This document shows positions 1-64,000 of a stretch of 64,000 nt of DNA, piece after piece (position 1 is the first letter of the stretch; the number at the start of each line of letters is the position of its first letter). A program made the position numbers and the translations under genes. This DNA is from Gemmatimonadaceae bacterium (GTDB lineage: Bacteria > Gemmatimonadota > Gemmatimonadetes > Gemmatimonadales > Gemmatimonadaceae), in contig JACVCD010000025.1 of NCBI GenBank assembly GCA_016742275.1, positions 1 to 64,000 on the forward strand, written 5' to 3'. The notes under the pieces are model-generated. The model was not told the DNA's origin. It did no database searches and saw nothing but the letters and a program-made list of their open reading frames with translations.

Positions 1-212
1 TCACGACCTACAATACGGAGCGCCCCCATGACAGCCTCGGCGGGGTCCCTCCTCTCACCTTTCTGCCGAGGCCAACGACGCCGTCGGAGTCCAGTTTTCA
101 ACTGTCTGCTTGACGGGGAAGCTTACGTCACCATCGCATTGGCCCATTTTAGCTTTGTATACGCATGGCAGAAAGATGCCGACATGGCTAGGTATCAAGC
201 TCAACTTGATCG

Positions 213-1211
213 TGGAGTTACCAGACTTTCGTGGAGGGTGACAGAGTCAAGCGCCTCAACGAGAGGAGTCGCCCGTGCCCGCGAAGCCCGGAACAGATCG
301 CGTTCGTCGGAAGTACGAGTTCATCAAGGCGCATCGAAAGCAGTTCCCCACGGAGGTCATGTGCCGCGAGCTCGGCGTCGCGCCCAGTGGGTACTATCAG
401 TGGTTGAAGTGCGCGCAGTCGGCGTGAGCGGTGGAGGACGCGCGGTTGCTCCGATTGATCCGCGCGTCGTTTAAGGCGAGTCAGGACATCTACGGGGCGC
501 CGCGCGTATTCCTCGATCTGCGGGAGGCGGGTGAGACGTGCAGCAAGCATCGGGTCGCCCGCTTGATGCGGGAGAATGGGCTCCGCGCGCTGCATGGCTA
601 TCGCATGCGCCGCTGGGAGGTCGGCAAACCGGCGGTGGTGACACCGAACCTACTCAAGCGCCAATTCTCGCCGACGAAGCGCAACGCGGCCTGGGCGGCG
701 GACATCACGCACATCCGGACGTGGCAAGGGTGGCTCTACCTCGCGGTCGTCATCGATCTGTTCTCCCGCAAGGTGGTCGGGTGGGCCGCTGGCCCGACCA
801 TCCATCGCGAGCTGGTCTTGAACGCGTTGGCATCAGCCGTGAAGCAGGAGCCGCCGCGCGGCACCATCATACACTCCCATTAGGGCGTGCAATTCGGCAG
901 TGATGCCTGGCGGCGCGTCTGTCGCTCCAATCACCTCGAGCCGAGTATGAGCCGAAAGGGCAACTCCTGGACAACACCGCGGTCGAGTCGTTCTTCGGTA
1001 GTTTGCAGAAGGAGCGCACCAAGAAGCGCATCTATCCGAGCCGCGACGTCGCGCTAGCAGACATCACCGAATACATCGATACTTTCTACAATTGTACCCG
1101 AAGGCACAGCCACCTAGCCCCGGACAGTTCGAGGCGGCTCACAAGCGGGGTCGACGTCGTGCGAGTGCATGAGTGGGTCTCCTGCCTCTCCACGAAAGTC
1201 TGGTAACTCCA
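213..1211 (+). mobile_element. Defective IS3-type insertion sequence
   Basis: The element is bounded by a perfect 24-bp inverted repeat, 213-236 against 1188-1211, with TG at the outer left end and CA at the outer right end as is usual for the IS3 family. It contains only a broken orfB; the space between the left repeat and orfB (about 60 bp) is too short for orfA, so the element is an internal-deletion derivative. No direct target duplication is visible at the two edges (tcg against ggt). It cannot move by itself but its ends could still be recognised by a related transposase supplied elsewhere. Confidence 0.85.
275..1206 (+). pseudogene. IS3-family transposase OrfB, inactivated
   Basis: Reading from GTG 275, the frame gives a typical OrfB N-terminus (KYEFIKAHRKQFPTEVMC, then LGVAPSGYYQWLK), an in-frame TGA at 425-427, then an HTH_21-like segment (QDIYGAPRVFLDLRE) and the rve/DDE core (AADITHIRTWQGWLYLAVVID, FSRKVVGWA). 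A TAG at 881-883 replaces the codon normally found in the HSDQGVQF motif. A one-base loss near 970 shifts the last part to another frame, 1003-1206 (KERTKKRIYPSRDVA, then a Y-N-RRHS-LAP tail). Two nonsense codons plus a frameshift make it a dead gene. The identity is certain from the order of the motifs; the original orfA is missing. Confidence 0.9.
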
Positions 1212-1284
1212 GGTCCTCACTGTCGATCGTAGGAAACGAACTCCAATCTAGGGGCTGCATTCTGATTCTCCCGAAACGCCGACC

Positions 1285-2667
1285 TTATCCATCACTGTGT
1301 TGCGGAGCAAACACGACTGGAGTGCTCGCAAAGAGGTCCCAAACGAACTGGGGTTCAGTGGTCGGTCCTAATCCAACCCAAATTTTTTGCATCCATCGTG
1401 TCGAGTCACCTGATCCCTCCGCGACTATTGCAGGCAAGTAACCGTGGCGGTTGGCCAGAAACATCGAGAGAGCGGTCATGGCACGCCGAGGTACTTGCGA
1501 TCGTCGTACGATGTCGTCTGCTAAGCTCTGCCAGACCGCTCGGCCATACTCTACGTTACGACCATCGGCCTCGGCAGTGATTGCCATGGAGTGCACTGCA
1601 ACACGCTCAATGAACAATGGCTTTCTGTTGAGCAACAGTACTACAACCCCGATCAAGGCGAGACCTCCCGGATCTTTGAACCATTCTGGCTTCAACCTGC
1701 CGGCGGTCTTCTTCCTGTCTCGAAGCAGATTGTCTCCAATTTCGAACGGTATCCGCACGACAGAGTCGTTACTTCGTACTGCATAGTGCCACGTCGTAGC
1801 GGTGAGTTCGTCGGGTTGAGTAATTGTCGGACATTTTGGTGCTGCTTGGTCGATTTGGGTCACAAAATGGCGGAGTTCAAGGATCGCCTGGTGCAAATCT
1901 TGCGTCTCTATATCCAGTTCCTTTGCAAGCCGCGTATATGGCTGCTCCCATCCCTCCTCTGGAACAAGAAGTGGAGGCCAAGTGTGCGTCGCTCTTGTAG
2001 TGAAGACCTCTTTGCACGGTTGGGCAAGCACAGAATGGTCATCTATCCAGTCTTTCATAATGAGCAAATCAACGAGATCGCGAAATCGATCATTCTTCCT
2101 ATCCGGTGTACTTGGTCTGGTCACCGAATGAAGTTTCTGGGCAATCTGATAGGGTAGTGGCAGGCACGGGAGCTGAGTAGGACCTTCGAGACCAAAGTCT
2201 GATAGGTCAATAGCGTCGACGAGTTCTACTTCAGCGCCTTCAGATTCAGGCTTTGCGACATCTACTTGGATTGTGCCCCATCGACGTCCCTTGTAGTCGA
2301 GACTGACGTCGATGCGGTGAGTATCATTTGGCATCATGTGAACCTTTCGGCTCACGGAAAATGTGAATCCTTGGTACGACTCAGTAAGTGCTTCAGATAG
2401 TGCGTCAATCGGTTGAAGCGGTCCGCTCAATGCCAAATCCAAGTCCTTGGTGGCTCGCGCCTTGGTTCGAAGGCGCATCTCAAGAGCCACCCCTCCCTTG
2501 ATTGTAAAGTTGTTCCCTTCTCCGACGAATCCCGAACGCTGGAGAGCACCCCCAATGATCATGAACGACACCCAGTTCCTGACACGGCCGGGAGGTAGGC
2601 CGTCGCGCCGAGCATATTGATCGACCCATGTCGTGAGTAGGCGAACCGATGGAGGTGTTTTTCTCAT
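1285..2667 (-). CDS. abiEii: AbiEii-type nucleotidyltransferase toxin
   Basis: Toxin of a type IV AbiE toxin-antitoxin system, 460 aa. The nucleotidyltransferase fold is marked by FTIKGGVALEMRL (KGG near residues 57-59) and ATKDLDLAL (residues 72-80); family members transfer nucleotides to tRNA acceptor ends and stop growth. After the roughly 300-residue core there is an extra C-terminal region of about 150 residues that I do not recognise, so it is longer than a typical AbiEii. ATG 2667 is chosen over GTG 2673 because it gives an ATGA overlap with the stop of the upstream antitoxin, implying translational coupling. The gene is AT-richer than the surrounding chromosome, which fits horizontal acquisition. 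Confidence 0.88.
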   Translation of the reverse strand: MRKTPPSVRLLTTWVDQYARRDGLPPGRVRNWVSFMIIGGALQRSGFVGEGNNFTIKGGVALEMRLRTKARATKDLDLALSGPLQPIDALSEALTESYQGFTFSVSRKVHMMPNDTHRIDVSLDYKGRRWGTIQVDVAKPESEGAEVELVDAIDLSDFGLEGPTQLPCLPLPYQIAQKLHSVTRPSTPDRKNDRFRDLVDLLIMKDWIDDHSVLAQPCKEVFTTRATHTWPPLLVPEEGWEQPYTRLAKELDIETQDLHQAILELRHFVTQIDQAAPKCPTITQPDELTATTWHYAVRSNDSVVRIPFEIGDNLLRDRKKTAGRLKPEWFKDPGGLALIGVVVLLLNRKPLFIERVAVHSMAITAEADGRNVEYGRAVWQSLADDIVRRSQVPRRAMTALSMFLANRHGYLPAIVAEGSGDSTRWMQKIWVGLGPTTEPQFVWDLFASTPVVFAPQHSDG

Positions 2668-3212
2668 ATGCACAGCTTTCGCAAATTATTGGCAGATGTC
2701 GGTGTGATGAGTCCCTGCTGTTCTGCATCCAATATTGCTTGTGCGACCACCGCCGGCCCCGAATCCGTTGCATGGCAGTCACGAATGGTCCGCTCTACTG
2801 TTGTGATACGAAGTCCTTCACGGACGGTGAGATCCGTCTCCTTGAGATCGGCCCTGTGCAATTCGAGATGTTTGGGCAAAGCTCTCCTGACTCTGTACTT
2901 CAATGGCACTGTTACGTGCACCTTGCTGGGATTCACGTCAGAAATCCCAAACATTTCTAAGGCCGATTCGTGAGACAATGTGGCCAGAGCGGGAGTTGGC
3001 CACAAAATGGCCTCCATGTAGACGGACAGATTCGTGTGCGGGAATTGCGATATACGGTAGACGCCCCTGCTCACCTGAACTAGGGCGCCCCGTTGAGCCA
3101 TCATTACCAGCGTTTGGGGTTGAATCCCATGCTCTCGCGCTTGGACTGTTGTCACTAGTCCATGCTGGTCGGCGGCAAGCTCGAATATTTCATTGTAGGC
3201 TCTACCAGGCAT
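2664..3212 (-). CDS. abiEi: AbiEi-type antitoxin and autorepressor
   Basis: Antitoxin of the AbiE pair, 182 aa. The N-terminus carries the winged-helix antitoxin domain (YNEIFELAADQHGLVTTVQA, then a GVYRI motif near residue 50) followed by the AbiEi C-terminal region with HESALEMFGI and TTVERTIRDC. Known AbiEi proteins neutralise the toxin and bind inverted repeats in their own promoter. Here a 7-bp-arm inverted repeat lies 9-25 nt upstream of the ATG. There is no Shine-Dalgarno and the -10 box ends 6 nt before the ATG, so translation is probably leaderless. The stop overlaps the toxin start by 4 nt. Confidence 0.9.
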   Translation of the reverse strand: MPGRAYNEIFELAADQHGLVTTVQAREHGIQPQTLVMMAQRGALVQVSRGVYRISQFPHTNLSVYMEAILWPTPALATLSHESALEMFGISDVNPSKVHVTVPLKYRVRRALPKHLELHRADLKETDLTVREGLRITTVERTIRDCHATDSGPAVVAQAILDAEQQGLITPTSANNLRKLCI

Positions 3213-3218
3213 GGCAAA

Positions 3219-3247
3219 TGTATAACAAAATGTTATATATATGTCAA
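3219..3247 (-). promoter_or_regulatory. abiE promoter, predicted leaderless
   Basis: On the minus strand a perfect -35 TTGACA (3247-3242), a 17-nt spacer and a -10 TATACA (3224-3219) are followed by only 6 nt (TTTGCC) before the abiEi ATG at 3212. The expected transcription start therefore coincides with the start codon. Confidence 0.75.
3221..3237. promoter_or_regulatory. abiE operator, inverted repeat
   Basis: TATAACA-AAA-TGTTATA is a perfect inverted repeat with 7-bp arms and a 3-bp centre. It overlaps the -10 box and the spacer of the abiE promoter, where AbiEi binding would block polymerase. Its position also lets it act on the divergent gene at 3304. Confidence 0.75.
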
Positions 3248-3303
3248 TATGCTCCAGTTTCTATTGATATTGGGCTCCCGCCAAACACCTCAGCCAACCA
3301 TAC

Positions 3304-4362
3304 ATGACGTCGCTCAGTGTGGAGACATACATCTCACTATTGGTCCCCTTCGACAAGGAATGGCGATCCTACGTTGTCGGCATTGAAGCTGAACTACTCG
3401 GTCTTCAATTCGACGTGGGAAGCAAGCTCTCCGACCTCATGGATTTGTCGACGCACACGGTCGAGGCACACTTCTTCCATGTCAACGGGATGGAACCTGA
3501 TTCATATGCACCACTCGGTCTTTCGCCCGAAGACGTTGAGCAAAGGCTACGAGCTGTTCGTGCTGGTGCGGTGCTTCACCTGTCGGGACGTGCCGAAGTC
3601 GAAATTCCTGAGGAGCGCTCGTTCGAGTTTTCAGATGGCGCTGTACGCGTGATGGATCGGCGCAAGCTGGAGGCATGGTATAGTCAAGAATTCGTACGTG
3701 CGATGAACGGCACATGCGCAACACTAGCGCTTGCGCTAAACCTTGCACGTCCCGGAGTATTCGACGTTGGTCCATCGTTCTCAACAGACGGAGCGTTCGT
3801 CGAATCAGAAGCTTCAATCATTTCGAACATTCCTTTGACTGCGAAGGCCGCTCAAGAAAGCGTATGGCCGAAGTTCACGTCAATACCGATCGAGAAAGTT
3901 TGGAATTGGATCACCGAAAAGGACTATGTAGACTCTATGGGTGAAACGGGCATCGGCAGAGCGTTCAACGCCTACTCCCGCTTGTTCAGTAGAGCCTCAA
4001 GTAGCGCAGAAAACGAAAATCTTTTCTGGGCCCTCATGGGACTCGAAGCTCTGTTCTGCGATGGAACAGCAGGTAGTATGAGCCAAGTGGTTTCTCGATC
4101 ACAGCTCCTTCTGGGGGCACATGCGCCACTGAAGAAGGCCTTTGCTCGTGCATACGGTGTTCGATCTGCATTCATTCACGGTGGACGACCGTTTCCTGGA
4201 CAGTTTTTCCAATCTGACGGCTTGGAGACATTCGAGCATTTCAGTCAGACGACAGTCGACGCATTGGCAACCACTGCCCAAATGCTGGTTGGCTCTCTGC
4301 GTGAACTGATCGTGCGTGATTGGCACAGTCTCGAATTCACGACACAGCTCGAGGGATCTTGA
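3304..4362 (+). CDS. HEPN-domain-like protein of unknown function
   Basis: 352 aa, no signal peptide or membrane segment. The C-terminal part (about residues 235-340) resembles ApeA-like HEPN domains: FWALMGLEALF, an SQLLLG segment and RSAFIHGG, which contains Arg287 and His292 in the R-x4-H arrangement typical of HEPN ribonucleases. The first 230 residues (LLVPFDKEW near the start) are not recognised. It is transcribed divergently from the abiE pair and shares its 92-bp promoter region and its AT-rich composition, so an accessory or defence role is likely. No clear ribosome binding site precedes ATG 3304. The HEPN assignment is by motif and fold logic, not by database search. Confidence 0.65.
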   Translation: MTSLSVETYISLLVPFDKEWRSYVVGIEAELLGLQFDVGSKLSDLMDLSTHTVEAHFFHVNGMEPDSYAPLGLSPEDVEQRLRAVRAGAVLHLSGRAEVEIPEERSFEFSDGAVRVMDRRKLEAWYSQEFVRAMNGTCATLALALNLARPGVFDVGPSFSTDGAFVESEASIISNIPLTAKAAQESVWPKFTSIPIEKVWNWITEKDYVDSMGETGIGRAFNAYSRLFSRASSSAENENLFWALMGLEALFCDGTAGSMSQVVSRSQLLLGAHAPLKKAFARAYGVRSAFIHGGRPFPGQFFQSDGLETFEHFSQTTVDALATTAQMLVGSLRELIVRDWHSLEFTTQLEGS

Positions 4363-4385
4363 TCCGCGTACGTGGCGCACCTGTC

Positions 4386-4624
4386 GCGTCACGCTCAAGA
4401 CCGATGGCGCGAGCACGGTGCATCGACCCACTAGTGAGGTGCCACTCACCGGCGAGATCCGCCGCGACGGTGTGTTCTTCACGTACTCTATCGTCTATAA
4501 CGACAGCCCGCTCGCGATGAATGTGGCGGCCAAGGTGACGGAGTCGAAGATGACGGTATCGATCGCATTCGCCGGACAGATGCAGGAAGCGTTGACGGCA
4601 ACGCGGGTGCCCGCAAAGCCCTGA
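4386..4624 (+). pseudogene. Truncated copy of small secreted-protein gene
   Basis: This stretch reads as the last ~75 residues (TLKTDGA, then EVPLTGEIRRD and YSIVYNDSPLAMNV to the stop) of the protein encoded intact at 9327-9686. Over the final 187 nt I count 11 mismatches, 7 of them silent, so the two copies are about 94% identical. The 5' half with the signal peptide is missing and the sequence changes at about 4380 to the island DNA ending with the HEPN-like gene. A small in-frame deletion is also seen near 4412. Best read as a 3' fragment cut off by insertion of the island or by recombination between copies. Confidence 0.8.
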
Positions 4625-4996
4625 GCATGTCCGCCGCCTATGGCGTACTTCACGTCCGCACCTTGAGCAGTGGCGGATACGAGCTTGCCACCTCGCTGGC
4701 CGGACCAAGGGCACCTCGCGAGGCTTGTCGTAGCGCGCGTGCCGCGATTGTCACGACAGATGCACCCATTCTATGGGGAGCCCTGTCAACCCTCGCCATT
4801 CCTACGTTTGCCGAATGTGTGTTGCATGCGCGAGACGGCGCGGCAGGTTCCTTGCGCTGAACAGCCGAGATGATGGGTAACAGAAAAACCCAGCAACATG
4901 GGTAACACTTTTCAGTCATCCAGTGAAGCGAAAGTCGCGTTCATCGGCGCCGTTCTCCCGCGGCCAGTCTCCGCCCAAGACATCACCGACCTCGCA
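4625..4996. other. Intergenic stretch without a convincing gene
   Basis: No ORF here has a recognisable domain or ribosome binding site. The only structure seen is a direct repeat of ATGGGTAACA at 4872-4881 and 4899-4908, the second followed by CTTTTCAGTC, which is reminiscent of IS21-type element ends. The rest is probably degraded DNA between the truncated gene copies. Confidence 0.5.
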
Positions 4997-5695
4997 TCAC
5001 CCCACCCAGCCCGTCACTTTCGCAATCCAGTAGATCATCGCGGTCACCGCAGGCACGCCTGCGAGACAAATGAGTGCTACCACGATGAGCGCGCGGCGAC
5101 CAAAGCCTGAACCCGGACCAATCGCACGCGCGTAGGCTTGCTGAACTTCAGCGGCCAGGTGTTCCTTGTGCGGTTCCAGTGGCACACGAAGCACCAGATG
5201 CATCGGCGAACCCTGAGGTTTGTGGATGATGTTGTGGAACTCCATCCAGTCGGACCGCGTGGTGATTCGCACCGTTTTCTCCAACGCGTAGAAGCGCTCG
5301 CCGATCAGGATGGCGTCGCCCGACACGACGATCTTGACCGCCGACTGCGACCCCAGGCTCTGCGCAAAATCGACGTCATTGGGCCGGACGCCGTCAGTCC
5401 TGTCCCATTCGCTGCTGCGACCTCTAAACCGCTCCCAGTGCTGCGCATCGATAGTCCATTGTGCGAGAACTCCCTGGCCGGCACGCAGACGTATCAGTCG
5501 CCGCGACTCGTCTCGTCGCACCAGATACCACACGGTACTGATGAGCATCACGCCCATGCTGCCGAAGAGGACCAGCTTACGAACAGTCAGGTCGCCGTCT
5601 GCTCGTGGCAGGACAAGCGCCGGTACGAACACCGCCAGCGAGATCAGTGCGAACGCGGCGGCGCGGTTGCTGGACCGGATCGGGTCGAAGTGCAT
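4997..5695 (-). CDS. Membrane protein of unknown function
   Basis: 232 aa. Two hydrophobic helices near the N-terminus (about residues 12-30 and 42-58) are followed by a soluble middle domain of mixed strands ([20 protein letters not shown], then [10 protein letters not shown]) and a last membrane helix (about residues 203-224). The layout resembles PH-like or DUF-type membrane sensors with a soluble loop, but no family can be named. It stands alone, facing the molybdenum hydroxylase genes, and its start codon is directly preceded on the other strand by a gene remnant at 5719-5780. Confidence 0.75.
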
Positions 5696-5718
5696 GCGTA
5701 AAGAGTATCCACGGTAGC

Positions 5719-5780
5719 GTCACCCTCAAGGCCGATGGCGCGAAGGTCATCGGCACGGCGACTAGCGAAGCCCCGCCCAC
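5719..5780 (+). pseudogene. Short remnant of secreted-protein gene
   Basis: Reads [21 protein letters not shown], matching the middle of the protein at 9327-9686 (IKLKTDGDKVTGTVQRPTGEVPLT) and of the fragment at 4386. Only about 20 codons survive. With the other two copies it shows that this gene has been duplicated repeatedly in a 5-kb stretch. Confidence 0.6.
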
Positions 5781-5838
5781 CCCCCAGATTCAGCATCGGG
5801 ATTGCAGTAACACCCGCCCCAATTTCACGGAGCGTTCC

Positions 5839-6360
5839 ATGGGCAAATACACACTCAACGTGAATGGCGCGCCTCGGAGCGTCGAGGTTGAAGCCGACAC
5901 GCCCTTGTTGTGGGTGTTGCGCGATTCGCTGGAGCTGACCGGCACCAAGTTTGGCTGCGGCATCGCGCAGTGTGGTGCCTGTACCGTGCACGTGAACGGC
6001 GTCCCCACACGATCCTGTCGTACGGCCATCTCCACCGTGGGCTCGGCCGCCGTGACCACCATCGAAGGCATTGACACGCCACAGGCGCGCGCACTGCAGG
6101 ATGCGTGGTGCGAACTGGATGTGCCGCAGTGCGGATACTGTCAGGGAGGACAGATCCTGGCGGCGGCCGCGCTGCTCAAGGCCAAGCCGCAACCCACTGA
6201 CGCCGATATCGACGCGGCGATGGCGCGAAATGTGTGTCGCTGTGCGTCGTATACGCGCATTCGCGCGGGCATCAAGCGCGCGGCGGAGTTGGCGGCCACG
6301 GCCACGCCGGCATCGGCCAAGCCGGCAACAGCCACGCCGGCCAGCGGGAGGCGCGAATGA
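5839..6360 (+). CDS. iorA: 2Fe-2S subunit of molybdenum hydroxylase
   Basis: Small subunit of an isoquinoline 1-oxidoreductase-like molybdenum hydroxylase, 173 aa. It shuttles electrons from the molybdopterin subunit. The plant-type ferredoxin cluster ligands are C40, C45, C48 and C60 ([13 protein letters not shown]), and the second [2Fe-2S] cluster is held by C98, C101, C133 and C135 ([21 protein letters not shown]). An Ala/Pro/Thr-rich tail ends the protein. ATG 5839 is chosen because the ferredoxin fold starts at once (YTLNVNGAP) and GGAG lies just upstream; the open frame extends further 5' only by chance. The stop overlaps the next gene by ATGA. No FAD subunit is present, as is usual for Ior-type enzymes. 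The substrate cannot be told from sequence. Confidence 0.88.
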
Positions 6361-8534
6361 CGTACGACCCCAATTCCGACTCGCCAAAGACGGACCGGCT
6401 GATCGATCGCGCAATCGATCGTCGCCAGTTCATCAAGATCAGTGGTCTCGCCGGCGGTGGTCTGCTGGTCGCCAGTGCGCTGGACACAGCCGAGCTGTTT
6501 GCCGCGGGCAAGGCTGCACCAGCCGTTGGGCTCGCGTCGACCGAGCACTTTGCCGCGAACGTGTTTGTGAGCATTGCGCCGGACGGAGTCGTCACGCTCG
6601 TCGCACCAAATTCGGAGATGGGGCAGGGCATCAAGACATCGTTGCCCATGATCATCGCCGAAGAGCTGGATGTGCCGTGGGAGCAGGTGACCGTCGTACA
6701 GGGTGACCATGACCCCATGTACGGTCGGCAGTTCAGCGTTGGCAGCGGTTCGACAGTGGCCAACTACGCGGCCATGCGACGCGCCGGTGCCGCCGCGCGC
6801 GCCGTGCTCATTGAGGCAGCGGCGCAGGAGTGGGGTGTCAACGCGAGTGAATGCACCACGGCCGACGGCGTTGTCCTGCACTCGGCGTCCAACCGAAAGG
6901 CGTCGTATGGCGCGCTCGCGACCAAGGCCGCGAAGCTGCTGCCTCCAACCAATCTGACGCTCAAGGACCCGCGCACATTCAAACTGGTGGGCAGCCGCAT
7001 TGCCGGCGTGGACAATCGTCGCATCGTGAAGGGCGAACCGCTGTTTGGTATCGATGTCAAACTGCCCGGCATGCTGTACGCGACCTATACCAAGTGTCCG
7101 GTGTTTGGTGGTGAAGCGGTGAGCGCCAACCTCGAGGAGGTGAAAGCCAAACCCGGAGTGCGCGACGCCTTTTTACTCAGTGGTATTGAAGGCCTGCCTT
7201 CAGGTGTTGCCGTGGTCGCGGACTCCACATGGAACGCGTTCAGTGCCACGAAGGCGCTCAAGGTGCAATGGAACGAAGGCGCACAGGTCTCGCAAAGCAG
7301 CGTCGATATGGCCGCGCAGGCTGAGACTCTGGCCAAGGCCAATGGAGCGGCACCGTTGACGGCGGGCGTGCGACCGGTCGAAGCGGTGTATCACTACCCG
7401 TTTCTCGCGCATGCCACCCTTGAACCGCAGAACTGCACCGCGTGGTTCAAGGATGGTGTGATGGAGATGTGGACGCCGACGCAGATTCCCTCGGTGGGGC
7501 AGGGTCTTGTTGTGAAGGGGCTGGGGCTCGCCGCCAAAAACGTGAAGGTGCACATCACGCGACTGGGTGGCGGATTTGGGCGACGTGGCAGCAACGAGTT
7601 TTCGCTCGAAGCAGCGGCGATTGCCCATCGGCTTCCGGGTACTCCCATCAAGCTGACGTGGACGCGCGAACAGGATTTTGCGCACGACAACTATCGCTCG
7701 AACGGCTGGCACTACTTCTCGGCCGGCATCGATACCAGTGGCAAGGTGGTCGCGCTGCATGATGCGTTTGTCAAAATGCAGGGCGGACCGGGCGACATGT
7801 CCGGCGGCGGCTTTCCCTTCAATGCCGTTCAGGGGTCGCAGGTGCGGTCCAGCAAACTGCGTGGCGGTATTCCCACCGGCTTCTGGCGTGCGCCGGGTGA
7901 CAACGGCAATGTGTGGGCCACGCAGTGTTTTCTGGACGAACTGGCCCATGCTGCGGGGAAGGAACCCCTCGCGTTTACGCTCGACATGCTTGGCGGCGTG
8001 GCGTCTTCGCGGTTCGATGCGAGCAAGATGATTGCCGTGCTCAAGCTCGCTGCCGAGAAGGCGAACTGGGGGCAGAAGCGTCCGCGCGGTGAGGGACAGG
8101 GCTTTGCCATCTGCTTCGCGAACAGCGCGTACGTGGCGGTTGTCGCCGATGTAAGCGTCAGCCGCGCGGGCGAACTCAAGATCAAGAAGCTCACCGCCGC
8201 TGTGGATGCGGGCACCATTGTGAACGCGAGCGGCGCCGAGGCGCAGGTGCAGGGCTCCATGTTGGACGGCATCAGCGCCGCGTGGTTCCAGAAGGTCACG
8301 ATCGAGCGCGGGGCAGCGGCGCAAACGAACTTCAATCGGTATCCGATGATGCGCATGCAGCATGCGCCGCCAGTCATCGACGTGCACTTCATCAAGTCGA
8401 TGGCCCCGCCCACGGGTCTGGGTGAACCCGCCCTTCCGCCGGCCGCACCGGCAGTGTGCAACGCCATCTTCGCCGCGACCGGGAAGCGCATTCGCACGCT
8501 GCCATTTGCGGACGAGTCGCTCAAGTGGGGGTAG
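6357..8534 (+). CDS. iorB: Molybdopterin subunit of Ior-type hydroxylase
   Basis: Large catalytic subunit of a xanthine dehydrogenase-family, isoquinoline 1-oxidoreductase beta-like enzyme, 725 aa. The N-terminus has a twin-arginine signal (RRQFIK followed by a hydrophobic stretch rich in Gly and Ala), so the complex is probably exported folded to the periplasm, with the small subunit carried along. Typical cofactor-binding stretches are seen: [39 protein letters not shown] and, near the C-terminus, [20 protein letters not shown] with the likely catalytic Glu. ATG 6357 overlaps the stop of the small subunit. Aldehydes or N-heterocycles are the usual substrates of the family; which one is unknown here. 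Confidence 0.88.
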
Positions 8535-8579
8535 GTGGACACGCGTGGCAAATTCGCAAGGCTTGGGGTATCTTCTGGT

Positions 8580-8774
8580 ATGCGCCTGTCCTTCGAGCTC
8601 TCTGAGGCCCAGCAGGGCCAGCTCAACGCCATCGCCCAGCGGCTGAACGTGCCCGCGGACGCGCTGGCGGCTGCGGCCTTGCGCGACCTACTTGATCGCC
8701 GCGAAGCCGCCTACGAGGCCGCCGCCGCGCATGTAATCGAGAAGAACGCCGAGTTGTATCGTCGGCTCGCGTGA
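8580..8774 (+). CDS. Ribbon-helix-helix-type antitoxin of Doc pair
   Basis: 64 aa, starting ATG 8580. A short beta-strand (MRLSFELS) and two helices (AQQGQLNAIAQRLN, DALAAAALRDLLD) suggest an RHH DNA-binding domain, followed by a charged C-terminal helix likely to wrap the toxin. It overlaps the Doc toxin start by GTGA, which is the normal antitoxin-first order. A possible -10 (TATCTT at 8569-8574) ends 5 nt before the ATG, hinting at a leaderless transcript, but the -35 is weak. Confidence 0.75.
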   Translation: MRLSFELSEAQQGQLNAIAQRLNVPADALAAAALRDLLDRREAAYEAAAAHVIEKNAELYRRLA

Positions 8775-9184
8775 CCGGGTCGCCCGTGGCGACTCGGTTC
8801 CTTTCTCTCGCTGAAGTCCTCGACCTCTACGGCCGCGTGTTGGTCGCAGGTGGCGGCTCGTCCGCCATCCGCGACCTCGGCGCCTTGGAGTCGGCGCTCG
8901 CGCAGCCGCGTGCGACGTTCGATGATGTCGAGCTGTACCCGACGCTGATCGGGAAGGCTGCCGCGCTCGGGTTCTCACTCATCCGGAACCATCCCTTTGT
9001 CGATGGCAACAAGCGCATCGGCCACGCGGCGCTCGAAGTCTTCCTGGTGCTCAACGGGCACCAGCTTCACGCGAGCGTTGACGACGCGGAGCGTGTTATC
9101 CTCGACGTCGCTGCGGGGACCATGGGCCGCGACGCGTTTGCGGAGTGGATCGGCCAGCACCTCGTGACGTTCCGGCTCGGCTGA
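8771..9184 (+). CDS. doc: Doc-type Fic-domain toxin
   Basis: 137 aa Fic/Doc protein. The catalytic loop HPFVDGNKR is at residues 74-82 and matches the Doc form of the Fic motif (H-x-F-x-D/N-x-N-K-R); Doc proteins phosphorylate elongation factor EF-Tu and arrest translation. The N-terminal FLSLAEVLDLYGRV and the GALESALAQPR segment are also typical of Doc. Start GTG 8771 overlaps the stop of the upstream antitoxin, giving coupling. All key catalytic residues look intact, so the toxin is probably active. Confidence 0.92.
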   Translation: MTGSPVATRFLSLAEVLDLYGRVLVAGGGSSAIRDLGALESALAQPRATFDDVELYPTLIGKAAALGFSLIRNHPFVDGNKRIGHAALEVFLVLNGHQLHASVDDAERVILDVAAGTMGRDAFAEWIGQHLVTFRLG

Positions 9185-9326
9185 GCGTTCCGACGGCCCC
9201 TCGATGGAAAGCGTGGGCTGCAACTGCATTGTGCATTGAGGGAGCCCGTCGGGCCAACCGCAAAGTGAATCACCCTCGTACTTGTCCCGATTGTCCCACC
9301 GAGCGTGTGGTCGCAAGAATCAATGC

Positions 9327-9686
9327 ATGCTCAAGCCCATTCTGATCCTCGCCTTCACAGTCGCCGCTGCCGCGCAAACATCAGTCGCCGGCGACTGGGA
9401 CATGACCTATAGCACGCCCGGCGGGCCGCGCACTTACCGCATCAAGCTCAAGACTGATGGCGACAAGGTCACCGGCACGGTGCAACGACCCACCGGTGAA
9501 GTGCCACTCACCGGCGAAATTCGCCGCGACAGCGTGTTCTTCACGTACTCCATCGTCTACAACGACAGCCCACTCGCGATGAATGTGGCGGCCAAGGTGG
9601 CGGAGTCGAAGATGACGGGATCGATCGCATTCGCCGGGCAGATGCAGGAAGCGTTGACGGCAACGCGGGTGCCTGCAAAGCCCTGA
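9327..9686 (+). CDS. Small secreted protein, unknown function
   Basis: 119 aa. A short signal peptide (MLKPILILAFTVAAAAQTSV) precedes a single beta-rich domain beginning AGDWDMTYSTPGGPRTYRI and containing alternating strands (KLKTDGDKVTGTV, GEIRRDSVFFTYSI, SKMTGSIAFAGQMQEALTATR). Such a lipocalin-like or DUF-type domain is common in secreted proteins of Gemmatimonadota and Acidobacteria, but its function is unknown. ATG 9327 is chosen because the signal peptide starts there. Two truncated relatives lie at 4386-4624 and 5719-5780, so this is the surviving parent or sister of a repeatedly duplicated gene. Confidence 0.8.
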   Translation: MLKPILILAFTVAAAAQTSVAGDWDMTYSTPGGPRTYRIKLKTDGDKVTGTVQRPTGEVPLTGEIRRDSVFFTYSIVYNDSPLAMNVAAKVAESKMTGSIAFAGQMQEALTATRVPAKP

Positions 9687-9710
9687 GCAGGTCTGAGCAT
9701 GTCCATCCGA

Positions 9711-10472
9711 TTACGGCAGCGGGTTCTTCTCCCAGCTGCCGTACATCGGATTGGGTAGCAGTACAAATCGTTTGCCAAAGTCGGCGAACGCGCTATCCGG
9801 CGCAGCGCGCATGGTGTCCTGCGTCATGCCGGGGAAATCCTGAATGTTGTCGCCAACCCACAGAATGACTTCGAGCGGCGGCAAACCGCCAACCCCTGCC
9901 GCGACTTGTGCGAAGCGAGGGTTCTTGTCATCTGACACGTCCTTGCACAGCACGACATCGACCTTCACTTCAAGCTTGTCCAGGTTAGCGCGTGTGTCTT
10001 CACACTCGCCCTGCTTGCGGTTGGTCACGATAGCTACGCGCCCTCCGAGTGACCGCACATCGCCAATGAACTTCTTGGCCCCCGGCAAGTCGGTCGCCTC
10101 GGTGCGCTTGATCCATTGGCCCCAGCTGGTAGGCGTGTACCCCGAGTCCATGACGGCGCGTTCCTGCTGATAGCGCGAGTTGTCGAGCACCGTTTCATCG
10201 GCGTCGAGAATAACTGCCCACGTTCCCGCTGAACGCCCTGCGGAAAGCGCTGCGACACGCTCACCCGCCAGTCGGTATCCCTGTACATACGCCGCCCGCT
10301 TCTCCGCAGCGGTGCGATACCAGCGAATGTCGTTGCCGATCTTACCGGTTGCGGGCGCGCCTTGAACTGCGGCCGCTGCACCCGCGCCGGTGGACGTGGA
10401 TGACGTGCTGCGTGTGTATGTGCACGCGGAGAACGTACACAGCGCGGCGATCGAGAGCAGAGAACGTTGCAT
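9711..10472 (-). CDS. HAD-type acid phosphatase, e(P4)-like lipoprotein
   Basis: 253 aa. An N-terminal signal with lipobox (CTFSAC, Cys17) makes it a lipoprotein. The HAD catalytic motif is VILDADETVLDN with nucleophile Asp90 and acid Asp92; the later VTNRKQ and VGDNIQDF segments are motifs II and III/IV of the DDDD class C acid phosphatase and 5'-nucleotidase (OmpP4) family. It would remove phosphate from nucleotides or other small phosphoesters outside the inner membrane. It is the last gene of a run with the DUF4159 gene (12-bp gap) and the ADOP permease. Confidence 0.88.
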   Translation of the reverse strand: MQRSLLSIAALCTFSACTYTRSTSSTSTGAGAAAAVQGAPATGKIGNDIRWYRTAAEKRAAYVQGYRLAGERVAALSAGRSAGTWAVILDADETVLDNSRYQQERAVMDSGYTPTSWGQWIKRTEATDLPGAKKFIGDVRSLGGRVAIVTNRKQGECEDTRANLDKLEVKVDVVLCKDVSDDKNPRFAQVAAGVGGLPPLEVILWVGDNIQDFPGMTQDTMRAAPDSAFADFGKRFVLLPNPMYGSWEKNPLP

Positions 10473-10484
10473 ATGTCAGCTACC

Positions 10485-11246
10485 TCAGTGCGTCAGCCCG
10501 TAAATCAGAAAATTCGTCGCGTACTTGTAAGCGTTGTTCGAGAAATTCACGGGGTACCACCCGTCGCCGGACCACTCCATGTAGTCGCCGATGTCATTGT
10601 TGAAGCTGATGACGGCAAGCATCCGGCGGTTCGGGTCATTGTCCTCATACACCGCATAGTACTCGGCTACCGCAGCCGGCGTCGCGGGATGATGCATCTC
10701 CTCGAGATTGGTGATGGTGAAGAATGTATTGAAGATCGGATGCGACTTGGTGAGTCGGAAAAACCGCACACCCGGCAACACCTGCTGCATCGAACTTTCA
10801 AACACGCTCCACTGCTGTGCAAAGAAGAAATCATCGATGATGAGAAAGCCACCGCGCTGCAGCCATTCACGGAGACCCTGCGCCTCAGCACGCGTGGGCA
10901 TCCAGTAGCCAGGCTCGGTCAGCCAGGCGACGGTGTGTTTCTTGAGTCCCGGATCGTCGAGTGTGTAGACGTTGCTCACGTCCTTGTTGAGGCGCAGTTT
11001 GGACAAATCATTGAGGACAACGAGGAAATTGCGCTCCATGCGCGGGTAGTCCACGCCCCACGCGAGCCGATATCCCTGGGTGTAGCGAATGCGCGCAAAT
11101 GTGAAACGCCCGTTGTACGGCGTATTGGGCTCGATGTATCCGCCACCATAGCCGCGGCCATAACCGCGCTGCGAGTGCACGACGGACCCAGCGCCGAGTA
11201 TCAGCAGCAGCGCCGCCAGTACGGTACGCACGAGTCCCCGAGACAT
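10485..11246 (-). CDS. DUF4159 exported protein
   Basis: 253 aa with a signal peptide (hydrophobic LVRTVLAALLLILGAGSV) and a Gly/Tyr-rich linker. The body matches DUF4159: FTFARIRYTQGYRLAWGVDYPRME is split by family-typical Arg/Tyr positions, then LREWLQRGGFLIIDDFF and NDIGDYMEWSGDG. DUF4159 has a class I glutamine amidotransferase-like fold without known activity. The start is taken as ATG 11246, which overlaps the stop of the upstream permease by one base (TGATG), rather than TTG 11249. Function in this operon is unknown. Confidence 0.85.
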   Translation of the reverse strand: MSRGLVRTVLAALLLILGAGSVVHSQRGYGRGYGGGYIEPNTPYNGRFTFARIRYTQGYRLAWGVDYPRMERNFLVVLNDLSKLRLNKDVSNVYTLDDPGLKKHTVAWLTEPGYWMPTRAEAQGLREWLQRGGFLIIDDFFFAQQWSVFESSMQQVLPGVRFFRLTKSHPIFNTFFTITNLEEMHHPATPAAVAEYYAVYEDNDPNRRMLAVISFNNDIGDYMEWSGDGWYPVNFSNNAYKYATNFLIYGLTH

Positions 11247-13687
11247 CAATTCGCCCTCAACGCCTCACTCGGATCCACCCGACTGGCCTTTGCCGCCGGC
11301 AACCAGCACGCCACCAACCCGATCACCGTCATCATCAGCGCGACGGCCACCAGCGTGAGCGGATCACGGGCCTGCACACCGAACAGCAGCCCTTCGATGA
11401 ATCGAGACAGTGCAAGTGAACCGGCCACGCCCACGGCGAGTCCGATTCCTACCAAGAGGCCGCCTTCCTTGAGGATCATCGTCGTCACGCGCCCCGGTGT
11501 TGCGCCGAGTGCCATGCGGATGCCGATCTCGTTGGTGCGTGCGCTCACGTTGAATGCGAGCACGGCGGCAATGCCGATGGACGCAATGACCAGGGCGAGA
11601 ATGCCGAATCCGCCGAGCAACAGCGCGTTGAGTCGGCGTGGTCCGACACTTTCGTCGCGCACAGCTTCCAGCGACAGGACATTCTCGATCGGTTGATCGG
11701 GCGCGATGGATCGCACGATTGCACGCGCGGCAGTGGACAATCCGTTGGGATCGACCTTGGTGCGAACGACCAACCCACCCGGCGGAAATTCAGCCTGCGC
11801 CACGGGAAGAAATGCCACAGGCTTTACGGTGGCATCGAGCCCGCCGTCCTTCGTATCACGTGTCACGCCCACGACTGTGCGCCAGTCTCCCGAGACACCG
11901 ATGAATCGCAACACATCACCGGTCCACGCCACCCGACGACCGAGTGGATCGACGTCGGCAAAGAGTCGCTTGGCCAGGGTCTCGTTGATGATGACGACCT
12001 TCTCAGTTGACGCGCGGTCGGTCGTGGCGAACTCGCGTCCCTTGACCAACCCAATACCGGAGGCGCGGAAGTATCCGGGATCGGCCGTGCGATACTCCGC
12101 TGATGGCGTGACTCCATCGATAGTCGGGCGTGCCTCGGCCTTGAGTTCGAGCATGACCTGACCTGCTCGCAGCGGAATCGTGGAGCCGAGCCCCACGATC
12201 TCCACACCCGGCAGTTCGGTCAGTGCGCGCTGCATCTCTTCGTAGCGCTGACCCGCTCTGGCCATGTCGGTGACCGCGGTGAAGTCGAACGGCACTTCCA
12301 TGGTCAACACATTCTTGGGATCAAGTCCGGGATCGACGGCGGCAAGGCGCTGCATGGAGCGAACAAGCAATCCGGCGCCCGCGAGCAACACCACCGTGAC
12401 CGCCACCTGCGTCACCACCAGCACCTGCTGCAATCGCCGGCGACGTGCGCTGCCACTGGTCTTGAGACTGCCCGCGGCCAACCCCGCACCGAGTGAATTC
12501 TCCTTGCCCACACTCGGGGCAAACGACAACAGCACGGCGATGATCACTGCCAGCAGTGCGGTGAACGCGAGCACCACCCAGTCCACATTGATCTCATCGG
12601 CACGCGGAGAGAATCGCGCGATGAATCGCGACAACGTGCCCACACCGGCCAATGCAACGAGCAGACCGAGTAGCGCGCCGCCGCCGGCCAACACGAGATT
12701 CTCCACGATCAGCAGTTTGCGCAGTCGTGTCGTGCCGGCACCAAGTGCGGCGCGTACGGTCATCTCGTGTTCACGGCGGATGCCACGCATCAACGTGAGG
12801 TTGGCCACATTTGCGCACGCGATCACAAGCACCAGCGCCGCGACGCCCATCAGCAGCCACAACATCACCTTGGCATCGCGTCCAAGAATTTCCTTGAACG
12901 GCGTGATCTCGACCGTGTATCCCGCGGCCTTTTCGTACGACTCCGGATACTGGGCGTTTCTTCGCTGCGTGATCAGGTCGACTTCCTGGCGGGCCTGATC
13001 TACCGTGGTGCCGGGAGTCAGTCGTGCGATCATTTCGGTCATGCGATGTGTGCGTCCCTGCACCATCATCGCACTCACGTGATGCTCGCTGATCGACATG
13101 TTCATCAGCGCGTCGATGCGGCCAGGGAAAAACGGCGCGGGCTCAAGCACACCAATGACTTCGACCGCGCGCTTGCCGATGCGCATGGTCTTGCCAACGA
13201 TGTCCGGGTTTCCACCGAAGTGTGTGAGCCAATAGCCGTGGCCGAGCAGAATCACTGGCGCTGCGCCGGCTCCGTCATCACCGGAGGTAAACGCGCGTCC
13301 CAGGATGGGCTTGAGACCCATCACGCTCAGATAGTTGCCGGTCACAAGTCCGACATCGATCTGCGATGCATCAGTGTCTTCGATCAACGACAGCGTGATC
13401 GGCGAATACTCGGCGATCTGCTGCATCGTGCGCGACTGCGTGCGGAAGTCTTCGATCTCCGGCACCGAGAACGCCACGTTGGTCTGACCCTGTGTCGCCG
13501 AGTGATGGCGCAGGTACATGAGCCGATCGCCGTCGGCGTGCGGCAGTGGGCGCAGGAAGACGCCGCGGACGGCCGAGAAGATGGCGGTGTTGGCGCCGAT
13601 CCCGAGGCCAAGAGTGAGCACGACCGCGAAGGCGAACACCTTGGCGCGCGCCAGCGAGCGGAGGACGTAACGGAGGTCGAGCGACAT
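11246..13687 (-). CDS. ADOP-family ABC transporter permease
   Basis: 813 aa FtsX/MacB-like permease of the ADOP (acidobacterial duplicated orphan permease) type. It contains an N-terminal membrane helix (FAFAVVLTLGLGIGANTAIFS), a periplasmic MacB_PCD domain, a three-helix FtsX block (VMLWLLMGVAALVLVIACAN), a second PCD domain, and a second FtsX block at the C-terminus ending in RVDPSEALRAN, the typical end of this family. ATG 13687 is chosen over an upstream GTG because the family starts MSLDLRYVLRSLARAK. No ATP-binding partner is adjacent, which is usual for orphans. It heads the operon with the DUF4159 and acid phosphatase genes. Substrate unknown. Confidence 0.93.
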   Translation of the reverse strand: MSLDLRYVLRSLARAKVFAFAVVLTLGLGIGANTAIFSAVRGVFLRPLPHADGDRLMYLRHHSATQGQTNVAFSVPEIEDFRTQSRTMQQIAEYSPITLSLIEDTDASQIDVGLVTGNYLSVMGLKPILGRAFTSGDDGAGAAPVILLGHGYWLTHFGGNPDIVGKTMRIGKRAVEVIGVLEPAPFFPGRIDALMNMSISEHHVSAMMVQGRTHRMTEMIARLTPGTTVDQARQEVDLITQRRNAQYPESYEKAAGYTVEITPFKEILGRDAKVMLWLLMGVAALVLVIACANVANLTLMRGIRREHEMTVRAALGAGTTRLRKLLIVENLVLAGGGALLGLLVALAGVGTLSRFIARFSPRADEINVDWVVLAFTALLAVIIAVLLSFAPSVGKENSLGAGLAAGSLKTSGSARRRRLQQVLVVTQVAVTVVLLAGAGLLVRSMQRLAAVDPGLDPKNVLTMEVPFDFTAVTDMARAGQRYEEMQRALTELPGVEIVGLGSTIPLRAGQVMLELKAEARPTIDGVTPSAEYRTADPGYFRASGIGLVKGREFATTDRASTEKVVIINETLAKRLFADVDPLGRRVAWTGDVLRFIGVSGDWRTVVGVTRDTKDGGLDATVKPVAFLPVAQAEFPPGGLVVRTKVDPNGLSTAARAIVRSIAPDQPIENVLSLEAVRDESVGPRRLNALLLGGFGILALVIASIGIAAVLAFNVSARTNEIGIRMALGATPGRVTTMILKEGGLLVGIGLAVGVAGSLALSRFIEGLLFGVQARDPLTLVAVALMMTVIGLVACWLPAAKASRVDPSEALRAN

Positions 13688-13812
13688 TGGGGCACTCGCG
13701 GGGCAGGGGCGAGAAACGCGGATATGTGCCCATTCAAATTGCAGCCGTGGTGGCGCGCCCAACAGGCTGACGCGCCTCCACCATGTTCATTTTCAGAGTC
13801 TTAACGACTCTC

Positions 13813-14541
13813 TCACATGCCGTCGGGCTTGCCGGTGCCCTTCATCGACTTGAGACCGCGCAGGTAGATCTTGCCGGGCGGGACTTTCTCGTGGATCTGT
13901 GAGTAGAAATGCCAGCTGCCGGTCTTCGGGTTCCGCGCGCCGAACGAGGTGGCATTGAGCTGATAGGTCACCAGATGGGAAAGTCCCGGCACGTCGAACA
14001 TGTACGCGCTCTTTTCCCAGACCTTTTCGATGGTGTGCCCAGCGGCCTGGAAGCCCGACTTCAGCTGGTCGCGCTGTCCCTGCACGTTGTCCTTTACATT
14101 GCGCTTGTTGGCGTGGAATACGAGACGTGAACCGTCTGGACCCGCCGAGCCAATACCGAGTGAGCAGCCGTTCTGGAGCGGCGTGAACATGAAGTTGGCG
14201 TGCGGTCCAACCACGACACCGAGGGACGTGTCGTCCTCGTACGGGCAGTAGTAGGCGTCGAACGAAGGCTCGGTGCCTGTAGCCGGAACGATCTTGTAGA
14301 ACTTCATGGTCTTCTTGATGACCTGGCCCAGCTCATCAAGCTGATTCGTGGACTGATACACGGTCCAACCCGGATCCTGCTTCAAGGTCATCTTCATGTT
14401 CTTGCCGCAGACCTTGATGTCACCTCCGCTGACGCCGGGAGCGCTCTGGAAGCCAAGTTCGGCGACGCAGTTGCGCATGAACGTGCGCGGGTGAGCGATG
14501 AACGAATCGATATCAGCCTTTACAGGGGCAAGCAGTGGCAT
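13813..14541 (-). CDS. Possible CNF1-like deamidase-fold protein
   Basis: 242 aa without signal peptide. The central segment VVGPHANFMFTPLQNGCSLG and, 17 residues after the Cys, LVFHANKRN give a Cys126/His143 pair. The toxins CNF1 and BLF1 use a Cys (in an SGC motif) and a His 12-15 residues later on two strands of a beta-sandwich to deamidate glutamine in host proteins; the spacing and the hydrophobic-GC-x-(hydrophobic)-H context are similar here. The rest (SFDAYYCPYEDD, TGSWHFYSQIHEKVPPGKIY) is not recognised. The gene stands alone between an ADOP operon and a divergent transporter. Deamidase or amidase fold is inference; function and target unknown. Confidence 0.6.
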   Translation of the reverse strand: MPLLAPVKADIDSFIAHPRTFMRNCVAELGFQSAPGVSGGDIKVCGKNMKMTLKQDPGWTVYQSTNQLDELGQVIKKTMKFYKIVPATGTEPSFDAYYCPYEDDTSLGVVVGPHANFMFTPLQNGCSLGIGSAGPDGSRLVFHANKRNVKDNVQGQRDQLKSGFQAAGHTIEKVWEKSAYMFDVPGLSHLVTYQLNATSFGARNPKTGSWHFYSQIHEKVPPGKIYLRGLKSMKGTGKPDGM

Positions 14542-14619
14542 GAAAGTCTCCGTTGTCAGAAGCGAGCAGGTGGGAGTCGAACGCCAGTCTCAGGTTCGAC
14601 AGCTCAACTTCCAGAAAAT

Positions 14620-15603
14620 ATGATCCGTGCTGTATCCCGACAACCAAACGCCACTGCCAGCGGCAACCTGGGCTCAGACCAGAGTGCCGGCCATGACGGG
14701 GGATCTGCATCGCTGGCCGCCGCCGTTGCCTGCATCTGCTTCGGTGCTTCCGTCGTGGCCACGCGTTACGTGGTACCGCAAACCACACCGATCGTACTGG
14801 CATTTATGCGGTACGTCATCGCCAGCGTCTGCATGTTTGCCCTGCTGCGTGGTCGTGCGCTCGAGCCCATGCCATGGCGTGACCGTCGGCAGGTGGCGGC
14901 GCTGGGCGCGCTGTTCTTCGGGCTCTTTCCGTGGAGCTTCAGTGCGTCGCTGACGCATCTGCCGGCGGCCACCGTGGCGCTCATTGTGGCCACGAATCCG
15001 CTGGTGACGCTGGCCATGTCGGTGCTTCGGGGCACGGAGCGTTTGTCGACGCGCATGGTGATCGGTCAGCTGCTTGCGCTGGCAGGCATCGTACTCGCCA
15101 TTGATCCGGCGCGTGCGGCAGCGGTTCAGACCACACCGGGCACCAACCCGTGGTTGGGTTACGCGTTGGCGTTTACCACGGTGCTCTGCGGCTCGTTCTA
15201 CAATGTGTGGTCGCGGCCACTGCTGCTGCGCTATCCGTCGGCGCTGGTCACATCATGGGCCATGGTGGCCGGTGTGTTGTCGCTTGCACCACTCACGTTG
15301 ATGCAGGGCATCATGACCAGCACCAGTACAATCACACCCAGCGGTTGGCTGGCGGTGCTGTTCCTGGGCACGCTGGGTGGTGCGGTGGGATTTGGTCTCT
15401 GGAGCTACGCGCTCCGTCGCTCCACGCCATCGCGCGTGGCGGTGTTCCTTGCGCTCAATCCGATTTCGGCTATCGCACTGGGTGTGGTTTTGCTCGGTGA
15501 ACCCATCACGGCGCGATTGCTTTTGGCGCTGGTGGCGGTGCTGGCCGGCATTCAGCTGGCGACGCGAATGCCGGCGCAAGTAGCTGCTAGGCAATCAGAA
15601 TAG
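14620..15603 (+). CDS. EamA-family DMT transporter
   Basis: 327 aa integral membrane protein with ten hydrophobic segments arranged as two EamA repeats. The first repeat starts ASLAAAVACICFGASVVATR and the second LGYALAFTTVLCGSFYNVWS; NPISAIALGVVLLGEP near the C-terminus is the usual end of the second repeat. Family members export amino acids or other small metabolites. The frame is open far upstream, but ATG 14620 leaves a hydrophilic lead of about 30 residues and starts after the divergent gene, so it is preferred. Substrate not predictable. Confidence 0.9.
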   Translation: MIRAVSRQPNATASGNLGSDQSAGHDGGSASLAAAVACICFGASVVATRYVVPQTTPIVLAFMRYVIASVCMFALLRGRALEPMPWRDRRQVAALGALFFGLFPWSFSASLTHLPAATVALIVATNPLVTLAMSVLRGTERLSTRMVIGQLLALAGIVLAIDPARAAAVQTTPGTNPWLGYALAFTTVLCGSFYNVWSRPLLLRYPSALVTSWAMVAGVLSLAPLTLMQGIMTSTSTITPSGWLAVLFLGTLGGAVGFGLWSYALRRSTPSRVAVFLALNPISAIALGVVLLGEPITARLLLALVAVLAGIQLATRMPAQVAARQSE

Positions 15604-15763
15604 TCTCGATCTGCTAACTGAAAAGCTTGTGCTCGCGCGGATAGCCAACTTGCGCGATACCTCTATGTCTGACTGTCGTAGGCGCTCCAGGTCTGTCTAC
15701 ATTGGTGTGCCAGGAGAGGCACAGTCTGCTCAAAGCGCCAGACATGTAAGTGCGGTGCATGGT

Positions 15764-16204
15764 CTAGAGGTATTTCCACATAGCTTGAGCGGCCTGTGCA
15801 ACGGCCGATAGCATCAAAAGTAAGAACCCTGTCCAGAGCATTCTTTGACGCCGCTTCAATTGGCCCTCAGCCACACTGCTATTCCACCACTCGAGATGCT
15901 TAGCCACGCGCCTTTCGTAGAAATCCTGATATTGCAGGATCTCCTTGTTAAGGGTTTCATCGTCGATAGAATCGGCGATTGCTGAAACTTTGCTCCTGTC
16001 GCTTCTGAAACTGACGATCGCTGACTGAATCCAGAACTCCCGGGGGTCTGTTCGATAGAGGCGCAGTTGTTCTTCGAGTGCCTTCATCTCTCTTGAATGC
16101 GCTTCAAACTGGTGAGCATAGTGGACCTCCCTAACCAAAAGCCATGTGCCGAAAGCACCGACGGCGATGGGCCCTGTCGAAAGCGCAATGCCGAGTATGT
16201 CCAA
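15764..16204 (-). CDS. Small membrane protein, orphan
   Basis: About 146 aa. An N-terminal helix (SVTGPIAVG-like stretch LGIALSTGPIAVGAFGTWLL), a long charged, probably coiled middle (HSREMKALEEQLRLYRTDPR, then YERRVAKHLEWWNS) and a C-terminal helix (MLWTGFLLLMLSAVAQAAQA). TTG 16204 is preferred because GGAGG lies 5 nt upstream; a longer start at TTG 16222 is possible. No family recognised. The gene and its flanks (15604-16471) are AT-richer than the neighbours, suggesting a recent insertion. Confidence 0.6.
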   Translation of the reverse strand: MDILGIALSTGPIAVGAFGTWLLVREVHYAHQFEAHSREMKALEEQLRLYRTDPREFWIQSAIVSFRSDRSKVSAIADSIDDETLNKEILQYQDFYERRVAKHLEWWNSSVAEGQLKRRQRMLWTGFLLLMLSAVAQAAQAMWKYL

Positions 16205-16471
16205 GGTGACCTCCGAGTACAATGTGAATGGAGTGAAATGGAACCATGGTACAAATTGCTTCGAATTTTTTAAAGAGAAAGCAGAATTCCGACTTCAGCC
16301 GATCCGATAACATTCGGTATGCTATGCTTGCCTTTTTCAGGTTCGTCGAGATGCGAGCAGTCTATCTGGTCGCAAACGGGTACGGAGTTTCGCTCTCAAA
16401 GCATGCACCCTGGCTCAGTCTAGACGCTAGAAGGAAGCTTTGCGCGTACTTGAGTTTGCTCGAAGAATCTT

Positions 16472-18100
16472 CTACCAGCGCGCTTGCCGGGTAGCGCGCA
16501 GCACCCGCCCGCCACCTGTGCCCGCATGTTCATTCGCTCGCACTGACCAGCGACCGTTGACCACCACATCGCGAATGCCAACGGGATACTGGAACGGATT
16601 GGCAAAAGTGGCGGTGTCAGCAACCGTAGCCGGATCAAACACGACCAGATCGGCGGCCATGTTCAAGGCAATACGTCCACGATCCGCGAGAAGCACACGC
16701 CCCGCCGGACGCGCGGTCATCTTGTGGACGGCCTGCTCGAGCGACAGTGCACGACGTTCACGTACATAGCGCCCAAGCACGCGCGGAAATGTGCCGGCAC
16801 CGCGTGGATGTGGACTGCCACGACGCGTTGGTCCATCAACGGCAAAGCCGCCGCCATCGGAGCACACCATGGCCAGGTCGTGTGCCAGCAATCGGTCGAG
16901 ATTGTCTTCGCTCATGGCAAAGCCCAGCATGCCGACATCGGTGTTGTTGCGCTGCAGCAGGCCAATGGCGGCTTCGTATGGGTCTTGTCCACGCGACGCA
17001 GCCCACGCACCAAGGCGCTTGCCTTCGGCGTCGCGGTCCTCGGCGCGCGCCACACGTGATATCTGCACGTTATCCCAGCCTCCAATGAGCTCCACTTTGC
17101 CAATGGCTTCGCTGCGAATCCTGGCTGCCGTGGCGCTATCGGTAAGACGCGCCAGGAATGCGGCGTTGCCGCCATCCTTGGCCCAGGTGGGAAAGAGATT
17201 CGTGAGCCCGGTGGAATAGGCGACGTACGGATACACATCGAACCACGCATCGATGCCTGCCTTGCGCGCGTCGGTCAGTCGCGAAAAGCAGGCGTCGATC
17301 TTGTTCCAGTTGCGCGTGCCCTGCTGCTTGAGGTGTGATACCTGCAAGCCGCACTTGGCGCCACGTGCCACGGCAATGGACTCATCGATCGACTCGAGCA
17401 GCTGATCGTCTTCGTTCCGCATGTGAGTGGAGTAGCTCAATCGGCGGCTACTCAGCGGACGGCATAGCGCCACGAGTTCATCGGTCAGTGCAAAAGCGCC
17501 TGGTGTGTATTCGAGCCCCGTACTCGCACCGCACGCGCCTTCGGACACCGCGCGCTCCACCATGGCGGTCATGTGTGTGAGTTCTGCGGCAGTCGGCTTT
17601 CTGTCCACGTCACCAATCACGGCGCCGCGCACGGTGCCGAGTCCGATCATGCTGGCCACGTTCACGGCGGGTGCGAGCGCGTTCGTGCGCGACTCCCAGG
17701 TGGCAAACGAATTGTCCGCATCACCGCTGAAGCGGGAACTGCCGTCGGCACCTACCACGATGGTGGTGATGCCCTGACGGATCACACTCTCGGCGCGCGG
17801 ATCTTCGCGGAGATTTCCATCGCCATGCGAGTGAATGTCGATGAACCCCGGCGCAACGGTCATGCCCTTGGCATTGATCTCTTCCTTGCCGGTGTCCGTG
17901 AGCGACGCACCTACGGCCACGATGCGTCCGTTGGTCACGGCGACATCGACGAGGCGGGCACTGGCACCGGTACCATCGAGCACCTGTCCGCCGCGCACGA
18001 CCAGATCATACGCACGGCGCTTGGGCACATAGGGGGCCGCCATCGACGCAGCGCCAATGGTGGCAGCGCTGGTCGCGAGGAACTCGCGGCGCGTCGTCAT
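16472..18100 (-). CDS. N-acyl-D-amino-acid deacylase family, Tat-exported
   Basis: 542 aa amidohydrolase. A twin-arginine signal (TTRREFLATSAATIGAASMA) sends it to the periplasm. The metal site begins with APGFIDIHSHGDGNL (HxH-type motif), and the body has the D-aminoacylase features GASTGLEYTPGAF, QVSHLKQQG and, near the end, SDGGGF and HPRGAGTFPRVLGRYVRE, all as in the family. It would release D-amino acids from N-acyl-D-amino acids, as in peptidoglycan-derived products. The start overlaps the stop of the upstream paralogue by ATGA, so the two form an operon and are coupled. Confidence 0.9.
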   Translation of the reverse strand: MTTRREFLATSAATIGAASMAAPYVPKRRAYDLVVRGGQVLDGTGASARLVDVAVTNGRIVAVGASLTDTGKEEINAKGMTVAPGFIDIHSHGDGNLREDPRAESVIRQGITTIVVGADGSSRFSGDADNSFATWESRTNALAPAVNVASMIGLGTVRGAVIGDVDRKPTAAELTHMTAMVERAVSEGACGASTGLEYTPGAFALTDELVALCRPLSSRRLSYSTHMRNEDDQLLESIDESIAVARGAKCGLQVSHLKQQGTRNWNKIDACFSRLTDARKAGIDAWFDVYPYVAYSTGLTNLFPTWAKDGGNAAFLARLTDSATAARIRSEAIGKVELIGGWDNVQISRVARAEDRDAEGKRLGAWAASRGQDPYEAAIGLLQRNNTDVGMLGFAMSEDNLDRLLAHDLAMVCSDGGGFAVDGPTRRGSPHPRGAGTFPRVLGRYVRERRALSLEQAVHKMTARPAGRVLLADRGRIALNMAADLVVFDPATVADTATFANPFQYPVGIRDVVVNGRWSVRANEHAGTGGGRVLRATRQARW

Positions 18101-19773
18101 TTCTTGGCTCCTGGGCCAAGCACTACGCGCCCGGGTGTTGCGCCCGTGTGTTCGCCGCCCAGCAGAACAGCCGTGCCATTCACGAACACATCGCGCATGC
18201 CTGTCGCGAGTTGATGTGGTGCTTCGAAGGTGGCGTTGTCACGAATCGTGTTCGGATCGAACACGACGACGTCGGCCATGAAGCCCGACTTGAGTTGTCC
18301 GCGCCTCGCGATGCGGAGGTTGCTCGCTGGGAGACTGGTCATGCGTCGCACAGCTTCTTCAAGCGACAGCACTTTCTGGTCGCGCACGTACATGCCGAGC
18401 ACGCGCGCAAATGTGCCGTAGGCGCGCGGGTGGGGGCTGCTCTCCAGAAATACGCCTTTGGGTGCCAGAGATCCTGCATCTGATCCGAAGCTCACCCACG
18501 GGCGCTGCATGGCCTTTACGAGATTGTCTTCGTTGATGATGAAGTAGATGGTGCCAACGCGACTGCCATCCTGCACCACGAGATCCATTGCTGTTTCTTC
18601 GATCGAGGTTCCGCGCAGCTTGGCCACGGCAGCGAGTGTCTTGCCGGTGTAGTGCTTGAGTGTGTCGTTCTTGAAACCGCTCAAGATCACGCGATCGGGC
18701 GAACCTGCGGCCAGCAATAGACTTTCCCACTTGTCAGTTGGAGTGCGCATCTCGAGCGCCACGCGTGCACGAATGGCCGGATCCTGTAGTCGCTTGGCCC
18801 ACGCGGCGTATCCGCCTTCCTGCACCCAGGGTGGCATGGCCGCATCGAGACCCGTGGCACCAGCCGTATACGGATACATGTCAGCCGTGATTTCAATTCC
18901 TGCTGCGCGCGCCGAATCGATCTTGGCGAGCACCTTGTCCATCTTTGGCCAGTTGTCTTCGCCGGCAGCCTTGATGTGATAGATCTCGGCGCGTGCACCA
19001 CTGGCTTTCGCGATCGTGATCAGTTCATCGACGGCTTGCTCAAAGCGCGCGCCTTCGCTCCGCATATGCGAGATGTACATGCCGCCGTATGGAGCGGCGG
19101 CTTGCATGAGTGCAATCAGTTCCGGTGTCTTGGCGTAGAACGCTGGCGCGTAAATGAGTGACGAGCCAACGCCGAGCGCGCCATCTTCCATGGCCTGACG
19201 CACTTCGGCTTGCATGGCTTGCAGCTCTGTGGGCGTCGGCTCACGGTCGTTCCATCCGACATGATTGATGCGCACGGTGGTAGCGCCAACAAATGATGCG
19301 ATGTTGGTGCTGATCCCCTTCGCGACCAGCGAATCCTGATAGCCGCGCAATGTGCGCCACGTGATCGGATAGCGAATGGCGCCCTGTCGTGCGAGCATGT
19401 CCGCCTTGAGCGTATCGGACAGCGGCCCCATGGAACTGCCTTCGCCCATCACTTCGAGCGTGACACCCTGACGGATGTCACTCAGGCTGCGACCGTCTTC
19501 GATGAGTGATTCCGTGGCCCAACTCAGCATGTTGATGAAGCCGGGCGCGACGGCCATGCCGGTGGCGTCCACTTCCGTGCGACCGCGGCCGCTTACGGTG
19601 CCAACTGCGACGATGGAGTCGCCGACCACAGCCACATCACCCGTTGTTGGCGCCTGTCCCGAGCCGTCGTAGATGGTGCCGTTGCGGATTACGACGTCGT
19701 AGGCGGGAGCATCCTGGCATGCGGTGATCACACCGGCCAGCAGTGCGACGGCGATCAGGCGGGCTGGCATCAT
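18097..19773 (-). CDS. N-acyl-D-amino-acid deacylase family, lipoprotein
   Basis: About 558 aa. Starts at ATG 19773 (or the next codon, 19770); longer versions lack a signal. The signal peptide ends in a lipobox (AGVITAC), so the enzyme is probably lipid-anchored. Family motifs: VRNGTIYDGSG-like start (VIRNGTIYDGSGQAP), VAPGFINMLSW where the usual HxH metal ligands are replaced by N-M-L-S, GVGSSLIYAPAFYA, HIKAAGEDNW, and FGSDAGSL with HPRAYGTFARVLG. The altered first motif suggests a one-metal site or a changed activity compared with its Tat-exported neighbour. The two are paralogues in one operon. Confidence 0.88.
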   Translation of the reverse strand: MMPARLIAVALLAGVITACQDAPAYDVVIRNGTIYDGSGQAPTTGDVAVVGDSIVAVGTVSGRGRTEVDATGMAVAPGFINMLSWATESLIEDGRSLSDIRQGVTLEVMGEGSSMGPLSDTLKADMLARQGAIRYPITWRTLRGYQDSLVAKGISTNIASFVGATTVRINHVGWNDREPTPTELQAMQAEVRQAMEDGALGVGSSLIYAPAFYAKTPELIALMQAAAPYGGMYISHMRSEGARFEQAVDELITIAKASGARAEIYHIKAAGEDNWPKMDKVLAKIDSARAAGIEITADMYPYTAGATGLDAAMPPWVQEGGYAAWAKRLQDPAIRARVALEMRTPTDKWESLLLAAGSPDRVILSGFKNDTLKHYTGKTLAAVAKLRGTSIEETAMDLVVQDGSRVGTIYFIINEDNLVKAMQRPWVSFGSDAGSLAPKGVFLESSPHPRAYGTFARVLGMYVRDQKVLSLEEAVRRMTSLPASNLRIARRGQLKSGFMADVVVFDPNTIRDNATFEAPHQLATGMRDVFVNGTAVLLGGEHTGATPGRVVLGPGAKK

Positions 19774-19904
19774 GTGCGGGGTATCGGGAGTGCGGTGGGG
19801 GAACTGCTTGAGGTCCGACAAACATCGCTTCAGGGCGCGACAGCGCCAGACTGGTGATTCCCGGCACAGCTTGCCGCTCACGTTGTTTCACGAGAGATTC
19901 CAGT

Positions 19905-20108
19905 ATGTCCAAGCCGACTGATATTCGCCCCGATGCGAAGCGCCTTGTCGAGCAGCTGCCGGCTGATGCCAGCTGGGACGATCTCGCATATGAGGTCTAT
20001 GTGCGTCAGGCGATCGAGCAGGGTGTCGCCGATGCGGACGGTGGCCGGTTGGTCGAGCATGATACGGCTCTTGCCAGAGTTCGCGCGAGAATCCGCCGCG
20101 CGTCGTGA
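19905..20108 (+). CDS. Antitoxin of ParE/RelE-type pair
   Basis: 67 aa. The sequence DDLAYEVYVRQAIEQGVADAD followed by GRLVEH and a charged tail is typical of the small antitoxins that precede ParE/RelE toxins. A helix-rich N-terminus probably binds DNA and the C-terminus the toxin. ATG 19905 is preceded by GAGAG. The stop overlaps the toxin start by one base (TGATG). Confidence 0.82.
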   Translation: MSKPTDIRPDAKRLVEQLPADASWDDLAYEVYVRQAIEQGVADADGGRLVEHDTALARVRARIRRAS

Positions 20109-20401
20109 TGCTGCCGCTCTTCTGGACAGAGCGGGCCGTTGCACATTTGGAAGCGATCGTCGACTACTACAGTATCACGTCTCCCGTTTATGCGGAGAGC
20201 ATAGTCGCGCGTATTGACCACCGATTGCAGTTGCTTCGGCGTCATCCTGAACTCGGCAAGATGGCGATCGAGATTGGTGATCCGATGATTCGCGAGGTGG
20301 TAGTGTCGCCGTATCGGGTCTTCTACCGACCGTCTGCTGATGCGATTGAGATTCTGGCCATTGTGCACGAACGGCGGCATTTACCTGCGGCGATGGAGTA
20401 G
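20108..20401 (+). CDS. ParE/RelE-superfamily toxin
   Basis: 97 aa. The fold is shown by WTERAVAHLEAIVDYYS at the N-terminus, SIVARIDHRLQLLRRHPELG in the middle and VVSPYRVFYRPSADAIEILAIVHERR at the end, the usual order of a ParE-type toxin (the last strand with an Arg-rich end). ParE relatives poison gyrase while RelE relatives cut mRNA; sequence alone does not decide. Start ATG 20108, alternatively GTG 20105 in the same frame. The pair with the antitoxin is complete and looks intact. Confidence 0.85.
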   Translation: MLPLFWTERAVAHLEAIVDYYSITSPVYAESIVARIDHRLQLLRRHPELGKMAIEIGDPMIREVVVSPYRVFYRPSADAIEILAIVHERRHLPAAME

Positions 20402-20625
20402 GCGGGCCCGCAGTGTCTCCTGGTCCATGAGGAGCGACACTACATGTGGGAAGTAGCCACACCGTTGGTCGAGAATGGCAAACCCGTGTGTAAGGTTGGC
20501 GCACCGCACCCCCAAGCCATCAATCTCATCCACAGGGTGCTCCGCTGCATCAAGCTCTCTGTTGTTCACAAAACGCCGGACGGAGCTATCGTGGGGTGTG
20601 CATCGTTCCCTTTGAAAGGCAGAGC

Positions 20626-22701
20626 ATGACACCGACTCCCCCAAAATCCGCTGAGCCGACCACTGATGCTCGTTCCGGGCGTCGTGTGGCCAATGTGCTA
20701 TGGAATATCATCGGGGGCCTGTTCGTCTGGCTCCTGATCATGGCTGCCTATCAGGGCGGCTGGAGCACGACCTCGAGTGCATTCATCGGCGTCATGCTAC
20801 TCGTGAGCTTTGGCGGGATGCTGGTGGGTATGGGATCGCGATTTTTGCATCGACCGATGGAGGTTGTGGCTGGTGTCATGATGTTGGCGGCGCCGGCGTG
20901 GACGTATTTCGCGGGAACGTATCGGTCATGGCCGCAGGCGCTCTGGGATGTGCTGGGCATCGCCGTTGGTGCGCTCGCTGCGTTACTCGTAGAGCGGGGA
21001 TGGCAAGCCCATCGCGCGCGACGTGTGCCGTCGCCTGTTGTTACTGAAGGAAGATTACGCGACGAACTGCGGCCGATCGGCTATCTGATCGCGGCGTGGG
21101 TCGGCATCACTGTGGTGACGTTGCTCCGGCCGTCACTGCTGCCAAGTGATCCACAGCGTTTTGCTGTGATCGATGTTTCGCGTTCGATTGCTGCTGGTGA
21201 GGCTCAAGCGTTTACAGGCTTGCGTGTGGGCATGGCGCTCTCTGGTGGTGGATATCGCGCGGCCGTGTTTCATAGCGGCACGTTGCACGCGCTCGAGCGG
21301 CTCGGTGTTCGCGTCAATCACCTGAGCACCGTTTCAGGTGGATCGATCATTGGCAGCTACTACGCCATTGGTGGCGATCCCGTCGCCTTCAAGGACGCGG
21401 TGGCGGAAGGACGGTTCAATCTCAAGCGTGAGCTGCTGCTGGCGCACAATGCCGTGCGACTGCCATTCCCGATACGAGTGCCAGGTATTGGCGTGCGTTT
21501 GTTTCCGTGGTACGAGTACTCGCGTCGCGATGTGCAGGCGGGCATGCTCGACCGCCTGTTGTTGGACGGGCGGGCGCATAGCGCAGCTCCAGTACCGCAG
21601 GCACCCAATCTCATTGTGAATGCCACGGATCTCACGTTCGGGCTCATTGTCGGCTTTCTGCCTGACGGCATTCTCGTGCAGGGGCCGGATGGTGATGTCG
21701 GTGTATACCGCGGTGCGCGCTATCAGCCGGACGCGTCGTTTTCACTTGCGGAGCGTGTGTCCATTTCCGGCGCGTTCCCGCTCGCGTTTCCTTCAACCGG
21801 CCTGGGGGCGCGTGTCGAACCATTTGGTGCGAGTGGTCGAGGAAAGCGTCCGCTGCAATTGGTTGATGGTGGTGTTGCGGACAACTCTGGTCGCGAAACG
21901 CTTCTCAATGCAAATGCCGTGGCGTGCGACAGTGCGCCGTGCAGCGATTCGACGCATACCGACACACGTTTTGTGAGCGACGTGATGCTGGTCTCCGATG
22001 GTGGCGCAATCTTCGGTGTGAACGGCGAATACGTCGGCATTGCCCAGCTGTCGCGCGCCGTTGATGTGGGTGGTGCGCGCAATGGATTGAGCGTCGGTCG
22101 ATCAAAGAGCACGCCGACCGTGCAGTTCTCGGCGCAGGAAGCCTATCTCAATCCGGGGATGCAGTTCCGGTTGTACCAGGATCCCGATTCGGTGAATCCA
22201 TCCGATGCCAGTAAGCAGTGGTTTGTGCGTTTCGATCCACGCGATGGGTATCCCGATGCGGTGCTCACGGCGATCACGGATCTGCTCCCGGATTCGACCT
22301 ACCCCAAGGTGCGCACGGCTCTGACGGCGTATCGAAGCGCGCGGAGTAGCGTCGGTGTGCAGGACGAGCGGCGTTGGGGCTACTGGTTGCCTCGGATGGC
22401 GACCGACGGGAATTGTGATGCAGAGCGTGCGAGTGGGCCCAATGCTACCGAGCTGCAGGGGCTGGCGGGCATCTGTGAGGCTGCCGAACTGCGGCGTGCA
22501 TTTACCGCCGAGCTGCGGGTGTTGCTGGAAGCGTTTCGGGCTACGTCGACACTGGAAGACCAGCTGGGGCGCGTGCGGACGGAGCAGTTGTTTCGGCTCG
22601 GCCAATTGCTCGTGTATCGGGACTGGCCGCGCATGCGAGATGCATCGCAGCAGGCACAGTGCATTCGAACGTCACGCGCGGAGTGCCCGAAAATTCGGTG
22701 A
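20626..22701 (+). CDS. Patatin-like phospholipase with membrane domain
   Basis: 691 aa. The first 190 residues carry about five membrane helices (LWNIIGGLFVWLLIMAAY, MLLVSFGGMLVGMG, and others). The catalytic part follows: oxyanion loop ALSGGGYRAAVFHSG (about residues 202-216), nucleophile elbow VSGGSIIGSYY with Ser in a GGS context (about 239-249), and the second catalytic residue in VDGGVADNSG (about 412-421). Patatins hydrolyse ester bonds of lipids; the membrane part should place the active site at the inner membrane. ATG 20626 follows GGCAGAG. No partner gene is linked. Confidence 0.88.
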   Translation: MTPTPPKSAEPTTDARSGRRVANVLWNIIGGLFVWLLIMAAYQGGWSTTSSAFIGVMLLVSFGGMLVGMGSRFLHRPMEVVAGVMMLAAPAWTYFAGTYRSWPQALWDVLGIAVGALAALLVERGWQAHRARRVPSPVVTEGRLRDELRPIGYLIAAWVGITVVTLLRPSLLPSDPQRFAVIDVSRSIAAGEAQAFTGLRVGMALSGGGYRAAVFHSGTLHALERLGVRVNHLSTVSGGSIIGSYYAIGGDPVAFKDAVAEGRFNLKRELLLAHNAVRLPFPIRVPGIGVRLFPWYEYSRRDVQAGMLDRLLLDGRAHSAAPVPQAPNLIVNATDLTFGLIVGFLPDGILVQGPDGDVGVYRGARYQPDASFSLAERVSISGAFPLAFPSTGLGARVEPFGASGRGKRPLQLVDGGVADNSGRETLLNANAVACDSAPCSDSTHTDTRFVSDVMLVSDGGAIFGVNGEYVGIAQLSRAVDVGGARNGLSVGRSKSTPTVQFSAQEAYLNPGMQFRLYQDPDSVNPSDASKQWFVRFDPRDGYPDAVLTAITDLLPDSTYPKVRTALTAYRSARSSVGVQDERRWGYWLPRMATDGNCDAERASGPNATELQGLAGICEAAELRRAFTAELRVLLEAFRATSTLEDQLGRVRTEQLFRLGQLLVYRDWPRMRDASQQAQCIRTSRAECPKIR

Positions 22702-22797
22702 GCCTCGCCGCGGGATTCCTGCGCGTGTCCGGGTACGGACTCACCCGGCTTGTGGTCGGGCATGAGTAATTACTCCCACCCCGGCTCGGGCTCGACG

Positions 22798-23574
22798 ATG
22801 AAATCCCTGGCAACCCCTCGAATTCTGCTCATGGCGGCGCTGGTGACCGCCTCTCCAGTGGCCGCACAAACCCTGACCTACCAGGGCAACCACACCGCTG
22901 GAACGACGTGCTCGTCCAAGAGCTCCAGTGTCGCTCCCGGAGTCAATCTCGGCTGCGTGATGTACGACAACATCACCGTGGGTGGTGATGGTTGGAACGT
23001 GACCGGACTGTTCGGAAACTTCTATCAGGCGGATGTCGAAGGCATGGCGCCGTGGACGTCGGCCTTCTGGGAAATCCGAACCGGCATGGGGGAAGGAAAT
23101 GCGGGCACGCTCGTGTACGGAGGTGCTTCGGCCATTGCGTCCGCCACTCATGTCGCGACGGGGCGGTCGTTCACAACATCCAGCGCAACATTCGACGAGT
23201 ATCTCGCCACGATCGCGCTTCCAGAATTTTTCCTGGCGCCCGGTACGTACTGGCTCGGTATTGCCCCCGTCGTGATCGAAACCGCCGCGGTTCACCTTGG
23301 TGCCTATGCGTCCTGGACGGGAACGTCGGCATCGGGCGGTATCAACAGTCAGGCGGACAACGTCGGCATTTCGTGGATCAACGGCTCCAATAACTACGTT
23401 GTGCAGAGCCACGATTTCTCGTATGGAGTACTCGGCACGCTGGCGCAGAGTGGCGGTCCTGGTAACGGTAATCCGGGAGAGAATCCGGGCGTTCCCGTTT
23501 CCGAACCGCCAGCAATGACTCTACTCGCCGCTGGTTTGATGGCGATCGTGGGCATGCGGCGTCGCAAGCGCTGA
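22798..23574 (+). CDS. PEP-CTERM sorting-domain exported protein
   Basis: 258 aa. A signal peptide (LMAALVTASPVAAQ) starts at ATG 22798. The C-terminus VSEPPAMTLLAAGLMAIVGM followed by RRRKR is a PEP-CTERM sorting signal (motif, membrane helix, Arg-rich end), normally cut and sorted by an exosortase. The motif here is SEPP rather than the usual PEP. The mature part is rich in Gly, Ser, Thr and Asn (SSNSSKSS-type stretches) and is not recognised. A strong hairpin terminator follows. Confidence 0.85.
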   Translation: MKSLATPRILLMAALVTASPVAAQTLTYQGNHTAGTTCSSKSSSVAPGVNLGCVMYDNITVGGDGWNVTGLFGNFYQADVEGMAPWTSAFWEIRTGMGEGNAGTLVYGGASAIASATHVATGRSFTTSSATFDEYLATIALPEFFLAPGTYWLGIAPVVIETAAVHLGAYASWTGTSASGGINSQADNVGISWINGSNNYVVQSHDFSYGVLGTLAQSGGPGNGNPGENPGVPVSEPPAMTLLAAGLMAIVGMRRRKR

Positions 23575-23602
23575 GAAAGACATAACAGGCAATGGAATAT
23601 TT

Positions 23603-23626
23603 GGCTCCCGTCGAGAGACGGGAGCC
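23603..23626 (+). terminator. Hairpin terminator after PEP-CTERM gene
   Basis: GGCTCCCGTC-GAGA-GACGGGAGCC is a perfect 10-bp stem with a 4-nt loop, 28 bp after the stop of the PEP-CTERM gene. It lacks a U-run, as is common in GC-rich genomes. Confidence 0.7.
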
Positions 23627-23670
23627 ATCGGGCGTCTTGAAATTCCATCGATTGTTTCGCATGCTAGCGC

Positions 23671-24237
23671 ATGCCTACCCCTGCCTTTTGGCGCCAGTGG
23701 CACCGCTGGATCGGCGCTCCAGCTGCTCTCTTTCTCGCATTCGCGGCATTCACCGGTGTCATAGTGGCCGGTGTCGAATTCTTCGGTGAAGACGAAGCCA
23801 CGCGCGAAGCCAATCGCAAACTGGTCAGCGCCGTCACGACGAGTTCGGCGTCCAGTGCATGGAGTGGCTCACTCGATCAGGCGCTTGTGGTTGCCGCGAA
23901 GGAGGCACCCAATGCGCCAATCGACAAAGTCGCTATTGAGCTCAAGGGTACGGCACCCGTCATCACACTCTATCTCGGCGCGCCAACCGGCGGTGAGGAT
24001 CGGCGACTGGTGTTTGACGCGCGCACCGGTGCCTTCCTCAAGTCCGCCGAATACGCAGACAAACCGTTCATCAATCGCGTGCACTCTGGCGAAGCCTTTG
24101 GCGACGGTGGGCTCGTCTTCGCGATGGTGTGGGGACTCGCTCTGCTCGCTCTCACTGTTTCAGGTTTCTTGTTGTACTGGCGACTGGCAGCCGCGAACAA
24201 GCAGGGGCGGACGGGTCTCAAGCGGTGGTTCTTTTGA
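23671..24237 (+). CDS. PepSY-type membrane protein
   Basis: 188 aa. N-terminal helix (IGAPAALFLAFAAFTGVIVAG) preceded by WRQWHRWIG, a periplasmic PepSY-like domain (KVAIELKGTAPVITLYLG, DRRLVFDARTGAFL) and a second helix (VFAMVWGLALLALTVSGFLL) ending in a basic tail. The HRW-IG start and the INRVHSGEAFG segment with His before the last helix are typical of the PepSY-associated membrane family, often linked to iron uptake or reductases. No iron genes are adjacent here. GTG or other starts are less likely than ATG 23671. Confidence 0.82.
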   Translation: MPTPAFWRQWHRWIGAPAALFLAFAAFTGVIVAGVEFFGEDEATREANRKLVSAVTTSSASSAWSGSLDQALVVAAKEAPNAPIDKVAIELKGTAPVITLYLGAPTGGEDRRLVFDARTGAFLKSAEYADKPFINRVHSGEAFGDGGLVFAMVWGLALLALTVSGFLLYWRLAAANKQGRTGLKRWFF

Positions 24238-24241
24238 TACG

Positions 24242-24991
24242 CTAGCGCCCATTCCCCACCGCGAAGCTCATCTCAATCTGCTGCAGCTGCGGTGAGACCT
24301 GATTGAATTCGTCCATGGGCGCGCTCATCACGAAGAGCCACGCCTGGCCGCCGCCTGACACTGCGGCGATGCGCAGCAGTGATTCCACGCCGCGCGGATT
24401 CTGTCCACGCAACAACATGTACGATCCGGGGGCGCCGCTCAGCATCAACTGACCCTGCGTGACCACACGCATACCACGCCACTGACGACTGTACTGGTCG
24501 CCCATCATGGCCACGATGCGATCACCAGTCATGCGCGGATCGAACGGAGCCAGCAATGCATATGCATTGCCGTTTCGCACTTCGAGATTGCCTTCCTGTG
24601 CCGATGCCTGCCATCCGGCGGGAACAGTGAGTTCGTAACGCCCCTGCGGATCGCGATACCACTGCCCGTTGTTCGGACCGTTCTGCTGGTACGCGTCCTG
24701 GCGACTCGGCGCGATGGGCATGGACGGCTGCGGACCATACGACTGTGGTTGCTGATACTGCGGTTGTTGGTACTGGGGCTGCTGATTTTGCAATGGTTGA
24801 TACTGCGACGGCTGGTATTGCTGCGGCGGACCGTAGCCGGGCACCGCGTTCTGAGCGATGGCCGAATTGTCCTGCTGCTGGGGCACCGCGGTTCCACGAA
24901 TATCCTGAATGCCGTCGTACAGAGCATATACGCCGAGGAGACCGGCCACGGCCCTGAACCAGACGGAACGGAAGATCGGTGGGACGTTCAT
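24242..24991 (-). CDS. Membrane-anchored protein with Gln/Pro linker
   Basis: 249 aa. ATG 24991 follows GAGAGG; a membrane helix (FRAVAGLLGVYALYDGI) is followed by a Gln/Pro/Tyr-rich linker of about 80 residues made of repeated QPQYQ units, then a globular domain (RYELTVPAGWQASAQ, then VVTQGQLMLSGAPGS and SAPMDEFNQVSPQLQQIEMS) that resembles DcrB/PsbP-like domains of outer-face proteins. It is divergent from the protease gene at 25187, which has the same layout of helix, Gln/Pro linker and domain. Function unknown. Confidence 0.75.
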   Translation of the reverse strand: MNVPPIFRSVWFRAVAGLLGVYALYDGIQDIRGTAVPQQQDNSAIAQNAVPGYGPPQQYQPSQYQPLQNQQPQYQQPQYQQPQSYGPQPSMPIAPSRQDAYQQNGPNNGQWYRDPQGRYELTVPAGWQASAQEGNLEVRNGNAYALLAPFDPRMTGDRIVAMMGDQYSRQWRGMRVVTQGQLMLSGAPGSYMLLRGQNPRGVESLLRIAAVSGGGQAWLFVMSAPMDEFNQVSPQLQQIEMSFAVGNGR

Positions 24992-25186
24992 GAGGCCTCT
25001 CTCGAGCGGCGCGATGCGCGTGACAGTCTGATGGCGGATGTGTGTCGCGGACGGGCTGCGACATCTCATAGGGCGCAGGAAGCCCACCCTGGGGATCACG
25101 GGCAACGATGATCCCGACCGTATGGGATCCACGCTCTCTCAGGTATCGCGTGTGTTCGCGCTCTCTCTGGTCCGTGGAGTTCCGTC

Positions 25187-26008
25187 ATGTACAGTCTGCT
25201 GCGTCGTCCAGCTGTCCTATTTGTCGTGCTCATTGGTGTTGCCATTGCCGGAGGCTTCGTCATGCGTGCGCGCGAACGAGCGGTAATGGCGCAGATGTTT
25301 CCCTACAGCACGCCGGAAGCGCAGCAGGCACTGCAGGCGGCGATTGATCCGACGCAATCGTACCAGACGCCAGTGGCGTATCAGCAGTCTCCTCAGTCCG
25401 ATGTGCCGCCGGTTGCTCCGCCCAGCGTTGCACCAAACGCTTTCCCGAACACAGCGGGAATGCAGATCATTGGCATCCCGAGTGAAGCACTGGATTTCAC
25501 GTATTCATCGCAACGCAATTCGATGTGGTGCTGGGCGGCATCCATTCAGATGGTGCTGCAGTACCACGGCATTCGCGCAGAACAGCAGGACATTGTGGCG
25601 CGCACCTTTGGACCCGACGCGCAGGGCAATTTGCCCAATCAGCCGGGTAGTCTGCGCGCCATCACGGCCAATCTCAACAACTTCAATGTGGATCGGGCGG
25701 GCACCACCTATCAGGTGGAATCGATCTTCGGCGAAGGGGCGCCGCCGGTGGACTTGCTGCTGGACGAAATGGACCGTCGCGAGCCGATCATCATCGGCTA
25801 CAAGGCGAGCCCCGATATGGGGCACGCGGTGGTCATCACGGGTGTGGTGTACAGTCAGACACCGCAGGGCAATGTGATTCACAAGATCATCGTGCGCGAT
25901 CCGTGGCCGAGTTCAGAGAATCGCGCCACGAATGGTCGCGTCGAGTACGAGGCGGGCGAGTTCGCACCGAAAATTCAGGGCTATTGGCGGATCCGCGTAC
26001 GGCAGTAG
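25187..26008 (+). CDS. Membrane-anchored papain-like cysteine protease
   Basis: 273 aa. One N-terminal helix (PAVLFVVLIGVAIAGGFVM), a Gln/Pro-rich linker up to about residue 95, and a papain-like C39/C70-type domain. The catalytic Cys115 is in SMWCWAAS, His213 in DMGHAVVITG and Asp238 in VRDPW; Gln in SSQRNS may form the oxyanion hole. AvrRpt2 and bacteriocin-processing enzymes share this layout, but no Gly-Gly substrate is visible nearby. ATG 25187 is preceded by GTGGAG. It is first in a run leading to the zinc-ribbon, M48-like and acidic proteins, so it may process or control them (inference). Confidence 0.85.
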   Translation: MYSLLRRPAVLFVVLIGVAIAGGFVMRARERAVMAQMFPYSTPEAQQALQAAIDPTQSYQTPVAYQQSPQSDVPPVAPPSVAPNAFPNTAGMQIIGIPSEALDFTYSSQRNSMWCWAASIQMVLQYHGIRAEQQDIVARTFGPDAQGNLPNQPGSLRAITANLNNFNVDRAGTTYQVESIFGEGAPPVDLLLDEMDRREPIIIGYKASPDMGHAVVITGVVYSQTPQGNVIHKIIVRDPWPSSENRATNGRVEYEAGEFAPKIQGYWRIRVRQ

Positions 26009-26122
26009 GCGCCGTACACGGCGATCCCAATGCCGGCTGATCCCGGCTTCAACGATTTCGCGCTCTAAAGTCAGCCCACTACGCGCACTTCAGCAGCGTT
26101 CACCCGTTTCGGTTCTGACATC

Positions 26123-27091
26123 ATGAGCGCCACCGACACTGCTACTCCCGCACTCGCCTGCACCGCATGCAACACCGTCAATGCAGTGGCCGCGCGATTC
26201 TGTTCAGGATGTGGCACGACGTTGTCCGGGAGCGCGTCCAGTGGACTACCAAACAGCGGTTTGCCAAACTCGGCACCGCCGGTTGGTGTACCACTCCCGC
26301 CTCGCCCGCCACTCGTGCCGCAGCTCAATGGGGCTGTCAGTGGCATGATGAATAGCGCGCTGGGTAGCGGAGGCGGTGAAGGCGTGGTGCAGGCGGCCTT
26401 TCCTCTGGATGCCAGTACGGCGCTCAGCGCAGTGGGTCATGCGGTGACGTCAAACAATGGCCAGGTGAAGTTCGTTCAGCCGCCGACGTCGATGACATTC
26501 GAAACCACCAAGCGTGCGATCGGACTGACCATCCGCTACGAAGGGCTGGTTCAGGTGGCGTCCATGAATGCGCAGCAATCGGCCATTCGTGTGCAGTTGC
26601 AGCCGGTGAAAGGCACGCTCACTCCCGTGTTCTTCGTTGGCGCAATTGCGAGTCTGTTCATGATGTTCACATGGTATCTCACGCTCGGACTGGGACTGCT
26701 TGGGCTGCTCTTTGGCATCGTGGCCACCGCTGCGCAGTATCACTCGCTGGCAACAGCAACACCGCGCAGCATGGCGGAGAAGATCTTGGCGGCCATGTCC
26801 AACGGCGCTCAGGCTATGCCGACATCGGAGGAATCGAAGTCCGGTGCCGGTTCATGGATGGGTAAGCTCACGCAGCCACCAGCGTTCGTAGCGAATCTGG
26901 TGAATACTGCGGCGGCAAAGCCTGCGGTGCCGGTTGTACATCCCGCTACAGCGCCTGGTACAACACCCGTAGCAGCGACTGAGGCCACCATCTTTGAGCA
27001 ACTGACACAACTCGGCAAACTGCGTGATTCCGGCATCCTGACACCACAGGAGTTCGATCACAAGAAAGCCGAGTTGCTGAGCCGGTTGTGA
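26123..27091 (+). CDS. Zinc-ribbon, membrane and SHOCT-domain protein
   Basis: 322 aa. An N-terminal zinc ribbon (C13, C16, C27, C30; ACTACNTVN and RFCSGCG) is followed by a Pro/Ser-rich linker, a soluble domain (ALSAVGHAVTSNNGQVKFVQ) and a hairpin of two membrane helices (VFFVGAIASLFMMFTWYLTL, GLGLLGLLFGIVATAA). The C-terminus (EQLTQLGKLRDSGILTPQEF to KKAELLSRL) is a SHOCT domain, a short motif used for oligomer formation. GTGA overlap with the next gene (27088) shows coupling. Role unknown; probably a scaffold on the inner membrane. Confidence 0.8.
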   Translation: MSATDTATPALACTACNTVNAVAARFCSGCGTTLSGSASSGLPNSGLPNSAPPVGVPLPPRPPLVPQLNGAVSGMMNSALGSGGGEGVVQAAFPLDASTALSAVGHAVTSNNGQVKFVQPPTSMTFETTKRAIGLTIRYEGLVQVASMNAQQSAIRVQLQPVKGTLTPVFFVGAIASLFMMFTWYLTLGLGLLGLLFGIVATAAQYHSLATATPRSMAEKILAAMSNGAQAMPTSEESKSGAGSWMGKLTQPPAFVANLVNTAAAKPAVPVVHPATAPGTTPVAATEATIFEQLTQLGKLRDSGILTPQEFDHKKAELLSRL

Positions 27092-28407
27092 ACGGAATTC
27101 CGGTCTTCTCGGTGCCAGATTTCGGTGTGCAGTTCGCCGAGGTGCCATCGCCGTTTGATGCGGCGTTTGGTGCTTCGGTCAACACGCCGGCTAGTACGTT
27201 TGCCGCGGCGCCATGCACAACCTGCGGTGGAAACGGAGCCACATTGCCGCCGGATCGCGTGTTCTGCGGCACGTGTCGATGGCTGCGTCCGCTGAATGAA
27301 GGCTACGTACTTCCGGTTGAGAGTTTTCTGTGGCGGCTCGATGCGGACGCCATGAACGTGCTGCGTTCACTCGGTCCGCTCACCATGGCCGCCCGCGCCG
27401 TCTCCGAACGGGTTGGGCGTCCATGGTTTGAAGCATCGGTGAATGGACTCCGGCTCGGTGAACAGCAGCTGCCTGACATCTTTGCGCTGGCCATTCGTGC
27501 GGCCCGCACACTGGCGCTGCCATACATGCCGGAGATCTACATCTCCGGTGAGCAGATGTGGGATGCCAATACACTTGGCACCGACACCAATGCGTTCATC
27601 GTGCTTGGCAGTGTGCTCATCAACTTCAAGGAAGATGAGCTGCTATTCGTGTTGGGGCGTGAGATGGGGCGCGTGCGCGCTGGACATGCACTCTGGCGCA
27701 CGGTGACGCAGTTGCTCACAGGTCGTACGCGGCATCGCTCCATTCTTGGCGATGGTGTGCTGCGACTCATCAATCCGGCCAAGCTCGCTGAAAGCGCACT
27801 CGATGCGCCACTCATGGCATGGTCGCGTCATTCGGAAATCACAGCCGACCACGCCGGCATGCTCTGTGTGCCCAACGTCGATATCGCACGCCGGGTGCTG
27901 ACCACATGGACGCTCAAATCGTTCCCGCTGCAGTCGCGCATCAATGCTGCTGCTTGGCGCGAACAGGAAGCGTCGGTGGGATCGTTGACACAGGTGGCCG
28001 AATGGACGTTGTCGAATGCACCGTATCTTGCCGGACGACTCAGACTGCTCGATGAATTCGCCAATGGCGAGCAGTGGGGTGGTTGGCGGCGGGTCATCGA
28101 ACATTGGATGCCGCCTGCGGTACCGGCGCCTGCAGCTACGGGAAACGCAGCGCGTGCTCCTGCTAGCGCACCACCGCCGGATCCCAACACCATCCGACTC
28201 GTGTGCCCCAAGTGCAACGACGGAATGCGCATTCCGCGCTCAGCACTCGCTGGCGATCAGCCGGTGAATGTGCGATGCCCGAACGCGACATGTCGGACGA
28301 TCGTCACCGTTACACCACGGCCGGCGTCAAACGCGGCGCCAGTCTCTGCGCCAGTCCCTGTGCCAGCGGCCAAGACACCTGACCCCGCGCAACATGCGGA
28401 GGGTTAA
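27088..28407 (+). CDS. Degenerate M48-type protease with zinc ribbons
   Basis: 439 aa. It aligns with the M48 metallopeptidase core: MPEIYISGEQMWDANTLGTD, DELLFVLGREMGRVRAGHAL, and HSEITADHAGML. In active enzymes the second motif is HELGH; here both zinc-binding His are Arg (R191, R195), while Glu192 and the third-ligand region E250/D254 remain. So zinc binding and hydrolysis are probably lost. It also has an N-terminal zinc ribbon (C43, C46, C60, C63) and a C-terminal one (LVCPKCNDGM, VRCPNATC). Start GTG 27088 overlaps the upstream gene. No signal peptide. It is likely a structural or regulatory pseudoenzyme. Confidence 0.8.
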   Translation: MNGIPVFSVPDFGVQFAEVPSPFDAAFGASVNTPASTFAAAPCTTCGGNGATLPPDRVFCGTCRWLRPLNEGYVLPVESFLWRLDADAMNVLRSLGPLTMAARAVSERVGRPWFEASVNGLRLGEQQLPDIFALAIRAARTLALPYMPEIYISGEQMWDANTLGTDTNAFIVLGSVLINFKEDELLFVLGREMGRVRAGHALWRTVTQLLTGRTRHRSILGDGVLRLINPAKLAESALDAPLMAWSRHSEITADHAGMLCVPNVDIARRVLTTWTLKSFPLQSRINAAAWREQEASVGSLTQVAEWTLSNAPYLAGRLRLLDEFANGEQWGGWRRVIEHWMPPAVPAPAATGNAARAPASAPPPDPNTIRLVCPKCNDGMRIPRSALAGDQPVNVRCPNATCRTIVTVTPRPASNAAPVSAPVPVPAAKTPDPAQHAEG

Positions 28408-28412
28408 CAGAA

Positions 28413-28706
28413 ATGGATACGTCTTCTGACTATTCGCTGCACATCGCACCTGGCAGGGCGACACAGGCGATTGATGTGTCGATGACCACAGACCCTCGTG
28501 CGTCGCGCGACTCGGTCACGTCCGCGCAGGACGATACGCATCCCGTTGGCGACGCCAGTACCTCCACGCGCGATGACCCAGACGACAATGCCGTGGAAGC
28601 GACGGCAGATACCGATGAAACCGCCGAAGAAGCCGAAGTCGTGAATGCCGTACCGGATACTGCAACTGACGATAGTGCAGCATCGGATACGGCCGAGAGC
28701 ACCTGA
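28413..28706 (+). CDS. Small acidic, lysine-free disordered protein
   Basis: 97 aa without lysine or cysteine, dominated by Asp, Thr, Ser, Ala and Glu (TADTDETAEEAE, TATDDSAASDTAEST). No structured domain is evident. It lies 5 nt after the degenerate M48 gene and 14 nt before the next acidic gene, so it is in the same operon. The composition would suit a multi-site Ser/Thr phosphoacceptor or a flexible partner; this is inference. No homologue can be named. Confidence 0.65.
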   Translation: MDTSSDYSLHIAPGRATQAIDVSMTTDPRASRDSVTSAQDDTHPVGDASTSTRDDPDDNAVEATADTDETAEEAEVVNAVPDTATDDSAASDTAEST

Positions 28707-28720
28707 CACCGGAGTGAAGT

Positions 28721-29296
28721 ATGAGTGACGTCGATACGAAACTCGCAGAAACGGCTGATGCGGAAGACATCGCCGCAGTCGAGGCGCAGCTGGCCGGTAT
28801 GTCGAAGCATGCGGCCGAGCAAGTGGAGCGTCATCTCGACGAGATGCCGGCGAGTGTCACGATTGAAGAGGTCCAGCACGAAATTGATCGTGCCAACGCA
28901 GCGGCTGAAGCGGTGCGGGAAGCGCAGGAGCTGCGCCATGAGCAGGTCCAGGAAATCCTGCAGGGTGATCTGAGTCGTGCTCACGATCTCGCTGGCGAAC
29001 GCGAGTATCAGGTTCAGATCGCCGAGGATCAGGGCGATTCCGTTGATCATCCGCTGATAGAGGCACGCGCCGATGTGGCGGCGCTGAGTTGGGCCGCACA
29101 CGAGCAGTCCATTGCGGACGATCACGCCGCGTCGGCTGCGGCCTACGACGCGGTCGGTGATCATGAACATGCGGAACAATACGGTGACATGGCGGATGAC
29201 CATGCCGAGAGCGCATCGGATCATGCGGACACGGCGACGCACGACGACGCCAGTGATAGCGGCAGTGATGTCGATACGACGCAAACCGACGGTTGA
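28721..29296 (+). CDS. Acidic helical protein with His/Asp-rich tail
   Basis: 191 aa. A helical, coiled-coil-like body (EAQLAGMSKHAAEQVERHLD, EAVREAQELRHEQVQEIL) is followed by a C-terminal tail of Asp, His, Ala and Ser (DDHAASAAAYDAVGDHEHAE, SASDHADTATHDD). Apart from two lysines in the first 29 residues it is lysine-free. A His/Asp tail could bind divalent metal ions. RBS GGAG is 5 nt or so upstream of ATG 28721. It belongs to the run of three acidic genes; family not recognised. Confidence 0.68.
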   Translation: MSDVDTKLAETADAEDIAAVEAQLAGMSKHAAEQVERHLDEMPASVTIEEVQHEIDRANAAAEAVREAQELRHEQVQEILQGDLSRAHDLAGEREYQVQIAEDQGDSVDHPLIEARADVAALSWAAHEQSIADDHAASAAAYDAVGDHEHAEQYGDMADDHAESASDHADTATHDDASDSGSDVDTTQTDG

Positions 29297-29323
29297 TTTC
29301 TACTTCACTCGGAGGACGGAACG

Positions 29324-29641
29324 ATGGCTGACGGCATGATGGGTGATATCGGCAAGGTGGTGGGTGAAGTGAACGGGATCGTCGTACCAGGACTGGGGGA
29401 AGCGATCGGTCCGGCCCTTCGCGCCGTTCAGGAGGCATCGAAAGAGCTCGGTGAAGGCATGCAGGGTCCCATGCATACGCTCATCGAGGGCGTGTTGGAC
29501 ATCGAAACGCATGTGGAGATGATTGACGAGACCACAGAAATGCCCGATGGCACCATTGTGGCCATGGCCGATCATCCAACGCACGATGATTCGAGCTCAG
29601 ACGCCGCGTCAGACGATACTCACACGGCGACCGAGGCCTGA
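29324..29641 (+). CDS. Small acidic protein, unknown
   Basis: 105 aa. The first part (MADGMMGDIGKVVGEVNGIV, then GEAIGPALRAVQEASKELGE) is a likely amphipathic helix pair, the last part an acidic, Ser/Thr/Asp-rich tail (THDDSSSDAASDDTHTATEA) without lysine. GGAGG 6-8 nt before ATG 29324 is a strong Shine-Dalgarno. Last gene of the acidic trio. Its end overlaps the convergent gene at 29620 by about 22 nt. Confidence 0.66.
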   Translation: MADGMMGDIGKVVGEVNGIVVPGLGEAIGPALRAVQEASKELGEGMQGPMHTLIEGVLDIETHVEMIDETTEMPDGTIVAMADHPTHDDSSSDAASDDTHTATEA

Positions 29642-30138
29642 GGCGTCGCACGACGGTTTACACACCAGGCATTGATGGTGGCGGAGGCTTCGGTCCACGG
29701 AGCCTCCATAGCCACGATGTCCCTACGCAACGGCAGTGTGCTGCCGTCATCGAAACAGGCATACAGACTCCACGTGGGATAACGGTAGCCGTAGAGCCGG
29801 TGACGGATTTCGCCTGATTGCACAAGGTCGACACTCACCAGGCTCTGCAACGCGCGCGTGACACGCTTGGGGCGTCGCAAGAGTCGTGGCATGGAAAACT
29901 GCACCACGCCGTCATCGTCATTCAGCTGTACCGTGATGGGTCGTAGCACGCGACGGCCAGCTGTAAAGGCGAGCAGTGCCACCGCACCGAACGATGGCAA
30001 AACGGCCGGCTCCGTTCTGAGAACTTCGGGTCGGAAGATCACAACCACGAGTACCAGCACGAAGGGCAGCATGATGAGCCCAACGATGATCCAGATCAGC
30101 CAGTATGCGCTGCTCGGTGGACGGATCTGAACGGTCAT
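29620..30138 (-). CDS. Membrane protein with PH-like domain
   Basis: 172 aa. Two N-terminal helices (WLIWIIVGLIMLPFVLVLVV and SFGAVALLAFTAG) are followed by a beta-rich domain (ITVQLNDDDGVVQFSMPRLL, RALQSLVSVDLVQS, YPTWSLYACFDDGSTLPL) like bacterial PH or DUF membrane domains. ATG 30138 is preferred because the helix begins soon after it. It faces the acidic gene cluster. Function unknown. Confidence 0.7.
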   Translation of the reverse strand: MTVQIRPPSSAYWLIWIIVGLIMLPFVLVLVVVIFRPEVLRTEPAVLPSFGAVALLAFTAGRRVLRPITVQLNDDDGVVQFSMPRLLRRPKRVTRALQSLVSVDLVQSGEIRHRLYGYRYPTWSLYACFDDGSTLPLRRDIVAMEAPWTEASATINAWCVNRRATPQASVAV

Positions 30139-30288
30139 CTGTGCCACAGAGACTCCCCGTGTCGGTGTGATGGTCTGCCTTTGCCCCATACAGAGAAGGC
30201 GAGCCTGGGACGGACTTGGGATCACCGCCGTGATCTGGCGCGGCTCGTGAGTGCGCTCTATAGGCAAGCCACCAACATCGAGGATTTT

Positions 30289-30702
30289 GTGTCGCTCACT
30301 CGTTCCACATTTGTGCTCGTCTCCATGTGCATGCTCTCCGCATGCACGCCCGCTGATCGCTCTGATTCGAGTCAGCTCGTCAGCGCTACTGCCGGACGGG
30401 TGGTTGTCGGGATCGGGGTGCGCGATGTTCGTCCGATTGACTTGCAGCGCACCGGCGGCAACGACATTCGTGGTGCGTATATCGGCACCATCATGCCGGG
30501 GAGTCCGGCCGAACGCGTGGGTCTTCGTGTTGGTGACGTCGTGCTCGAGGCCAATCGCACGCCAATCATGCGTTCCCAGGATCTGCAGCAGCTCATTGCG
30601 GCGCAGCAGGCCGGTGCGGTGCTGGAGTTGATCGTGCAGCGCTCAGGGCAGGTCGTGCGCGTTTCCGTCCAGGCGCGTCAGGAGAGTGGTCGTATCGGCT
30701 GA
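30289..30702 (+). CDS. PDZ-domain lipoprotein
   Basis: 137 aa. Start GTG 30289 (GAGG 5 nt upstream) gives a lipoprotein signal, TRSTFVLVSMCMLSAC. A single PDZ domain follows (RGAYIGTIMPGSPAERVGLR, VGDVVLEANRTPI, LQQLIAAQQAGAVLELIVQ), as in HtrA-type proteases but with no protease part. It should bind C-terminal peptides outside the inner membrane. The 3' end overlaps the convergent FHA gene by 25 nt. Confidence 0.82.
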   Translation: MSLTRSTFVLVSMCMLSACTPADRSDSSQLVSATAGRVVVGIGVRDVRPIDLQRTGGNDIRGAYIGTIMPGSPAERVGLRVGDVVLEANRTPIMRSQDLQQLIAAQQAGAVLELIVQRSGQVVRVSVQARQESGRIG

Positions 30703-31070
30703 GCAATTGGTTGATCACCAATAGCTGCCAGAGAAGCTTCCACTTCGAGTTGCACCTCAAAGACCGGGCCGCCCCGTCCAAGTTGCACCTGATCACCGCT
30801 GCGCAGCTGGGCCGGTCCTTCCATACGCTGACCATTGATCCAGGTGCCATTGCGGCTCTGCAAATCCGCGAGCTGCATGGCCATCGGCTGGCCTGGGTCC
30901 CAGTCGAGCCGCGCGTGATGCCGGCCTACAATGCCATCGCGTCGCGCATCGAAACGCACTGCCGCCGAAGGCGCGCGGCCAAAGATAATCTCGCGATGTG
31001 CGCCGAGTTCGACGACATCGATTTCGGTTTCCCGACTTCCGCTCACATGGCGAATGATAAGCCGCACCAT
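30678..31070 (-). CDS. FHA-domain phosphothreonine-binding protein
   Basis: 130 aa, a single forkhead-associated domain: REIIFGRAPSAAVRF, then VGRHHARLDWD and LQSRNGTWINGQRM, with the conserved Gly-Arg, Ser/His and Asn-Gly residues of FHA domains. It binds phosphothreonine peptides made by Ser/Thr kinases. It lies directly downstream, on the same strand, of the kinase at 31160-33652 and its sigma factor, so it is the obvious reader of that kinase's output. Confidence 0.87.
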   Translation of the reverse strand: MVRLIIRHVSGSRETEIDVVELGAHREIIFGRAPSAAVRFDARRDGIVGRHHARLDWDPGQPMAMQLADLQSRNGTWINGQRMEGPAQLRSGDQVQLGRGGPVFEVQLEVEASLAAIGDQPIAQPIRPLS

Positions 31071-31159
31071 GGGTACACTCTGCTCCGCGTTTACGTCATG
31101 ACCGCGTCATGATCACTACACAAACAAGCGGATTCGGTGACCCGATCGGATCACATCAT

Positions 31160-33652
31160 TCAGCGCGGTGTGCGCTTCCACTTCCCGTAGAGCACGGCGA
31201 GACGTGCCTGATTCATCTTCACACGCGGGTTCTCCGCACCGAGGATTGCCTTGAGTGCGCTGTCCGCGTGCAACAGCAGAGCTTCTGCTCGGGGATAGTC
31301 GCCGGTCATGGCATAGTGCTCGCCGAGCACAGACTGTGAGCTGGCCACGAGCCAACTGTTCTCCCCGGCGTATTTGCGCCGCAGTGCAAGACTCTCTTCG
31401 AGCGCTGCGCGACCCTCGGCGTGTCGGCCCAGCTGCGTCAGACTGCGTCCCACTGTCTGCAGCGAAGCGGCGATAGCCGGATGACTTTCGGGAAGCGAAC
31501 GTCCCCTGAGTGTCACAATCTCCGTCGCAAGATTGCGTGCTTCGTCGTAGCGCTTCTGGTCGAAGAGGAATGCTGCATAGTTCATGGCTGTAAACGCATA
31601 GTCCGGGTGTTCAGCGCCCAGCAGCTTGCGCCGTGCGGCCACGACACTCGCGTACAGAGAATCCGCTTCGACCGTCTTGCCCTCGAAGTCCAGCACACTC
31701 GCCAATGAGTTTTCCGCGTCGGCCACGATGGGATGCAGACCCGGATGATTGGAACGAACGATGCGCAGTACCTCGCGGTGCAATGATTCCGCTTCGGCCA
31801 GGCGACCTTGCTCACCCACGCCGACAGCCACGTTGCCGAGCGAATAAGCGTATGAGTCACTGGTGGGGCCAAAGATCCGACGCTTTTCCTCCAGGGCGCT
31901 TCTGTGGAATCGCACAGCGGTTGACTCATCACCGCGTGCATGCGCCACGCTGCCGAGATTGCTCATGATCACAGCGGTCATGGAGTCTGTTGATGATGCT
32001 GATGCCCGCTCCCTGAGACGCAGCGCGTGCGTGAACAACGATTCCGCACGAGGCAATGCACCTCGCGTCAGTTCGACGCCACCGAGAGAGTTGAGCACCA
32101 TCGCCATTGACGGCCCTGTGTTGCCCTCGCGTTGCTGCACCAGGGTCCGGGCGTGCTGGAAATGTTTCTCGGCGTCATCAAGTCGGCCAAGCGACTGGAA
32201 ACTGTTGGCGATCACCATCTCGAGTTCTTCGCGAACGTCGATGTTGCCGACATCTTCGTCGTCCACCCTTCGGGCGGCTGCTTCCAGTACTTCGGAGACC
32301 GGAACATCACGACCGCCGGTGGCTGGTTTCACACTCTCCAGTAGTGCTCGCAAGAAACCAGCGACTTCCGCGCTCTTCACTTGCTCGGCGCGTGCGAGTC
32401 TCGCCTGACGTGTTGTGGTGATCACACCGCCGAGCAGGGCAAGCAGAATGGCTGCCGCCGCGACTACGGTTCCACGATAGCGCCGAGCAAACCGGCGCGC
32501 GCGATACCAGCGTTCCGGGCGGGCCGTGATTGGTAGCCCCGTCAGGTGCCGACGAATGTCTTCGTCAAGCGCGTCCACGGTGGAGTAGCGCCGCTCTGGC
32601 TCGCGTTGCAATGCCTTGCGGACAATGACATCTATGTCGCCGCGAAGACGACGGCGCAATCTTTCGGCGTTGCGCTCACTACGCAGTGCGGCCGCTTGAT
32701 CGGTCGCTACGCTACTCGACGACGGAGCATCGTCTTGTAGAATGCGCTGCTCCACCGGCAGTTCGGAGTCTGCGCGCACGAACGGACGGCGTCCTGCAAC
32801 CAATTCATAGAGCACCACTCCGAGCGCGTACACATCGGACGCGGTAGTCGGTGCATCGCCGCGAATCTGTTCGGGGCTTGCGTATTCCGGCGTAAACGCA
32901 CGGGTGCTCCCTTCGGTTGCTGGTAAACCATCGTCGTCGGCACCGGCCAGCAGTCGTGCAATACCGAAGTCGAGCAGCTTCACTGACCCGTCGCCCGTGA
33001 CCAGAATATTTCCGGGCTTGAGGTCGCGATGCACGATCAACCGTCCGTGCGCATGGCGCACGGCGGCACACACCTGGCGGAACAACTGCAATCGATCGCT
33101 TACCGACAGTGCACGGGCATCGCACCAGGTCGTGAAGGGTTCGCCTTCTACGAACTCCATGACGAGGAACGGTTGTCCGGCTGGTGTGACACCGCCATCG
33201 AGCAAGGTGGCGATGTTGCGATGTTCGAGCGAAGCCAGGATCTGCCGTTCGCGGCGGAAGCGTGCGAGCGTCAGGTCGGTGGCAATTGCGCCACGCACCA
33301 CCTTGATCGCGACGCGTTTGCGATACTGATCGTCTGCGCGGATGGCTTCGTACACCGCGCCCATGCCGCCGCGGCCCACCAGGCGTTGTGTCTCGTACGG
33401 GCCAATGCGTCCGCGCGATTCGTCCAACGCATCACCGACTGCATCATCTGGTGTCGTGCCCGCTACGAGATGATCTATCTGCAGACGCGCGTCTGTGCGA
33501 TCGTCATGGGCGAGCAGGGCGCGCAATTCACGAGCCAGCGCTGGGTCGTCGGCATCGTGCGCCGCGAGCCAGGCCTCGCGTTTCGCCGGTGGCAACTCGC
33601 TCACTTCGTCAAACAGCTGCCGCAAACGGCGAAGCGAGTCGGCGTCACTCAT
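31160..33652 (-). CDS. Ser/Thr protein kinase with TPR sensor region
   Basis: 830 aa. A Hanks-type kinase domain (about residues 85-350): glycine loop VGRGGMGAVYEA (92-103), Lys117 in RVAIKVV, VHRDLKPGNILV (about 205-216) and LLDFGIARLL (about 220-229). A membrane helix (TVVAAAAILLALLGGVITTT, about 400) separates it from a C-terminal TPR region (repeats like LNSLGGVELTRGALPRAESL). TPRs probably sense or recruit partners outside the membrane. The first 80 residues match the sigma-linked lead (LRQLFDEVSELPPAKREAWL) of this family. The stop of the upstream sigma factor overlaps the start by ATGA, so the two are co-expressed. Confidence 0.92.
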   Translation of the reverse strand: MSDADSLRRLRQLFDEVSELPPAKREAWLAAHDADDPALARELRALLAHDDRTDARLQIDHLVAGTTPDDAVGDALDESRGRIGPYETQRLVGRGGMGAVYEAIRADDQYRKRVAIKVVRGAIATDLTLARFRRERQILASLEHRNIATLLDGGVTPAGQPFLVMEFVEGEPFTTWCDARALSVSDRLQLFRQVCAAVRHAHGRLIVHRDLKPGNILVTGDGSVKLLDFGIARLLAGADDDGLPATEGSTRAFTPEYASPEQIRGDAPTTASDVYALGVVLYELVAGRRPFVRADSELPVEQRILQDDAPSSSSVATDQAAALRSERNAERLRRRLRGDIDVIVRKALQREPERRYSTVDALDEDIRRHLTGLPITARPERWYRARRFARRYRGTVVAAAAILLALLGGVITTTRQARLARAEQVKSAEVAGFLRALLESVKPATGGRDVPVSEVLEAAARRVDDEDVGNIDVREELEMVIANSFQSLGRLDDAEKHFQHARTLVQQREGNTGPSMAMVLNSLGGVELTRGALPRAESLFTHALRLRERASASSTDSMTAVIMSNLGSVAHARGDESTAVRFHRSALEEKRRIFGPTSDSYAYSLGNVAVGVGEQGRLAEAESLHREVLRIVRSNHPGLHPIVADAENSLASVLDFEGKTVEADSLYASVVAARRKLLGAEHPDYAFTAMNYAAFLFDQKRYDEARNLATEIVTLRGRSLPESHPAIAASLQTVGRSLTQLGRHAEGRAALEESLALRRKYAGENSWLVASSQSVLGEHYAMTGDYPRAEALLLHADSALKAILGAENPRVKMNQARLAVLYGKWKRTPR

Positions 33653-34251
33653 GGCGAACCTGTGGCGCTCAGGCGCTCGGCCAGCCAGGCACGAGCAAAG
33701 GCCCAGTCACGCTTAACAGTGGGCGTGGAGACTCCCAGAATCCGCGCGATTTCTTCCACGCCAAGCCCGGCAAAGACACGCAGGTCCACCACCTGAGCAC
33801 AGCGTGCATCCGCAGCGGCCAGTTCAACCAGTGCATCTTCGAGCGCTAGAATATCGAGTGCGCGATCATCGTGGTGATGTCGCTCGTCGGCCGCATTGGC
33901 GCCAAGGGCATCGTCGAAAGTGACAAGCAATGCTCCGCCGCGTTTGGCGGCGGCCCGGGATCTGGCATGGTCGACGAGCACGTGTCGCATAGCGCGCGAA
34001 GCCGTGCGAAGGAGGTGGGCACGGTCTTCGAAGTCCGCATCGTCCACCAGAATCCGGAGCAGTGCTTCGTGCAAGAGCGCAGTCGGCTGCAACGTGTGCG
34101 ATTCGCGCTCGTGCCGCATGTGGCGAGCGGCAATGTCACGCAGCTCGTCGTAGAGCAGCGGAAGAATGCGATCATATGCCGCCCGGTCCCCGTTCCGTGC
34201 GTCGCGCAGTAGGACAGTGATTTCGTGCTCGCGCGAAGCGCTGGCGTCCAT
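33649..34251 (-). CDS. ECF sigma factor, kinase-linked type
   Basis: 200 aa sigma-70 factor of the ECF group (TIGR02999-like) that is normally encoded next to a PknB-type kinase. Region 2 is EITVLLRDARNGDRAAYDRI to RHMRHERESHTLQPTALLHE, then LLRTASRAMRHVLVDHAR; region 4 is DLRVFAGLGVEEIARILGVS followed by TVKRDWAFARAWL. ATG 34251 is chosen because region 2 begins about ten residues later. No anti-sigma gene is present; regulation by phosphorylation from the overlapping kinase is the accepted idea for this group. Confidence 0.92.
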   Translation of the reverse strand: MDASASREHEITVLLRDARNGDRAAYDRILPLLYDELRDIAARHMRHERESHTLQPTALLHEALLRILVDDADFEDRAHLLRTASRAMRHVLVDHARSRAAAKRGGALLVTFDDALGANAADERHHHDDRALDILALEDALVELAAADARCAQVVDLRVFAGLGVEEIARILGVSTPTVKRDWAFARAWLAERLSATGSP

Positions 34252-34443
34252 GGTCGTCGTCCGTTGTCGGATTCGAGGATTTTGCCCAGCAACAGTGCAG
34301 CATGATGGCCGGTTCACGCAACCCGTTCATGGTGGCGGGGGCGTGCAACCTTTCTGGCTTGCGCCACGGTGATCCCCCCAGGGCGGGTTTCACGCCTTCT
34401 TCGAAAAGGGCCGTCACTATTCGTTTTCTACTGGAGCGCTGCC

Positions 34444-34827
34444 ATGAGCAACACCAATCCGGCCGATGCACCAATCCCCACGGAAGTCGTCATCACGCCG
34501 GTGATGGAACTCGACGCCATCGTGCATCAGATGGCGTTGGAAGCACAGCGCACCAACACCGCGCCGGTGATCGAGGCCGAGGTTGAGGTCGTGGTTCCCG
34601 CCGAGATTCCGACCGCGGGCCCGTTCACGGTTATGGAACCTGATGGTATGGGGGGATTCCGTGGGCACACGTACGATACGGATTCCTTGCGGTATCATGA
34701 GCCACACGTGGAGGTGCGGTCCGATCCACTCGATGTCGGCGATGAGTTCTTGTACCGGGGCGAAGTGGACAGCCATGCGGAATTCATCTACAACGCGGAT
34801 GCAGATGCGCCCACACGCCCATTCTGA
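34444..34827 (+). CDS. Small acidic, lysine-free protein
   Basis: 127 aa starting ATG 34444. No lysine or cysteine. The sequence alternates Val/Glu-rich and Pro-rich parts (VIEAEVEVVVPAEIP) with a likely domain from residue 65 (EPDGMGGFRGHTYDTDSL, then YHEPHVEVRSDPLD). It is divergent from the sigma-kinase operon. The same lack of lysine is seen in the acidic trio at 28413-29641, so it may be part of the same module. No family recognised. A perfect 12-bp palindrome, TGCACCGGTGCA, lies at 34828-34839 directly after the stop. Confidence 0.6.
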   Translation: MSNTNPADAPIPTEVVITPVMELDAIVHQMALEAQRTNTAPVIEAEVEVVVPAEIPTAGPFTVMEPDGMGGFRGHTYDTDSLRYHEPHVEVRSDPLDVGDEFLYRGEVDSHAEFIYNADADAPTRPF

Positions 34828-34953
34828 TGCACCGGTGCACGAGGAATCCAACGAAGCCTCAGAGGCGGAATAGCCCGGTTGCGAAGTAGGTGAAGTACGC
34901 AGCAGCTTGGAGGCAGGTCGTACTACCTGACTGACACTCTCCAAGAGTCTGCG

Positions 34954-35688
34954 ATGACCGCCAAACGCACTGCGATCGTCCTCGGAGGCTCCGGGTCGGT
35001 TGGAGCCGCACTTGTTCGTGAGCTGCTGCACGATGACGGTTTTGACACCGTTGTCACGCTTTCACGTCGCTCGATTCCCGAGTTCGTGACGATGGCACGC
35101 TCCACCGGGCGAAACCTGGTGGAGAAGCTCGTTCCGGATATGAAGCCGGAATCTCTTGCCGTGGCAACAATGGAAGCGGTGGGAGAGGCTGTCGGTGATG
35201 TGGAAGGATTCAGTGTACTGGGGATTGGTGCTGATACGGCGAAGCTCACTATCGACGAGCACCGCGCTGTAGATGTTGGGCTCAATGAAGCATTCGCCCG
35301 CGCCTTGCGCGATTCAGGCAAGGTCCGGCATCTCGCGTTCATGAGCGCGGTTGGTGCCGACGCGACCGCGTCGGCCAGCGGGAATGGTGCTGCCGGTATG
35401 CCGCGGTACAACCGCGTGAAAGGAGAATCTGAACAAGCTGCGCGTGCGAATGGTCCGGCAGTGGTGAGTGTCTTCCGTCCCGCGATGATTCTGGGCTCCC
35501 AGCACACACCGTGGATTCTCGGAGCGCTATTGCCACTGTTCTCGTTCATCACGCCAGGGAAGTTCAAGTCGATCCGGGTGGACCAGATCGCGAAGGCCAT
35601 GATTGCGAGCGCGAAGCGGCATCCGGCGAGCAGCGAGACGTACCACTATCCAGAGATGATGTCGCTGATAGCCAGCGGACGAGCGTAG
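34954..35688 (+). CDS. Atypical SDR, NAD(P)-binding oxidoreductase
   Basis: 244 aa Rossmann protein. AIVLGGSGSVGAALVRELL at the N-terminus is the dinucleotide motif (GGSGSVG), and VRHLAFMSAVGADATA, RYNRVKGESEQAA and VVSVFRPAMILG follow the HTATIP2/YbjT-like atypical SDR pattern, where the usual YxxxK is replaced by Y-N-R-V-K. It probably binds NADP and may reduce a small carbonyl or act as a sensor. The next gene (35697) starts 8 nt later, so they are probably one transcript. Confidence 0.8.
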   Translation: MTAKRTAIVLGGSGSVGAALVRELLHDDGFDTVVTLSRRSIPEFVTMARSTGRNLVEKLVPDMKPESLAVATMEAVGEAVGDVEGFSVLGIGADTAKLTIDEHRAVDVGLNEAFARALRDSGKVRHLAFMSAVGADATASASGNGAAGMPRYNRVKGESEQAARANGPAVVSVFRPAMILGSQHTPWILGALLPLFSFITPGKFKSIRVDQIAKAMIASAKRHPASSETYHYPEMMSLIASGRA

Positions 35689-35696
35689 CGTCCAGG

Positions 35697-36566
35697 ATGT
35701 CCGGTTCGCACAGCGATATTGAATCCCTGCTGAGTGAGGTTCACGATCATCTCGATGACCGTGTCACGCTCGCGACATTGGCGCAGCGATCAGGGTATTC
35801 ACCCTTTCACTTCCATCGCAGCTTTGTGGAAACGGTTGGGGAGACACCCAAGCAGCATATCCTGCGCATGCGTCTTGAGCGTGCCGCGTATCTGTTGGCC
35901 GTCACCGATGACGGCGTTTTGCGCCTGGCGCTCAGCGTCGGATTCTCCTCGCATGAAACATTCACGAGAGCGTTTCGTCGACACTTCGATATGTCGCCGA
36001 CTGCGTATCGGATTGCCGCGCGAAAGGCCCAGGCCGAGCGGCTCGAGCAGAACGAACATTTCACGGGGGACGGTTGTCATCTTTCCGCCGTCACGCTCTG
36101 CTCGCTGCCGTCCACGATGCTGCTCTGCTCTCGGCATACCGGCGCATACGCGGAAATGCGTCTACCGCCATATGGCCCTGCGGATCATCTCTGGGCTCAG
36201 CTTTCCGAGTGGGCGGATTCGGTAGGGGCTGCCCACGAGCGTACAGCATGGGTGATCTGCCTTGATGACCCCACTCTTACACCAGGTCCTCAGCAGCGGC
36301 TGGATGCCTGCGTGCAGCTGCTGACCACATCGGTGCCGCATGGACCCTTCACCGTTCGGGAGTTCGCCGGCGGGTGGTATGCCGCGACCGAGCATGTCGG
36401 GCCGCATGAGACAATCATTCAGGCATATCGACACGTTGCCGATGGTATTCGTCGGTCAGCGAAGCTGGCATTCGGCAGCGGGCCTCCAGTGCAGATTTTT
36501 CGCTACCTGGATCGAGATCCCGCATATCACCGCACGGAAGTGTACTTCCCAGTAGTTCGTCGCTGA
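35697..36566 (+). CDS. AraC-type regulator with GyrI-like domain
   Basis: 289 aa. An N-terminal AraC DNA-binding domain (ATLAQRSGYSPFHFHRSFVE, LALSVGFSSHETFTRAFRR, FDMSPTAYR) is followed by a GyrI-like effector-binding domain (residues about 130-289; YAEMRLPPYGPADHLWAQL, RYLDRDPAYHRTEVYFPV). Such proteins (Rob/BmrR-like) sense hydrophobic drugs or other compounds and switch genes on. ATG 35697 lies just after the SDR gene. The target is unknown, probably the neighbouring genes. Confidence 0.88.
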   Translation: MSGSHSDIESLLSEVHDHLDDRVTLATLAQRSGYSPFHFHRSFVETVGETPKQHILRMRLERAAYLLAVTDDGVLRLALSVGFSSHETFTRAFRRHFDMSPTAYRIAARKAQAERLEQNEHFTGDGCHLSAVTLCSLPSTMLLCSRHTGAYAEMRLPPYGPADHLWAQLSEWADSVGAAHERTAWVICLDDPTLTPGPQQRLDACVQLLTTSVPHGPFTVREFAGGWYAATEHVGPHETIIQAYRHVADGIRRSAKLAFGSGPPVQIFRYLDRDPAYHRTEVYFPVVRR

Positions 36567-36631
36567 CGGTTGACGCAGTCCGGTTTTCTCGGCCACATAG
36601 CAAGAATCGTCAAGCAGGTTTCAACGGGTGC

Positions 36632-37066
36632 ATGCAGAATTGGTGCATGCAACCCATCGACTTCCTTCGCGCGCTGGCGCTTGGTCTCGTTGTGCTCGTC
36701 GGCACGCTGCTGGCCTCCGTGCTGATGGTCGCCTTCTATGCGTATGTCATCAATCCCGGCCACTCGCAGGATGTATACAATGCGGCGGCGCTGTGGATCG
36801 CCCCGTGGGCGTCGCATGTATTCGGGCCGCTGTTGTTCTTCTGGGGGAACTACCGCGGAGCGGTGCGAAAGCCACAGCGCAATGCCATAGCCTTCGCCTG
36901 CGCGAGTATCGTCGGCTATGTCATTCTCGACATGGCGAGCGTCCCGCTCTTTGGAACCACCTTCGCGACTGTTCTTACGCTGACGTTTTTCCTGTCATTG
37001 GGTGGCAAGACCGTGGGGGCGCTGCTTGGAGCGTGGCTTGGGGGCAGAGCGCGATCTCGGCCCTGA
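36632..37066 (+). CDS. Small four-helix membrane protein
   Basis: 144 aa. Four hydrophobic helices: LRALALGLVVLVGTLLASVL, LWIAPWASHVFGPLLFFWG, AIAFACASIVGYVILDMA and ATVLTLTFFLSLGGKTVGAL. No family recognised. ATG 36632 and ATG 36647 are both possible. A perfect hairpin follows the stop (37081-37100). Confidence 0.65.
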   Translation: MQNWCMQPIDFLRALALGLVVLVGTLLASVLMVAFYAYVINPGHSQDVYNAAALWIAPWASHVFGPLLFFWGNYRGAVRKPQRNAIAFACASIVGYVILDMASVPLFGTTFATVLTLTFFLSLGGKTVGALLGAWLGGRARSRP

Positions 37067-37080
37067 ACTTCCGGCCGTCC

Positions 37081-37100
37081 AGATCGCCTGTTGGCGATCT
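37081..37100 (+). terminator. Hairpin after membrane-protein gene
   Basis: AGATCGCC-TGTT-GGCGATCT forms a perfect 8-bp stem with a 4-nt loop, 14 bp after the stop and just before the ArsR-gene promoter. No U-run follows, so termination efficiency is uncertain. Confidence 0.55.
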
Positions 37101-37109
37101 TCGCACTGC

Positions 37110-37137
37110 TTGACGTATTCCGTTATGGGAATATGTT
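37110..37137 (+). promoter_or_regulatory. ArsR-gene promoter, predicted leaderless
   Basis: -35 TTGACG (37110-37115), a 16-nt spacer and -10 TATGTT (37132-37137) are followed by only 6 nt before ATG 37144. There is no Shine-Dalgarno. The geometry is the same as at abiEi and the TetR gene. Confidence 0.6.
37116..37133. promoter_or_regulatory. Inverted-repeat operator of ArsR gene
   Basis: TATTCC-GTTATG-GGAATA is a perfect 6-bp-arm inverted repeat filling the spacer between the -35 and -10 boxes. It is placed for autorepression by the winged-helix regulator encoded at 37144. Confidence 0.65.
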
Positions 37138-37143
37138 TGGTCT

Positions 37144-37479
37144 ATGCCTCGCGCCCCAACAACTGCTGACCCGTTCAACGCCATCGCCGAGCCACGACGA
37201 CGGGACATCCTCACACTCCTCGCCGACGAGGAATGGCCGGTGACGGACATTGCCGAACGACTACGCATAGGGCAGCCGTCGGTGTCCAAGCATCTGCGTG
37301 TGCTGCTCGATGTCGGGCTGGTGGATGTGCGCCGCGAAGGACGCCAGGCGTACTACCGCACGAACGCGACACAGATCAAGGCGATTCACGACTGGACACG
37401 CCGCTTCGAGCGGTACTGGACCCATCAGCTGTTGCGCATCAAGGCTCGTGCCGAAGGTAGAACATCCACGACACCGTAG
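37144..37479 (+). CDS. ArsR-family winged-helix regulator
   Basis: 111 aa. NAIAEPRRRDILTLLADEEW, then VTDIAERLRIGQPSVSKHLR and a wing VDVRREGRQAYYRTN are the canonical ArsR winged helix of the group that controls SRPBCC genes (SdpR-like). No metal-binding Cys is present. The next gene, 26 bp downstream, is an SRPBCC protein, as expected. Predicted autoregulated through the inverted repeat at 37116-37133 and expressed from a leaderless mRNA. Confidence 0.9.
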   Translation: MPRAPTTADPFNAIAEPRRRDILTLLADEEWPVTDIAERLRIGQPSVSKHLRVLLDVGLVDVRREGRQAYYRTNATQIKAIHDWTRRFERYWTHQLLRIKARAEGRTSTTP

Positions 37480-37504
37480 CACGCATTCTCTTCCGGAGAT
37501 ACAC

Positions 37505-37954
37505 ATGGTCAGCATCGCCACACCGCTCGACAACTACACGCTCGATCTCACGTTGGAGACACGAGTCCACGCATCCATCGAAGACACGTTCGCCGCGCTG
37601 CTGGAAGAACTCGGGCCGCAGATGCTCGGTATGGCGGATGCTCCAATGCCAATGGTGCTTGAAGCACGGCCCGGTGGTCGGTGGTATCGCGACCTCGGCA
37701 ACGAAAACGGTCACTGCTGGGGTACGGTGCAGGCCATCCGCGTTCCGAATTTGCTGGAGATCAGTGGGCCGCTCATGATGTCCTTCGCCGTCGCGTCGAA
37801 TCTCCAGTATCGTCTCCGAGTCGACGGCAATGACACCGTCATGGTACTCCGCCATTCGGCGCTTGGGCTCTTTCCTGAAGGCTTTCGTGATCCGCTGACG
37901 CAGGGATGGGGCGAGATCGCCACGCGTGTGCAGCGCCGTTTCCCCGCCAACTGA
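37505..37954 (+). CDS. SRPBCC (AHSA1-like) protein
   Basis: 149 aa START/Bet v1-type fold with a hydrophobic cavity: DLTLETRVHASIEDTFAALL at the start, LEARPGGRWYRDLGNENGH, then WGTVQAIRVPNLLEISGPLM. These proteins bind small lipophilic molecules. GGAG lies about 8 nt before ATG 37505. It follows the ArsR gene and precedes the DinB gene with an 8-bp gap, so the three form an operon. Ligand unknown. Confidence 0.87.
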   Translation: MVSIATPLDNYTLDLTLETRVHASIEDTFAALLEELGPQMLGMADAPMPMVLEARPGGRWYRDLGNENGHCWGTVQAIRVPNLLEISGPLMMSFAVASNLQYRLRVDGNDTVMVLRHSALGLFPEGFRDPLTQGWGEIATRVQRRFPAN

Positions 37955-37962
37955 GAATCACC

Positions 37963-38460
37963 ATGTCACTCGCTGCCGGCATCATTCAGGAACTCGAGCA
38001 GGAAGCCGCTGCCACGCGTCGGGTACTCGAGCGCATACCCGCCGAGCATTTCGACTGGAAGCCGCATCCCAAGTCGCGCACCCTCGGTCAACTCGCCATG
38101 CACCTGGCCACCAATCCAGGTGGTGTGACGTCCGTGGCCATGCAGAATCCTGTAGACCTGCCAAATATCGTCGATACAACGCCGGCATCCACAGCGGAGC
38201 TGATGGCCGCACTCGATGCGAGCATGGCCGAAGCCACTACGTTGCTCGGTGGTCTGTCCGATGCTGAAATCACCGCGCACTGGATTGCGCGCGCCGGTGG
38301 TGTCGAAGTGTTGGCCATGCCGCGTCATGTGTTCTTGCGGGCGGTGCTGCTCAATCACTGGTATCACCATCGCGGACAATTGACGGTATACCTGCGACTG
38401 CTCGATGTGCCCGTGCCTTCGATTTATGGACCGAGCGCGGACGAGAATCCGTTCATATGA
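37963..38460 (+). CDS. DinB-family protein
   Basis: 165 aa four-helix-bundle protein: IIQELEQEAAATRRVLERIP, HFDWKPHPKSRTLGQLAMHL, and NHWYHHRGQLTVYLRLLDVP. The metal-binding His triad of DinB/YfiT proteins is seen in MHLATN and the HHRGQ segment. It probably binds zinc or nickel and may act as a thiol-dependent transferase. It is the third gene of the ArsR-SRPBCC-DinB operon. Confidence 0.87.
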   Translation: MSLAAGIIQELEQEAAATRRVLERIPAEHFDWKPHPKSRTLGQLAMHLATNPGGVTSVAMQNPVDLPNIVDTTPASTAELMAALDASMAEATTLLGGLSDAEITAHWIARAGGVEVLAMPRHVFLRAVLLNHWYHHRGQLTVYLRLLDVPVPSIYGPSADENPFI

Positions 38461-38469
38461 GGACGCGGA

Positions 38470-41400
38470 CTATTGCGGTATAGGCCGCACATTGTCTCCC
38501 GACTGCCGATCAATGTAGAAGTTGTAGGGATCCACGCCAGCGAATGTCGGCCGTGTAGTGGTCACGAACTTCAGTTCCTGACGACCACTCCGGATCATCC
38601 GTCGTTCCATCAATACCACGTGCGATTTGTCGAACGAATCGCGCCCTGGTTCTGCGGTGAATAGCCCGACCTCGATTCCCTCGGCCAGTGGCGCGTCCGA
38701 CTCGTTGCCGGCCGAGTCGACGTATAGTTTCTTGGCGATCACGGGTACGGTTACATCCCACAGACCGTCTGCGCGTTTGATGGCAGTTGGTGCGCTGACG
38801 GCGAGGTCGTACAGTGTGACTCGCTCGAACAGATCCGTGATGAGATCTTGCTGTTCCCCCGTCGTGGCCTGAGCACGCAGCTCTGCAATCAGATCCTGGG
38901 TTGTAGCGTACGGCGCTCCTTGAAATTTGAATCGGGTTACAAGTGCGCGTAGCGCGCGATTCACGGCGTCCTCGCCAAGTCTCTGCTGCAAGAGGTACAT
39001 CACAAGCGCTCCCTTGCGATACAGCAGATGATGCTGGCCGTGTGCTCGTGCCAGCGGCTGATCGGTGTCCTGGCGACTGTCGAGATACCGATCGAGCTCG
39101 AACTTGAGATATCGCCGAATCTGATCCTCGCCGCGCACATGTTTTACCACCATGTGCGAGGCATACTGGGCCAGTGTCTCGGACAGGACACCCTCTCCTT
39201 CCATATCGGCCGCGGCTACCTGATACGCCCACCATTGATGCGCGAGTTCATGTGCGGTCATGCCGGTCACCTGATCGATTGTTTCCGGTTTCTTGTAGTC
39301 AGCGATGAATCCTACCGTCTCCGAATACGGGATCGTGCCAGCAAAGGCCTGGGCGAAGCTGTGGTACCCTGGGAACTCGACGATGCGGAAGTGATCGAAC
39401 TGATAAGGCCCGAAGTTGGTTTGGTAGTAGTCGAGTGACTGCTCCATAGCGTCAAGCATGCGATCCACATTCCACGCATGAGCGGGATGGTAGTACACTG
39501 CCAACTCAATGCCCTTGTATATCCGATGCTGTTCGGCATAGCGTGCCGATATCACGACGAATCGTGCGCGGAGTGGCACGGTGGAAACAAAGCGTGCCGT
39601 ACGACGGCCACCCTGCGTATGGTCCGATACTCTGTTGCCAGCGGCAAGCGGTGTTTGGTCGGCGCTCGTGGATACCGTCACATCGGATGTCGCCCAACCA
39701 CGGCCGGACGACACATGCTTGGTGGCGGCACTGTCGTCTGGCGTGGGCATGGGCGGCACTTCGGGGAGACCATGCTTGCGACGGAGCTCCTCATCATCGA
39801 GCATGCCCATGCGGTTTACGCCCACCACGGGCGCGAGCTGCGTTTCATTCAGGAATGTGCCGTTCTCGACGAGTTGAGTTTCCGGCGTTCCGTTGCGGAA
39901 CCCGCGTATCACACGCCGTGATCGAAACGTGAACTCGCGTTCTTCACCTGGTGCCATGACCTGGTCCAAACGATAGATGCGATGTCGATGTACGGTGTCG
40001 TCGCGTATCAGGCGGGCACCGGTGACGTTGGCTTCGACCAAGGTCACTTCGCGGTCCAGTACACGGACATGCACGTCGTGAATTGGCTCCCCTGTATTGT
40101 TTCGTACGCGATAGTTGCCGGTCACCTCGGCGCGCCGCTCCTCCGGATAGAGCGCGACGTTCATTGCGAGATGCGAAATCTCAGGCTGCGGTGATGACAG
40201 ATAGCGGCTGTACTGTTTTTCATAGTCCACCATCTGTGCGACGGCATCGTCCTCCGTGTAGTAGCCGGCTAGCAGATTGGTGTTGCGATAGGCGACGGCG
40301 CCGGTGGTGCCAAATACGAGCAGCGCCCCAATGGCCACCCGCCCGGGAATACCGCGCAGCGATTGACGCGCGCACGCAAGTCGAGGTGCCAGCCGTACAT
40401 CAACACCGCGGCGCCACAGGACATGTGCAGCCACCAAAAGCAGGAGCGCGAAGGCGCCCCAATACACCCGATAGGTCCACGCGCCTATCCAGAACGACCC
40501 CGGGCCGGAGAAATCGCTGAGTGGCACTCCGGGATGACCACCGTAGAGCAGGAGGTTGTGCTTCAGCAACGGGTAGAACTGCTGCACGACTACACCGAGC
40601 AGGATGATGCCCCATCCAACGACCTTGTGTGGGCTCAGCGCATGCACAAACACCGCAAGTGCAGCCAACAACAGCATGTCCCAGGTCGTGGGAACGACGA
40701 ACCAGAGCAGGTACTTCTCGATCTCAATGGTGGTGTAGCTGAGTGATAGTTGCACGATGATCGCAGCCAACACGGCGACGAGGGTCATGCCAACCAATAC
40801 CAGCGCCATCGCCAGTGTCTTTGGAACGACATACGCCCAGTTCGGCATCGGCGAGGCATCCACGAGCTCGTGCATGCGCCGATCGCGTTCCCGCCAAACG
40901 AGTTCTCCGGCGAAGTAGACGGCAACGAGCAAGGGAATCACCTGCATCCCTTCTTCGATTTCCGGGATGAGCGAGAGCGTCGTGGGATAGGTAGGCCGGC
41001 CGTCGGGATCGCGCTGCGTTGTGAGCGAGATGAGCGTGGTGAACATTCCCCATGCCATCAATACGGGAAACGCGGGGCTCGAAACGATCTGCCACGATTC
41101 GAAACGTGTACGCAGCCAGAGCAAGGCACGTAGGCCGGTGCTGTCGTGTGTCGGGGAAGGCAGTGTGAGTTCCGTGGGCACCAGCGTTGGCTGCGAGCTT
41201 ACAGCGAGACGCTGTTGTTTCCGCTCGCGTGCGCTCAACCCGCGGTCAGCGTATCGATACTTCACGCAGGCAATTGCAAGGAGGCCAGCAGCCACCGTAA
41301 GCCAGATCAGGCGATTGGCGAGCAACAGCCCGGAAAACTCGGGGAGCAGAACATTGCGCTGTGCCACGGTCCAGTAGCGCGAGGCGTCGCTCACGGCACG

Positions 41401-42039
41401 AAGACCAAATGGGTCGCCGAGTGTCAAGGCTGTTTGAAATCCTGGTACCTCGCTCAACGCGCCACTGACAAAGAAGAACGCAGACGCAAAGGCAATGACA
41501 CCGAGGTAAGTCCCGAGCATCGAGCGAGTGAGCGCAGCGACGGTGAAAAGCACCGCGCCGCCGATAAGCAGATTGGGCAGGGCAATCAGGAAATATCCGA
41601 ATAGATAGGGCGCGATTCGCTGCGGGCCGACAGCAACCGAACCGGCCCACGGCATGAGCGTGCCAAACCACAGGCCCACGGCGCCGAGCAGCAAACAACA
41701 GCCAACCACGGTAATGGCGCCGAAGAATCGGCCGAGGAGATAGTCCACGCGACTGATGCGCGTGGCGCGGATGATCGGTCCATATCCCGTCTCATCGTCG
41801 CGTATCACGGCATTGGAGACAAACGCAGTGAGAACCGTCATGTATAGCACCGAAAGCAACATCAGATTGCGCACCACGGCATAACTGGCATTGCGCACGA
41901 GGCCACCCTCCGATCCGAGTTCGAAGCCCGGAACACTGGTGGCGGCCGCGAATGCCACAAAGGTGAGTGCGGCCGTGACCCACACCAGTGGGTTGCGCAA
42001 CAGGTAGCGAATTTCGAAACGTGCGATGGCGAACAGCAT
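38470..42039 (-). CDS. ABC permease fused to M1-type peptidase
   Basis: 1189 aa. The first ~600 residues hold two ABC-2-type membrane blocks (FEIRYLLRNPLVWVTAALTF, then NLMLLSVLYMTVLTAFVSNA; a second block around GMTLVAVLAAIIVQLSL). The C-terminal ~500 residues are an M1 aminopeptidase-like domain outside the membrane: MTAHELAHQWWAYQV with the zinc His pair, and LSETLAQYASHM with the zinc Glu. The usual GAMEN substrate loop is not evident. This architecture is known from Bacteroidota and Gemmatimonadota but unstudied. ATG 42039 begins one base after the ATPase stop (TGA-C-ATG), so the ATPase and permease are one transporter. Confidence 0.9.
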   Translation of the reverse strand: MLFAIARFEIRYLLRNPLVWVTAALTFVAFAAATSVPGFELGSEGGLVRNASYAVVRNLMLLSVLYMTVLTAFVSNAVIRDDETGYGPIIRATRISRVDYLLGRFFGAITVVGCCLLLGAVGLWFGTLMPWAGSVAVGPQRIAPYLFGYFLIALPNLLIGGAVLFTVAALTRSMLGTYLGVIAFASAFFFVSGALSEVPGFQTALTLGDPFGLRAVSDASRYWTVAQRNVLLPEFSGLLLANRLIWLTVAAGLLAIACVKYRYADRGLSARERKQQRLAVSSQPTLVPTELTLPSPTHDSTGLRALLWLRTRFESWQIVSSPAFPVLMAWGMFTTLISLTTQRDPDGRPTYPTTLSLIPEIEEGMQVIPLLVAVYFAGELVWRERDRRMHELVDASPMPNWAYVVPKTLAMALVLVGMTLVAVLAAIIVQLSLSYTTIEIEKYLLWFVVPTTWDMLLLAALAVFVHALSPHKVVGWGIILLGVVVQQFYPLLKHNLLLYGGHPGVPLSDFSGPGSFWIGAWTYRVYWGAFALLLLVAAHVLWRRGVDVRLAPRLACARQSLRGIPGRVAIGALLVFGTTGAVAYRNTNLLAGYYTEDDAVAQMVDYEKQYSRYLSSPQPEISHLAMNVALYPEERRAEVTGNYRVRNNTGEPIHDVHVRVLDREVTLVEANVTGARLIRDDTVHRHRIYRLDQVMAPGEEREFTFRSRRVIRGFRNGTPETQLVENGTFLNETQLAPVVGVNRMGMLDDEELRRKHGLPEVPPMPTPDDSAATKHVSSGRGWATSDVTVSTSADQTPLAAGNRVSDHTQGGRRTARFVSTVPLRARFVVISARYAEQHRIYKGIELAVYYHPAHAWNVDRMLDAMEQSLDYYQTNFGPYQFDHFRIVEFPGYHSFAQAFAGTIPYSETVGFIADYKKPETIDQVTGMTAHELAHQWWAYQVAAADMEGEGVLSETLAQYASHMVVKHVRGEDQIRRYLKFELDRYLDSRQDTDQPLARAHGQHHLLYRKGALVMYLLQQRLGEDAVNRALRALVTRFKFQGAPYATTQDLIAELRAQATTGEQQDLITDLFERVTLYDLAVSAPTAIKRADGLWDVTVPVIAKKLYVDSAGNESDAPLAEGIEVGLFTAEPGRDSFDKSHVVLMERRMIRSGRQELKFVTTTRPTFAGVDPYNFYIDRQSGDNVRPIPQ

Positions 42040-42040
42040 G

Positions 42041-42940
42041 TCAGCGTCTCGCGTCGGCAAGCGTTGCGAAGTACACCGATTCGAGATCGGCGTTGGCCAG
42101 AGCGAAACCGCTACCTGGGTCACTGTCGGCCAGGATATGCACCTCAGTGCGCCCCGCCACGAGACGGCTGGATAGCAGTTCGTGTGCATTGCGCACGTCA
42201 GTCAGTTCCGCGCGACAAACGACCTTGTGCCAGATACGTCCGCGAGTGGCATTCACTAGTTCCGGTGGCGCACCCTCGCGCTGCACACGGCCGCTGACCA
42301 TGACGGCCATGCGGGGACAGAGATCGGCCACATCGGCTACGATGTGCGTGGAGAGAATTACCACGACCTGCTCACCAATTTCGGCGAGCAGGTTGAGAAA
42401 ACGATTGCGTTCTTCGGGGTCGAGTCCGGCTGTTGGCTCGTCCACGATGATCAGCGCGGGATTGCCGATGAGGGCCTGTGCGATGCCGAATCGCTGCCGC
42501 ATGCCCCCGGAGAAGCCGGCCAGCGCTTTCTTCCGCACGTCCCAGAGATTCACCTGATGCAGCAGTGTCTCCACCGTCGTTTTGCGATCGGCTGGTGCGG
42601 CAATGCCTTTGAGGACCGCCATGTGATCGAGCATGTCGTAGGCCGACACACGCGGGTACACTCCGAAGTCCTGGGGCAGATAGCCAAGCGTGCGTCGGAG
42701 TCGCTCCGGCTCCCGCATCACGTCGATCTCTGCGAAGCGAATGTCGCCTGCTGTTGGCGTCTGCAGCGTGGCGATGGTGCGCATCAGTGTTGACTTGCCG
42801 GCACCATTCGGGCCGAGCAGCCCGAACATCCCGCAGGGGATCGTGAGCGAAACGCCATCAAGGGCGCGCGTGCCGTTCGGGTACACGTGACTGACGTCGC
42901 GCAGCGTGAGCGCCGGAGTCTGCTTGGATGACTGTGTCAT
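42041..42940 (-). CDS. ABC transporter ATP-binding protein
   Basis: 299 aa. Walker A GLLGPNGAGKSTLM, signature FSGGMRQRFGIAQALI, Walker B LIIVDEPTAGLDPEERN and the switch His in LSTHIVADV are all present, so it should hydrolyse ATP. The C-terminal ~70 residues (IWHKVVCRAELTDVRNAHEL) are a typical regulatory tail of the NatA/CcmA-like group. Partner of the peptidase-fused permease downstream. ATG 42940 is chosen; the frame runs further but without a domain. Confidence 0.94.
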   Translation of the reverse strand: MTQSSKQTPALTLRDVSHVYPNGTRALDGVSLTIPCGMFGLLGPNGAGKSTLMRTIATLQTPTAGDIRFAEIDVMREPERLRRTLGYLPQDFGVYPRVSAYDMLDHMAVLKGIAAPADRKTTVETLLHQVNLWDVRKKALAGFSGGMRQRFGIAQALIGNPALIIVDEPTAGLDPEERNRFLNLLAEIGEQVVVILSTHIVADVADLCPRMAVMVSGRVQREGAPPELVNATRGRIWHKVVCRAELTDVRNAHELLSSRLVAGRTEVHILADSDPGSGFALANADLESVYFATLADARR

Positions 42941-43034
42941 GGCCCGAACGTCGGGGAATCGAGTCGGTCGCAACAGCCCCATTTCGCCCAATGGCAGATT
43001 GGAGCGGCTGAGTGGCGAGCGCACCCGGGCGTGG

Positions 43035-44015
43035 ATGGCGTATCATCCATGCGTGGATATCAACTTCTTTCAGTTGGCAGAGACCCTCGTACGGGAGGGT
43101 GAGCGCTGGAGCCTCGTCGAACGGGTTTCGGCCACCGTGAGGCCACTGGTCGGGCTTGGGCTCGTGCTCGTCATTTATGGCGTGGTGCGGCGCAATCCGT
43201 GGCCGCGCCCGTTTCCTTTGCGTTTCGCATTGCTGCATGTCGTCGTCTCGATTGCGATTTCGAGCAGCTGGATCGTAATCTCGCGACTCATCGAGGCCAT
43301 GGTGCTGGGTTGGGGGCAAACTGTTCCGTATGAGCGAGAGTTTTTCCTCATCGGGAGTGTTGCCTACCTGATCGTTGCCGGTATCTCGTATGCGGTGGAG
43401 TCGACAGCACGTGCGGCGCGAGCCGAAGCGGTCGCCGCCAGCACACAGCTCGCGGCGTTGCGATCTCAGTTGCATCCGCACTTTCTCTTCAATGCACTGC
43501 ACACCGTGGTACAGCTCATTCCGGTGAATCCCGCGTTGGCCATGGAAGCGGCGGAGCTGGTGGCGGATCTGCTGCGTTCCTCGCTCGAGGAACAGCGCGA
43601 TGAGGTACCGCTGGCCGATGAGTGGCGGTTTGTATCTCGCTACCTCGCGGTAGAGCGGATTCGTTTTGGTGAGCGACTGGTGGTACACGAAGGACTACCG
43701 TCCGATTTGTTCGGGGCTCATGTACCGGCATTCGCACTGCAAACACTGGTGGAGAATGCGGTGCGACACGGTGCAGCGCCGAGGGTTGCGGCGACGGAAA
43801 TCACAATCACCGCAAGCCGTAACGGTTCTTCGCTCGTTCTTGTGGTGCAAAATAGCATTGACGCTGATCTGCAAAACGCTGCAGCTGGCATCGGCACGGG
43901 GCTTTCGCGTCTCCGGGAACGGCTGGCGGTGCTCTATGGCAACTCGGCAACACTTTCTACCGGACCGACGGCAGGAAGCTACGAAGCCGTGCTTACTATC
44001 CCGACAGCGCGATGA
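43035..44015 (+). CDS. LytS/YehU-type sensor histidine kinase
   Basis: 326 aa. Three or four membrane helices (PLVGLGLVLVIYGVV, ALLHVVVSIAISSSWIVI, FLIGSVAYLIVAGISYAV) are followed by the His_kinase motif ALRSQLHPHFLFNALHTVV, with phosphoacceptor His149, and a HATPase domain (LQTLVENAVRHGA, GTGLSRLRERLAVLYG). The stop overlaps the LytTR regulator start at 44012 by ATGA, so they are a coupled two-component pair. The exact start is uncertain; ATG 43035 or GTG 43053 both work. It is divergent from the ABC transporter. Confidence 0.88.
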   Translation: MAYHPCVDINFFQLAETLVREGERWSLVERVSATVRPLVGLGLVLVIYGVVRRNPWPRPFPLRFALLHVVVSIAISSSWIVISRLIEAMVLGWGQTVPYEREFFLIGSVAYLIVAGISYAVESTARAARAEAVAASTQLAALRSQLHPHFLFNALHTVVQLIPVNPALAMEAAELVADLLRSSLEEQRDEVPLADEWRFVSRYLAVERIRFGERLVVHEGLPSDLFGAHVPAFALQTLVENAVRHGAAPRVAATEITITASRNGSSLVLVVQNSIDADLQNAAAGIGTGLSRLRERLAVLYGNSATLSTGPTAGSYEAVLTIPTAR

Positions 44016-44749
44016 AAATCACCGCCTTTGTCGCGGACGATGAGCCGATCGCACGTGCCGGTCTTCGCGCGATGCTTGGGGCATTCGAGTGGATTGCGGT
44101 TGTCGGAGAGGCTGCCGACGGTGAAAGTGCCATACAACTGATTGAGGCTCAGCATCCCGAGCTGGTCTTTCTCGATGTGCAGATGCCAGGGTTGTTCGGC
44201 ACCGAGGTTTTGCGGCGACTCACATGGAGACCGTACGTGATATTCACCACGGCATTTTCCGAGCATGCAGTGAGTGCATTCGAGCTTGGTGCCGTCGACT
44301 ATCTACTCAAGCCGTTCGGTCCAGCACGACTCGCGGCAGCCATGCAGCGCGTACAGTCCGCCATCGGCGAACCCGCTCCAGTGGATGCCGTGGAGCGGCT
44401 GAGCGGAGCCCTGGGTGGCGGGCCGATCAATCGTCTGTTTGTGCGAGTCGGCGGAGCGCTGGTTCCGCTGCCGGTCGAGCGTGTGAGCCGGTTTGAAGCC
44501 GACGGGGATTACGTGATTGCTCATGCCGATCAGGCGAAGCACCTGCTGCATCTCTCGCTGGCACGACTCGAGGAGCGACTCGATCCCGCGCGCTATGTTC
44601 GTGTACACCGCACGCACCTGGTGAACCTGGAGCATGTGCGTGCCTTCAAACCTGATGTACGTGGCAACCTCGAGGCCGTGATGCTTGATGGCGCGCGAGT
44701 GCCCGTGAGTCGATCACGGGCGCAAGAGATCCGGAGCCTGGGACGCTGA
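44012..44749 (+). CDS. LytTR-family response regulator
   Basis: 245 aa. Receiver domain with acidic pair VADDEP (Asp9-Asp10), phosphoacceptor Asp55 in VFLDVQMPG and Lys in LLKPFG, then a LytTR DNA-binding domain (INRLFVRVGGALVPLPVERV, then RYVRVHRTHLVNLEHV). Coupled to the sensor at 43035. The next gene begins in the stop codon (TGATG at 44747), suggesting that the glycosidase-like gene is part of the same operon. Confidence 0.93.
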   Translation: MKITAFVADDEPIARAGLRAMLGAFEWIAVVGEAADGESAIQLIEAQHPELVFLDVQMPGLFGTEVLRRLTWRPYVIFTTAFSEHAVSAFELGAVDYLLKPFGPARLAAAMQRVQSAIGEPAPVDAVERLSGALGGGPINRLFVRVGGALVPLPVERVSRFEADGDYVIAHADQAKHLLHLSLARLEERLDPARYVRVHRTHLVNLEHVRAFKPDVRGNLEAVMLDGARVPVSRSRAQEIRSLGR

Positions 44750-45750
44750 TGATTGCCATGCTGGCGGCATTGTCGATGGCGCTCCCTGCATCCTGTGGGA
44801 CCCCCGATCGCAACCGGGACATTACGCCACACAACTATGTGTTCTTTCGACGGGATCACGACCGGATTGCGGACACCGCCTTCCTTTACCATCCCAATGT
44901 TGTTGGAGCGCAGCTCACCTTCACATGGCGGGAGCTCGAGCCAAGATCCGGTGAGTATGACTTTGAAGGAGTGCGCAAGCGCCTCGCATTCCTCAAGTCA
45001 CAGGGCAAGCGTCTCTTCCTTCAGATACAGGATGTTTCGTTCAGCGAGGCCTCGGTCACTCCGGACTACCTCCGCTCGGACACCGCCTATCATGGCGGGA
45101 TCGCGCGAAAGTACGAGGGATCGGCCAAGGATGGGTTTCAGTTCGGGGGCTGGGTTGCCCGACGTTGGGATCCTGCGGTGCGTGAGCGATTCTCTCTGCT
45201 GCTTGCGGCTCTCGCACGGGAATTCGATGGTGCCATCGAGGGCGTGGTAATCCCCGAAACGTCAATAGACTTTGAACATCCGGAACATCGGCCGTCCGGT
45301 TACTCTCCGCAGGTATATGCCGAGGGAATTCAGTCGATGATCACGTCCGCACGGAATGCATTTCAGCGTTCGTGTGTTGTGATCTATGCCAATTTCATGC
45401 CGGGCGAATGGCTCCCGGGCGATGATCGAGGCTACCTGCGTGGTGTGCACACCCATGCGGCAGCGATTGGAGCAGGCGTAGGTGGTCCTGATGTGATGCC
45501 CTATCGTCCGTTTCAGCGAAGCCACAGTCTATCGCTTATCGAGAAACGCGCTCCTGGTGTGATTGCGGCCATGGCTGTGCAGGACGGGAATCTTGCAGAT
45601 GTCAACAAAAGCAATGGGCAGCGCATCTCCGTCGCCGAGCTCTACGCATTTTCCGTAGATCGGCTCCGGCTCAACTACCTTTTCTGGGGTACCGAGGAGC
45701 CATACTATACGGCGGACGTTCTACCGTATCTTCGCACGCTCACCAAATAG
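44749..45750 (+). CDS. TIM-barrel glycoside hydrolase-like protein
   Basis: 333 aa with a short signal or lipoprotein-like start (LAALSMALPASCGTP, possible lipobox Cys16). NVVGAQLTFTWRELEPRSGE, RKRLAFLKSQGKRLFLQI and IEGVVIPETSIDFEHPEHR resemble beta-galactosidase/GH-like TIM barrels; the Glu in IPETS could be the acid catalyst, but the second catalytic Glu is not certain. Substrate unknown. It is co-transcribed with the LytS/LytTR pair. The family call is tentative. Confidence 0.65.
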   Translation: MIAMLAALSMALPASCGTPDRNRDITPHNYVFFRRDHDRIADTAFLYHPNVVGAQLTFTWRELEPRSGEYDFEGVRKRLAFLKSQGKRLFLQIQDVSFSEASVTPDYLRSDTAYHGGIARKYEGSAKDGFQFGGWVARRWDPAVRERFSLLLAALAREFDGAIEGVVIPETSIDFEHPEHRPSGYSPQVYAEGIQSMITSARNAFQRSCVVIYANFMPGEWLPGDDRGYLRGVHTHAAAIGAGVGGPDVMPYRPFQRSHSLSLIEKRAPGVIAAMAVQDGNLADVNKSNGQRISVAELYAFSVDRLRLNYLFWGTEEPYYTADVLPYLRTLTK

Positions 45751-45768
45751 TTCCTAAATAGTTCTTTG

Positions 45769-46833
45769 ATGCGAACACTTGTTCTCCTGGCAATCGCCAG
45801 TGTCACGATTGCTTGTGCGCAATCTGGCTCTGCACGTGATTCAGAATGCCCGCGGGTTGCCGGCGACTCCGTGAACGTCACCGCCATCGATAGTCTGTTT
45901 GCCGACCTGGCGGGCGATACGACTCGCAACATCAAGGGTGTGGTGGTTCAGCGTCATGGTTGCAGAATCGCTGAACGGTACTTCAATGGCGACGACAGCA
46001 CTTCGTTGCACGACATTCGCTCCGCCACCAAGAGTATCACGTCGGCGCTGGTGTTGATCGCCCTGAAGCAGGGGCTGATCAGGAGCGTCGATCAGCCAAT
46101 CAGTGAGCTGCTGCCGGACAGCATGATTGCAGCGGACAAACGCATCACCCTGCGCGATGTGCTCACCATGCGCACCGGCCTCGACGTGGATGACGAGGAT
46201 TCATTGTCCGTTGGCAACGAAGACCGCCTGGATGAGAGTCAGGATTGGATTGCGTTTTCCCGTACGGTGCCGCTCAAGTCGGCGCCAAACACGAAGTACG
46301 TGTACTCGTCATTCAATGCCTTCCTGGCTGGAACGGCGGTGCAGCACATATCAATGCTCCCCCTCCAGACATTCGCCGCCAACCATCTGTTTGGCCCACT
46401 CGGCATCACGCGATTCGAGTGGCGTCGTGGACCAAAGGGCGAGGGCGTGGGGCAGGGCAACCTGTCCATCACGACCCGCGACATGGCCGCAATTGGCGAG
46501 CTGTTCCTGCGAAGTGGGCGACACGGTGATCAGCAACTCATCGACAGTGCGCTGGTAAAGGAATCGCTAGCGTCTCATGTGGCGATAGGTGACGTCGACC
46601 CCTTCGCCGACGCGTACGGCTACATGTGGTACACCAAGCGCTACGACATCGCGGGTAAGGAAACCGTCGTGCACTTTGCGTCGGGGAATGGCGGGAATAA
46701 GATCTACATCGTCCCTGCTCGCGATCTGGTTGTCACGATCACATCCAGTGCATACGGCCGAGGCTATGGGCAGCGACGTTCCGAACAGATACTTCTGCGG
46801 ATTCTCGCTGCCATAGCCTCGCCTGCACCGTAG
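45769..46833 (+). CDS. Beta-lactamase-type serine hydrolase, lipoprotein
   Basis: 354 aa class C beta-lactamase/esterase-like protein. Lipobox Cys16 in SVTIACAQ makes it a lipoprotein. The SxxK motif is S85-A-T-K88 in IRSATKSITS, the tyrosine motif is YSS in VYSSFNAFLAG, and the third motif is near FASGNGGN instead of a canonical KTG/HTG. It may cut D-Ala peptides or esters rather than antibiotics. ATG 45769 is chosen over TTG 45766. It follows the glycosidase-like gene by 18 nt. Confidence 0.87.
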   Translation: MRTLVLLAIASVTIACAQSGSARDSECPRVAGDSVNVTAIDSLFADLAGDTTRNIKGVVVQRHGCRIAERYFNGDDSTSLHDIRSATKSITSALVLIALKQGLIRSVDQPISELLPDSMIAADKRITLRDVLTMRTGLDVDDEDSLSVGNEDRLDESQDWIAFSRTVPLKSAPNTKYVYSSFNAFLAGTAVQHISMLPLQTFAANHLFGPLGITRFEWRRGPKGEGVGQGNLSITTRDMAAIGELFLRSGRHGDQQLIDSALVKESLASHVAIGDVDPFADAYGYMWYTKRYDIAGKETVVHFASGNGGNKIYIVPARDLVVTITSSAYGRGYGQRRSEQILLRILAAIASPAP

Positions 46834-46836
46834 CAC

Positions 46837-47613
46837 TTACGCTGCGACCGTCTCCTGCGCTTCCTGCTGCATCATCTGCTGAGACACGAGTCGCTCGAGT
46901 TCCTTGGGGTTCGCGAGATACTGCGCCCCCTGCGCCACGGCGACCGGGTCCGGCAGAATTTCCTGCACACCGGCTTCAATGCCGTCGAGAATCGCATGCG
47001 CGACGTCGGTGACCGGTGTCTTGTCGATTGGTAGCGCGCGGGCCATGTCAGTGTCGACCGGACCTGGATACACGCCGAGCACGTTCACGCCGTGTGGCGC
47101 GAGCGTGTGTCGCCAGCTCTGGGTGATGGAATGCGTTGTGGCCTTGCTCGCGCTGTAGGTGGGAACCACCGGGTAACTCACGAGACTGACCACCGACGCG
47201 ACATTCACCACGGTTCCATGTTTGGCGGCAATCATGGATGGGGCGAACGCCTGCGTGATGGCATGTGGCGCGATGGCGTTCACTTCGAGTTCGAGACGGA
47301 GATCGTCGATGGTGGAGATATCGCTGATCGGACGGAAGGCTGATGCGACGACCCCCGCATTGTTGATCAGCAATGTCGTATCCGATGCCAGCGCTGCAGC
47401 GGCTCGAATGGCATCGAGGTCAGTCACCTCGAGCGAAACAGGAATCACGCGACCTTCACCACGCGCCACGATGGCATCGAGTGTGCTGATGTTGCGGGCC
47501 GCTGCATACACCTTGCTGGCGCCTCGTGCGAGAAGGGCTTCCACGAGTGCGGCACCAATTCCACGATTGGCACCGGTGACAAAGGCGACGCTGTTGGCGA
47601 TGGGCTGAGACAC
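46837..47613 (-). CDS. Short-chain dehydrogenase/reductase
   Basis: 258 aa. Rossmann motif TGANRGIGAALVEALL, NNAGVVAS, catalytic Ser in VVNVASVVSLVS and YSASK (Tyr-x-x-x-Lys), then YPGPVDTDMA; all classical SDR residues are present, so it should be active with NAD(P)(H). GTG 47613 is preferred because AAGGAG lies 7 nt upstream. An operator-like palindrome at 47628-47643 lies upstream of this start and matches the site in front of the TetR gene, so TetR 47733-48329 probably represses it. Substrate unknown. Confidence 0.9.
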   Translation of the reverse strand: MSQPIANSVAFVTGANRGIGAALVEALLARGASKVYAAARNISTLDAIVARGEGRVIPVSLEVTDLDAIRAAAALASDTTLLINNAGVVASAFRPISDISTIDDLRLELEVNAIAPHAITQAFAPSMIAAKHGTVVNVASVVSLVSYPVVPTYSASKATTHSITQSWRHTLAPHGVNVLGVYPGPVDTDMARALPIDKTPVTDVAHAILDGIEAGVQEILPDPVAVAQGAQYLANPKELERLVSQQMMQQEAQETVAA

Positions 47614-47627
47614 GACTTGCTCCTTTG

Positions 47628-47643
47628 TTGAACGAACGGTCAA
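47628..47643. promoter_or_regulatory. TetR-type operator upstream of SDR gene
   Basis: TTGAACGAACGGTCAA has the same TTGA-(8 nt)-TCAA frame as the site at 48349-48364 in front of the TetR gene. It lies 15 nt upstream of the SDR start codon, overlapping where the promoter or leader should be. Confidence 0.55.
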
Positions 47644-47732
47644 AAACATGGCCAAAGAATCGCGAGGGATTGCCTCGCGTGATTGACCGATAAGAACTGC
47701 TTGTCTTGTACTGCCTGATGCTGATGTCGCAG

Positions 47733-48329
47733 CTACGATGAGGTGTTGTGTGTGATCTGTTGCATCAGCAAATCCACGCTCGAACGGAGTTGATCGCCGG
47801 GCACACCTGCACGCGCCATGACAGGGATGGCGTAATACTGTGCCATCACCAGTGTCGTGACCGCCAACGGATTGAGGCTAGGTGCCAAGGTCTTGTTGGC
47901 AGTGGCCTCGGCGATCAACCGACCCACCCACGTTTCCACGCGCGAGTTGTTGGCCTTGCAGCACGACTGTACCGCCGGGTCATTCTCGCCGAACTCCAGC
48001 ATGGCCTGAACCATCAGACATGCACCAGGTGCGTCCGGTGATGTGGCAAAGTCGATCGTCGAACGCAGCATGCACTTGAGCTGCACGAGTGGCGCGTGGC
48101 TGTTGTACGCAGCGGCCGGTGTCTGCAGATCACCGTACGTGGCGTACCGCTCAAGAGCTTTGAGAAACAGCGCATGTTTGTCGCCAAATGCGCTGTACAG
48201 ACTTTGCCGCCCAAGGCCCGTTGCTGCTTCAAGATCGGTGATCGACGTGTTGGCGTACCCGCGCTCCCAGAAGGTGCGGGTCACACGATCGATCACCTGA
48301 TCCTCATCGAAAGAGCGTGGGCGAGCCAT
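47733..48329 (-). CDS. TetR/AcrR-family repressor
   Basis: 198 aa. HTH domain VIDRVTRTFWERGYANTSIT, then LEAATGLGRQSLYSAFGDKH; the C-terminal part (MLRSTIDFATSPDAPGACLM, then QAMLEFGENDPAVQSC) is the TetR_C ligand domain typical of regulators next to SDR genes. Predicted leaderless promoter and an inverted repeat at its start point to autorepression. It likely also represses the SDR gene 120 bp downstream. Ligand unknown, perhaps an aldehyde or quinone. Confidence 0.9.
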   Translation of the reverse strand: MARPRSFDEDQVIDRVTRTFWERGYANTSITDLEAATGLGRQSLYSAFGDKHALFLKALERYATYGDLQTPAAAYNSHAPLVQLKCMLRSTIDFATSPDAPGACLMVQAMLEFGENDPAVQSCCKANNSRVETWVGRLIAEATANKTLAPSLNPLAVTTLVMAQYYAIPVMARAGVPGDQLRSSVDLLMQQITHNTSS

Positions 48330-48335
48330 GGATCA

Positions 48336-48364
48336 ACAATGCACGTTATTGACTGATCTGTCAA
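48336..48364 (-). promoter_or_regulatory. TetR-gene promoter, predicted leaderless
   Basis: On the minus strand -35 TTGACA (48364-48359), 17 nt, and -10 CATTGT (48341-48336) are followed by 6 nt before ATG 48329. There is no Shine-Dalgarno. The -10 is weak. Confidence 0.5.
48349..48364. promoter_or_regulatory. TetR operator, inverted repeat
   Basis: TTGAC-TGATCT-GTCAA is a perfect 5-bp-arm inverted repeat covering the -35 of the TetR gene. The kinase gene on the other strand starts 52 bp away and could also be affected. Confidence 0.65.
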
Positions 48365-48415
48365 GAACAGAATTTCAGGCTTGGCGTGGCGGCTGCCGTG
48401 TGCGACTGTGTGACC

Positions 48416-50041
48416 ATGGAATCGCTGACTGACGTTGTCATTCACGCCAAGTACCGCATCGGTCGTTCGCTTGGCGAGGGCGGCATGGGCGCCGTCTACC
48501 TGGCCGAACACATTGGCATCGGGCGACGCGTTGCGGTAAAGGTGGTGCGCCCCGAGCTGTTGACCGACGCCACGGCCGCTGAACGATTCACGCGCGAAGC
48601 ACGCGCGGCTGGTGGGTTGCAGCACCGGCATGTGGTGAACGTGACCGACTTTGGTGTCGATACGATTGACGGTCATGACATCGCATATCTCGTCATGGAA
48701 GCGCTTCAGGGCGAGACATTGGAAGAGGTGCTCGAGGCTCGGGGGCCGCTGCGACTCCCACAGGTCGTCGACATCGTGACGCAGGTAGTGTCGGCACTAT
48801 CTGCTGCACATGCGCGTGGAGTGGTGCATCGCGATCTCAAGCCGGCCAACATCTTTCTCACGCCCGATGCGCGTGGTGGCTTTCACGTCACGCTGCTCGA
48901 CTTCGGTATCGCCAAACTGCGCGATGATACGTTCAGCAAGTCAGGTAGCAGCTCGCGAAATGTCGGCGAACGCACGAACTCACTGATAGACAATCCGATG
49001 GCCACACAGGCCGGTGAGTCGATCGGTACTCCGGCCTACATGTCACCAGAGCAATGTGTCGGCGACGAGGTCGATGCTCGCAGCGATCTCTACAGCCTCG
49101 GCGTCGTGGTCTATCAGATGCTTTCGGGCACACTGCCGTTTCGCGGCGATACACTCGCCTTGCTCCGGCAGCACTTTGTCGCTGAAGTACCCGCGCTACC
49201 TGCGACGGCGAACGTGCCCGCGGCAGTGGAAGCCGTGTTGCGCCGTGCGCTCAGCAAGGACCCTGACGCACGTTTTCAGTCAGCGGTCTCATTTGGTGCG
49301 GCGTTGCGTGCGCATTCCATGGGGTTTGGCGACAGTATGCGTCGCGCGCTCGCCATCTTTGCTGAGCGCATGCCGGAGTTGAGTGCTTTGGGGCTATGCT
49401 TTGCGCTGCCGGCGGTGGGTGCAGCGCTCGTTGGCTTGTCGCTCGTGTGGCTGCCGTTCCCGTTCAACGCCATGCCATGGATGTTTTTGCTCAGTCTCGC
49501 ATTGCTCATGAGCACACCGCTGGCCATGGCCAGCATTGCCACAGTGTTCGGTGATATCCGCGAGCGGCCATTCCATGACGTCACCTGGCGCGATGTGGCG
49601 CGGCGGGTATCCGGGTCCACCAAGAGTGGGTTCCCGTTGTATCTCGCGTGGCTCAAGACGGCAGCGGGAAACTATTTGCGCGCGTCACGAAAGGCTGGTG
49701 GCGGTGGTATCAAGGTCATGCTGCACTTCGTTGACCAGTATCGGCATCAGGGGACACAGAGTAGCCCGGAGCGACTAGCGCAGATGGCCGCGGTGATGCC
49801 GGGTAGTGCGTTTGCCACGATGGTGGTCGCGCAGTTTGCGGCCATTCTGCTGTTGCCGGTGCTCGCGGTGTTTGCCGCGTTGGGCGTTGCGGATATTGCT
49901 GGCCTTGCCGGTAGTGCTCGCATCGCACTGGTGGCACTTGCTGGTGGGGCGGCGTTCACGGCGGCGCTATTTCTGCAAGTGTTCATCGCGCTGGTCGATG
50001 TCATGCTATACGATCTCACGCACGATATGACAGGAGCCTGA
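48416..50041 (+). CDS. Ser/Thr kinase with polytopic membrane tail
   Basis: 541 aa. A Hanks-type kinase domain fills about residues 12-300: SLGEGGMGAVYLAE, Lys42 in RVAVKVVRPE, VVHRDLKPANIFL (about 137-149), LLDFGIAKLRDD and TPAYMSPEQCVGDEVDARSD. Instead of a sensor domain on the outside, the C-terminal 230 residues hold about four hydrophobic helices (LSALGLCFALPAVGAALVGL, FMLLSLALLMS-like, FAAILLLPVLAVFAALG, IALVALAGGAAFTAAL), interrupted by cytoplasmic loops. The first residue is ATG 48416. Unlike PASTA or TPR kinases, no recognition domain is seen. Alone in transcription, just downstream of the TetR operator. Confidence 0.9.
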   Translation: MESLTDVVIHAKYRIGRSLGEGGMGAVYLAEHIGIGRRVAVKVVRPELLTDATAAERFTREARAAGGLQHRHVVNVTDFGVDTIDGHDIAYLVMEALQGETLEEVLEARGPLRLPQVVDIVTQVVSALSAAHARGVVHRDLKPANIFLTPDARGGFHVTLLDFGIAKLRDDTFSKSGSSSRNVGERTNSLIDNPMATQAGESIGTPAYMSPEQCVGDEVDARSDLYSLGVVVYQMLSGTLPFRGDTLALLRQHFVAEVPALPATANVPAAVEAVLRRALSKDPDARFQSAVSFGAALRAHSMGFGDSMRRALAIFAERMPELSALGLCFALPAVGAALVGLSLVWLPFPFNAMPWMFLLSLALLMSTPLAMASIATVFGDIRERPFHDVTWRDVARRVSGSTKSGFPLYLAWLKTAAGNYLRASRKAGGGGIKVMLHFVDQYRHQGTQSSPERLAQMAAVMPGSAFATMVVAQFAAILLLPVLAVFAALGVADIAGLAGSARIALVALAGGAAFTAALFLQVFIALVDVMLYDLTHDMTGA

Positions 50042-50052
50042 CCAGCAGTGAA

Positions 50053-51273
50053 TCACTGCAGGCGAAAAAGCCTCGCATTGGGATCCCGTTCTCCGCGCAC
50101 AGCCCGTCGAATAATTCCTGCGGCAATCATGCTGTAGGTAATGCCGTTGCCACCAAGCGCCGCCACAAACCACCCGCGCGGGATGCCGGGGACACGGTCA
50201 ATGATAGGAAGCGCCGTTGGCGAATTCCCGAATGCCCCGGCCCATACGTGCGTGGTCTTGAAATCCAATGTAGGAAGCAGCGTATGCACATCGTCTGCGA
50301 TGCGTGCGCGTTTTGGCGCCAATGTATCACGGGCGCTGTATCGCGTAGGGTGCCGTTCATCACGACCACCGGCAATCAGTTGATTGCCGTGCAATCGCAG
50401 GTAGAGATAGGGATCGGCTGCCTCCCATACCACGGTGTTGCGTAGCCATCGTGGAGGCGCACCCAACAAGTCGCCCGCAACCGCCCAGGTGCTGATGATC
50501 TCATGACTTGGTTTTGGGATATCGTGCAGCAGCTCGTAGCCGGTACAGAACACGACATGATTTGCCAGCACGGCACGATCGTTCTCCACTTCGAGCCACA
50601 CACCGCCGCGTGACGCGGACACATGCTGCACATTGGCCGAAGCGTAAATCCGAGCGCCGCATTGCTGGACACGTCGTAGCAATCCGGCCGTGAGCTGAAC
50701 CGGGTTTGCCGACGCAGATCCGCGGCTCAGGATGGCGCCGTCCCGATCGATGCCGAAATGTCGCTGCAATCGATCGCGGTCCACCAATTCACCATGAAGG
50801 CCCGCACGTTGGCGTGCGCGAAACTCGCGTGCGAGTTCACGGGCATCCATGGCGTCGCCGGCGAGATACAGACTGCGACGTGGTTTCATGCCACACCGCA
50901 CATGCTCACGGGCTACGAGGTGCTGCAGGGATTGTACGGCATTCCACGAGCACTGCCAGGCACGTGCTGCTCGCGCCCATCCGATCTGGTCAGCCAATCG
51001 GGTGATGGGCTGATCAATTTCGAATTGTATGATGGCGGTCGACGCCAGTGTGCTGCCGGTCGTTGGAGTCCGGCGGTCGAGCACGATGACCTGATGGCCA
51101 TCACGCGCGAGTTCCAGCGCGCACAGCGCTCCACTGATCCCGGCGCCGACTACAACGACGTCAGCGACCTGGACACGCGGCAACTCCTCCGTCCGAACGT
51201 CGGACGCGACGGTGCCATACCAGATCGACCGGCCACGCCGAAGACGACGATGTGGCGTGAGTGCTCGACTCAA
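50053..51273 (-). CDS. DAO-type FAD oxidoreductase
   Basis: 406 aa. DVVVVGAGISGALCALELAR is the GxGxxG FAD-binding motif (about residues 37-58), followed by VIVLDRR, HVVFCTGYEL, and near the end FVAALGGNGITYSMIAAGII, the second FAD contact of the D-amino-acid oxidase/glycine oxidase family. Substrate unknown. Only TTG 51273 gives a full domain with a useful start; it overlaps the stop of the upstream small gene (TTGA), so translational coupling is likely. Confidence 0.85.
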   Translation of the reverse strand: MSRALTPHRRLRRGRSIWYGTVASDVRTEELPRVQVADVVVVGAGISGALCALELARDGHQVIVLDRRTPTTGSTLASTAIIQFEIDQPITRLADQIGWARAARAWQCSWNAVQSLQHLVAREHVRCGMKPRRSLYLAGDAMDARELAREFRARQRAGLHGELVDRDRLQRHFGIDRDGAILSRGSASANPVQLTAGLLRRVQQCGARIYASANVQHVSASRGGVWLEVENDRAVLANHVVFCTGYELLHDIPKPSHEIISTWAVAGDLLGAPPRWLRNTVVWEAADPYLYLRLHGNQLIAGGRDERHPTRYSARDTLAPKRARIADDVHTLLPTLDFKTTHVWAGAFGNSPTALPIIDRVPGIPRGWFVAALGGNGITYSMIAAGIIRRAVRGERDPNARLFRLQ

Positions 51274-51503
51274 TGACTACCGAGTGGCATCGGGTGCTGC
51301 CGAGCCAGCCATCGGTCGATGAAGGCATCGACGGTGCGGCGATCCACGGCAGAGCTCTGTTGCAAGGCACCTATCACACGCTGCCGATGACCACGAACGA
51401 GCAGCGTTCGGCTATGCACCATGGCGCCCAAGAGAATGGTGAGCGAGCCCAGAAGGCTGGACCACAGGCCGGCGATACGGTGCTTGACGAGGGCGAGGCG
51501 CAT
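51270..51503 (-). CDS. Small membrane protein upstream of oxidoreductase
   Basis: 77 aa with one hydrophobic helix (IAGLWSSLLGSLTILLGAMV) followed by a basic tail (TLLVRGHRQRVIGALQQSS). The stop overlaps the start of the FAD oxidoreductase by 4 nt. It may be a membrane subunit or simply a leader gene. Start ATG 51503; a longer version from 51569 is less likely. No family recognised. Confidence 0.5.
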   Translation of the reverse strand: MRLALVKHRIAGLWSSLLGSLTILLGAMVHSRTLLVRGHRQRVIGALQQSSAVDRRTVDAFIDRWLARQHPMPLGSH

Positions 51504-51734
51504 GGGAGAGTCCGGTGGAGGTGTGATGCGCGTGTCGGACACCGGGAACAATGCGCGTCCCGGGAGCACACCTCCATTTGGCGCGCGATGGATCTTCCGC
51601 TATCCCGTGGGGAGGTGCTCCCGCCTCTCTCTAAAGGGGTAGACGGTGGGGAGCCGAGGACAATTGATCAGTCCAACGTGCTGATATCAGATTGATGGGG
51701 TCGTTGTGGTTGCTGAGCCTTCAACGTGGTTGCC

Positions 51735-52385
51735 ATGTACATCCCGAATTCGTTCGCCGAACGCGACACTGCAACACTGTTCGATTTCATAGAGGCACAC
51801 CCGCTCGGCGCGCTGGTGACCAGTGAACCGGGCAGCGGACTCTTTGCCACACATCTCCCTCTTGTGCTCGATCGCGCCACTGGGCCCTGGGGCACGCTAC
51901 TTGGGCATATCGCGCGCGCGAACCCGCATTCACGTCTAGGCAATTCTCCGGTCAGTGCGCTCGTGATCTTTACGGGTCCCAACGCATACATCACGCCGAC
52001 CTGGTATGCCACGAAGCGGGAGTCTGGTCGGGTTGTGCCAACGTGGAACTATGCCGTGGTGCACGCCTACGGCACCTTGCGATTGCGCGATGATGCGGAG
52101 TTTCTGCGTGCACATCTTGAAGCCCTCACGAATCAGCATGAGTCCCAGCGTTCGAGTCCGTGGCAATTGGACGACGCGCCCGCCGACTACATCGCGCAGC
52201 AGATGAAGGCCATCGTGGGGGTGGAGTTCACAATTGAACGTCTCGAAGGCAAGTGGAAGATGAGTCAGAATCGCTCGCCCGCGGACATTGATGGTGTCGT
52301 TCACGGGTTGAGCGAGTCACAGGTGCCACAGGAGCAGACTGTGGCGAGCATCGTACGAGACCGTCGACCGCAGGAGAATGCATGA
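51735..52385 (+). CDS. PaiB-family FMN-binding protein
   Basis: 216 aa. The family pattern is YIPNSFAERDTATLFDFIEA, LGALVTSEPGSGLFATHLPL, NPHSRL, ALVIFTGPNAYITPTWY (split-barrel FMN/heme site) and VVPTWNYAVVHAYGTLRL. PaiB proteins (FMN-binding negative transcriptional regulators) bind flavin and are linked to protease and sporulation control in Bacillus, but their exact activity is unclear. ATG 51735 is used; GTG 51726 is a longer option. The stop overlaps the VOC gene by ATGA. Confidence 0.87.
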   Translation: MYIPNSFAERDTATLFDFIEAHPLGALVTSEPGSGLFATHLPLVLDRATGPWGTLLGHIARANPHSRLGNSPVSALVIFTGPNAYITPTWYATKRESGRVVPTWNYAVVHAYGTLRLRDDAEFLRAHLEALTNQHESQRSSPWQLDDAPADYIAQQMKAIVGVEFTIERLEGKWKMSQNRSPADIDGVVHGLSESQVPQEQTVASIVRDRRPQENA

Positions 52386-52819
52386 CGATCAAGCGCATGG
52401 ATAACGTCGGCCTCGTAGTGGAAGATCTCGATGCCGCCATTGAATTTTTCACCGTGCTTGGGCTCGAACTCGAAGGCCGCGCGCCAATTGAAGGCGAGTG
52501 GGCCGAAGGTGTTACCGGCTTGCCAGGCATGCGCGTGGAGATCGCCATGATGCGCACGCCGGATGGTCACAGTCGGCTCGAGATATCCCGGTTTCTGGCA
52601 CCGTCTGTTGTTGCCGATCACCGTACAGCGCCGGTGAATTCACTGGGCTATCTGCGCGTGATGTTCACGGTGGAGAATCTGGACGATACGCTTGTGCGAC
52701 TCGGCAAATGTGGTGCGACACTGGTCGCCAAAGTCGTTCAATACGAAAACGTCTATCGATTGTGTTATATCCGTGGCCCGGAAGGCATTCTCATTGGGCT
52801 TGCAGAAGAACTCAGATAG
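52382..52819 (+). CDS. VOC-family glyoxalase-like protein
   Basis: 145 aa vicinal oxygen chelate fold: RMDNVGLVVEDLDAAIEFFT, LELEGRA, and RVMFTVENLDDTLVRLGKCG, ending YIRGPEGILIGLAEEL. Possible metal ligands are limited (an early His is absent; Glu in the final strand is present), so a lyase or dioxygenase role is not certain; it may bind a ligand instead. Coupled to the PaiB-family gene upstream. Confidence 0.87.
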   Translation: MTIKRMDNVGLVVEDLDAAIEFFTVLGLELEGRAPIEGEWAEGVTGLPGMRVEIAMMRTPDGHSRLEISRFLAPSVVADHRTAPVNSLGYLRVMFTVENLDDTLVRLGKCGATLVAKVVQYENVYRLCYIRGPEGILIGLAEELR

Positions 52820-52836
52820 GCCGATTGGCACGAAGC

Positions 52837-53103
52837 CTAGGTGCCACTGCCCAGCGCCGTCTGTTCTTCCTGGGCAGGCAATTCCCACATCTGATCCAGG
52901 CGGCGACGATGTTCTGTCAGCACGAGGACCGCAGAGAAGGTGATACCGGCAATGAACCCCAGCATGCCGAAGAGAAGAGGCAATGGGGCATCGGTGTTGA
53001 CGCCAAACACCCATCGCAAGGTCGTGCCTGCGAAGGACCATGCAAAGGCCCATGTAGCGCCCATCCCAATGACGCCTCGGATACGTCGCAGCCAACTGCT
53101 CAT
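52837..53103 (-). CDS. Small two-helix membrane protein
   Basis: 88 aa. Two hydrophobic helices (GMGATWAFAWSFAGTTLRWV, LPLLFGMLGFIAGITFSAVL) and a charged end (TEHRRRLDQMWELPAQEEQT). GGAG 6 nt before ATG 53103 supports the start. The promoter region is shared with the divergent gene at 53199 and holds a direct repeat AGTGTA-AAGTGTA at 53143-53155. Function unknown. Confidence 0.7.
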   Translation of the reverse strand: MSSWLRRIRGVIGMGATWAFAWSFAGTTLRWVFGVNTDAPLPLLFGMLGFIAGITFSAVLVLTEHRRRLDQMWELPAQEEQTALGSGT

Positions 53104-53198
53104 GGGTTCTCCGAGTATCTCTTTGTTTGACAAGAACTTTGCAGTGTAAAGTGTAGTATTGGATCACGCGATTCAAGGGCTACATCCTCCATTCTCAG

Positions 53199-53684
53199 GT
53201 GCCTGGCGTGACGCACTCGCTCAGTCATCCCGTGTTGCTGCAGCAGACTACGCCACGTCTGTTCGCGGCGGTTCATGCCCGTGTCGTCGTGGACACGATC
53301 CCACGAGTCTTTACGCAGTACCTCGATCAGGTCTACGCCGAAGCGCGCGCAGGCACAGTGCAACTCGATGGGCAGAACATCTTTCTCTATACCGGTGTGC
53401 CGGAGCGACCGAATGAGGCCGATGCTGCATTCGGTGTCGGGGTGACGGCACCGTTCAGCGCGATCGGGGATGTGGTGCCCACGTGGCTACCGGTTGGCGA
53501 GGTGGTGATGACGACGCTTCTTGGCAGCTACGCAGGGATTCGGTCTGCGCATCAAGCCGTCATTGGTTGGTGCAATGCACATGGTCGCCAACGCACCGGC
53601 ATTCGCTGGGAAGTCTACGGACACTGGACGGAAGACGAGTCGCAACTACAGACCGATGTATTTCACTTGCTGGCTCCTGGTTGA
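53199..53684 (+). CDS. GyrI-like effector-binding protein
   Basis: 161 aa. A stand-alone GyrI/AraC effector-like domain: RLFAAVHARVVVDTIPRVFT, then QYLDQVYAEARAGTVQLDGQ and TTLLGSYAGIRSAHQAVIGW, TGIRWEVYGHWTEDESQLQT with the conserved Glu typical of the ligand pocket. It has no DNA-binding part. Start GTG 53199 (or GTG 53208). TTGACA at 53127-53132 could be a -35, but no good -10 is seen. The 3' end overlaps the convergent ArsR gene by 22 nt. Confidence 0.78.
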   Translation: MPGVTHSLSHPVLLQQTTPRLFAAVHARVVVDTIPRVFTQYLDQVYAEARAGTVQLDGQNIFLYTGVPERPNEADAAFGVGVTAPFSAIGDVVPTWLPVGEVVMTTLLGSYAGIRSAHQAVIGWCNAHGRQRTGIRWEVYGHWTEDESQLQTDVFHLLAPG

Positions 53685-54010
53685 CGCCGTTCGCGTTTTC
53701 CTCGCGCCACCTCTGTTGCCAGCGCATCGAGCCTCGGCAACCAAGTCGATCGGAATTGCGCCAGCCACGCATCGACTTCCTGTAGTGGCGCGCTCTCCAT
53801 GAGGTAGATGCGACGTGTGCCTTCCTGGCGCACGGACGCAAAGCCGCCGTCGCGCAGCACCTTGAGGTGCTGCGAAACGGCGGACTGTGAGATGCCAAAC
53901 TCCTGCTGAATGACTTCGACGACATCGCCGGACGTGCATTCGCGTTCCCGCAGGAGTTCGAGAATGCGTCGGCGAATGGGATCGCCGAGGACGTCAAATG
54001 CGTGACTCAC
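53663..54010 (-). CDS. ArsR-family winged-helix regulator
   Basis: 115 aa. DVLGDPIRRRILELLRERE, then VIQQEFGISQSAVSQHLKVL and FASVRQEGTRRIYLME give the winged helix. This is the second ArsR-SRPBCC pair in the window (the other is 37144-37954) and the two are only distantly alike. GTG 54010 starts the domain with no lead; the frame is open further upstream but overlaps the SRPBCC gene. No metal-binding Cys cluster apart from one Cys (ERECTSGD). It is the second gene of the operon. Confidence 0.87.
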   Translation of the reverse strand: MSHAFDVLGDPIRRRILELLRERECTSGDVVEVIQQEFGISQSAVSQHLKVLRDGGFASVRQEGTRRIYLMESAPLQEVDAWLAQFRSTWLPRLDALATEVARGKRERRQPGASK

Positions 54011-54035
54011 GTGATGATGAATTGCTGGTGAGTGG

Positions 54036-54689
54036 TCACTCGGGTTCCGGCTGTCCCGTGTAGAATGCAAACGTGTGCGCTGCGGCCTTGAGTGCGGCCT
54101 GCTCGCCTGTGCCGGCGGCCATCGATGCAGCACCCCATCCATCACTGCACTGTTTCACGAACGCCTGTCCTTCAGGCGAGAGTGTCCATGCCTCTGCGGC
54201 CTTGGGGTCGTTGTCGGCGCGTGTGGTGATGTGTCGTTCGAGTCCCAACAGGCCAAGGTCCCAGCCTACACCAACAGCGCCGGGGCCGTAGCGTGTCCAG
54301 AAAGCTTCACCTTCGTCGGTGATTGGCGCGATGTGCTCGAGTTCGAGTCGTGTGCTGCTGTCGTTCTCGGCGTGCAGTGTGACACGTACCCAGGTCACCT
54401 GGGCACCATACTCCCACGTCACAGCGAGCGAGGAAGGCGCATCGCATGTTTCGATCAAACCGCCAGCGTTGCCCTTGAACTGATATCGACCACCGACCTT
54501 GAGGTCACCGCTGATGGGAAGGAACCAACGTGGGATGCGTTCACCATTGGTGAGCGCGTCCCAGAGATCGTCGCGCGTGGTGGCGTAGCTGCGAACGGCC
54601 ACAACGGCGCGTGCGGATTGCCCTCGGTATTCGAGGTGGCGAACCTCGCGCACGGTGGCGCCGAGGTGATGGGTGGGATCGGAGAACAT
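54036..54689 (-). CDS. SRPBCC-family protein
   Basis: 217 aa. AVVAVRSYATTRDDLWDALT, RIPRWFLPISGDLKVGGRYQ, GNAGGLIETCDAPSSLAVTWEY and a C-terminal helix region (AAEAWTLSPEGQAFVKQC, then AALKAAAHTFAFYTGQ) mark the AHSA1/START type. It binds a hydrophobic ligand of unknown nature. First gene of the operon with the ArsR gene. Its promoter contains two palindromic AT-rich boxes (54731-54758). Confidence 0.86.
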   Translation of the reverse strand: MFSDPTHHLGATVREVRHLEYRGQSARAVVAVRSYATTRDDLWDALTNGERIPRWFLPISGDLKVGGRYQFKGNAGGLIETCDAPSSLAVTWEYGAQVTWVRVTLHAENDSSTRLELEHIAPITDEGEAFWTRYGPGAVGVGWDLGLLGLERHITTRADNDPKAAEAWTLSPEGQAFVKQCSDGWGAASMAAGTGEQAALKAAAHTFAFYTGQPEPE

Positions 54690-54730
54690 GGTTTCCGTCG
54701 AGGGGGCGGGCGAGGAGACTGATTGGCATT

Positions 54731-54758
54731 CTAAATATTAGATATTACTAATATTAGT
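54731..54758. promoter_or_regulatory. Tandem palindromic ArsR-type operator
   Basis: ACTAATATTAGT at 54747-54758 is a perfect 12-bp palindrome and CTAAATATTAG at 54731-54741 is a near-copy 16 bp away. On the minus strand TTGACT (54761-54756) overlaps the first and TAATAT (54740-54735) the second, so the repeats cover the promoter of the SRPBCC-ArsR operon. This is the usual layout for ArsR-type repression. Confidence 0.65.
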
Positions 54759-54867
54759 CAAGTGTGAGATGTCACTGCCGCGTCTGGTGCCGCATGGGGT
54801 GTTGCTACTACGATGTTACACGTGATGTCATTCGATGAACTTCCGGTGGACTTCTTTAGGCTCATTC

Positions 54868-55497
54868 ATGAAACGCCGCACTATTGCTCTCGGTCTTGCT
54901 CTATTCGCGAGTCCAGCGCTTGCACTGTCTCAGGATATCGGCGCCGGTGCGATAGTCCTCGCAGCCAACCATGACGTTTTTAACCGTCCGCTGTCCGGTG
55001 GAGCGCTGCACGTGTTCTTTCCGCGAAAAGGGCAGGGCTATGCGCTCGGCATCGTAATGGAGCGTGTTGGTAGAACCGATCATCGTATCGGTTCTACCTG
55101 CGTAGGGTTGGTCATGCCTGGGACCTGCCCATCCGAGCCCCTGACGGAAGACAAACGACTCACCGACGTGCGTGGGATGGCAATTGTCGATCTTTTTCGC
55201 GGCACTCGTGCGAGTGTTGCGCTATCTGCCGGCGGAACGATCGCGAAGGTGGCAGTGAATGCCCGTGGGCAGACCAGTGGTGGTACGAGGCAGGTGGCAC
55301 GCACGCTATTTGGGGCCGACGTTGGCATTGTCGCCAACTGGAGACCTCTGAAGCGGGTGCCGGTATTGGTGGAAGCGGCAGGAGAGGGAGGTCGTCTCAG
55401 GCCGCTCAGATCCAACGAGCACATTGATGGTTATACACCGTTCGAGCGGGCATTTAATCTCAATCGATATCGCATCGGCATCGTGTGGCGATTGTAG
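54868..55497 (+). CDS. Exported beta-barrel-like protein
   Basis: 209 aa. Signal peptide ALGLALFASPALALSQD from ATG 54868, then a series of alternating strands (DIGAGAIVLAANHDVF, GGALHVFFPRKGQGYALGIV, MAIVDLFRGTRASVALSAGG) ending in YRIGIVWRL, which fits an eight-stranded outer-membrane barrel. No family recognised. A perfect 12-bp inverted repeat, 55069-55098, lies within the gene. Confidence 0.7.
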   Translation: MKRRTIALGLALFASPALALSQDIGAGAIVLAANHDVFNRPLSGGALHVFFPRKGQGYALGIVMERVGRTDHRIGSTCVGLVMPGTCPSEPLTEDKRLTDVRGMAIVDLFRGTRASVALSAGGTIAKVAVNARGQTSGGTRQVARTLFGADVGIVANWRPLKRVPVLVEAAGEGGRLRPLRSNEHIDGYTPFERAFNLNRYRIGIVWRL

Positions 55498-55524
55498 AGC
55501 GCCACACGATGCATGAAACCGATA

Positions 55525-56235
55525 TCAGTGCGGTGTTATCCGCGTCCCGTCATTCGGAGTAGTGATGCGATTCGGTGTGACCGGCAGTGTCTCGCGCTCA
55601 TTGCGCTTGGAAGACAGCAGCGTGTTGGTGAATCGCTGACCTTCAGAGAGTCGCTCGACTTCGATGGCGATGGCGTCAATGGCCTGCTGCATGCGCTCGT
55701 CGTGCGCCGTGTCGGCGGGAGCGATCTGCCGAGCAGCGGCGCGCTTGCCACGGGAAAAGCCGAAACGCCAGAGCAGGGCACCGAGCAGAAGAAAGCCGGC
55801 TGCTTCGGCGGCCATCATGCGCTGGAACTCGATGCGCTGGGAGATCAGTTCGTCGACGGGTACCGACAATGACGTCGTTAACGGTGCGTCTGCAATCGCG
55901 ATGGGTTCACCTGGACTGCCGGGCACTGCGATTTCGGCGACTGGCGACTTCATAGCTTCGTCGATACGCTGATCCGCCTGCTGCAGTGTTCGCTCAAGCT
56001 CCTGAATGCGCTTTCCGTGTCGTTCGATGGTTCCATCGAACTCGCGAACCATGGCGGCGTCACCTCGCGCCTGTGCATTCATACGCTCCTGGCTAACGCG
56101 TCCGCGGTCTGCGATGGCGCGCTGGTACTGCCCGGAGATCATGTCCCGTTGAGATTGCAGTTCGCGCAACATCTCGGATTGAATCTGAACGCGATTGAAG
56201 TCAAGGACTCCAGGTGCACGGGACGGCTGAGACAT
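55525..56235 (-). CDS. Coiled-coil membrane protein
   Basis: 236 aa. An N-terminal coiled coil (about residues 12-90; EMLRELQSQRDMISGQYQRA, RIQELERTLQQADQRIDEAM), a Pro/Ala-rich link, a hydrophobic helix (AAEAAGFLLLGALLWRFGFS) and a C-terminal helical part (DERMQQAIDAIAIEVERLSE). ATG 56235 starts the protein; it is followed by no partner in the same operon. Function unknown; perhaps an envelope spacer or scaffold. Confidence 0.68.
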   Translation of the reverse strand: MSQPSRAPGVLDFNRVQIQSEMLRELQSQRDMISGQYQRAIADRGRVSQERMNAQARGDAAMVREFDGTIERHGKRIQELERTLQQADQRIDEAMKSPVAEIAVPGSPGEPIAIADAPLTTSLSVPVDELISQRIEFQRMMAAEAAGFLLLGALLWRFGFSRGKRAAARQIAPADTAHDERMQQAIDAIAIEVERLSEGQRFTNTLLSSKRNERETLPVTPNRITTPNDGTRITPH

Positions 56236-56312
56236 GAACAGAACCTCGTCGACTCGGGGCGGGAACAATGAGGCGGGCTTCCAAACCTACGCCAAATCGC
56301 GCCGTCCGGGTT

Positions 56313-57218
56313 TCAGGGCTTGGGCCCCAGGCGGACCAGGTGCGCGACAATGTCGCGGGGCCGCTCCTCGTGCAGCATGGCCCCGGCGCCTACCAGGGTG
56401 TCGATGCGGAACTGCCGGAGTCCGCCGGCAAGCGCCAAGCGCTGCGCCGACATGGGCGAACTCACTTTGGGCTTGTCTCCGACCAGCAAAACAACCGGCG
56501 CTTCGATAGTCGGCAAGCGCGGGCCAATGGGCTGTGGTTCCTGGCTGTCGGCCATGCGCTGCAGGGTGGACAGCGTTCCGCGCACATCCCGCTCGGCGTC
56601 GCCGAGGTAGCCGGCTACGGATGCCGACGTGACCCATGAGGCATCGGCGCTTTGCGCACGAGCGGTCGACGCAAAACGGCGACGCGCAAATGCCCGACCC
56701 ATGGGCGTGTCGAGCAGCGGACTCAATGCAAGTGCGAGGCGAAGTCCCGTGGTGCCCTGTGTGTCGTTCCCACCACCAGCAATCGATACGACGCCCTGTA
56801 CACGATCCGGCATGTTGGCCGCGAGATGCAGTGCAATCGTGGCGCTGGTGCCAGCACCTGCGACAACAAATGATGCGTTGGTTGGCAGGACGGTGTCGAT
56901 AGCACGGTGCACGCGTCGCGCTTGCGCGCTCAGTGCGTAGTCGGCGTGCTTGGACCTCGACGAAGCGCCCATGCCCAGCGGATCAATGATCACGACATGG
57001 CGTCCACTGTCGGACAACGCTCGCGCGATATGCCGCATGGCGAACGCCGAGCCGATTGGACCGGGCAGCAGCACTACGATGCCGGTGGATAGAGTAGGCG
57101 ATTCGCTGGCAGGTCTGCGTTCGCGATCTGAGAAACAACGACGCAGCCTGCTAACAGCAATCCGCAACAGGCTGTTCGTGTACCAGGCAATTGAAGCGAG
57201 AAGATGCGCATAGCCCAT
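56313..57218 (-). CDS. Alpha/beta-hydrolase-like, altered nucleophile
   Basis: 301 aa alpha/beta-hydrolase fold: VVLLPGPIGSAFAMRHIA, VVIIDPLGMGASSRS, and the strand-helix turn FVVAGAGTSATIALHLAANM. In active hydrolases the turn reads G-x-S-x-G; here it reads G121-A-G-T-S, so the nucleophile position is Gly123 (Thr124 and Ser125 follow). A late His is present in GAMLHEERP. It is therefore probably a pseudoenzyme or uses a shifted Ser. A helix at the N-terminus may anchor it. Unlinked to a clear operon partner. Confidence 0.72.
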   Translation of the reverse strand: MGYAHLLASIAWYTNSLLRIAVSRLRRCFSDRERRPASESPTLSTGIVVLLPGPIGSAFAMRHIARALSDSGRHVVIIDPLGMGASSRSKHADYALSAQARRVHRAIDTVLPTNASFVVAGAGTSATIALHLAANMPDRVQGVVSIAGGGNDTQGTTGLRLALALSPLLDTPMGRAFARRRFASTARAQSADASWVTSASVAGYLGDAERDVRGTLSTLQRMADSQEPQPIGPRLPTIEAPVVLLVGDKPKVSSPMSAQRLALAGGLRQFRIDTLVGAGAMLHEERPRDIVAHLVRLGPKP

Positions 57219-57387
57219 GAAATGACGGACCTGTCGCTGATGCGTAGTGGTGGTGTGTCGCAGCGGTCACGGCAATGTCGCAGCTCGGAAACCGCCGTAG
57301 GCAACCCTTCGAGGTAAGCGCGGGTCGAACGCCACGTATCCCACCCAGGGTTACTCCGGCCCGATGCCGCCATCCTGACCACACAAC

Positions 57388-59781
57388 ATGCTGGCTTCGC
57401 TCGCAGTGCTACTGCAAATCAGTGTCACAACTGGCCCGAAGCCATGTGATCCGAGAAAGCTCCCCGCTGGAGCACCGCCCGATACCATCTGTTCCGGTAT
57501 CACTTCGGTGAACGTTGGTGGTGTGGGCGGTGGGGGGAAACGCACCGGCGCTGCGCGTCATTCCAGTCACCGAAGCACATCGTGCGACGGCATTTCGTGA
57601 TCCTGCAGCGCGTACCATGGAGCGCGTGCCGCACGACTGCGTCAGGATTCGGCGCTTGTTGGATACGATGTGCGTTCGTTGCAACGATTCTCAATCGGTG
57701 TCGCCTTCGGTGAGACGGCACGCATGCGCAATATCGTCACCTATGAAAACGCTTCACGTGTTCGTTGGCAGCGTGAGCGCGGTATCGTGGTGGATGTACA
57801 AGGCGCCCGAATGTCGAGCGGCATGATACCCCGCAGCAACATTGACGACAATGAAGCGTCCATCTCCGCATCGGTGCCGTACTACCCCGGTCGTGATGAA
57901 CTCTGGGTGGGAACGGGCGTGGTAAACGGCGAGGTCGATGATCGCGAGATGGTGCATCCCATGGCCGAGGGCGCTGAAGCGTACTACGTCTACGAAAGTG
58001 GTGATACCGCGAGCATTCGGGCAGGCTCATCGCTGATTCGTCTTCGTGAACTGCGGGTGCGACCGCGTAAGGTTGCATGGAATGTGGTCGTTGGATCACT
58101 CTGGTTCGATGAGGACAGAGGCACTTTGGTGCGCGCGGCATTTCGATTCGCGGCGCCATTCGACTTCTGGCTCAATCTGCGCGATATCGATTCCTCGGCG
58201 GCGAAAGAATTGGCGGACAACATCCCGCGCGTCATGCGTCCGCTGCTTCTTGACGTGCGCGGGCAGATGCAGGCCGTCACACTTGAGTATGCACTATATG
58301 CCGGGCGGTTCTGGCTACCACGTGCGCGATATGCCGAAGGCATGATTCAGATCAGCTTCGCTCGTCTGCCGTATCGATTGGAAGAGAGCTTTCGCTACGA
58401 TGCGGTCAATGGCACGGACTCCTTGGCTGGTATGCCACCGATTGTGGTTCCGCCGGTGGTCCCGCTGACGATGGAGGGTCAGCAGAAGCGGGACTCGATT
58501 CGAGCCGTCCAACGAGCGCGGCGAGACTCTGTGAGCAAGGGGTTGATTCCAGATTCGCGTGCTGCGGATCCTGCTTGTGATACGAGCGCGTTCTACACCG
58601 ACATACGCTACGCCAGCGATGGTCTCACACCGGTGCTCACGCGCGTTCCTTGCGACCGCCGCAGGCTGGCGACTTCGGCGGCTCTTCCTCCAGATCAGGC
58701 GCCCGATACTGCCGATCTCTTTGGTTCGAAGGCCCGTGAGGAACTAGTGGCACAAGTCATGGCCATGAATGTGCAGCCGCTCTTCGCGCCGCAGCGCCCC
58801 ACAGTGCATGTCGGCACGGGTTTGTTTCGGTACAACCGTGTGGAGGGTTTGAGTCTTGGGGCCGCTGTGCGACAGCAGTTGGGAGCAGGCTATGCTACCG
58901 GTGTAACTGGTCGACTCGGCGTTGCCGATCTGATCCCCAACTTCGCGCTCGAGTTCACGCGCACGGACTTGCGGCACACCTGGGCGTTGACGAGCTATCG
59001 TGAGTTGGCCGGTGCCAGCGATGACAATCCGCTTTCCGTCGGAAGCTCGGTCGGTGCGCTGCTCTTCGGGCGCGACGAGGGCTACTACTACCGACGCGCA
59101 GGAGTATCGCTCTCGTACACCTCCTCGCCGCTCTCTTCGGGTGCACAAACGGGCTGGCGTCTCTTTGCGGAACGGCAACAGTTGGCCAGCACCAACGCAA
59201 CCTGGTCACTCGGTCGACCGATGCGCGACAGCAATATCACGGTCCTTCGTGCAGGCTATGCCGGACTCAGTTTCGATGGCTCGCGAACGATTGGTAGCGC
59301 AGTTGGTCGGGGCTTGCTGACCAGCGCCGTGCAATTGGAAGGAGCTGTGACCGATGCTGATGCGCGTTCCGGGTACGGCCGTGCGACCATGCAGCTCGCA
59401 CTCACGCGATCGGTCGGTGCATTCTCAGCGGCCCTGAATCTGTCGGGTGGCGGTTCGCTGGGACAGCTTCCCGCGCAACGGATGTGGTACCTGGGCGGTA
59501 CGCATACACTGCCGGGGTTGTCGTTTGGCACAGCCGGTGGCGACGCATTCTGGCTTGCGCGCGCCGAGTTGAGTCGTGGGGTACCGCTATTCCGTCCGGT
59601 CGTCTTTGCTGATCTCGGTTGGGCAGGATCGCGTGATTCGTGGCAACGCGGCTATCGACCGCTCGGTGATGTCGGCATTGGACTGCGTGCGCTCGACGGT
59701 TTGGTTCGTTTCAACGTTGCGCGGGCGCTATATCCCGTATCGCGTACCAGGCTGTCCGTGTCGCTGGAGCGTAAGTTTTAA
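57388..59781 (+). CDS. Outer-membrane barrel protein, apparent frameshifts
   Basis: Large exported protein whose uninterrupted part runs in one frame from about 57601 to 59781. The N-terminal part (YYVYESGDTASIRAGSSLIR, DFWLNLRDIDSSAAKELA) is soluble, and the C-terminal 300 residues are a BamA/D15-like barrel (LGGTHTLPGLSFGTAGGDAF, FRPVVFADLGWAGSRDSW) ending SVSLERKF with a terminal Phe. Upstream coding continues in two other frames: MLASLAVLLQISVTT from ATG 57388, then ALRVIPVTEAHRATAFRDPAAR in the +2 frame, and back to the main frame near 57625. The first shift lies at the G-run 57533-57538; the two shifts cancel out. Either two assembly errors or real frameshifts. Function: surface protein of unknown role. 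Confidence 0.6.
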
Positions 59782-59804
59782 CATCACTTAGCTCAGGAGC
59801 TCGA

Positions 59805-60455
59805 ATGTCTCGTGTACGCGTCCACAACTTCTCCATATCAATCGATGGCTATGGGGCCGGGCCGCGGCAGACCCGCGAAGAGCCGTTGGGCGTTGGCGGA
59901 GAGGAGCTACATAGCTGGTTCTTCCCGACTGACATGTTCCAACGGATGATCGGCAATGTCGGCGGTACCACGGGTGCAGATAACGACATTGCAGCGCGTT
60001 CGGGTACCGGCGTCGGCGCGTATATCATGGGTCGCAATATGTTCGGTCCCATTCGCGGCCCGTGGACCGATGAAGACTGGCGCGGCTGGTGGGGAAAGAA
60101 TCCGCCGTATCATAGCCCAGTCTTTGTGCTGACCCAACACGCTCGTTCTTCAATCGAGATGCAGGGCGGAACGACTTTCCATTTCGTTACCGGTGGCATT
60201 CACGAAGCGATGGATCGCGCGAAGGCCGCAGCTGGTGAGATGGATGTGCAGATAGGTGGTGGCGTCTCCACCGTCCGACAATATCTGGAAGCGCGACTCA
60301 TTGACGAGCTGCATCTGGCAATCGCACCGAAGCTACTGGGCTCAGGTGAGCATCTCCTGCACGGACTCGATCTCACGGCGCTGGGATACACATGTGCCAG
60401 TCATGTGCCAACGGCAGTAGCTACGCACGTGACACTCACAAAGACGGAAAGCTGA
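59805..60455 (+). CDS. DHFR/RibD-family reductase
   Basis: 216 aa. VRVHNFSISIDGYGAGPRQT at the start, YIMGRNMFGPIRGPW, then TFHFVTGGIHEAMDRAKAAA, IGGGVSTVRQYLEARLIDEL and LHLAIAPKLLGSGEHLL are the pattern of the RibD C-terminal (dihydrofolate-reductase-like) family, which binds NADPH. Physiological substrate of these stand-alone proteins is generally unknown. GGAG 6-9 nt upstream of ATG 59805. It follows the outer-membrane gene by 23 nt. Confidence 0.9.
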   Translation: MSRVRVHNFSISIDGYGAGPRQTREEPLGVGGEELHSWFFPTDMFQRMIGNVGGTTGADNDIAARSGTGVGAYIMGRNMFGPIRGPWTDEDWRGWWGKNPPYHSPVFVLTQHARSSIEMQGGTTFHFVTGGIHEAMDRAKAAAGEMDVQIGGGVSTVRQYLEARLIDELHLAIAPKLLGSGEHLLHGLDLTALGYTCASHVPTAVATHVTLTKTES

Positions 60456-60528
60456 AAGAGTCGAAGAATGTCTCGTGGGACAGCAAGTGCCTGCGGACAA
60501 CTCGAATATCGACGGGATGTTTTAGGCA

Positions 60529-61284
60529 CTACGGTCCAGAGATCCGCCGAACGGCACTCACCACCGCCAGCCGTCTCCGCCGAGATACCGGTACGCGCGT
60601 GCCAGACAATAGTACGAGCACCAGATCGTCATCGGATGTTCGCACGGTCTTGCGAATGGCTCCAATGCGTACGATGGCTTGACGGTGTGCTCGTATGAAC
60701 CCGTGCGCCGATACCCGTTCGTCCATGGCCGTGAGGGACTCACGCAGCAAATGACTGCGGCCACCGCTCCAGATGCGTGAGTAGTTGTCGGCCGCCTCAA
60801 TCCATTCGATTTCGGCGAGTTTCAATACCAGTGTGCCACGCGCAGTCGGTACGGATAACGAGGGCTCACGTGTTGTTGCCGTTGGTGCGCCGAGTGCGCG
60901 CAGGAGGCGTTTGATTGTGGCGTCGAATCGTGCCTCGGTCACCGGTTTCACGAGGTAATCGAGGGCCTGAGCCTCGAATGCCTTGAGTGCAAAGTCTTCG
61001 TATGCCGTCAGGAAGACGATGATCGGCATCCGCTCCGGCGTTCGTTGGCGAATGACCTCGAATCCGTCCAGCCCCGGCATCTGCACATCGAGGAAGATCA
61101 CATCGGCGGACGTTTCATCGAGGCGCGTCAGCACTTCGGTGCCATTCCGGCACTCGGCCACCACCTGAAAGGCCGGATAACGCGCCAGCAGTTGACGGAC
61201 TCCGCGGCGTGCCGCCGGTTCGTCATCGGCAATCATCACGTGCCAATCCGCCTTTGCGTCCGGCATGACCTCACTGCTCGTCAT
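60529..61284 (-). CDS. LytTR-family response regulator
   Basis: 251 aa. Receiver: VMIADDEPAARRGVRQLLAR, phosphoacceptor Asp66 in VIFLDVQMPGLDG, Lys in YLVKPVTEARFD. C-terminal LytTR domain: LVLKLAEIEWIEAADNYSRI, LRESLTAMDERVSAHGFIRA and HRQAIVRIGAIR. ATG 61284 lies inside the end of the sensor gene (14-nt overlap), giving coupled expression. Second LytS/LytTR pair of the window. Confidence 0.92.
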   Translation of the reverse strand: MTSSEVMPDAKADWHVMIADDEPAARRGVRQLLARYPAFQVVAECRNGTEVLTRLDETSADVIFLDVQMPGLDGFEVIRQRTPERMPIIVFLTAYEDFALKAFEAQALDYLVKPVTEARFDATIKRLLRALGAPTATTREPSLSVPTARGTLVLKLAEIEWIEAADNYSRIWSGGRSHLLRESLTAMDERVSAHGFIRAHRQAIVRIGAIRKTVRTSDDDLVLVLLSGTRVPVSRRRRLAVVSAVRRISGP

Positions 61285-62449
61285 CGGACATCTCCACGGC
61301 GACTTCACGATAGGGTAGACGCAGCGTCGCGATTACTCCACCTGCGGCTCCATTGTGTAACTCCAGCGAGGCCGCAGCTCCGTACAGCGCTTTCAGGCGT
61401 TCACGCGTGTTCTCGAGACCATGGCCAGCAGGCATCTCTCCTTTGCTCAATCCTGGGCCGTCATCGACGACCGTGATGACGAGTGTGTCGTGATCGCGAC
61501 GTGCGACTATGGCGAGCTGTCCGGCCTCTTCGCGTCTTGCAATACCATGTTTGATGGCATTCTCCACGAGATGCTGAACCGCGAACCCGGGTACCGCCGC
61601 CGCGCTCAGCGGATCTGCAGCTTCAATGGTGAAACCCAATCGATCCGGGAATCTGGCGTGTTCGATGGCCAGATACTGGCGAATCAATTCCAGTTCTTCG
61701 CTCAGTGCCACTTCGTGGCTTTGATGGCGGCGCAGTGTGCGACGGAGGACATCGCTCAGTTGCTCCACGATTTGCACGGCTCCCGTACGATCTCCATCGC
61801 GCACGAAGACGGCGATGGTATTGAGCGTATTGAACAGAAAATGCGGATTGAGCTGCGCCTGCAGCGCCGAAAATCGAGCGCTTGCCAATTGCTCCGAGAG
61901 CCGTGCCATCTGCAGTTCCCGTTCACGTGCCTCGGTGAAATAGTTTATGGCGTGGGCCATGCCGGCCACGGTCGCGTACACCACAACTCCGAATGGCAGC
62001 GTGATCAGAATCCACCCAGCTACGTTCATGGAGACAGTCTTGAAAAGACCACTTCCCGCGGCAGCGATGGCGTCTCGCAGTTGGCCAGGTGAGAGCACAA
62101 GGGTCAACAGCAATTCCAACACCTTTCCACCAACTGCCCACACGACGCAGAACAGAAGCGCCCATGCAACGTGAATCAGGACACGCTCACGCAGTCGCGA
62201 TTTGACAACGGGCCAGCGCCCTGATATCCAGAAAATGATTGGCGTGACGAGCGCATACAGCAACCAATCACCTGCAACAAACAGCAGGTCGCGGGCGGTT
62301 GGCGCATCCCACCCTTGAATGCGTACCTGCAAGACGCGATTCACGACGTTCAACACGGCTGGCCAAAGCCATACCGCGGACACGAACATCCATGGTCGGA
62401 TTCGCGATTGAGATGAGCGCGACATGCTGGCGGTGTGATGGGACGGCAT
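61271..62449 (-). CDS. LytS/YehU-type sensor histidine kinase
   Basis: 392 aa. Four membrane segments (PWMFVSAVWLWPAVLNVVN, LLYALVTPIIFWIS, ALLFCVVWAVGGKVLELLLT, AGWILITLPFGVVVYATVAG) precede the catalytic part LQAQLNPHFLFNTLNTIAVF, where His in NPHFLFN is the phosphoacceptor, and the ATPase motifs (VQHLVENAIKHGI, VVDDGPGLSKGEMPAGHGLE). Two start codons, ATG 62449 and ATG 62425, are equally possible. Partner of the regulator at 60529. Confidence 0.9.
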   Translation of the reverse strand: MPSHHTASMSRSSQSRIRPWMFVSAVWLWPAVLNVVNRVLQVRIQGWDAPTARDLLFVAGDWLLYALVTPIIFWISGRWPVVKSRLRERVLIHVAWALLFCVVWAVGGKVLELLLTLVLSPGQLRDAIAAAGSGLFKTVSMNVAGWILITLPFGVVVYATVAGMAHAINYFTEARERELQMARLSEQLASARFSALQAQLNPHFLFNTLNTIAVFVRDGDRTGAVQIVEQLSDVLRRTLRRHQSHEVALSEELELIRQYLAIEHARFPDRLGFTIEAADPLSAAAVPGFAVQHLVENAIKHGIARREEAGQLAIVARRDHDTLVITVVDDGPGLSKGEMPAGHGLENTRERLKALYGAAASLELHNGAAGGVIATLRLPYREVAVEMSDDEQ

Positions 62450-62569
62450 GCTCAATCTTGAGTCCCATTTGGAAGGCCAGCAACAGGGAAGAAGACCGCT
62501 TACGGCATCGTGCCTGCCGCTTACCACAAAATGCTTGAGGTCGAGACGAAACCCTCCTAGCCTCGCGCC

Positions 62570-63772
62570 ATGACCTCATCTGCAGACAATCCCGCCCACC
62601 TGCGGTCACGACTGGTTTCACTCGACATCATTCGTGGTGTCGTGATGGTTCTCATGGCACTGGATCATGTGCGGGTGTTTGCCGGCGTACCGGCCGGAGG
62701 GCCAGATCCGGCGGTGTTCTTCACCCGGTGGGTCACGAATTTCTGTGCGCCGGCCTTCGTGTTTCTCGCGGGTACGGGTGCATTTCTGCATGCTGTAGCC
62801 GTCAACGATCGCCGCGCGATGTCCCGCTATCTGCTGGTGCGTGGCGTGCTGTTGATCGTTCTTGAGATGACGATCAGTCGGCTCAGCTGGACCTTCAATT
62901 TCGACTTCTACAACTACACGGAGGCCAATGTTCTTTGGGTGATTGGATGGTCGATGATCGGCATGGCCGCACTGATTCACCTTCCGCTGCGTTGGATCAC
63001 GGTATTCGGTCTTGCCATGATGGCCGGGCACAACCTGCTGGACGGGATGCCGCAGTCCGCTTTCGATGCTATTCAACACTCATCGTTCAGCGGCTTTTGG
63101 CAGGTGTTGTATGCCCCGTTCAGTGAGTTCCGATTCTTCGGCAATGGACCAATGCTTGTGGTGCTGTACACCATTGTGCCGTGGGTGGGCGTCATGGCCG
63201 CCGGGTACGGCTTCGGCGTAGTTCTGCAGTTCGACGAGGTGCGTCGCCGTGCGTGGTGCCTTTGTCTCGGACTGGGCGCGACCGTGCTCTTTGTCGTCCT
63301 GCGAGCGCTGAACACCTATGGCAACCCATGGCCGTGGGGCAGCAGTGACAACGGGCTATCGCCGTTGCTGTCATTTCTGGCAGTCAACAAATATCCGGCG
63401 TCATTGCAGTTCCTGCTCATGACGCTTGGGCCAACCATTGCCGCAATTCCACTGCTCGAGCGGGTACACAGCTATTGGGCTGATTGGCTCACGGTGTTCG
63501 GGCGAACGCCAATGTATTACTACCTGCTGCACTTGCCGCTTATCCACTTCGTTGCCGTACTCATTTCACTGGTGCGATCACCCGCGGCGACACCGTGGCT
63601 ATTCCTCAATCATCCGCTGCGCATTCCGCCGCCGCCGGATGGCTACATGTGGAGCCTCCCGCTGCTCTATGCCGTCACGGCGCTCGTTGTGGTCATGCTC
63701 TACTTCCCGTGCCGATGGTATGCGGCGCGAAAAGCGCGCGGGCCACGGAACTGGTTCACCACCTATATCTGA
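62570..63772 (+). CDS. DUF1624-type polytopic acyltransferase-like protein
   Basis: 400 aa with about ten hydrophobic helices. LVSLDIIRGVVMVLMALDHV at the N-terminus, FFTRWVTNFCAPAFVFLAGT and a C-terminal YYYLLHLPLIHFVAVLISLV are the pattern of the DUF1624/heparan-alpha-glucosaminide N-acetyltransferase-like family; the His in ALDHVR near residue 33 is the candidate acetyl carrier. It probably acetylates a cell-surface glycan from cytoplasmic acyl-CoA. The next gene (63774) begins after its TGA by one nucleotide. Confidence 0.87.
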   Translation: MTSSADNPAHLRSRLVSLDIIRGVVMVLMALDHVRVFAGVPAGGPDPAVFFTRWVTNFCAPAFVFLAGTGAFLHAVAVNDRRAMSRYLLVRGVLLIVLEMTISRLSWTFNFDFYNYTEANVLWVIGWSMIGMAALIHLPLRWITVFGLAMMAGHNLLDGMPQSAFDAIQHSSFSGFWQVLYAPFSEFRFFGNGPMLVVLYTIVPWVGVMAAGYGFGVVLQFDEVRRRAWCLCLGLGATVLFVVLRALNTYGNPWPWGSSDNGLSPLLSFLAVNKYPASLQFLLMTLGPTIAAIPLLERVHSYWADWLTVFGRTPMYYYLLHLPLIHFVAVLISLVRSPAATPWLFLNHPLRIPPPPDGYMWSLPLLYAVTALVVVMLYFPCRWYAARKARGPRNWFTTYI

Positions 63773-63773
63773 C

Positions 63774-64000
63774 ATGTCACGGTCCTCACTTCGCGCTCGG
63801 CTGGTGCTGCTCGTCGCGACAATTCCTATGGCGGCATGTAAGCCAGATGCGCGGCAAGATACGGCGATCAATTCGCAGGTCGACCACGATGCGCTCATCG
63901 CTGCCCGTGCGGACGTCTGGCGTGCCTATTTCGAAGCCGACTCCATCAAGCTTGTTCAATTGCTGCCCGAGCAGATGGTGGCAATGGGCAAAGATAGGTC
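63774..64000 (+). CDS. Lipoprotein, cut off by window end
   Basis: Start ATG 63774, one nucleotide after the stop of the acyltransferase gene. The signal LVLLVATIPMAAC has a lipobox Cys, then KPDARQDTAINSQVDHDALI and RADVWRAYFEADSIKLVQLL, which resembles the start of a SnoaL/DUF4440 (NTF2-like) domain. The gene continues beyond 64000. The NTF2-like call is tentative. Confidence 0.62.
   Translation, partial: MSRSSLRARLVLLVATIPMAACKPDARQDTAINSQVDHDALIAARADVWRAYFEADSIKLVQLLPEQMVAMGKDR

Follow-up and report, generated by a model that had tools for sequence, protein, structure and literature searches.

A four-gene cassette with a predicted M48 pseudoprotease recurs in two bacterial phyla and may be linked to kinase-sigma factor control of envelope protein handling

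In a Gemmatimonadaceae bacterium, a run of co-directional genes encodes a papain-like protease, a zinc-ribbon membrane protein, a degenerate M48 peptidase and three small acidic proteins. This raises the questions of whether these genes form a unit and which process such a unit might serve. The window analyzed here is a stretch of 64,000 nucleotides (assembly GCA_016742275.1, contig JACVCD010000025.1, positions 1 to 64,000) from an assembly of 4.57 Mb in 33 contigs, labelled G000. A preliminary description of this DNA had placed six co-directional genes from position 25187 onwards and a divergent gene at 24991, and all of these open reading frames were found at those places (Table 1). The small gaps reported between the genes were also seen (5, 14 and 27 bp), but only a single GTGA overlap exists, between B and C, and A and B are separated by 114 bp.

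Table 1. Genes of the conserved block in the window
Gene	Position	Strand	Product and remarks
nDIV	24242..24991	-	membrane-anchored protein; Q/P linker followed by a PsbP-like domain at the C-terminus; left end of the block common to the window and G018
A	25187..26008	+	TM-anchored papain-like (C70/C39-like) cysteine protease; satellite of the core
B	26123..27091	+	first core gene; zinc-ribbon protein with an alpha/beta domain weakly matching BamC/START, two TM helices and a SHOCT domain
C	27088..28407	+	second core gene; predicted M48 pseudoprotease, HExxH replaced by REMGR, a zinc ribbon at either end
D	28413..28706	+	third core position; small, disordered and acidic protein
E	28721..29296	+	fourth core gene; acidic helical bundle whose disordered tail contains Thr and ends in VDTTQTDG
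F	29324..29641	+	accessory gene that evolves fast; small, acidic product with an amphipathic N-terminus
H	30181..30702	+	envelope PDZ protein, lipoprotein-like in the window and TM-anchored in G018; conserved from ~30304
I	30678..31070	-	FHA-domain protein
J	31160..33652	-	transmembrane Ser/Thr kinase, HRD and DFG intact, C-terminal TPR region
ECF sigma factor (PF07638)	33649..34251	-	QPTA motif in region 2.2; 4-bp overlap with kinase start

The gene order of the window is found again in G018 (locus L038), in which nDIV, A-B-C-D-E-F and the PDZ, FHA and kinase genes are arranged as in the window and a partial sigma factor gene lies at the contig end. The conserved block runs rightwards beyond F through the PDZ, FHA, kinase and sigma factor genes to about 34251; the preliminary description had included neither these linked genes nor the occurrence of the cassette in another phylum. 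According to the comparison of proteins between both loci, the shared block extends from nDIV to the kinase, plus the sigma factor, with nothing in common beyond. The dN/dS ratios between the window and G018 are about 0.1-0.26 where computable, with an uncertain value of about 0.45 for F, and D and F are the least conserved members of the window cassette. The gene order in G018 and this purifying selection, together with the recurrence of the core order in Alphaproteobacteria, argue that the gene cluster of the window is not a product of chance. An Rfam scan of 20-35 kb of the window gave no match, and a scan for promoters and terminators gave scores no better than those of shuffled sequences. 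A predicted membrane open reading frame on the minus strand (29620-30267), which shares 22 bp with the end of F, is missing from the otherwise syntenic G018 block. Left of nDIV, the plus strand of the window encodes a ParE-family toxin (20105-20401; Pfam 3.5e-16), a large membrane protein with a patatin-like phospholipase domain (20596-22701) and a secreted protein with a probable, sub-threshold PEP-CTERM sorting signal (22750-23574), which adjoins a PepSY-TM protein (23671-24237).

Conservation of the gene order across the Gemmatimonadota, as envisaged in the preliminary description, was not observed. Only two of 30 genus members, the source of the window and G018, carry the cassette, and among the 29 other species A, C and E were detected only in G018. 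In a sample of 298 genomes of Gemmatimonadota, C was present in the window's own genome and in none of the other 297. A scan of GTDB contigs revealed C in alphaproteobacterial MAGs labelled Hyphomonadaceae, Caulobacteraceae and Terricaulis, with 54-56% identity over most of its length. In the family of one of these MAGs, 10 of 60 genomes were positive for C, including G352 and G353 with 58% identity to the query; a class-wide search of 385 genomes returned C only from the query genome itself. In the nine complete alphaproteobacterial loci, the identity of C is 54-57%, and the cassette occupies about five chromosomal settings.

Altogether, 11 loci from two phyla contain a core of four genes in the order B-C-D or F'-E, namely the window, L038, seven Terricaulis-type loci (L043-L049) and two further alphaproteobacterial loci, L061 of G352 and L062 of G353. 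Position 3 is held by D in the window, G018 and the Terricaulis-type group and by F' in L061 and L062. The core genes are joined by 1-17 bp or by 4-bp overlaps in most of the 11 loci; in the complete Terricaulis-type loci, the joints of B-C-D-E measure +1 to +3, -4 and +3 to +17 bp. In L061 and L062, the genes that follow B-C-F'-E lie on the opposite strand and encode a papain-like protease with a TM anchor, a Ser/Thr kinase and an ECF sigma factor. Thus, the core order is kept in relatives rather than scattered, and for the four-gene core a chance cluster is rejected, the same order being found across phyla. This supports the proposal of a so far undescribed module that is conserved and located at the membrane, its conserved unit being four genes instead of six or seven. 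A candidate homolog of E in G021 (E 3.5e-4) was dismissed, as it lies in another frame of a phosphatase-like open reading frame.

The surroundings of the core differ among the alphaproteobacterial copies. Protein comparison between L061 and L062 showed a shared block only from a P/Q-linker lipoprotein to the sigma factor, and L045, L047 and L048 have only the four core genes in common. L045 and L049 have a long flanking chromosomal context in common, which indicates that the cassette is resident in this group, while other copies are located at different places. In L047, a serine recombinase (4160-4765), a possible vehicle for spread, is encoded about 2.3 kb upstream of the cassette. A prophage or plasmid origin was rejected, as phages and viral contigs contained no cassette copies and plasmids yielded only distant M48 matches with at most 32% identity.

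The patchy distribution, the transfer between phyla and the several insertion sites would also suit an accessory defence or conflict module, a mobile cassette triggered by the kinase and directed against competitors or phage. The recombinase near the L047 copy and the scores of the kinase on PD-T4-6 profiles could be read in the same way. This explanation is nevertheless clearly unlikely: A to F have no PADLOC match at E 0.01 and the kinase matches are generic, the core has no toxin-like domain and no close copies on phages, plasmids or viral contigs, and five alphaproteobacterial copies occupy one stable chromosomal context.

The most distinctive member of the core is C, which matches Peptidase_M48 (PF01435) with 41.0 bits at a cut-off of 20.3 (2e-10, Pfam) and had been described as a degenerate M48 protein with zinc ribbons at both ends, a description confirmed here. 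The first histidine of the HExxH motif is replaced by arginine in all 11 C proteins, with the pattern R[E/Q]MG[H/R], whereas HExxH is intact in all 27 M48 paralogs from Gemmatimonadota that were checked. The C proteins of the window, G018, L061 and L062 have REMGR, so that the second histidine is also gone, and retain the third-ligand glutamate (EITAD). The seven Terricaulis-type proteins retain the second histidine (REMGH or RQMGH), and their third-ligand glutamate is changed to alanine (SAITAD versus SEITAD). As the first histidine is lost together with either the second one or the third-ligand glutamate in each lineage, at least two of the three zinc ligands are missing everywhere. Judged by these sequences, C is an M48 pseudoprotease that has lost the catalytic zinc site in every copy. 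The reading that C is a divergent active peptidase, whose rearranged site would still hold a metal for structure or catalysis, could draw on the catalytic glutamate, which is retained in 10 of 11 proteins, on the following histidine in the Terricaulis-type group and on the EITAD glutamate in the four others; given the arginine in place of the first histidine in every protein and the further ligand lost in each lineage, it is highly improbable.

In phylogenetic analysis, the C proteins are separated with full support from the HExxH paralogs, to which they show 22-34% identity with an alignable core. The dN/dS ratio of C between the window and G018 is about 0.11, which indicates that the dead protein is maintained. 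The zinc-ribbon cysteines are kept; the window protein has one N-terminal CxxC..CxxC ribbon and a C-terminal ribbon, and relatives have an extra N-terminal ribbon. C has no TM helices. In the literature searched, neither a description of an M48 pseudoprotease nor a paper joining SHOCT, zinc ribbon and M48 was found.

B is a zinc-ribbon membrane protein with a SHOCT tail, as had been proposed; the SHOCT domain matches at 4e-8 and the zinc ribbon is sub-threshold (Pfam). A model of B (AlphaFold, 11-sequence alignment) consists of the zinc ribbon, an alpha/beta domain with weak resemblance to BamC-N/START folds, two long helices including the TM segments, and SHOCT. Proteins with SHOCT domains and zinc ribbons in other systems have been predicted to build complexes at the inner membrane face (PMC11237479), and one SHOCT domain did not oligomerize in experiment (PMC3581485). 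The description of D, E and F as small, acidic and lysine-poor proved correct, with pI values of 4.05, 4.14 and 4.05 and 0, 2 and 2 lysines, respectively; none of them belongs to a Pfam or NCBIfam family above threshold. The model of E, obtained in the same way, is a helical bundle of high confidence (pLDDT 86) whose tail is disordered (residues 176-191, below 50). The motif [V/I]DT[T/S] is located at the extreme C-terminus of 9 of the 11 E proteins, the rest of the tail being variable. Searches with the fold of E gave no Foldseek match at E 0.001, and Z scores of up to 11 with VIA fell on helical bundles and were uninformative as to relatives. Residues ~55-107 of E gave a weak profile match to SonA, a borosin RiPP precursor (E 0.002, 21 bits, 53 helical residues). 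No core peptide in common with SonA was seen and no methyltransferase was recognized among the cassette genes; the match is no more than a lead and probably reflects helical convergence.

The protease A of the window matches Peptidase_C70 (4e-11, 43.3 bits, cut-off 19) and C39_2 (1e-7) in Pfam, and its motifs QxxxxWCWA (QRNSMWCWA), GHAV(V) and RDP are intact, comprising a Cys/His/Asp triad with the preceding Gln. This agrees with its initial identification as a membrane-anchored papain-like protease. The protease of L061 and L062 also retains Q, C, H and D, and A shows 30% identity to the protease of the other phylum over 140 residues only. In the L061/L062 protein, a basic N-terminus ahead of the TM helix and additional conserved cysteines suggest a periplasmic location of the catalytic domain. 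A protease of this type is encoded beside the core in four of the 11 loci, a distant relative in the case of L061 and L062, and is missing there in the other seven, all alphaproteobacterial. A pairing of an active with a dead protease, which had been taken to suggest proteolytic or assembly control, therefore does not define the module.

With the protease in focus, the cassette could be interpreted as an export or maturation module similar to a peptide-secretion or RiPP system, in which A cleaves D, E and F, and B and C form a membrane docking complex. In support, the C39/C70-like protease adjoins the small proteins in four loci, and the SonA match of E might be added. However, a protease next to the core is missing in seven loci, the neighborhood showed neither an ABC exporter nor a modifying enzyme, and the 21-bit match covers 53 helical residues without a common core peptide, which makes this interpretation very unlikely.

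The divergent gene nDIV had been considered a design twin of the protease gene; it carries a PsbP-like domain instead, sub-threshold in the window and above cut-off in the G018 homolog, with which the nDIV protein shares 46% identity. Just upstream of B, L062 (11784-12518, minus strand) and L061 (~6859-7536, plus strand) encode a lipoprotein with a long Pro/Gln linker, which resembles nDIV in its plan of anchor, Q/P linker and small domain. A comparison of the two gave no significant match; they have a similar FNQ-containing end, but the hhalign probability is 0.4%.

In four loci, those of both Gemmatimonadaceae and of G352 and G353, genes for a transmembrane Ser/Thr kinase and for an ECF sigma factor carrying a QPT[A/E] motif lie within about 4 kb of the core. 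Strong PF07638 sigma factors number six in the window genome, two in G018 and one each in G352, G353, G321 and G322, and none was found in the other five cassette carriers tested. The distance to the cassette is about 3.3 kb for the single-copy sigma factor of G352 and G353 and about 4 kb in the window genome, where it concerns one of six. The single sigma factor of G321 and G322 lies away from the cassette and has its own kinase. The sigma factors beside the cassette and those of G321 and G322 all have the region 2.2 motif QPT[A/E/D]L, with QPTA in the window and G018, QPTE in L061 and L062 and QPTD in G321 and G322. At this site in ECF43 sigma factors, a phosphorylated Thr takes the place of acidic residues (PMC13147305, PMC8999054), a QTTA-like motif replacing the acidic DxxD (PMC13147305). 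The kinase gene adjoins the sigma factor gene in L061. In the kinases of the window and L061, a TM segment follows the kinase domain, and the C-terminal part, in the window the TPR region, should accordingly be periplasm-facing.

The sigma factor of L061 has 61% identity to the alphaproteobacterial one of G321 and 41% to that of the window, versus about 55% for C across the two phyla. The sigma factor genes thus appear typical of their hosts, and the adjacency of core and sigma factor was probably gained twice, independently in the two phyla. By gene density, the chances of the two adjacencies are estimated at about 1% and about 0.2%, with the neighbor chosen post hoc, and this estimate is moderate evidence for the kinase-sigma factor link. 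An FHA ortholog (69%) is present in the genus only in G018, further FHA matches having 34-43% identity, and the orthologs of A, C, E and FHA are all confined to the same two of 30 genus members.

Alternatively, the kinase-sigma factor pair and the protease may be chance neighbors of the core, the four genes alone being a unit with the role of a housekeeping scaffold. The kinase, sigma factor and A are indeed missing from seven loci, and such pairs are frequent in the window genome with its six strong PF07638 genes. Against this, a single-copy sigma factor adjoins the cassette in G352 and G353, FHA and A follow the cassette exactly within the genus, and the adjacency recurs though the sigma factor type differs by host, so that mere coincidence is rather unlikely. 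Nevertheless, regulation is not a fixed part of the module, since seven of the 11 loci have no kinase, sigma factor or protease beside the core, and among the genomes concerned a strong PF07638 sigma factor is absent from five and encoded elsewhere in two.

Our preferred explanation, put forward tentatively, is that the four core genes B-C-D/F'-E constitute a horizontally mobile operon for a membrane-tethered, non-catalytic protein-binding complex onto which the kinase-sigma factor pair and the protease have been wired in some lineages. The order of the four-gene operon is conserved as described; complex formation, phosphorylation and a stress function are proposed here on the basis of domain content and gene neighborhood. 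B would anchor the complex on the cytoplasmic membrane face, the side on which its zinc ribbon, its alpha/beta domain and SHOCT would be located. C might bind protein clients or partners through its former substrate cleft and its ribbons without cutting them, and E and D or F' would serve as its acidic partners, the [V/I]DT[T/S] C-terminus of E being a plausible phosphorylation or docking motif. In the Gemmatimonadaceae and in G352 and G353, the transmembrane kinase may phosphorylate the Thr of the QPT[A/E] motif and thereby switch the module on, while the anchored papain-like protease, probably periplasmic, could trim an envelope substrate or sensor. The whole assembly would then represent an envelope-stress or protein-quality response. 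The cassette may thus be an undescribed, horizontally transferred system in which a SHOCT/zinc-ribbon protein holds a ribbon-flanked M48 pseudoprotease with acidic helical partners at the membrane. Its placement in two phyla, independently, next to an anchored papain-like protease and to ECF sigma factors activated by kinases would point to kinase-sigma factor-controlled envelope protein handling, likewise a tentative reading.

The component domains are already known, but the cassette is not: neither Pfam nor NCBIfam has a family for D, E or F, PADLOC lacks a model for the core, and no matching paper was found. A new multi-gene family around a dead M48 peptidase, for which no published example was found, is thereby added in two phyla. 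The family is possibly tied to sigma factor phosphorylation, a recently recognized signalling route with few known targets, and the small, expressible operon offers a handle on pseudoprotease action at bacterial membranes.

With M48 metallopeptidases of the HtpX type, whose HExxH paralogs are common in Gemmatimonadota, C shares the fold match and an alignable core, but it differs in the absence of the catalytic zinc site and of TM helices and in the zinc ribbons added at both ends. Regulatory pseudoproteases such as iRhoms, CspC and MamO are likewise protease folds under selection without catalysis; they belong to different protease clans, and no published example from M48 was found. The closest resemblance in operon composition is to PSP partner operons (PspA-PspAA with a metallopeptidase, PspAB and a SHOCT-like gene; ydjFGHL of B. 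subtilis; PMC11237479), which also combine SHOCT and zinc-ribbon membrane proteins with a peptidase-fold protein in a small operon and for which complex assembly at the inner membrane face has been suggested, as it is here for the cassette. In contrast to these, the cassette has no recognized PspA, PspC or Toastrack, and a Pfam scan at E 1 of window proteins that comprised part of the neighbors gave no match to PspA or PspC; moreover, its peptidase is predicted to be dead and has no TM helices, and E and D have no Pfam family. For the regulatory part, the ECF43/Hanks-type kinase pairs EcfP-PknT and EcfK-PknS are the nearest counterparts, in which, as in the window, a transmembrane Ser/Thr kinase gene overlaps or adjoins the ECF sigma factor gene. 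Like the cassette sigma factors, they have a Thr in the Q-x-T-x motif of region 2.2, a likeness seen in the motif and in the adjacency of the kinase gene. While the known targets of these pairs are a T6SS or polymyxin resistance, the operon linked to the kinase and sigma factor here is the pseudoprotease cassette.
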